From: a bacterium
Lineage (GTDB): Bacteria; Cyanobacteriota; Vampirovibrionia; Gastranaerophilales; UBA9971
DNA length: 23,180 bases
Direction: 5' to 3'
NCBI GenBank assembly: GCA_037147175.1
Contig: JBAWVS010000044.1
Location: 1 to 23,180, forward strand
In this document: positions 1 through 23,180 of the stretch, in pieces
Position numbering within the stretch: position 1 is the stretch's first letter
Layout of the letters: each line of letters opens with the position of its first letter
The notes under the pieces: generated by a model
Told to the model about the DNA's origin: nothing
Database searches by the model: none
Seen by the model: only the letters and a program-made list of their open reading frames with translations
Translations under genes and position numbers: made by a program

Positions 1-318
1 TGCATAGGATAGTAACTTAAAAAAATTCTGACTGGACATCGGGGCATGATATATATTCAGGAATTTATAAAAAATGAAATCCCTATAACTATATGTACTG
101 ATAACGATACTATTTGCGGGACAAATATTTCAAAAGAATATATGCAATTTTTATTAACAGGACACGATTCATTTATGAATTGGAATGTTGTTAAACAAGC
201 TGCAAAAAACGGAATTCAAACAGCATTCATTTCTGAACCGGATAAAGCAGACGCTTTGAACATATTTGATGACAGAACCAGAAAAATTGAAAAATTGATT
301 AAAGAATACAGTAAATAA
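1..318 (+). pseudogene. Adenosine deaminase-family C-terminal fragment (decayed)
   Basis: The readable part (first ATG at 46, 90 residues) resembles the C-terminal end of adenosine/AMP deaminase-type amidohydrolases. A segment like 'IPITICTDND' stands where the family has its metal-binding 'PVTINTDDP', followed by 'GTNISKEY', which matches the usual 'SGTxLTxEY'. Upstream, the frame is open only back to a TAA at 13-15. A neighbouring frame encodes 'SNLKK' (11-25), which fits the family's 'CPxSNxxLTG' stretch if one base is missing in the A-run at about 19-25. All three frames meet a stop within the first 18 bases, so this looks like a frameshifted remnant rather than an intact gene entering the window. 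The second Asp of the TDD motif is Asn here (T18-D19-N20), so activity would be doubtful anyway. A free-standing 90-residue protein is the less likely alternative. Confidence 0.55.
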
Positions 319-443
319 TATAAAAAAAGAAAGAAGGTGTTTAAAGATTTGCTAAAAAAAGACGATAAATTACAAATAGAGTAATTTATAAAACAAATAT
401 CAGTAAAAAATTATTTTAAAGATTATTATGAAGGAGAAAAATT

Positions 444-1307
444 ATGGAAAAAATTGGTAAACATTTAAGTCAAATCCCAAGTTTCACCGGTCAAGGTAAC
501 AAAAAAAATGAAGTTGCAGTAGCGACTGCTACTCAACAAGCCATAACGAATGCAGAAAAAGTTGCAGTAAGCACCGGGCATGTATGTGGTCAAGATTTGG
601 TACAAGCAAAAACATTAAAAATTCAGCCGGGCAGCGAAATATTAAATAGAGCTGTTCCGATCGAAAGCAAGCCAAATCCTGCTAATTTTACTTTAGCAAC
701 AACAACGGGTGAAGTTCCTGATGTATGGAGTCAAGCCGGGGCGAATCATTCTTATAAACCAGGTCAAATAGTTATGAATTACGGAGAACAGCCACTTGAA
801 TATGTTTCAAACCCCAAAGTTCTGGAAGAAGCTAAAGCCAAAGGATTATCCACAGTTCCTGACAGAGCAGTCGGGGATTATGATATTATGCATGATACTT
901 ATATTAGAAAAGATACCGGTAAATATTTAAGAGAAACACCTATGAAACCTGGTGATCCTCCAATCGATGTTGTTAAAAAAGCTAAAGGTGGCGTTCTTGT
1001 AATGCCAAATGGTACAGAAGTACATACTTTAGAAACTATAGCCGCAAATAAACCTCCTGTAACAATAACAACAGGAAATGTAATTATGCTTGATCATAAA
1101 GGAAATCCTTATGTAGGTGATATAGAAAAAGTTTTTGTTAAAAAGAATGTTCCGACAAGTCCAAAAGCAGAAAAACTATTCGAAGCAGCTCAAAAATTTA
1201 TAGAAACAAGGAAACAAGCAATGAAAGAACTCGGCGAAGAGGCTAAACCGGCTATTGAAGCGGCTTGGAAAACTCTTGTAAAAACTGCAAAAAAAATAAA
1301 ACCATAA
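444..1307 (+). CDS. Uncharacterised 287-residue protein
   Basis: I do not recognise this gene. The ATG follows a good SD (AAGGAG around 430-435), and codon use looks like that of a genuine gene. The product is soluble, with no signal peptide or membrane helix. It opens with a short Ser/Thr/Gln-rich segment containing 'SFTGQG' (residues 13-18), then a region rich in Pro, Gly and Val. Two stretches look weakly alike: 'KPGQIVMNYGEQPLEYV' near residues 106-122 and 'TTGNVIMLDHKGNPYVGD' near 209-226. They may be repeats of a small beta-rich unit. The last 50 residues are Lys/Ala/Glu-rich and probably helical. The preceding 125 bp hold no convincing gene. An adhesin-like, effector or scaffold role cannot be told apart from the sequence. 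Confidence 0.7.
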   Translation: MEKIGKHLSQIPSFTGQGNKKNEVAVATATQQAITNAEKVAVSTGHVCGQDLVQAKTLKIQPGSEILNRAVPIESKPNPANFTLATTTGEVPDVWSQAGANHSYKPGQIVMNYGEQPLEYVSNPKVLEEAKAKGLSTVPDRAVGDYDIMHDTYIRKDTGKYLRETPMKPGDPPIDVVKKAKGGVLVMPNGTEVHTLETIAANKPPVTITTGNVIMLDHKGNPYVGDIEKVFVKKNVPTSPKAEKLFEAAQKFIETRKQAMKELGEEAKPAIEAAWKTLVKTAKKIKP

Positions 1308-1388
1308 AATTACTTTAACAAGATTGTAAAATCTTCAGTTTATTTAATATTACATCGAGCTTTGCTCGGAAAGGAAGTAAAAATATCA

Positions 1389-1613
1389 ATGTCAATTCAA
1401 CAATCCGTTAAATTACAGCCTCCTGTAGGTAAACAAGTGGCTTTTAAAGGAAAATTTGCTGACGCTGTCGGGAGTTTAGCTTTAAAAGCAGGAGGTTTTG
1501 GTCAGACAGCAAGTAAAAATGTTTCAAAACCCGGAATATTAGGAAAAATTAAAAATAATTTAATAAGTGCTGTTTTAGCGTGTCTGCCTGATTTTAAAAT
1601 CAGGATGCGCTAA
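1389..1613 (+). CDS. Small uncharacterised protein with disrupted C-terminus
   Basis: A frame is open from a TTG at 1362, but I place the start at ATG 1389, which has an AAGGAAG SD about 12 bp upstream. This gives 74 residues: 'MSIQQSVKLQPPVGKQ', then 'VAFKGKF', then a Gly/Ala/Lys-rich stretch. The family is unknown. The final residues 'LACLPDFKIRMR' are encoded by an 18-bp perfect palindrome and its flanks. Just beyond the stop, in another frame, 1613-1657 reads 'NNIFGNLSNKLRKT' followed by a stop, which matches the amphipathic, Asn/Lys-rich style of the protein. The present C-terminus may therefore be foreign and the original one displaced (see findings). The intact form would have been about 15 residues longer. 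Confidence 0.5.
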   Translation: MSIQQSVKLQPPVGKQVAFKGKFADAVGSLALKAGGFGQTASKNVSKPGILGKIKNNLISAVLACLPDFKIRMR

Positions 1614-1614
1614 A
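1574..1614. repeat. Palindromic element, probably inserted
   Basis: The core CCTGATTTTAAAATCAGG (1587-1604) is a perfect 18-bp palindrome. Outer arms TTTAGCG (1574-1580) and CGCTAAA (1608-1614) also pair, separated from the core by a 6-nt and a 3-nt internal loop. It lies across the stop codon of the 1389 gene and shifts its frame. It could be a mobile palindromic repeat or a terminator, but no T-tract follows it, which argues against a terminator. Confidence 0.55.
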
Positions 1615-1694
1615 TAACATTTTCGGAAATTTAAGCAACAAGTTGAGAAAAACTTGAGGTAACGATGAACTATAGAGATTGTTTCTAAAATTCA

Positions 1695-1799
1695 GACACA
1701 TAGCGACAAATTCTCCTATATACACTATAACATGTATATAGGAGAATTTGAGTGTTGAAACTTAGTTTCTCTTATTTTTTAAAATTGCTGGACTTATAG
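1695..1799 (+). promoter_or_regulatory. Hairpin burying an SD, with a micro-ORF after it
   Basis: A perfect 18-bp stem (1707-1724 with 1733-1750, 8-nt loop) contains AGGAG in its 3' arm, so the SD is paired when the RNA folds. A GTG at 1752 then opens a 15-codon frame ending in TAG at 1797-1799 ('VLKLSFSYFLKLLDL'). Upstream is GACACATA (1695-1702). The arrangement closely parallels the structure at 7905-7977. It may be a translational switch, an attenuator or a recombination site. No protein is demonstrated. Confidence 0.4.
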
Positions 1800-1815
1800 T
1801 TAATTTTGTTGAACA

Positions 1816-1822
1816 AAAATTC
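1816..1822. repeat. Left copy of 7-bp target-site duplication
   Basis: AAAATTC directly precedes the left end of the insertion sequence and is repeated exactly at 2975-2981 directly after its right end. Confidence 0.65.
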
Positions 1823-2974
1823 CAGAAATTTAAGAAAACTGAAAAGAAATTCAAAACCAGATAGTGCATAATATTAATATGTAAAAAATCGGTGAATTTC
1901 TTATGAATATTCAATATGCAAGCGAAAAGTATTTAAAACCATTATTGTCATTAATAGATGGAGAGAATAACAAAAAAACTTTTGAGAAGTATATATCTGG
2001 CTTAATTCTAGAGAACAAGAACTTTTCAACACTTGAAATCAATGAAAAAACAGAAGAAAAGGAATTATCACAGTTATATTATTTCTTAGAACAAACTATT
2101 AATTGGAGAAAGTTATCCTATACACAAGCAAAAGCCGTTATAGCAGATGATAATCCTAAAGATTTTTATTTATTATTGGATGCAACCCCTATAAAACAAA
2201 AATATGCAGAGAATCGAATAACTAAAACTGGCTTTGTGAATATATCAGAGCTTAAAAATGTTCCTAATAATGAGATAGTGGGGCTGTATCTTAGTAACGG
2301 AACTAAATACATTCCTCTAGAATTCAAGCTTTGGGCTAGTGCAAAGGTCACAGAACCTCAGGATTACAAGAAAAAAACAAATCAATTTATAGAGCTTTTT
2401 CAATATTACGGAATGAATGGGATACCTGTAAAGAGAGCGTTTTTCGATAATGGATTTGCCTCAATGTTCAACCTTAACTGGTTAATGGAGAATAAATATA
2501 TCTTTATCACAAGATTAAAAAGCAATAAAATCGTATACATCAATGGAGAAAAGCGAATATTAGGTGAATTAGACTTAAAAAATGGAGAAAGTATAACCTG
2601 TACTATTAAAGGCATTAAAAAAAATGTAAAAGTACTTAAGTTTTGGCACCAAGACGAGGAATATTATATTGTAACAAATGACCTTGACATTACAGATGCA
2701 GATTTGAAACAGGGATACTTAGACAGGTGGGGCGTTGAAGTATTTCACAGAGAAGCTAAACAAAAGCTGGGACTTGAAAAAATGCTTGTCAGGTCTTGGC
2801 GAAAATTGACAAACAGAATAGGTTTAATTTGTGTTGTTTATGGCTTCCTTACTGCAATTGGGCAGCAGGTTAAAACGTCTATCGGAAAAACGAAAAGAAT
2901 TATACAGGATTTTATATATTCAACTCACGACTCTGCTGACCGTTTAGGCAATTTGGGTTTTTGCTAAATTTCTG
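1823..2974 (+). mobile_element. IS4-type insertion sequence, complete
   Basis: This is an 1152-bp element bounded by inverted repeats. The left end reads CAGAAATTTAAGAAAA and the inward-read right end CAGAAATTTAGCAAAA: ten identical bases, then two mismatches, then four more matches. It is flanked by AAAATTC on both sides and holds a single transposase gene whose stop codon lies inside the right terminal repeat. Both ends and the duplication are intact, so the insertion looks recent. It landed about 70 bp upstream of the helix-turn-helix gene at 3045 and may have separated it from its original promoter. Confidence 0.75.
1903..2967 (+). CDS. IS4-family DDE transposase
   Basis: This 354-residue enzyme cuts and rejoins the ends of the surrounding insertion sequence. 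The RNase H-like catalytic triad is visible: Asp93 in 'LLLDATP', Asp182 in 'AFFDNGF' and Glu279 in 'DRWGVEVFHREAK'. Around Glu279 the IS4-family signature Y-(2)-R-(3)-E-(6)-K is exact (Tyr272, Arg275, Glu279, Lys286). The first 85 residues are the usual helical DNA-binding region and 210-260 the inserted beta segment. Length is normal for the smaller IS4-group enzymes and the frame is unbroken, so it is probably active. No strong SD precedes ATG 1903, which is common for transposases. The subgroup cannot be fixed without a database. Confidence 0.9.
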   Translation: MNIQYASEKYLKPLLSLIDGENNKKTFEKYISGLILENKNFSTLEINEKTEEKELSQLYYFLEQTINWRKLSYTQAKAVIADDNPKDFYLLLDATPIKQKYAENRITKTGFVNISELKNVPNNEIVGLYLSNGTKYIPLEFKLWASAKVTEPQDYKKKTNQFIELFQYYGMNGIPVKRAFFDNGFASMFNLNWLMENKYIFITRLKSNKIVYINGEKRILGELDLKNGESITCTIKGIKKNVKVLKFWHQDEEYYIVTNDLDITDADLKQGYLDRWGVEVFHREAKQKLGLEKMLVRSWRKLTNRIGLICVVYGFLTAIGQQVKTSIGKTKRIIQDFIYSTHDSADRLGNLGFC

Positions 2975-2981
2975 AAAATTC
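2975..2981. repeat. Right copy of 7-bp target-site duplication
   Basis: AAAATTC is identical to 1816-1822. Removing the element plus one copy restores a continuous frame leading into the 3045 gene. Confidence 0.65.
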
Positions 2982-3044
2982 ATATTTCAAAAAAATATTA
3001 TAAAATTTGTTCAAGAAGTTAATAAAAAAGCCGATTTTAAGTAT

Positions 3045-3833
3045 ATGGACAAAGATAAAGAAAATAATGAAATACAAAAAGCAATGCAGCCGTTCGTAGA
3101 ATTTAGAAAGGCTGTAAGTGTTTTTGATTGGCTGCCAAAGCTTAATAATATTTTTAATCCGAGTAGCTTAAATCAATTTCAGGCTTTTAACGAGGTTAAT
3201 AAAAATCTTGCAGCCGGCTATGAGTTGACTAAAAATTTTCAAAGGATAACCGATTCAATTGATAAAATATATAAAATTATTGAAGCTGTTCAAAAAGAAT
3301 TAGCTGAGCGAAATATTGATATAGAAATAATCGCGGAGCTGGAAATATCAGAATTGGTCAAATTGTATTCTTTATCCGGCAAATCAAGTCTCAGCTTTAC
3401 AGATATTCTGGAAGACAGCTTGAAACTCTTTGGCAATGTCACATATGAGCAAGTTGTAAAATATTTGGAAATTTTAAGCAGCCGGAAAGATCAAATAATA
3501 AAAAATGAGCCGAAATTCATAAATTTTGACGATATTTCTAATGAAGATTTGGAATTCTCACAAAAATACACTGAAAGCCAAGTTGTAAAGAAGTTAAAAG
3601 AATATGCAAAAGGCGAAATAAAACTGAGAGAAGAAGAAAAAACTCTTTTAAGGTACCTGAAGAAAAATAAATTTTTATCAAATAAAGAATTGGCACAAAG
3701 GATGAAGTACAGTAAAAGAGGCATAGAGGAAATATGTGCAAAGATTCGCCGCAAGTTTGATTTGGATTTTATTGAACCTAAAAATACTAAACGGCATTTG
3801 TTAATAGCTTTAGCCCAAAATATTCAACTTTAA
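3045..3833 (+). CDS. Protein with C-terminal LuxR-like helix-turn-helix
   Basis: The product is 262 residues. The C-terminal part (about 192-255) reads like a GerE/LuxR DNA-binding domain: 'REEEKTLLRYL', then 'SNKELAQRMKYSKRGIEE' as the helix-turn-helix, then 'KIRRKFDLD', matching the family pattern 'LTxREkEvL…SnkEIAxxL…vxxHxxnIxrKLgv'. The N-terminal 190 residues are helical, charged and unfamiliar, with no receiver or PAS motif. It is probably a transcription regulator, perhaps of the downstream element. ATG 3045 has no clear SD. The frame stays open upstream to 2976 and, across the excised insertion sequence, back to a stop at 1763-1765, with no ATG in that stretch. A longer ancestral N-terminus is therefore possible. 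The target is unknown. Confidence 0.65.
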   Translation: MDKDKENNEIQKAMQPFVEFRKAVSVFDWLPKLNNIFNPSSLNQFQAFNEVNKNLAAGYELTKNFQRITDSIDKIYKIIEAVQKELAERNIDIEIIAELEISELVKLYSLSGKSSLSFTDILEDSLKLFGNVTYEQVVKYLEILSSRKDQIIKNEPKFINFDDISNEDLEFSQKYTESQVVKKLKEYAKGEIKLREEEKTLLRYLKKNKFLSNKELAQRMKYSKRGIEEICAKIRRKFDLDFIEPKNTKRHLLIALAQNIQL

Positions 3834-3871
3834 TGACCCGTATTTAAGTTTTTAAAGATAAATTATTTCTG

Positions 3872-3917
3872 TTTAAGCCCCAAACTGTGTGGTTATCCAC
3901 ATAACTTGGGGCTTAAA
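3872..3917 (+). promoter_or_regulatory. Long hairpin with perfect DnaA-box-like core
   Basis: Twelve-bp arms, TTTAAGCCCCAA (3872-3883) and TTGGGGCTTAAA (3906-3917), enclose a second stem TGTGG/CCACA with loop TTAT. The inner strand contains TTATCCACA (3893-3901), identical to the consensus DnaA box. It lies between the helix-turn-helix gene and the methyltransferase. It may end transcription of the former, or bind DnaA or another palindrome-binding factor. Confidence 0.5.
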
Positions 3918-4127
3918 ATTTGCTATTCTTAAATATAAGAAAGTGAAAAGCCAGAGTTGTGTTTCTGCAATAACCATGAGGTATAAGTCTATGAATATGA
4001 CCTATACTGTGTGGTTATCCACATGATTTTGGATGTAAAATCGCTCATAATAGAAATATTCAGAAATAAAAAATGAGTTCAGTTCCGTAAGAATCAGGAG
4101 GCAGAAGTTTATGAATACCAACTTGGT
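3884..4127 (+). repeat. Diverged tandem duplication (two ~121-bp units) before the methyltransferase
   Basis: Unit 1 begins at 3884 and unit 2 at 4006, each with the identical 19-mer ACTGTGTGGTTATCCACAT. Further into each unit, aligned blocks recur: 'TT-GG…AAAAT…GCT', then 'GAGG…AAGT-TATGAATA'. The ATG in unit 2 is the methyltransferase start (4111). The equivalent ATG in unit 1 (3991), also 9 nt after a GAGG, opens only an 11-codon frame. The upstream unit therefore looks like a duplicated copy of the gene's own leader and start. Confidence 0.6.
3991..4026 (+). CDS. Possible 11-residue leader peptide
   Basis: The frame encodes 'MNMTYTVWLST' and stops. It has a GAGG SD 9 nt before the ATG and sits in the duplicated leader of the methyltransferase. 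Its last codons are formed by the DnaA-box palindrome. It may be a real leader ORF or a by-product of the duplication. Confidence 0.25.
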   Translation: MNMTYTVWLST

Positions 4128-5433
4128 TGTAGAATACGTCAACGCTTCAGAAATCAAACCTTACAAGTCAAATCCCAAAATTCACAAAAACAAGCAAATT
4201 CAGCAGATAGTGAATTCCATTTCTGAGTTCAGGTTCAACAATCCCATTCTGATTGATGAAAACAACGTGATTATCGCAGGGCACGGAAGATTATTGGCTG
4301 CCAATCACCTGAACATGCAGCAAATTCCTGTGATTAAACTCTCGCATCTTTCCGATGCTCAGAAAAAAGCTTATAGAATAGCTGATAATAAGTTGACCGA
4401 AAACGGTGAATGGGATTTTGACCTGTTAAAAATCGAGTTTGAAGACTTAAGCCATCTTGAACTTGATTTTAATCTGGACATAACAGGTTTTGATACTGCT
4501 GATATTGACGTTATGCTTGATGATACACTCACCCGCAAAGAAGTTAAGCTTGATGAAAAAGCCAATGCCGTTCCGTTTATCTCTGCAAATGAAATAGTTT
4601 CTCAGCCGGGCGACATCTGGCAATTAGGCAAACACATGATAATCTGCGGCAATTCTTTAGAAAAAGAAACTTATACTAAGCTTTTTGGTAGCGAAAAAGC
4701 GAATATGATTTTTACAGACCCGCCGTATAACGTCAAAGTCGACGGACATGTCTGCGGATTAGGTAAAATCAAACATAAAGAATTTTACATGGCATCAGGA
4801 GAGATGTCAGAAGAAGAATTCCAAAATTTTCTGTCCGGAAGTTTCAACCTGCTGAAAGAATTCTCAAAAGACGGTTCTCTGCACTATATCTGTATGGACT
4901 GGCGGCACATTAAAGAAATAATTAATGCCGGAAGTATTTATGATGAATTTAAGAACCTCTGCGTTTGGAATAAAGACAACGGCGGAATGGGATCTTTATA
5001 CAGGTCAAAGCATGAGCTGATTTTTATCTTTAAAAATGGCAAACAATCTCACATAAATAATGTTGAACTTGGCTCGCACGGCAGATACAGGACAAATGTC
5101 TGGGATTATCCCGGGGCAAATTCTTTCGGCAGAGACAAAAACAATCTTAAATTTCACCCGACCGTCAAACCCGTTGAAATGGTCAAAGACGCTATTTTAG
5201 ATGTTACAGCCCGGAATGATATTGTACTGGATGCCTTTTTAGGTTCAGGTACAACTTTAATAGCGGCGGAAAAATCCGGCAGAGTTTGCTACGGCATAGA
5301 ACTTGAAGCTCTCTACATTGACACAACAATCCGCCGATGGGAAAGCTTAACCGGTTCTTCTGCCCTAAATTTATCTTCAGGCAAAACTTACAGGGAATTA
5401 TCGGAGGAAAAACAAAATGCCAAAGAAAACTAA
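4111..5433 (+). CDS. ParB-domain / DNA adenine- or cytosine-N4-type methyltransferase fusion
   Basis: This 440-residue protein fuses two domains. Residues about 8-95 form a ParB/Spo0J N-terminal-like domain ('EIKPYKSNPK…NPILIDENNVIIAGHGR'). From about 165 it is an amino-DNA methyltransferase, which transfers methyl from S-adenosylmethionine to a base amino group. The catalytic DPPY (203-206) comes before the SAM-binding FLGSG (376-380), the order of the beta class. HPTVKP (349-354) is also typical. No partner nuclease is adjacent, so it is likely a solitary, element-borne methylase of the kind found next to phage terminases. SD AGGAGG (4096-4101) supports ATG 4111. Its end overlaps the next gene by 17 bp, implying translational coupling. 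The methylated sequence cannot be read from the protein. Confidence 0.9.
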   Translation: MNTNLVVEYVNASEIKPYKSNPKIHKNKQIQQIVNSISEFRFNNPILIDENNVIIAGHGRLLAANHLNMQQIPVIKLSHLSDAQKKAYRIADNKLTENGEWDFDLLKIEFEDLSHLELDFNLDITGFDTADIDVMLDDTLTRKEVKLDEKANAVPFISANEIVSQPGDIWQLGKHMIICGNSLEKETYTKLFGSEKANMIFTDPPYNVKVDGHVCGLGKIKHKEFYMASGEMSEEEFQNFLSGSFNLLKEFSKDGSLHYICMDWRHIKEIINAGSIYDEFKNLCVWNKDNGGMGSLYRSKHELIFIFKNGKQSHINNVELGSHGRYRTNVWDYPGANSFGRDKNNLKFHPTVKPVEMVKDAILDVTARNDIVLDAFLGSGTTLIAAEKSGRVCYGIELEALYIDTTIRRWESLTGSSALNLSSGKTYRELSEEKQNAKEN

Positions 5434-5845
5434 AAATTCAGAAAATTCCGACAATTACGAAGTTGGTTACAAGAAACCTCCAAAAGATTCACAATTCAAA
5501 CCCGGGGAGTCCGGTAATAAAAAAGGCAGGCCCAAAGACAGCAAAAACACTTATGCAATGTTAAACGAAGTTTTAGTGCAAAAAATCAGCATAAAAGAAA
5601 ACGGCAGGGATTTAAGAATCCCCAAAAAACTGGCAATGATTATGCAGCTTGTAAATAAAGCTGTTAAAGGAGATGTAAAAGCCATAAATTCGCTATTGCC
5701 ACATATGTTGATGGCTGATGCGAAAGAAGAAGATAAAAACAAGATTCTGGCATCCATTAGCCAAGATGACCGGGACATAATCACAAATTATTTAAAAAAT
5801 ATTTCTGATTTTGACGGAACAGAAGAGGTAAACAACAATGATTAA
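5417..5845 (+). CDS. DUF5681 domain protein, terminase-associated
   Basis: The product has 142 residues. Residues about 14-42 carry the DUF5681 signature 'VGYKKPP…SQFKPGESGNKKGRPK…SKN', a basic Gly-rich stretch likely to contact DNA. The rest is helical, with 'AIKSLLPH'-like spacing and an acidic C-terminus. From prior knowledge, this domain commonly sits between a ParB-methyltransferase and a phage terminase large subunit, exactly as here, so a small-terminase-like DNA-recognition role is a reasonable inference, but not shown. GGAGG at 5403-5407 precedes ATG 5417. The gene overlaps the methyltransferase by 17 bp and the terminase by 8 bp. Confidence 0.8.
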   Translation: MPKKTKNSENSDNYEVGYKKPPKDSQFKPGESGNKKGRPKDSKNTYAMLNEVLVQKISIKENGRDLRIPKKLAMIMQLVNKAVKGDVKAINSLLPHMLMADAKEEDKNKILASISQDDRDIITNYLKNISDFDGTEEVNNND

Positions 5846-7367
5846 TGATAATAAAGCTTTATTAAATTCCATCCTTCGAATTAACTTTAAATCCTTTGTA
5901 GAAAAGGTTTTTAAAGAAGTTTCCCCGAATGCTCAATATCTTGACAACTGGCATATTGAAGTAATTTGCCATGAACTTATGGATCTGCTGGAAAACCGAG
6001 AAAACCGCCTGATAATTAACATTCCGCCACGGTATATGAAATCAATAATCTGCTCCATCGCATTTCCGGCATTTATCTTAGGGCATAATCCCAAAGCTTC
6101 CGTTATTGTTGTCAGCTACGCCGATGAACTCGCTTCAAAACTTGCGCTTGATTGCAAAAAAGTTATGGAAAGCGGTTGGTACCAAGAACTTTTTCCTGAT
6201 ACAAAATTATCAAAGAAATCCGTAAATGACTTTGAAACAATAAAAGGCGGGTGCCGGTATGCAACTTCAATTAACGGAACACTTACAGGAAGAGGTGCAG
6301 ATTACATTATTATCGATGACCCGATGAAACCGATGGATGCATACTCGGATTTATTACGGGATAAAACAAATGATTGGTACGGAAATACTTTGTACTCAAG
6401 GCTTAATAACAAGAAAGACGGGAAAATAATTGTTGTTATGCAAAGACTTCACGAAGAAGACCTCACAGGTTACCTGCTGGAAACAGACCCGAATTTTAGA
6501 CATATTAAAATCTCTGCTATCGCTGAAGTTGATGAATGCTGGATGGCTATAGACAGAATTACCGGCTTAGAGAAAAGATTTTACAGAAAGCAAAACGACC
6601 CGCTGCATCCTGAAAGGGAAGATTTAGCGAAATTATATCAGGCAAAAGAATATATGGGCGAGTATAACTTCGCCGGGCAGTACCAGCAAAACCCTGCACC
6701 ACGCGAAGGAGGTGTAATTAAAAAGAAATGGCTTCAGTATTACAGCATAAATGAGCTGTTTAATGCTATTGAACGTGAAGAAATCAAGGTTAAATGCATT
6801 ATTCAATCCTGGGATACAGCTAATAAAATTGCTCAGCATAATGATTATTCAGTCTGTATAACTATACTTAGGGATGAAAAAGACAGGAATTATGTGCTGG
6901 ATGTTTACAGGGAAAAGCTGGAGTTCCCTTTCCTGATCAAAAAAATTGCACAAATGCATAACGATGCAAAAGAGAAGTATAAGCACAGAATAGAGGTTTT
7001 GATTGAAGATCAGGCTTCCGGCACAAGCCTGATTCAAACACTAAAGCAGGATTTCAAGATTTACCCGAAAGGCATCAAGCCGGAATATGACAAGGAAACC
7101 AGACTGATTTCCGTTTCAAACTTAATAGAGAATGGCAACTGCCTGTTTCCTGACGACAAGCCAAATTGGTGGCTTGATTTTGAGCAGGAAATCTTGAGAT
7201 TCCCGAAATCAAAACATGATGACCAGTGCGACGCTCTAAGCCAAGCACTAAACGAGAAAGTATACGGATCCTCTGAATTTGAATATCTTTCTCGCCCCAG
7301 ATCCAAAACTGCAACAGACAGGCTTTTCGAAGGTTATTACACGGCACCTGACTGGGATTTAATGTAG
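5838..7367 (+). CDS. terL: Phage terminase large subunit
   Basis: This 509-residue DNA-packaging motor and nuclease has both expected halves. ATPase: Walker A variant 'PPRYMKS' (63-69), 'VVVSYADELASKL' (90-102), Walker B 'YIIIDD' (156-161), and 'MQRLHEEDLTGYLL' (201-214), the coupling segment. RNase H-like nuclease: 'SWDTANK…NDYSV' (Asp325), 'VLIEDQASG' (Glu390/Asp391) and 'HDDQCDALSQAL' (460-471). It belongs to the group with the TIGR01630-type C-terminal domain. The Gly of the usual GKS is Met, a departure from the classical P-loop. Length and motifs indicate an intact gene. It overlaps DUF5681 by 8 bp. No portal, protease, capsid or tail gene follows, so in this element it may act with a helper phage or as a nuclease. 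Confidence 0.92.
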   Translation: MINDNKALLNSILRINFKSFVEKVFKEVSPNAQYLDNWHIEVICHELMDLLENRENRLIINIPPRYMKSIICSIAFPAFILGHNPKASVIVVSYADELASKLALDCKKVMESGWYQELFPDTKLSKKSVNDFETIKGGCRYATSINGTLTGRGADYIIIDDPMKPMDAYSDLLRDKTNDWYGNTLYSRLNNKKDGKIIVVMQRLHEEDLTGYLLETDPNFRHIKISAIAEVDECWMAIDRITGLEKRFYRKQNDPLHPEREDLAKLYQAKEYMGEYNFAGQYQQNPAPREGGVIKKKWLQYYSINELFNAIEREEIKVKCIIQSWDTANKIAQHNDYSVCITILRDEKDRNYVLDVYREKLEFPFLIKKIAQMHNDAKEKYKHRIEVLIEDQASGTSLIQTLKQDFKIYPKGIKPEYDKETRLISVSNLIENGNCLFPDDKPNWWLDFEQEILRFPKSKHDDQCDALSQALNEKVYGSSEFEYLSRPRSKTATDRLFEGYYTAPDWDLM

Positions 7368-7386
7368 CAAATTGGAGGTTAAAAAT

Positions 7387-7449
7387 GTGAAAAAATCAAA
7401 AATTTACAGGTTACATTTACAAAAAGTTCAAAAAGGAGGCAAATTATGA
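7387..7449 (+). CDS. 20-residue basic micro-ORF coupled to next gene
   Basis: GGAGG at 7374-7378 lies 8 nt before a GTG at 7387. The frame encodes 20 residues, mostly Lys, Gln, Leu and Gly, and its TGA overlaps the ATG at 7446 (ATGA), a classic coupling arrangement. An ATG-TGA start-stop pair sits one base out of register at 7385-7390. It may be a leader that controls translation of the next gene rather than a functional peptide. Confidence 0.35.
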   Translation: MKKSKIYRLHLQKVQKGGKL

Positions 7450-7892
7450 AAGAAATTACAATTCGCGAATTTAACCCCTGTAGATGCTTTAAGAGCCATG
7501 AGGATGCTAGAAATTGGCTTTTAAAAAACATTTACAGGTTAGAAGAACTCATTCATTCTGAAATCAAAGAACCTAAATATCTTGATGACGTCCCTGAGTT
7601 TATACGACCTGATATTTACGGAAAAATAAGGGGTTCTCTTGACTTATTGGTGGTGAGTATAAATCTTGATAAAGAAATCACCAACGATGATCTCAAAAAA
7701 TTTCTTGATACTGTAGCTTTTAACGACGCGTCATTAGCAATTTGGGTGCTGACAGATATTGATGAAAGACTGCAATGTATGCTTGAGTGGATAAGTCAAA
7801 AAATGGAGCCGAAAGTGGAGTTTTTAATACTGAAAATGTCTGCTTTCCGGATAGAAAATTCAGGACCGGTTCTTAGTTTAGATAGAATGTAG
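7446..7892 (+). CDS. PD-(D/E)XK nuclease-like protein, degenerate
   Basis: The product has 148 residues. Its second half follows the N-terminal nuclease-like region of DUF4268-type proteins: 'SLDLLVVSINLDKEI…DLKKFLDTVA' resembles 'DIvgedxxxxviIENKLextdhdxLGkLltYa', and 'ASLAIWVLTDIDERLQCMLEWISQK…VEFLILKMSAFRIENSGPVLSL' resembles the conserved 'axxviWIaxxfxxxHxxALxWLNexxxxxxxFfxvExxxxrIgdSxpAPxf'. The Asp of the active site may be Asp66, but the E-x-K position is Ser-Ile-Asn, so catalysis is probably lost. The DUF4268 domain that usually follows is absent. A near-perfect SD (AAGGAGG, 7433-7439) drives ATG 7446. Lying between terminase and recombinase, it may be a DNA-binding or regulatory derivative. 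Family placement is by pattern memory. Confidence 0.55.
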   Translation: MKEITIREFNPCRCFKSHEDARNWLLKNIYRLEELIHSEIKEPKYLDDVPEFIRPDIYGKIRGSLDLLVVSINLDKEITNDDLKKFLDTVAFNDASLAIWVLTDIDERLQCMLEWISQKMEPKVEFLILKMSAFRIENSGPVLSLDRM

Positions 7893-7904
7893 GATTAACA
7901 TATC

Positions 7905-7974
7905 GACACATATTGCCACAGAACTCCTTATGCCCGCTAACATCATTACGATTAGCAGGTATAAGGAGTTTTTT
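7905..7974 (+). promoter_or_regulatory. Hairpin burying an SD (switch or terminator)
   Basis: Arms 7922-7931 and 7961-7970 (AACTCCTTAT / ATAAGGAGTT) pair perfectly. A G-U pair and seven further pairs broken by one C-A mismatch continue the stem to an 11-nt loop (7941-7951). The 3' arm contains AAGGAG, the SD of the micro-ORF at 7975. The stem is followed by six T's, so it could also be an intrinsic terminator for the upstream genes. GACACATA at 7905-7912 and the CTCCT arm match the structure at 1695-1750. Confidence 0.5.
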
Positions 7975-8031
7975 ATGACTAAAATTTATTCAAAGACTAT
8001 GCTTCAATGTATTGTCAACGGAGAAATTTAA
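7975..8031 (+). CDS. 18-residue micro-ORF
   Basis: ATG 7975 lies 6 nt after AAGGAG and encodes 'MTKIYSKTMLQCIVNGEI' before TAA at 8029-8031. Its SD is locked in the preceding stem. No homologue is recognised. It may be a leader peptide controlling the DUF2924-recombinase pair. The remaining 78 bp before the next gene show nothing else clear. Confidence 0.3.
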   Translation: MTKIYSKTMLQCIVNGEI

Positions 8032-8109
8032 ATATGGCAAACACTTGATTTTAGTGAGCGAAAGAGTGATGAATGCTGTTGTCAATTAAGTATAGAAAGG
8101 ACAACAGCT

Positions 8110-8553
8110 GTGACGGAAACGATAGAAGAGTTACAATGCTTATCAAGAGAAGAATTGATCAAAAAATGGAAGAAAATTTTCAAAACAAATTCTCCGCAGC
8201 ATGCAAGAAAAGAATTCCTGATAAAACATATTTTATGGGAGCTTAATGCAAAAGAAAAAGGCGGTTATTCTTCTCAAACTAAAAAACAGCTTGATAAACT
8301 TGCAGAGAAATTTGCTAAAAAGCAGGAAGTTAATGAAAATGATATTAAAGAATCCTGTAAACAAAGTTCTGTTTTGGAAATAAAAGCAGGAACAAAGCTC
8401 ATAAGAGAATATAAAGGGGAGAAACACGAAGTAATTTCTATTGATAAAGGTTTTAAATACAAAGATAAGCCATATAAAAGCCTTTCAGCCATAGCAAATG
8501 AAATAACAGGCACAAGATGGAACGGTAAAGTTTTCTTCGGAGTAAAAAAATGA
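8110..8553 (+). CDS. DUF2924 domain protein
   Basis: The product has 147 residues. The family pattern is clear: an N-terminal helical part ('EELIKKWKKIF…LIKHILWELNAKEKGGYSSQTKKQLDKL') and the C-terminal hallmark 'IKAGTKLIREYKGEKHEVISIDKGFKYKDKPYKSLSAIA', ending 'ITGTRWNGKVFFGVKK'. DUF2924 genes almost always sit immediately before a large serine recombinase in mobile modules, best known from Alphaproteobacteria, and the same order holds here with a 4-bp overlap (8550-8553). The biochemical role is unknown. Co-occurrence suggests an accessory factor for recombination or its direction. The start is GTG 8110, with AAAGGA about 9 nt upstream. Confidence 0.85.
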   Translation: MTETIEELQCLSREELIKKWKKIFKTNSPQHARKEFLIKHILWELNAKEKGGYSSQTKKQLDKLAEKFAKKQEVNENDIKESCKQSSVLEIKAGTKLIREYKGEKHEVISIDKGFKYKDKPYKSLSAIANEITGTRWNGKVFFGVKK

Positions 8554-10247
8554 AAGAAATAAAGAAAAAAACTATTCGCTGTGCAATTTACACAAGAAAA
8601 TCCTCAGAAGAAGGCTTGGAACAGGATTTTAACTCCCTTGATGCACAAAGAGAAGCCTGCGAATCATATATTAAATCCCAGCAGCACGAAGGCTGGGTTC
8701 TTGTTGATAAGCAGTATAACGACGGTGGTATTTCGGGTGGAACTTTGGAAAGACCCGCACTTAAAGAACTTTTTAAAGATATTGAAACAGGCGAAATTGA
8801 TACAGTTGTAGTTTACAAGATAGACAGGCTTACCCGCTCATTAATGGATTTTTCTAAAATTGTTGAATTATTTGATAAAAAATCAGTTTCATTTGTTTCA
8901 ATTACCCAGCAGTTCAATACTACAACCAGCATGGGAAGGTTGACTCTCAATATTCTTCTATCTTTCGCCCAATTTGAAAGAGAAGTTTCAGGCGAAAGAA
9001 CAAGAGACAAAATAGCCGCTTCAAAGAAAAAAGGTCTCTGGATGAGCGGAAAATCTCCCATCGGTTATGAAATAAAAGATAAAAAACTCGTTCCTGACAA
9101 AAAATACTTGCCGACTGTTGAAATAATTTTTGAAAAATATCTTGAATTAAAAAGCGTACCGGAGTTAAAAAAATATCTTGAAGAAAATAATATTGAAACC
9201 AGAACAGAGAAATATTTCAGTAAAGGTAATTTGTATCATATTCTGCAAAACAAAACATACATCGGTTTAATAACGCACAAAGATAATATTTATAACGGCG
9301 AGCATGATGGAATTATTGATAAATATACTTTTCGAAAAACTCAGGAACTCTTATCAAAAAACAGAATCAGGCAAAAAAGTTCAATAAACTCCACAAATCC
9401 TTCACTGCTGGCAGGCAAAATTTTTGATGACAAAGATAACTACATGAGCCCAAGCCACAGCAATAAAAAAGGCAAAAGATACAGATACTATGTCAGTCAG
9501 GCTATTATTCAATCCAGAAAACAAGAAGCCGGTTCAGTTTCAAAAATCCCTGCCGGAGAAATTGAAACCGTTGTTGCAGAAGAAATAAAAACTTTTCTTT
9601 CTAATCCTAAAAATATTCAGCACTATATTTTGGACTTTGATATACACAAGCAAAAAATAATATTATCAAAAGTTTCAAAACTTGAATTAAAAAATAATTT
9701 TATTCGGACAATACTATCAAAAGTAGTTTTATACAAAGAAAAAGTTGAAATTATTCTCTGTAAAGAACAACTGTTAAAAGCATTAGAATCCATAACTTAT
9801 GATAAACCTTTCCCTGAAGAATTAAAGGAAGAAACAAAAGAACCGATATTTATAACTCAGCAAATTCGCATATCGGCAACAGCTAATAAAGGAAGTGTTT
9901 TAATAATCTCAGATTCTAAAAAAACAGAAATTAATATTAATCCTCAATTAATAAAAGCAATAGCCAAAAGTTATTATTGGAACGACCTTTTACTAACAGG
10001 AGAAGCTAAAAGCAGTATTGATATACAAAAAATAGAAAAGCTTGGGAGCAAAACCTACATAAATAATATTCTTGAACTAAGATTTCTTGCCGCTGATATT
10101 GTTGATAGAATTTTAAACGGAACTCAGCCAAGGGATTTGACAGTAGGAAAATTATTCAAAATCAGAACTTTAGATTGGGAGGAACAAAGAAGGATATTGC
10201 AATTTGAAAAGTCACCACGAAAAATGCAGACAGAGAATTTTGCTTAA
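8550..10247 (+). CDS. Large serine recombinase (integrase)
   Basis: This 565-residue site-specific recombinase probably integrates and excises the module. The N-terminal resolvase domain (about 9-160) has 'YTRKSS' with nucleophile Ser18, 'YNDGGISGGTLERPAL', 'VVYKIDRLTRS' and 'AQFEREVSGERTRDKI', which holds the active-site Arg region. A recombinase domain follows (about 170-275: 'GLWMSGKSPIGYEI…NLYHILQNKTYIG'). The zinc-ribbon position reads 'LLAGKIFDDKDNYMSPSH…KRYRYYVSQA', without cysteines, as in the DUF2924-linked subfamily. The C-terminal 200 residues are family-specific. The frame is intact. It overlaps DUF2924 by 4 bp and ends 130 bp before tRNA-Gln. Confidence 0.92.
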   Translation: MKEIKKKTIRCAIYTRKSSEEGLEQDFNSLDAQREACESYIKSQQHEGWVLVDKQYNDGGISGGTLERPALKELFKDIETGEIDTVVVYKIDRLTRSLMDFSKIVELFDKKSVSFVSITQQFNTTTSMGRLTLNILLSFAQFEREVSGERTRDKIAASKKKGLWMSGKSPIGYEIKDKKLVPDKKYLPTVEIIFEKYLELKSVPELKKYLEENNIETRTEKYFSKGNLYHILQNKTYIGLITHKDNIYNGEHDGIIDKYTFRKTQELLSKNRIRQKSSINSTNPSLLAGKIFDDKDNYMSPSHSNKKGKRYRYYVSQAIIQSRKQEAGSVSKIPAGEIETVVAEEIKTFLSNPKNIQHYILDFDIHKQKIILSKVSKLELKNNFIRTILSKVVLYKEKVEIILCKEQLLKALESITYDKPFPEELKEETKEPIFITQQIRISATANKGSVLIISDSKKTEININPQLIKAIAKSYYWNDLLLTGEAKSSIDIQKIEKLGSKTYINNILELRFLAADIVDRILNGTQPRDLTVGKLFKIRTLDWEEQRRILQFEKSPRKMQTENFA

Positions 10248-10305
10248 ATTCTCCATAAAATCAGCAACAACCTCTCCCAACTCAATTCTCTTTATCGAAA
10301 TCGCA

Positions 10306-10337
10306 ACAAAAAATCCCGCTAACAGCGGGGTTTTTTG
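10306..10337. terminator. Bidirectional intrinsic terminator
   Basis: Stem CCCGCT (10315-10320) / AGCGGG (10324-10329) with loop AAC is flanked by an A-run on the left and six T's on the right. It can end the recombinase transcript on the plus strand and the tRNA-Gln transcript on the minus strand. Confidence 0.85.
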
Positions 10338-10377
10338 TAATAAAAAGAAACTTGTTCTCTTTCTATGGACTAAGATA

Positions 10378-10449
10378 CTGGGGCGAAAGGATTCGAACCT
10401 CCGAATGGCGGGACCAGAACCCGCAGCCTTACCACTTGGCGACGCCCCA
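10378..10449 (-). tRNA. tRNA-Gln (anticodon CUG)
   Basis: The minus strand folds into a full cloverleaf of 72 nt. The acceptor TGGGGCG pairs with CGCCCCA, the D-arm begins GCCAAGTGGTAAGGC, the anticodon stem is GCGGG/CCCGC around the loop TTCTGGT, and the T-arm is GGAGG-TTCGAAT-CCTTT (with two G-U pairs). It reads codon CAG. The U1-A72 opening pair is characteristic of bacterial tRNA-Gln. CCA is not encoded. It lies between the recombinase and tex, but its 3' end is not repeated elsewhere in the window. Confidence 0.95.
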
Positions 10450-10541
10450 ACAATATCTTTTATTATAATTGAAATATCTTTTTTTTCAAAATAACTGTTA
10501 CATTATATGATTGGGCTTTTTTTCGTAGTTATTTGAGCAGT

Positions 10542-12680
10542 TTAAAAAACTTTTTCGAGAGAAATCCTTTTAAGTTGCTTGTCAATGGAAACAACCCTGA
10601 CTTTTAGCGTTTCGCCTACCGAAATCACATCATGAGGGTTGGATATGAATTTATTACTGAGCTTTGAAATATGAATGAGCCCGTCTTGGTGAACTCCTAG
10701 ATCAACAAATGCTCCGAAGTTCGTAACATTTGTAACAGCTCCTTCAAGCTCCATGCCAATTTCCAGATCATCAATCTTGTTGATTTCAGAGCTGAACTCA
10801 AGACTTGAAAATTCTTTTCTCGGGTCAAGTCCCGGCTTTTTAAGTTCGCTAATAATATCCTGCAAGGTCAAAAGCCCTATTTCTTCCGTAACATATTGAG
10901 AAATTTTAATTTTGGAAATTTCTTCATCATTTCCGATTAAGTTTTCTGTTTTAATTCCCAGATCTTTCGACATTTTTTCCACTATATGATAGCTTTCAGG
11001 GTGAATTGCAGAATTGTCAAGCGGATTTTCGCAGTTTCTTATCCTCAAAAACCCTGCACATTGTTCATAAGCTTTATTTCCAAGTTTTGTTACTTTTAAT
11101 AACTGCTTTCTGTTTTTAAAATTACCGTTTTCTTTCCTGAATTTGACTATATTTAAGGCAATCACGTTTCCAATTCCGGAAACATGTGATAATAACTCTG
11201 CTGATGCTGTATTTAATTCGACACCGACAAAGTTTACGGCTGATTCAACCGTTAAATCAAGTGCTTTATTAAGCTGAACCTGATTAACGTCATGCTGATA
11301 TTGCCCGACACCTATTGATTTAGGGTCTATTTTAACAAGCTCGGCAAGCGGGTCTTGAAGCCGTCTTCCTATGCTTATTGCGCCTCTTACGGTTACATCA
11401 AGTTCAGGAAATTCTTTAATCGCCACATCAGAAGCCGAATAGACAGAAGCCCCTGCTTCGCTCACGATTATAGATTTAACATTGAGATTATTTTTTTTGA
11501 TAACCTCACTTACAAAAGAACTTGTTTCTTTTGAAGCTGTGCCGTTACCAATAGATATAAGCTCTACATTGTATTTTTTTATAAAATTAAGGAGTAAGGC
11601 TTCGGATTCCGCTTTTTTGTTGTGGGGTTCATTCGGAAATATGGCTTTATACTCTGCAAAATTACCGTTTTTGTCTATAACTGCAACTTTACATCCTGTT
11701 CTAAAGCCGGGATCTAACGCTAAAATCATTTTATCACCTGCAGGAGGGGATAAAAGCAGATTTTTGAGATTTTTAGAGAACACATTGATTGCTTCTTTTT
11801 CTGCCTCTTCTATTTTTAAATTTAGCACTTCTGTTTCTACAGAAGGGAATATAAGGCGTTTAAAGCTGTCTTCTATTGCATTTAAAAGGTCATCATAAAA
11901 AATAAAATCGTCATTTTTAATAATTTTATCGTCAATAATATCAAGGGCATTTTCTTCGTTTACTTCCAGTTTCCAACTTAAAACGCCTTCTTTTTCGCCT
12001 CTTTGCATTGCAAGAATTCTATGAGAAGGCGATTTTTTGACAGGTTCAGAAAAATCATAATAAGTTTCAAACTTAGTTTTTTGCTCTTTAAATTCTTTTT
12101 TGACTTTAGAAACAACAAGTCCCTGTTGATAAGCTATATTTCTGATACTGCTTCTGATATCAGCCCTGTCTGAAATTTTTTCCGCAACAATATCAAGAGC
12201 TCCGGATAAAGCCTCTTCCTGCTTTTTGACACCTTTTTCCGGATTTATGTATTTTAATAAAATTTCTTCTCGGGAAGTTTTTGTCGGTAATTGAGCAAAG
12301 ATCAAGTCTGCTAATGGTTCTAGTCCTTTTTCTTTTGCAATAGTCGCTTTAGTTCTCTTTTTTTGTTTGTACGGAAGATAAAGATCTTCCAGTTTTTGTT
12401 TTTCAGTGCAGGATAAAATTTCTGTTTCGAGCTCAGGAGTTAACTTGCCCTGTTCTTTGATGGTTTTAATAATTGTTTCTTTTCTTTTTTTTAATTCGGT
12501 ATAATATTCGAAGCGTTCTTTTATGTTTTTTATTTGTGTTTCATCCAGTCCGCCTGTTTTTTCCTTTCTATACCTTGCTATAAAAGGAATTGTGGCATCA
12601 TTATTGAACAATTCTATTGTATGATTGACTGAAGTTTCTTTTATTCCAAGTTCTTGAGCAATTATTTTGTTTATATCCAA
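10542..12680 (-). CDS. tex: Tex family RNA-binding transcription accessory protein
   Basis: This conserved cytoplasmic nucleic-acid-binding protein influences transcription and RNA handling. Its 712 residues are slightly short of typical Tex but contain all its parts. The N-terminal helical domain carries the hallmark 'ATIPFIARYRKEKTGGLDE' (29-47) and 'LEDLYLPYKQKKRTKA' (98-112). A YqgF/RNase H-like fold starts at 'MILALDPGFRTGCKVAVID' (318-336). Helix-hairpin-helix segments lie around 490-545 ('VSGIGNVIALNIV'). A C-terminal S1 RNA-binding domain spans about 640-712 ('GAVTNVTNFGAFVDLGVHQDGLIH'). The start codon is TTG at 12680, with GGAG 7 nt upstream. It is a housekeeping gene and probably marks the native chromosome beside the mobile module. 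Confidence 0.95.
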   Translation of the reverse strand: MDINKIIAQELGIKETSVNHTIELFNNDATIPFIARYRKEKTGGLDETQIKNIKERFEYYTELKKRKETIIKTIKEQGKLTPELETEILSCTEKQKLEDLYLPYKQKKRTKATIAKEKGLEPLADLIFAQLPTKTSREEILLKYINPEKGVKKQEEALSGALDIVAEKISDRADIRSSIRNIAYQQGLVVSKVKKEFKEQKTKFETYYDFSEPVKKSPSHRILAMQRGEKEGVLSWKLEVNEENALDIIDDKIIKNDDFIFYDDLLNAIEDSFKRLIFPSVETEVLNLKIEEAEKEAINVFSKNLKNLLLSPPAGDKMILALDPGFRTGCKVAVIDKNGNFAEYKAIFPNEPHNKKAESEALLLNFIKKYNVELISIGNGTASKETSSFVSEVIKKNNLNVKSIIVSEAGASVYSASDVAIKEFPELDVTVRGAISIGRRLQDPLAELVKIDPKSIGVGQYQHDVNQVQLNKALDLTVESAVNFVGVELNTASAELLSHVSGIGNVIALNIVKFRKENGNFKNRKQLLKVTKLGNKAYEQCAGFLRIRNCENPLDNSAIHPESYHIVEKMSKDLGIKTENLIGNDEEISKIKISQYVTEEIGLLTLQDIISELKKPGLDPRKEFSSLEFSSEINKIDDLEIGMELEGAVTNVTNFGAFVDLGVHQDGLIHISKLSNKFISNPHDVISVGETLKVRVVSIDKQLKRISLEKVF

Positions 12681-12714
12681 GGTTTTCTCCAGTTCTTAAT
12701 TTTTTTCTATATTC

Positions 12715-12870
12715 CTGTTTCAAGTAATTTCTGAATATTATGAAAGAAGAAGTTTAATTATCACAACAAATCTTGAATTTGGCAAATGGAACAGTATTCT
12801 TTACAATGAGAAGTTAACAAGTGTTATTGTTGACAGGCTAATAATAGCACCGTCATTTATTAATCTTTAA
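12715..12870 (+). pseudogene. IstB (IS21 helper ATPase) C-terminal fragment
   Basis: Plus-strand translation from 12715 gives 'LFQVISEYYERRSLIITTNL', then 'EFGKWNSILYNEKLTSVIVDRL' (written in two parts), ending 'IIAPSFINL' and TAA. This matches the C-terminal part of IstB-like ATP-binding proteins of IS21 elements ('LFQVISxRYExxSxIiTTNlxFxxW…DEkltxAlxDRLxHHxxI'). There is no start codon, no Walker region and no partner istA, so it is the scar of a lost insertion sequence. Similarity stops upstream of 12715. The other bases of the tex-kinase gap (to 12975) show nothing recognisable. Confidence 0.65.
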
Positions 12871-12975
12871 CGCTTCCGGCTAAAGACTTAAGAATAAATT
12901 TTTAAAAAATGGAATTAGAAGATTAAATTCTAAACGTTTGTAATTCAAGTTTTAGCAGAGGAAATATCTGATTCG

Positions 12976-14355
12976 TTAATGCCCATCCTGGTTCTTTAAG
13001 AACTTACTAAAATGTTTTTTAAGGGTTCTTACTACCAGCAAATCTTTATAAGTTTCTTTCAGATTATTTATATTTTCTCCAGACTCCAATTTTTTATGTA
13101 ATTCACAAAACTGCAAATATTTAATGTAATAAAGCTTTTTTCTCTCCGTTTTAGAATAGACGTTTTTATTCAGCAATAAAAGAGACTTATCAATATTTTC
13201 TATATTACTAAGATTGTCAGAATTTGAGTTTGATTCAATAAATCTTTTTAAATTTGAAGTTAATTTAATATTTGATTCAAGTACATTAATTTTATCAGTA
13301 CCCAATATTTCCGGGTATTTTTTTAGGACATTAAGTGCTTTTTTATAGTGAAAATCAGCTTCATAGTTGTCAAATTCGAAATATTTTGCATATATATCCG
13401 CACATCTATTATCTGTATCAAAAACTGTTTTTATTGCTTTTTGTTTCAACAAGTCAGGATTTTTTAATATATTTTTTAACTCGTTAATTTTTTCAAAACA
13501 TAATTTTGTATTTTCAATGCTATTATTTTTTTTGTAGAATTTTGTTTTATTTTTATAATAATCAACTTCCAAATGCAAGCTCTTCTGATAGCTGTCAAGA
13601 AACGCCTGCTCTCCTTTTCTATGAAATAAATCCGAAAAATATCTGTTTAGAAATCTCTCCTTGAATACAATCAAATTGTTTTCTTTTGTGGTTAAAGGGT
13701 TAACTAAATATGACCTGTTAAAATCAATAATATTAACATTATTTTTAGAAAACAAAATATTTCCTGCCCATAAGTCATTATGAATAACTCCAACTTCGTC
13801 AAATTTTTCTATTAAATTAAATATTTTGCTAATTTTTTTGTTCGTAATCAAAGCATGGTCATAAAAAATACCTTTAGATGAAGCTTGCTTACCGTCAACC
13901 CAGCCCATAACCAGATAATTATTTAATTGAGCTTTAGTACTTTTCCCAAAGTCTCCGTTATAGAAATAAAATTCAGGTATATTTTTAAAGCCTTTTATTT
14001 TTTCATATACTTGAGCTTCAGTTTTTAATTGTTCTATAGGGTTGGCTGTTTGATGTTTTGCTTTTTCAGGTGCCCAAACACGTTTAATGGCATAAATATT
14101 TCTACTTTTTACCGGTGAATATTTTAATATTTCTGCAAGATAACCAATCTCGTTAACGCCTATAACACCATCGCTCTTTGTATTTAATTTAGAAAAATCA
14201 ATATTTTGCAAGTCATTAGGACATTGGCCTATTTGCAATGAATTACCTGTAAAACACAGCACATCCTTTGTTAATGACTTATTAAGTATGTTTTGCCTGC
14301 TGTTTTGCAGTATAAGTTGAGTATTTATTTTTAAATAATGATTAGTAATATGCAT
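12976..14355 (-). CDS. Atypical eukaryotic-like protein kinase
   Basis: The product has 459 residues. Kinase-fold motifs appear in the right order: 'IYAIKR' (Lys91, ATP-binding), an alpha-C-like Glu113 in 'QLKTEAQVYEKI', the hinge 'YLVMGWVDG' (147-155), the catalytic loop 'GVIHNDLWAGNILF' (H192, D194, N199) and the metal-binding 'NIIDFNRS' (D211; DFN instead of DFG). The Gly-rich loop is poor. Residues beyond about 230 form a long Lys/Asn-rich helical tail of unknown function. A short N-terminal segment contains 'VLCFTGN'. The substrate may be a protein, a small molecule or a lipid; the HNDL loop also occurs in bacterial phosphotransferases. No SD is obvious before the ATG. The gene stands alone, and effector, toxin or signalling roles are all open. 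Confidence 0.65.
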   Translation of the reverse strand: MHITNHYLKINTQLILQNSRQNILNKSLTKDVLCFTGNSLQIGQCPNDLQNIDFSKLNTKSDGVIGVNEIGYLAEILKYSPVKSRNIYAIKRVWAPEKAKHQTANPIEQLKTEAQVYEKIKGFKNIPEFYFYNGDFGKSTKAQLNNYLVMGWVDGKQASSKGIFYDHALITNKKISKIFNLIEKFDEVGVIHNDLWAGNILFSKNNVNIIDFNRSYLVNPLTTKENNLIVFKERFLNRYFSDLFHRKGEQAFLDSYQKSLHLEVDYYKNKTKFYKKNNSIENTKLCFEKINELKNILKNPDLLKQKAIKTVFDTDNRCADIYAKYFEFDNYEADFHYKKALNVLKKYPEILGTDKINVLESNIKLTSNLKRFIESNSNSDNLSNIENIDKSLLLLNKNVYSKTERKKLYYIKYLQFCELHKKLESGENINNLKETYKDLLVVRTLKKHFSKFLKNQDGH

Positions 14356-14694
14356 TTTAGTTGTTTCTATAAGGTTTATTTATACAATATAAATTTACCA
14401 AAGCCCTGATGATTGCTACTTGCATTTTTTAGTCCTTAATTTTTCATTAAACAATTTATTACTTTTATAATGATGGTGATTTTTTCAAATTGCCTTTTTA
14501 AACTAATTAATTTGCATTTCTTAATATTTTATTTGGGGGTCTTAAACATATTAAGAAATGTAAATGCGGATTTGTTAGTTACTGAGATGAACTTGGGGAA
14601 AACTTATTTTTTTTTATGTATTGTGAGGCAACTTTAAAAGTTCACCATCTTTAAACAAGTAACAAACTTACTAAAGATAAGGAACGCTCAAAAA
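14356..14694. other. Divergent intergenic region with a long hairpin
   Basis: This gap of about 340 bp separates two divergently read genes and must hold both promoters, but no promoter stands out. A 13-bp perfect inverted repeat, CATTTCTTAATAT (14515-14527) and ATATTAAGAAATG (14548-14560), with a 20-nt loop containing GGGGG, could be an operator or the leader of the 14695 transcript. No decayed gene was found in it. Confidence 0.45.
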
Positions 14695-16809
14695 GTGCAA
14701 GTAATTAGTAATCGATTTAAAAATAACAGTCCAAATCTATATAGAATCGGGATGACAAAAAAACCGATTGAACCTGAAAATATTATTAAAGCTCATGAGT
14801 TTAATTTTAATAAAAATTCAATTTCGTTTTACGGATATACCGTTGAACCTTCTCGTCGACTGAATAAATCAAATTACGCAATAGCTGAGTATATAAACGA
14901 AATTAATAAGGCGCGGACTTTATATGGAGATCAGGCAATGATTGAGCTTGCAATGGGCAATCCTGATATAATTCCGCCTCAAGGTGCAACGGATGCACTG
15001 AGAAAATCATCCCATGACCTATGGAGTCACAGATATAATTATCCAAAAGGAGAAGGCTCTTTCAGGGAAGGTGTTGCTTCGTGGTTAAAGAAACGATTTG
15101 ACCTTGAAATAAATCCGAATACAGAAGTGATGCTTACTTCCGGCAATTCAAACGGCATTTCTACTATTCTTTCGGCTTATACCGAAAGAGGGGATAAGAT
15201 TTTAGTACCTAACCCGGGTTATGCCTTGTATGATGATCTTGTAGCCAGACACGATCTTAAAAAAGTATCAATGAATTTAGACCCTAAAAATGGTTATCTC
15301 CCTGATTTTGATAAAATCAAGAAAGCAGATATTAAGGGTGTAAAGTGTATGATTATTAATTATCCGCATAATCCTACTGGAAGTTTTGCTTCTCTTGAAT
15401 TTTATGAAAAAGCCGTAAAATTTGCCAAAGATAATAATATATTTATAATTCATGATTTTGATAATAGCGAAATCACTCATCATGGAGATAAACCGATTGG
15501 TATACTTCAGGCAGAAGGAGCAAAAGACGTAGCTTTCGAGGTGCATACTTTGAGCAAAGCTCATAATATGCCCGGTTTGAGAGTTGGTTTTGTTGTCAGC
15601 AACAAAGAATTTATTGATAATACCTATAAAGCAAAATTGCTTTCAAATAACAGCGTTTATACGGCTATTCAAGCCGCTGCAACCGCTGCTTTGGAAGATA
15701 AAGAAGGCTATATTGAAAAAGTTAATCAGGAACACAGAAACAGGAAAAATATAGCAATAGAACGGCTTAAAAAACTTGGCAGCGATGCACAACCCACGAA
15801 AGGAACTTATTATTTATGGGTAAAAGTGCCGGGAGGCTTTTCGTCAGATGAATTTTACAAATATGTTCTGCATAAAGCTCATGTTGCGATTACTCCGGGA
15901 ACTGTTTTTGGTGAAAAAGGCGAAGGGTTTGTAAGGTTTGTTATGTCAGCAAATACCGAGGATATTAACAAAGCTTTTGATAATATTGAAAAAGCCGGAA
16001 TCAGGTTTGATAAAAAGAAAAAAGATTTGCCAAAAGAAGAGCAGGAAGAAATTCAAAAAATTGCAAAAGGAGATATAAATATAATTCCAAAAGCGGTAAG
16101 AGATCTTGAAAATTATAAAGAAATACTATTTGAAAAACATGAAACGCTTAAAGAGAGATTGAACGGCAAGTCTGCTAATTTGCAAAGATTTTTGCCTGAT
16201 AAAAATAGTATTGAAAGTCTTCCTGTTAATATACTTAAACCATTGCAAAAAGTGTATTTGCACGATTCAAGCTCTGTTAAGCCTTGTTTAGGTGAAATTA
16301 GGGAAATATCTCCATACAGCAATCCAAGCTATTATGAAAATATAAAAGATTGCATTAAAAATACATGGATTCCGTATGCTAAAAAACATAACCCGAATGC
16401 AGAAATATTAGAGGCATACAAAAATGGAAAATTTTATGAGGATGCAACTTATGTAACTGTATGGGCTAATGGAGAACTTCAAGCTATAGGTAACGTTGAG
16501 GCTCAAAACGATGGCTGTTTATGGGGCAGGGGTCTAAATACAGCTCCCTGGAATCAAGGAGAGACACCTAAAATTAAAGGCGCAGGCACGGCTATCTTAA
16601 TGAGGCGGTTAGCCCTTTGCCTTGAAACAGGGAATTCTGCGTTTAAAATAGCGACAAAGAATAAACAGCTTATAGACTATTATCAGAGATTGGGTATGCA
16701 AAAAAATGAGATTAAAAGTTTTTCCGGCGTAGATTATCAGGTTTTAAGCATTGATAAAGAAGGAATGAAAAAAGCCTTGAAAACATATCAGAAATACCTG
16801 AGTTATTAA
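14695..16809 (+). CDS. Aminotransferase class I/II fused to a GNAT-like acetyltransferase domain
   Basis: The product has 704 residues, nearly twice a normal aminotransferase. After a 75-residue lead with 'SISFYGY' (42-48), residues about 80-440 are a PLP-dependent class I/II enzyme: 'YPKGEGSFREGVASWL', 'INYPHNPTG' (Asn226), Asp254 in 'IIHDFDNSE', Schiff-base Lys288 in 'LSKAHNMPGLRVGF' and the carboxylate-binding Arg414 in 'GFVRFVMS'. The expected Tyr of the usual 'DxAY' is missing. A Lys-rich linker (about 440-510) leads to a C-terminal domain with GNAT features: the acetyl-CoA loop-like 'KIKGAGTAIL' (626-635) and 'YYQRLGM' (662-668). One chain may thus both transaminate and acylate an amino compound. 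The start is GTG 14695 with AAGGA 11 nt before. The substrate is unknown, though the aminotransferase half resembles LL-diaminopimelate aminotransferase-like enzymes. Confidence 0.8.
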   Translation: MQVISNRFKNNSPNLYRIGMTKKPIEPENIIKAHEFNFNKNSISFYGYTVEPSRRLNKSNYAIAEYINEINKARTLYGDQAMIELAMGNPDIIPPQGATDALRKSSHDLWSHRYNYPKGEGSFREGVASWLKKRFDLEINPNTEVMLTSGNSNGISTILSAYTERGDKILVPNPGYALYDDLVARHDLKKVSMNLDPKNGYLPDFDKIKKADIKGVKCMIINYPHNPTGSFASLEFYEKAVKFAKDNNIFIIHDFDNSEITHHGDKPIGILQAEGAKDVAFEVHTLSKAHNMPGLRVGFVVSNKEFIDNTYKAKLLSNNSVYTAIQAAATAALEDKEGYIEKVNQEHRNRKNIAIERLKKLGSDAQPTKGTYYLWVKVPGGFSSDEFYKYVLHKAHVAITPGTVFGEKGEGFVRFVMSANTEDINKAFDNIEKAGIRFDKKKKDLPKEEQEEIQKIAKGDINIIPKAVRDLENYKEILFEKHETLKERLNGKSANLQRFLPDKNSIESLPVNILKPLQKVYLHDSSSVKPCLGEIREISPYSNPSYYENIKDCIKNTWIPYAKKHNPNAEILEAYKNGKFYEDATYVTVWANGELQAIGNVEAQNDGCLWGRGLNTAPWNQGETPKIKGAGTAILMRRLALCLETGNSAFKIATKNKQLIDYYQRLGMQKNEIKSFSGVDYQVLSIDKEGMKKALKTYQKYLSY

Positions 16810-16925
16810 CAGGATTTATTGTACGATTTGCGAAATTTTGTAATTAAAGTTATTGCATAACAAACTTGTATAAATATTAAGATTTTTTTTAAAAGCACTA
16901 TCTTTTTCAAAAATTATATATTAAT

Positions 16926-16957
16926 ATAGTTATATAAAGATATACTTATATAGCTAT
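16926..16957. promoter_or_regulatory. Probable ArsR-type operator
   Basis: The imperfect inverted repeat ATAGTTATATAA (16926-16937) and TTATATAGCTAT (16946-16957) matches at 11 of 12 positions with an 8-bp spacer. It lies 19 bp before the repressor ATG in very AT-rich DNA. Spacing and symmetry fit a site bound by an ArsR/SmtB dimer that represses its own operon. Confidence 0.6.
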
Positions 16958-16975
16958 AAACAAGGTGAAGTGAAG

Positions 16976-17266
16976 ATGAAAAGCAAGTGCGAAGAAATGG
17001 CAGAAATATTTAAAGCATTATCACATCCGATAAGGCTGAAAATTGTATGCGGACTTATTCAGAAAAAAGAGTGCAATGTAACAAAGATGGTTACTCATTT
17101 AAATATGCCTCAGCCTAATGTATCCCAGCATATAAATATATTGAAAAATGCTGACATCATTGAAGGATACCGAAATGGTAACGAAATTTGCTACAAAGTA
17201 GTGAATGAGGATGTAGAAAAAATGATCCAAGCTCTGGAACTTGAAACAGCGGAGATAAAAGAATGA
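16976..17266 (+). CDS. ArsR/SmtB-family repressor
   Basis: The product is a 96-residue winged-helix regulator. The pattern is typical: 'IFKALSHPIRLKIVCGLIQK' (11-30), recognition region 'LNMPQPNVSQHINILKNADII' (42-62) and wing 'GYRNGNEICYKVV' (64-76). It probably represses the downstream ferredoxin-efflux operon until an inducer binds. The classical arsenic-binding ELCVCDL motif is not present; that helix reads 'ECNVTKM' with one Cys. Cysteines at 5, 25, 33 and 72 could sense a metal, metalloid or sulfur/oxidant signal. I prefer ATG 16976 (AAGGTG about 9 nt upstream) to the GTG at 16970, which sits too close to that SD. Its stop overlaps the next start (ATGA). Confidence 0.88.
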   Translation: MKSKCEEMAEIFKALSHPIRLKIVCGLIQKKECNVTKMVTHLNMPQPNVSQHINILKNADIIEGYRNGNEICYKVVNEDVEKMIQALELETAEIKE

Positions 17267-17406
17267 TAATAATTAATAAAAACAGATGTCCTGTTAAAGC
17301 TATTTCTCAGAAAGTTTATAAACAGCCTGTTATAAATAATAAAGTTTGTGTCGAGTGTAAAAAATGTATAAATTTTTGTCCGATGCGTTCAATAAAAGAG
17401 ATTTAA
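17263..17406 (+). CDS. Mini 4Fe-4S ferredoxin-like protein (47 residues)
   Basis: The ATG at 17263 overlaps the repressor stop, and the frame runs 47 codons to TAA 17404-17406. It contains 'CVECKKCINFCP' (Cys29, 32, 35, 39), the CxxCxxCxxxCP iron-sulfur signature, and an earlier 'NRCPVKAI' (Cys9), which looks like the second half of a ferredoxin motif. Five cysteines are enough for one [4Fe-4S] cluster (29, 32, 35 plus 9 or 39). The size is below that of normal 55-60-residue bacterial ferredoxins, so it is a trimmed version. Its position between a Cys-containing repressor and efflux genes suggests redox sensing or a metal or cluster delivery role. That is inference only. Confidence 0.75.
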   Translation: MIIINKNRCPVKAISQKVYKQPVINNKVCVECKKCINFCPMRSIKEI

Positions 17407-17426
17407 GAAAGGATTTGGAGTTGAAA

Positions 17427-18788
17427 ATGCGTAAATATCTTGTATTTCTGATATTTTTCTTAATGATAAATCCTGCATTTGCGCAGGGAGATTTAAAGCA
17501 GGAGATAAAACCTTCTGACTCCTTATCAATGAAAGAAGCAATCAGCTGCGCTCTATTAAATAATAACGAATTAAAAGCATTGAGAAATTCTCTCTCCGCG
17601 CAACAAAGAGAAATAGGCATCGCAAAAAGCTATTTGATGCCCAGAGTCAAATTTGAAGAAATGTTTGTAAATACAAATAATCCTGCACTTGATTTTGCTC
17701 TCAGAATAAATCAGAGAAGGTTTACATCAGGCGACTTAAACAACGCACCGGGTTCATTTAACAAGCCTGATGCCATAAATAACTTTCTTACATCAATAAC
17801 TTTAGAGCAGCCGATTTATTACAGAAAATCTTTTGTAGGGGTTGATATGGCAAAAAAAGAATATTCAGCGCAGACTTATGCTTTCTTCAGAAAACAGGAA
17901 GAAGTTGCTTTTAACGTGTCAAAAACTTATTTATCTGCGATTACGGCTCAAGAATATGTTAAAGTCGCGCAAAAAGCCGTTTTTGACTCAAAAGAACACT
18001 TGAGAATTGCTCAGGTAAGATTTAAAACAGGATTAGGGCTGTATTCCGATGTTTTAAGAACTTCTACGGCAGTAACAGAGGCGCAGCAGAAGCTTATTTC
18101 TGCAAACAAGAATTTGAGTCTTTCCAAAAGATCTCTGGGTTTGCTTATGGGAAAACAAACTTCTGTTGATATAAATTCAGTAGTTCCTCAATTAAGTATA
18201 AAAAATATTGATTATGCAAATACAGCTATAGCTTCAAGAAATGACGTTAAATCACTTGAGGAAAAACTTGAAAACGCCAGAAACGGGATTAAATTTGCCG
18301 AATCTGATTATTTTCCGACAGTCGCAGGATTTGGTTCTTACCAGCTTTATGACAGCAGGGCTCCTTTTGCGGCGGAAGGGCATAACTATGTTGCAGGTGC
18401 GGCTGTTAAATGGGAAGTTTTTGACGGTTTGAAATCTAAAAATAAAAAATTACAGGCAAAAGACAGGGTTGCGGAAGCACAGGAATATCTGAAAGGGTTT
18501 AAAAATCAAATAACTTACAAGATTTATGAAGCCTGCCAGAATGTAGAAGAAGCGCAAAAAAATCTTGAGCTTGCAAATTCAGCCTTAATAACTGCCGAAG
18601 AAGGCAAAAGGCTTGTTTTGAAAAGATGGGAAAGTTCTTTGTCTCCTATGGTTGATTTGCTTGATGCCCAGATTAACCTTGATAAAGCAAGAGCTGACGT
18701 TGTTAAAACCACTAACGATTATAAAGTTGCACTAATAAGCCTTTCTTTTGAAAGTGGGATTCTGTTCAAAGATTTAGGAATTGAGTAA
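17427..18788 (+). CDS. TolC-like outer-membrane efflux protein
   Basis: The product has 453 residues from ATG 17427, chosen because GGAG (17417-17420) precedes it and it begins with a clear Sec signal peptide, 'MRKYLVFLIFFLMINPAFAQ', cleaved after 'AFA'. An upstream in-frame ATG at 17364 lies inside the ferredoxin gene and would bury the signal. The mature part shows two OEP repeats of long helices and strands: 'MKEAISCALLNNNELKAL', 'TYLSAITAQEYVKVAQKAV', 'GLYSDVLRTSTAVTEAQQKL', then 'RNDVKSLEEKLENARNGIKFAESDYFPTV' (given here by its ends, about 285-315) and 'SPMVDLLDAQINLDKARADV'. It forms the trimeric exit channel for the adaptor and pump encoded next. Confidence 0.9.
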   Translation: MRKYLVFLIFFLMINPAFAQGDLKQEIKPSDSLSMKEAISCALLNNNELKALRNSLSAQQREIGIAKSYLMPRVKFEEMFVNTNNPALDFALRINQRRFTSGDLNNAPGSFNKPDAINNFLTSITLEQPIYYRKSFVGVDMAKKEYSAQTYAFFRKQEEVAFNVSKTYLSAITAQEYVKVAQKAVFDSKEHLRIAQVRFKTGLGLYSDVLRTSTAVTEAQQKLISANKNLSLSKRSLGLLMGKQTSVDINSVVPQLSIKNIDYANTAIASRNDVKSLEEKLENARNGIKFAESDYFPTVAGFGSYQLYDSRAPFAAEGHNYVAGAAVKWEVFDGLKSKNKKLQAKDRVAEAQEYLKGFKNQITYKIYEACQNVEEAQKNLELANSALITAEEGKRLVLKRWESSLSPMVDLLDAQINLDKARADVVKTTNDYKVALISLSFESGILFKDLGIE

Positions 18789-18802
18789 AAAAGGAAATAA
18801 TT

Positions 18803-19885
18803 ATGAAAAAAATAATACTTTCATTGATAATATTATCTGCATTAACAGCAGGATGCACATCTAATAAAGAAAAAGCTCCTGAAAAACCTCAAATTTCAGG
18901 GGTAGAGATGAAAACTATAAATAAGTCTTCTGTTGATGATTTTTATGAAACTTCTGCGACTGTCAAATCGAAAATTTCCAGCGTGGTTTCCAGCATGATA
19001 ATGGGGCGTGTTACTTCTTTGAGAGTTAAAGAAGGCGATAACGTTAGAGCGGGACAGCTTTTGTTAACTATTGACAACAGAGAAGCTTCTCAAAAAGCTA
19101 TGGGGGCTCAAGCAGGAGTCAACGGGGCTATGAAAGGTGCAGAAGAAGCAAATCAAAACAGGCAATTAACAAATAAAACATATCAAAGATATGAAAAACT
19201 TTATAAAGAAAATGTCCTGACAAAACAGGAATTTGACCAGATTTCTACTCAAAAGCAACTTGCCGAACTTGAATACCAGAAAGCAATGCAGGGAGTGAAT
19301 CAGGCAAAAGCGGGTCTTGGAGAAGTCGGAGTTTATCAGAGTTATTCAAGAGTTACAGCTCCTGTTTCGGGGATTGTGGTTCAAAAAAACATAGATTTAG
19401 GAAGTATGGCATCACCGGGACAGCCTTTATTAACTGTTGAAGCCCCTTCAAGTCTTGAACTTGTTGCTGATATTAACGAAAGTATGATTGATAAAATAAA
19501 AATCGGTATTCCCGTTTATCTTGAGTCCGAGGGAAAAAAAGAGGTTAAAAGCAAAATTACTGCTATAATCCCTAGAATTGACCCGATGACAAGAACTTTT
19601 ACAATTAAGGTTGCATTTTCTGGCTTAAATTCCGGCAGTTATGCAAAAATTAAAATCCCTGTCGCTAAAATACAAGCAATTACCGTTCCGCAAAATTCAG
19701 TTGTTCAAAAAGGTCAACTTACAGGGGTTTATACGGTTGATGAAAAAAACATTATTTCTTACAGGTTGATAAGAACAGGTAAGACTTTCGGGAATGATGT
19801 CGAAGTCCTCTCCGGCTTGAGTTCGGGAGATAAAGTTATAATCAAAGGCTTTGAAAAAGCTGTTGACGGTGGAGAAGTTAAATAA
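18803..19885 (+). CDS. RND periplasmic adaptor lipoprotein (HlyD/MFP family)
   Basis: The product has 360 residues. It starts with a lipoprotein signal, 'MKKIILSLIILSALTAGC', with lipobox LTAGC and lipidated Cys18, so it is anchored to a membrane. The barrel-sandwich halves are 'GRVTSLRVKEGDNVRAGQLLLTID' (split by the hairpin) and 'TAPVSGIVVQKNIDLGSMASPGQPL'. Between them is a helical hairpin (about 90-165, 'YEKLYKENVLTKQEFDQI'). A beta-barrel and a membrane-proximal domain follow ('IPRIDPMTRTFTIKV', 'GSYAKIKIPV', 'VPQNSVVQKGQLTGVYTV'). It couples the inner-membrane pump to the outer-membrane channel. AAGGAAA 8 nt before the ATG and 14 bp after the previous stop place it in the same operon. 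Confidence 0.93.
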   Translation: MKKIILSLIILSALTAGCTSNKEKAPEKPQISGVEMKTINKSSVDDFYETSATVKSKISSVVSSMIMGRVTSLRVKEGDNVRAGQLLLTIDNREASQKAMGAQAGVNGAMKGAEEANQNRQLTNKTYQRYEKLYKENVLTKQEFDQISTQKQLAELEYQKAMQGVNQAKAGLGEVGVYQSYSRVTAPVSGIVVQKNIDLGSMASPGQPLLTVEAPSSLELVADINESMIDKIKIGIPVYLESEGKKEVKSKITAIIPRIDPMTRTFTIKVAFSGLNSGSYAKIKIPVAKIQAITVPQNSVVQKGQLTGVYTVDEKNIISYRLIRTGKTFGNDVEVLSGLSSGDKVIIKGFEKAVDGGEVK

Positions 19886-19891
19886 ACATTT

Positions 19892-19910
19892 GTCATTGCG
19901 AGGAGCGAAA
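19892..19910. repeat. Fragment of a 'GTCATTGCGAGGA' palindromic repeat
   Basis: GTCATTGCGAGGAGCGAAA resembles the start of a dispersed intergenic repeat seen in several bacterial genomes ('GTCATTGCGAGGAgCGAAgcgacgaagCAAT'). The complementary right half is missing here. It sits in the 56-bp gap between adaptor and pump genes. Recognised from memory; no second copy lies in the window. Confidence 0.45.
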
Positions 19911-19941
19911 ACCGGAAGAGTAATAAAAAAAGGAAAAAATC

Positions 19942-22900
19942 ATGAATCTCGGTATATCAGGTAAAATTGCAAAAGCTTTTATACAGTCAAAGCTTACCCC
20001 ATTAATAATTTTAGCGTCTATAATTCTTGGGATATTTGCGGTGGTTGTTACTCCAAGAGAAGAAGAACCGCAAATCATTGTCCCTATGGCGGATGTGTTT
20101 GTTCAAGCTCCGGGGCTTTCTGCTCATGAAGTTGAATCTCAAGTTACTAAGCCGATGGAAAAACTTCTGTGGGAAATAAAAGGCGTTGAATATGTCTATT
20201 CTATCGTAAAACCCGGCATGAATTTGACTATAGTCAGGTTTTATGTCGGACAAAATCAGGAAGACAGTATCGTTAAGCTTTATAACAAATTAATGTCCAA
20301 TTATGACAAGATTCCTCAGGGATTTTCTCAACCTCTTGTTAAAGTCCGTTCTATTGATGACGTGCCGATTCTTTCTATGACTTTATCAAGCACTGATAAA
20401 AATTATTCGGGTTATGAATTAAGAAGAATCGCCGCAGAAATTGGCGATGAACTCAAAAAAGGTAATGATGTTTCTGAAGTTAAAGTAATAGGCGGTCAAA
20501 AAAGACAGGTTAAAGTGGATTTTGACCCCGTAAAACTCAAAGGCTACAATTTAAGCCCGTATCAAATTACGCAGGCTATTCAAAAATCAAATTTTATAGC
20601 GGATTCAGGGAAATTCCCCTCAGGAAACAATGAATTTATTGTTCAGACAGGCGGATTTTTAAATAATTCCGATGAAGTGGGTAATCTTGTCGTAAATACT
20701 TTCAATGGCGCTCCTGTTTATCTTAAAGATGTTGCAACAATTCAGGATACAGCAGAAGAGCCTTCAGATTACGTTTTTAATTGGGATAAAAAAACAGGCT
20801 CTAATGAAGCGGTTACAATATCTTTATCTAAGAAAAAAGGAGCTAATGCTACAGTTATAGCCGAAGATGCGATTAAAAAAGTGGAAGCGCTAAAAGGCGA
20901 GCTTATACCGCACAATGTAAATGTTTCAGTAACAAGGAATTATGGTGAAACTGCAAAAGATAAATCTGACGAGCTTCTTGAACACATGATGATTGCCACG
21001 ATTTCTGTAATTATATTGATAGCGCTTGCTCTTGGCAAAAGAGAAGCTGTTGTTGTAGCGGTTGCAGTCCCTGTAACGCTTGCTTTGACCTTATTAATAA
21101 GCTATTTGTTTGGATATACATTGAACAGGGTAACGTTATTTGCGCTTATATTCTCGATAGGGATTCTTGTAGATGATGCGATAGTCGTTGTAGAGAATAT
21201 TCACAGACATTTCAAGATAGAAGGCGCAAGTCTGGAAACAGCTGTAAAAGCAGTCGATGAAGTCGGAAATCCTACAATTCTTGCAACTTTTACTGTTGTT
21301 GCGTCACTTTTACCTATGGCTTTTGTTTCAGGTCTTATGGGTCCTTATATGCGTCCGATACCTGTAGGGGCTTCCGCTGCAATGGTATTTTCACTTCTTG
21401 TGGCTTTTATAGTCAGTCCGTGGCTTAGTTATATAGTCTTGAAACATGTAAAATCATCAGGACACCACGAAGAAGAGGGCGGTAATTTTATAGATTATTA
21501 TAAAAAAATCATAACTTCGCTTATAGAAGACAGAAATAAACGCCTGAAAGCTATAGCGGTTATTATAGGACTGCTTGTGGTTTCAATGCTTTTGATTCCA
21601 CTAAAAGCTGTTCAGTTTAAGATGCTTCCTTTTGATAACAAAAGCGAACTTCAGTTGATTGTAGATATGCCTGCGGGAACAACGCTTGAGCAAACAGCTA
21701 TGGTTACTCAGGAACTAGGCAAATATATTCAGACTGTTCCTGAAGTAGTTAATTATCAGAGTTATGTCGGAACTTCCGCTCCGTATAATTTTAACGGGCT
21801 TGTAAGACATTATTTTCTCAGACAAGGCAGTAATGAAGCTGATATCCAGATAAATTTTCTGCCAAAAGAAAAGAGAAAACTTCAAAGTCACGCAATCGCA
21901 AAAAGACTCAGGCCTGAATTAAAGAAAATTGCCGATAAATACGGTGCGAAAATAAAACTTGCGGAAATTCCGCCCGGTCCTCCTGTTTTAAGTACTCTTG
22001 TCGCGGAAGTTTATGGCCCTGACGAAAAAAGACAGGTTGAAACAGCTAAACAAATTAAGGATATTTTTAATAACACCAAAGGTGTGGTTGATGTTGACTG
22101 GTATGTGGAAGATGACCAGCTTAAGATAACATTTGAAGTTGATAAAGAAAAGGCAGCTTTAAACGGTATAAGCACAGATGTGATTTCTCAAAGTCTGCAA
22201 ACAGCACTTGGGGGAACTTCTGTCGGATTGCTTCACTTGAACAGCGAAAAAGAACCTGTCGAGATTTTAGTAAGAATGCCGCAGGCTCAAAGAGATGATA
22301 TTGAATCATTAAGAGCGGTAAGTATTCCAACTGATAGGGGAAGCTTTATTCCCCTTTCTGAACTTGTCAAACAAAAGCAGGGAATTGAAGACAAGACAAT
22401 TTATCATAAAAACCTTAAAAGGGTTACTTATGTAATAGGTGATGTTGCTCAAGAATACGAAAGCCCTGTCTATGCAATATTAGATATGCAAAAGAAAGTT
22501 GAAAAACTTAATCTTCCCGAAGGTTATAAGCTTAAACAATACAATTCAGTTCAACCATGGCTGGAAAACAAATATTCCATGAAGTGGGATGGTGAGTGGC
22601 ATATTACCATTGAGGTTTTTAGAGATATGGGAATAGCCTTTGCAGCTGTTTTAGTTCTGATTTATGTGCTTGTAGTTGCGTGGTTCAAGAATTTTATAAC
22701 TCCATTAATCATAATGGCCCCAATTCCATTAACTTTAGTCGGGATTTTGCCAGGACATTGGATATTCGGGGCATTCTTCACCGCAACTTCGATGATTGGA
22801 TTTATTGCCCTATCAGGCATTATAGTCAGAAATTCAATCCTGCTTGTTGATTTTATTCAGCTTGAACAACAAGAGGGAAGCAGTTTAAAAGAGGCAGTCA

Positions 22901-23100
22901 TAAAAGCCGGTGCGGTAAGATTCAGACCTATTGTATTAACCGCTTTAGCTGTTGTTGTAGGTTCATTTGTAATGATACTTGACCCTATATTTCAAGGTCT
23001 TGCTATAGCAATGATGTTCGGTGCGGTTGTTGCTACGATTTTAACCTTGATTATCGTTCCGATTCTTTACTACGAAGTCTTTAGGGACAAAGAAAAATAA
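19942..23100 (+). CDS. RND efflux pump, inner-membrane permease
   Basis: The product is a 1052-residue proton-driven exporter, the full length of an AcrB-type pump. It has an N-terminal helix (about 18-38), a first porter domain ('[26 protein letters not shown]'-like, 57-82), a six-helix block with the essential acidic pair Asp411-Asp412 in '[17 protein letters not shown]', a second porter domain, and the last helices with '[19 protein letters not shown]'. In AcrB that last segment carries Lys940 of the proton relay; here the position is Arg. '[11 protein letters not shown]' after the first helix and the hydrophobic-type layout point to the multidrug/organic side of the superfamily rather than the CusA metal group, but the substrate is undetermined. 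It is the last gene of the ArsR-ferredoxin-TolC-adaptor-pump operon, with AAGGAAAAA before the ATG. Confidence 0.93.
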
Positions 23101-23180
23101 ATTATATTTAAATCCGTTTCTCACAATTAATACAGGAGTTACGCAGCATAAGTTAAAGTCTTGTTGTCATTGAATTTTAT

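Follow-up and report, generated by a model that had tools for sequence, protein, structure and literature searches.

The question raised by this locus is why a bacterial chromosome should maintain a phage DNA-packaging motor where phage structural genes are absent. The window analyzed here spans the whole of contig C44 (23,180 bp) from a 99.4%-complete, 2.66-Mb Gastranaerophilales genome, and it encodes a terminase, a DNA methyltransferase, and a recombinase within a few kilobases. The block is an integrated island with its own integrase and an incomplete set of virion genes, as in phage satellites. The reading that we favor, and to which we give an even chance, is that it belongs to a cross-phylum family of integrative islands whose packaging-type genes are under purifying selection and that would be packaged as helper-dependent satellites.

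ORF calling combined with Pfam, PHROGs, and NCBIfam recovered, intact and in place, all five genes named in the original prediction. On the forward strand these are a ParB-like/N6-N4 DNA methyltransferase (positions 4111 to 5433; PF01555, 5e-35; PHROG_498, 1e-126), a DUF5681 protein that is a putative small terminase subunit (5417 to 5845; PF18932, 2e-21; PHROG_26239), a terminase large subunit (TerL) with motor ATPase and nuclease (5838 to 7367; PHROG_38, 2e-114; TIGR01630; Terminase_6C), a DUF2924 protein that is a recombinase partner and putative accessory or directionality factor (8110 to 8553; PF11149, 1e-40), and a large serine recombinase (8550 to 10247; PF00239 [Resolvase]; PF07508 [Recombinase]; PHROG_95 integrase, 1e-98). 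The predicted overlaps of 17, 8, and 4 bp are exact, and no portal, protease, capsid, or tail gene was found in the whole contig. The description of the recombinase as Cys-less needs amending, as it contains three Cys residues, but the zinc-ribbon CxxC is indeed absent. The prediction had not included a conserved forward-strand ORF without an assigned function (7446 to 7892), a helix-turn-helix (HTH) protein gene, a tRNA-Gln gene (10377 to 10450), or a 60-bp site at 10232 to 10291. A search of the openly readable literature for this gene combination found nothing.

The HTH protein (3045 to 3833, forward strand; weak Pfam HTH_24 match at the C terminus) is a probable regulator and presumably part of the element. 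It occupies the slot of ∼370- to 400-amino-acid LuxR-type HTH proteins upstream of the methyltransferase on contig C16 of the same genome and at loci L030 and L033, and its N-terminal part is unrelated to these counterparts. Between this gene and the methyltransferase, a repeat search identified an inverted repeat around TGTGGTTATCCACA (3872 to 3917), with a second core copy at 3996 to 4041 (78% over 46 nucleotides). This stretch (3872 to 4041) contains two copies of ACTGTGTGGTTATCCACAT with the DnaA-box-like TTATCCACA, which, in the core of the first repeat, matches the DnaA-box consensus.

The arrangement is not due to chance, because an 81% identical copy exists elsewhere in the genome and further genera and phyla also have the block. 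The second copy of the TerL gene lies on contig C16, where positions 15285 to 21403 align to window positions 4128 to 10199 at 80.6%, and this copy ends beside a tRNA-Ala(ggc) gene. The ORF at 7446, seen only in this genome's two copies, is 89% identical between them. Pairwise dN/dS values for the window versus C16 are 0.07 for the methyltransferase, 0.09 for DUF5681, 0.07 for TerL, 0.13 for the 7446 ORF, 0.09 for DUF2924, and 0.14 for the recombinase; all six genes are under purifying selection. The methyltransferase-DUF5681-TerL triad has been kept intact with no portal or capsid gene nearby and is not a prophage remnant.

A profile scan of GTDB genomes returned 39 TerL loci, distributed across Gastranaerophilales, Eremiobacterota (four in one genome), Elusimicrobia, Acidobacteria, and Alphaproteobacteria. 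Among the 38 loci with a TerL ORF, the DNA examined contained the full triad at 32, DUF2924 at 22, and the recombinase at 21. TerL matches occur in 23 of 192 genomes of the order; the inspected order loci with a TerL identity of ∼40% or more have the triad genes and no portal. At L247 to L249, where TerL is about 30 to 38% identical, the triad is missing, and the gene order around L249 is prophage-like. One genome, G042, carries both a capsid-less island (contig C2; L039) and a divergent TerL of 30 to 33% identity in a prophage-like order (contig C1; L249), possibly a helper/satellite pair.

The absence of structural genes extends across the family. A portal probe matched 0 of the 39 genome loci versus 61 of 80 viral contigs, and neither PF04860 nor PF05065, the portal and capsid expected of a temperate prophage, was detected in the window's own 99.4%-complete genome. 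PHROG and Pfam scans of 98 neighbors gave no portal or capsid among the best 25 families listed, a listing that leaves out weaker single matches; the same scans applied to real phages gave portal matches at once. In a TerL tree built by a quick method and including some long branches, capsid-less loci grouped apart from nearly all portal-bearing phages, the exceptions being L138 and L149. Three near-identical loci (L107, L109, and L110) have one 6.6-kb unit in common, and a 3.7-kb cargo block that begins or ends exactly at the left edge of this unit is carried by some of them and lacking in others. We looked for adjacent structural genes and for indications that the block is one end of an ordinary prophage and found neither; the original idea of a capsid-less mobile element is supported. 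The gene pairs had been described as known from Alphaproteobacteria, and related blocks do occur there and in other phyla, but the closest are not only alphaproteobacterial: TerL identity is 62 to 66% to Eremiobacterota and Elusimicrobia versus 38 to 60% to Alphaproteobacteria and relatives. Based on the tree and these identities, transfer between phyla, in one direction or the other, is likely. Some contigs of metagenome-assembled genomes may be misbinned, e.g., L108 (“Bacilli”), with a TerL identical to an alphaproteobacterial one.

The DUF2924/recombinase pair is an integration module that is also found in real phages (Wolbachia phage WO and AcaML1) and with quite different cargo. The catalytic motif YTRKSSEEG is intact, and CxxC is absent from the searched stretch of 42 of the 43 recombinase family members tested. 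DUF2924 lies directly 5' of the recombinase at most loci and in phage WO, and it accompanies a related recombinase in 17 of 60 relatives; a fold search with DUF2924 gave no significant PDB match. The final 16 nucleotides of the recombinase gene overlap the 60-bp inverted site (AGAGAATTT-N43-AATTCTCT; 10232 to 10291), a probable attachment-site arm whose motif and spacing are common to relatives. It is followed by a hairpin with flanking A/T runs that resembles a bidirectional terminator (10306 to 10338; detected by self-complementarity) and by tRNA-Gln(ctg) (10377 to 10450, reverse strand; ARAGORN and Rfam), the integration target, whose 3' end faces the recombinase.

At least 15 relative loci have the same motif, 59 or 60 bp in total, at their recombinase end, and there the order is again site, hairpin (kept in nearly all relatives), and tRNA or transfer-messenger RNA (tmRNA) 3' end, with identical polarity. 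Targets in relatives include tRNA-Gln, -Ala, -Ser, -Val, and -Ile and tmRNA; the same block is found, for example, at tRNA-Val (L033), tmRNA (L039 and L243), and tRNA-Ser (alphaproteobacterial and Eremiobacterota loci). By eye, Alphaproteobacteria and Eremiobacterota have another inverted site (TGACTTTG..CAAAGTCA) at the corresponding position of the right end. Shuffled sequence yielded 0.2 site matches per 72 kb at ≤2 mismatches, and the exact pattern was found genome-wide in 8 of 21 genomes, versus 0 of 21 for a reversed-pattern control. A tRNA or tmRNA gene lies 80 to 290 bp away at 11 of the 14 loci from this genome-wide search; of the remaining three, L259 comes from a short contig, and the DNA examined at L262 and L264 contains no such gene. 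Integration of the island at tRNA/tmRNA 3' ends by the recombinase with DUF2924 is thus well supported by sequence comparison. Exact 59/60-bp sites also lie by tRNA/tmRNA genes in G010, G016, G002, and G004 (L251, L252, L256, L257, and L261), where DUF2924 was undetected; these are candidate orphan sites or passengers.

At the opposite end, a left-end motif, ACAGGGAATTTACAGGGA, is common to Gastranaerophilales, Eremiobacterota, and Alphaproteobacteria. It is exact in L029, L103, L114, and L117 and has one mismatch in L119, L123, and L134, and a shuffle control gave 0.33 matches at ≤3 mismatches; a tRNA-end-like TGGCGG lies upstream of it in L103, L114, and L117. In the window, neither of these motifs identifies a left end, the left end of its own element was not located, and no convincing direct repeats bound both ends. 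Candidates were set aside: GGGGC at 3903 to 3911 or at 2275 is too weak as a left attachment core, and the copy at 2275 is inside a transposase gene; window positions 1 to 53, common to contig C30, look like a repeat end at a contig break rather than the end of an element. A look for an empty site beside Tex in relatives found that the tRNA-Gln/Tex order is not conserved there. An IS701/IS4-like transposase gene (1903 to 2967, within 1815 to 2982) has imperfect inverted ends near 1817 to 1838 and 2959 to 2980 and is single copy in the genome; it may have obscured the element's left end. An 18-bp inverted repeat without mismatches (CAAATTCTCCTATATACA/TGTATATAGGAGAATTTG; 8-bp loop) lies at window positions 1707 to 1750, and at 46 to 318 an ORF resembling, by eye, the C-terminal part of adenosine deaminase is truncated at a possible repeat border at the contig end.

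Tandem units were seen at several loci. In L042, two sites lie 2.65 kb apart and both precede a tRNA-Ser 3' end, of which the inner copy is decayed; L087 has junctions at 11287, 15716, and 19111, a T-arm-like left end, and two last units apparently without a recombinase; and in L029 a partial copy lies 6.3 kb leftward. Units thus accrete at tRNA ends. The apparently recombinase-less units before the tRNA gene (L087, 11287 to 19111; L042, 14565 to 17274) are candidate passengers mobilized in trans, and passengers of this kind probably exist. In the window's own genome, positions 1 to 393 of contig C30 (L260) begin with the 53 bases of window positions 1 to 53 and continue with a 94% match to 10114 to 10456, spanning the truncated end of a recombinase, the 60-bp site, and a further tRNA-Gln; it resembles a second, decayed element that a repeat has interrupted.

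The key residues of the terminase are conserved. The Walker B motif (IIDDP), D326, E390, D462, and D465 do not vary across the aligned sequences, so the residues of both the motor ATPase and the RNase H-type nuclease are present. The conserved variant P-loop, PPRYMKS, is a lineage trait rather than decay, because the portal-bearing relative L138 has it too. A PDB sequence search with the TerL profile returned nothing at 1e-3. The TerS-like assignment of DUF5681 is putative and made by position, directly upstream of TerL with the 8-bp overlap; its fold search gave no significant PDB match, and no relation to the TerS of phage JD001 was detectable. Published proteomics of Salmonella phage STGO-35-1 virions reported a DUF5681 protein (PMC8954984), consistent with a role in packaging.

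In the phage collection, the window's DUF5681 matched a single record (E value of ≤1e-3): MT839917, a human-fecal scaffold of 5.4 kb from Mexico, labeled “Bacteriophage sp.,” that also encodes a methyltransferase, TerL, and recombinase. Its source fields fit a Mexican virome study that used 0.22-μm filtration, chloroform, and DNase on particles and deposited scaffolds of this sort (PMC8361208). The scaffold probably derives from such a DNase-treated particle virome and lends weak support to packaging in particles; cellular DNA can contaminate viromes.

Together, these observations suggest a life cycle. The zinc-ribbon-less recombinase, with DUF2924, inserts the island at a tRNA/tmRNA 3' end, the 60-bp inverted site and hairpin lie at the recombinase-side junction, and units accrete in tandem, those lacking a recombinase probably moving in trans. 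Once the island has excised and replicated, its TerS-like protein and TerL could recognize island DNA, and the motor might then dock it to the portal of a coresident helper phage, giving satellite packaging; the methyltransferase may mark or protect island DNA, and the family's anti-phage cargo would pay the host. The use of a helper's portal and capsid seems to us an evenly balanced proposition. The broader view, that tRNA-targeting serine-recombinase islands have long kept a TerS-like gene, TerL, and a methyltransferase without portal or capsid, taking particles from unrelated helpers and trading anti-phage cargo, falls slightly short of an even bet. A terminase is generally considered to require a portal of its own. 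Against the satellite reading, TerL needs a matching portal, and so old a motor lineage without a portal of its own is unusual.

Anti-phage systems are abundant in the cargo, defined here as genes near the islands, whose placement inside the element is not fixed at every locus. Genes for ABC-3C, a Mokosh-like helicase-nuclease, and a PHP-SMC protein lie upstream of the triad in C16; L033 carries GmrSD (HEC-05); and other loci carry type I and II restriction enzymes, HamA, DRT3, AbiH, PDDEXK proteins, and helicases. The main rival is a defense island in which the methyltransferase, DUF5681, and TerL make up an anti-phage module, the methyltransferase marking self DNA and the TerL motor-nuclease cleaving foreign DNA or disrupting phage packaging, with spread by the recombinase plus passive DNA uptake or generalized transduction. 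A methyltransferase beside an ATP-driven nuclease recalls restriction-modification, the loci sit among restriction systems, GmrSD, HamA, DRT3, AbiH, and ABC-3C, no portal or capsid partner is nearby, and the triad also occurs at loci without a recombinase in the DNA examined. However, PADLOC has no model for this TerL, and methyltransferase-(TerS position)-TerL is the gene order of phage packaging operons. Defense cargo is equally typical of satellites, known examples such as PICMI likewise carrying it (PMC10803314). We regard a defense role as a serious but less probable explanation.

That TerL is maintained without capsid genes and that no relaxase was identified would also suit a self-mobilizing element using TerL as a motor or nuclease for processing or replicating its own DNA, with no virus particle; we know of no precedent for terminase-driven transfer without a particle, however, and consider this improbable. 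A decayed prophage, with integrase and terminase left once structural genes were lost, would explain why every part has phage homologs but is very unlikely given the same compact order in many genomes and phyla, the intact ORFs, dN/dS values of 0.05 to 0.22, the clustering of capsid-less TerL sequences in the tree, and a portal at 0 of 39 genome loci.

An intact motor lineage spanning several phyla without a portal would represent either a new satellite class whose packaging motor is portable or an additional, defensive function of terminases. The 60-bp site, left-end motif, and tRNA target can serve as handles in searching Gastranaerophilales, a group with poorly known mobile elements, for such islands, and they allow the choice between packaging and defense to be tested directly.

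Several known systems resemble the island in part. TerL is about 36% identical, over 93 to 95% of its length, to that of Jedunavirus-type phages (Klebsiella JD001 and MEW1), but theirs precedes a portal or capsid operon, and no relation between their TerS and DUF5681 was detectable. In Wolbachia phage WO and Acidithiobacillus phage AcaML1, a DUF2924-type protein is encoded directly upstream of a related recombinase (36 to 47% identical), but these are phage genomes with structural genes (P2-like tail genes in WO). SCC elements (CcrA/B/C) have in common with the island a large serine recombinase, tandem accretion, recombinase-less passengers, and defense cargo, and CcrB is the best NCBIfam match of the window's recombinase, below the cutoff; unlike SCC, the island is at a tRNA/tmRNA 3' end rather than at rlmH, has a terminase, and lacks the zinc ribbon. 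Marine tycheposons are alike in tRNA-gene insertion, seen here as well, in cargo islands, and in possible particle transfer, but they use tyrosine recombinases, whereas the island uses a serine recombinase with DUF2924. Phage satellites (PICI, cf-PICI, P4-like, PLE, and PICMI) are likewise small integrated islands with an integrase and defense cargo, some families carrying packaging genes (cf-PICI; terS in PICI) (PMC10803314, PMC11389934). In contrast to these, the island combines TerL and a TerS-like gene with no capsid gene, a serine recombinase acting at tRNA/tmRNA genes, and a distribution that crosses phyla.
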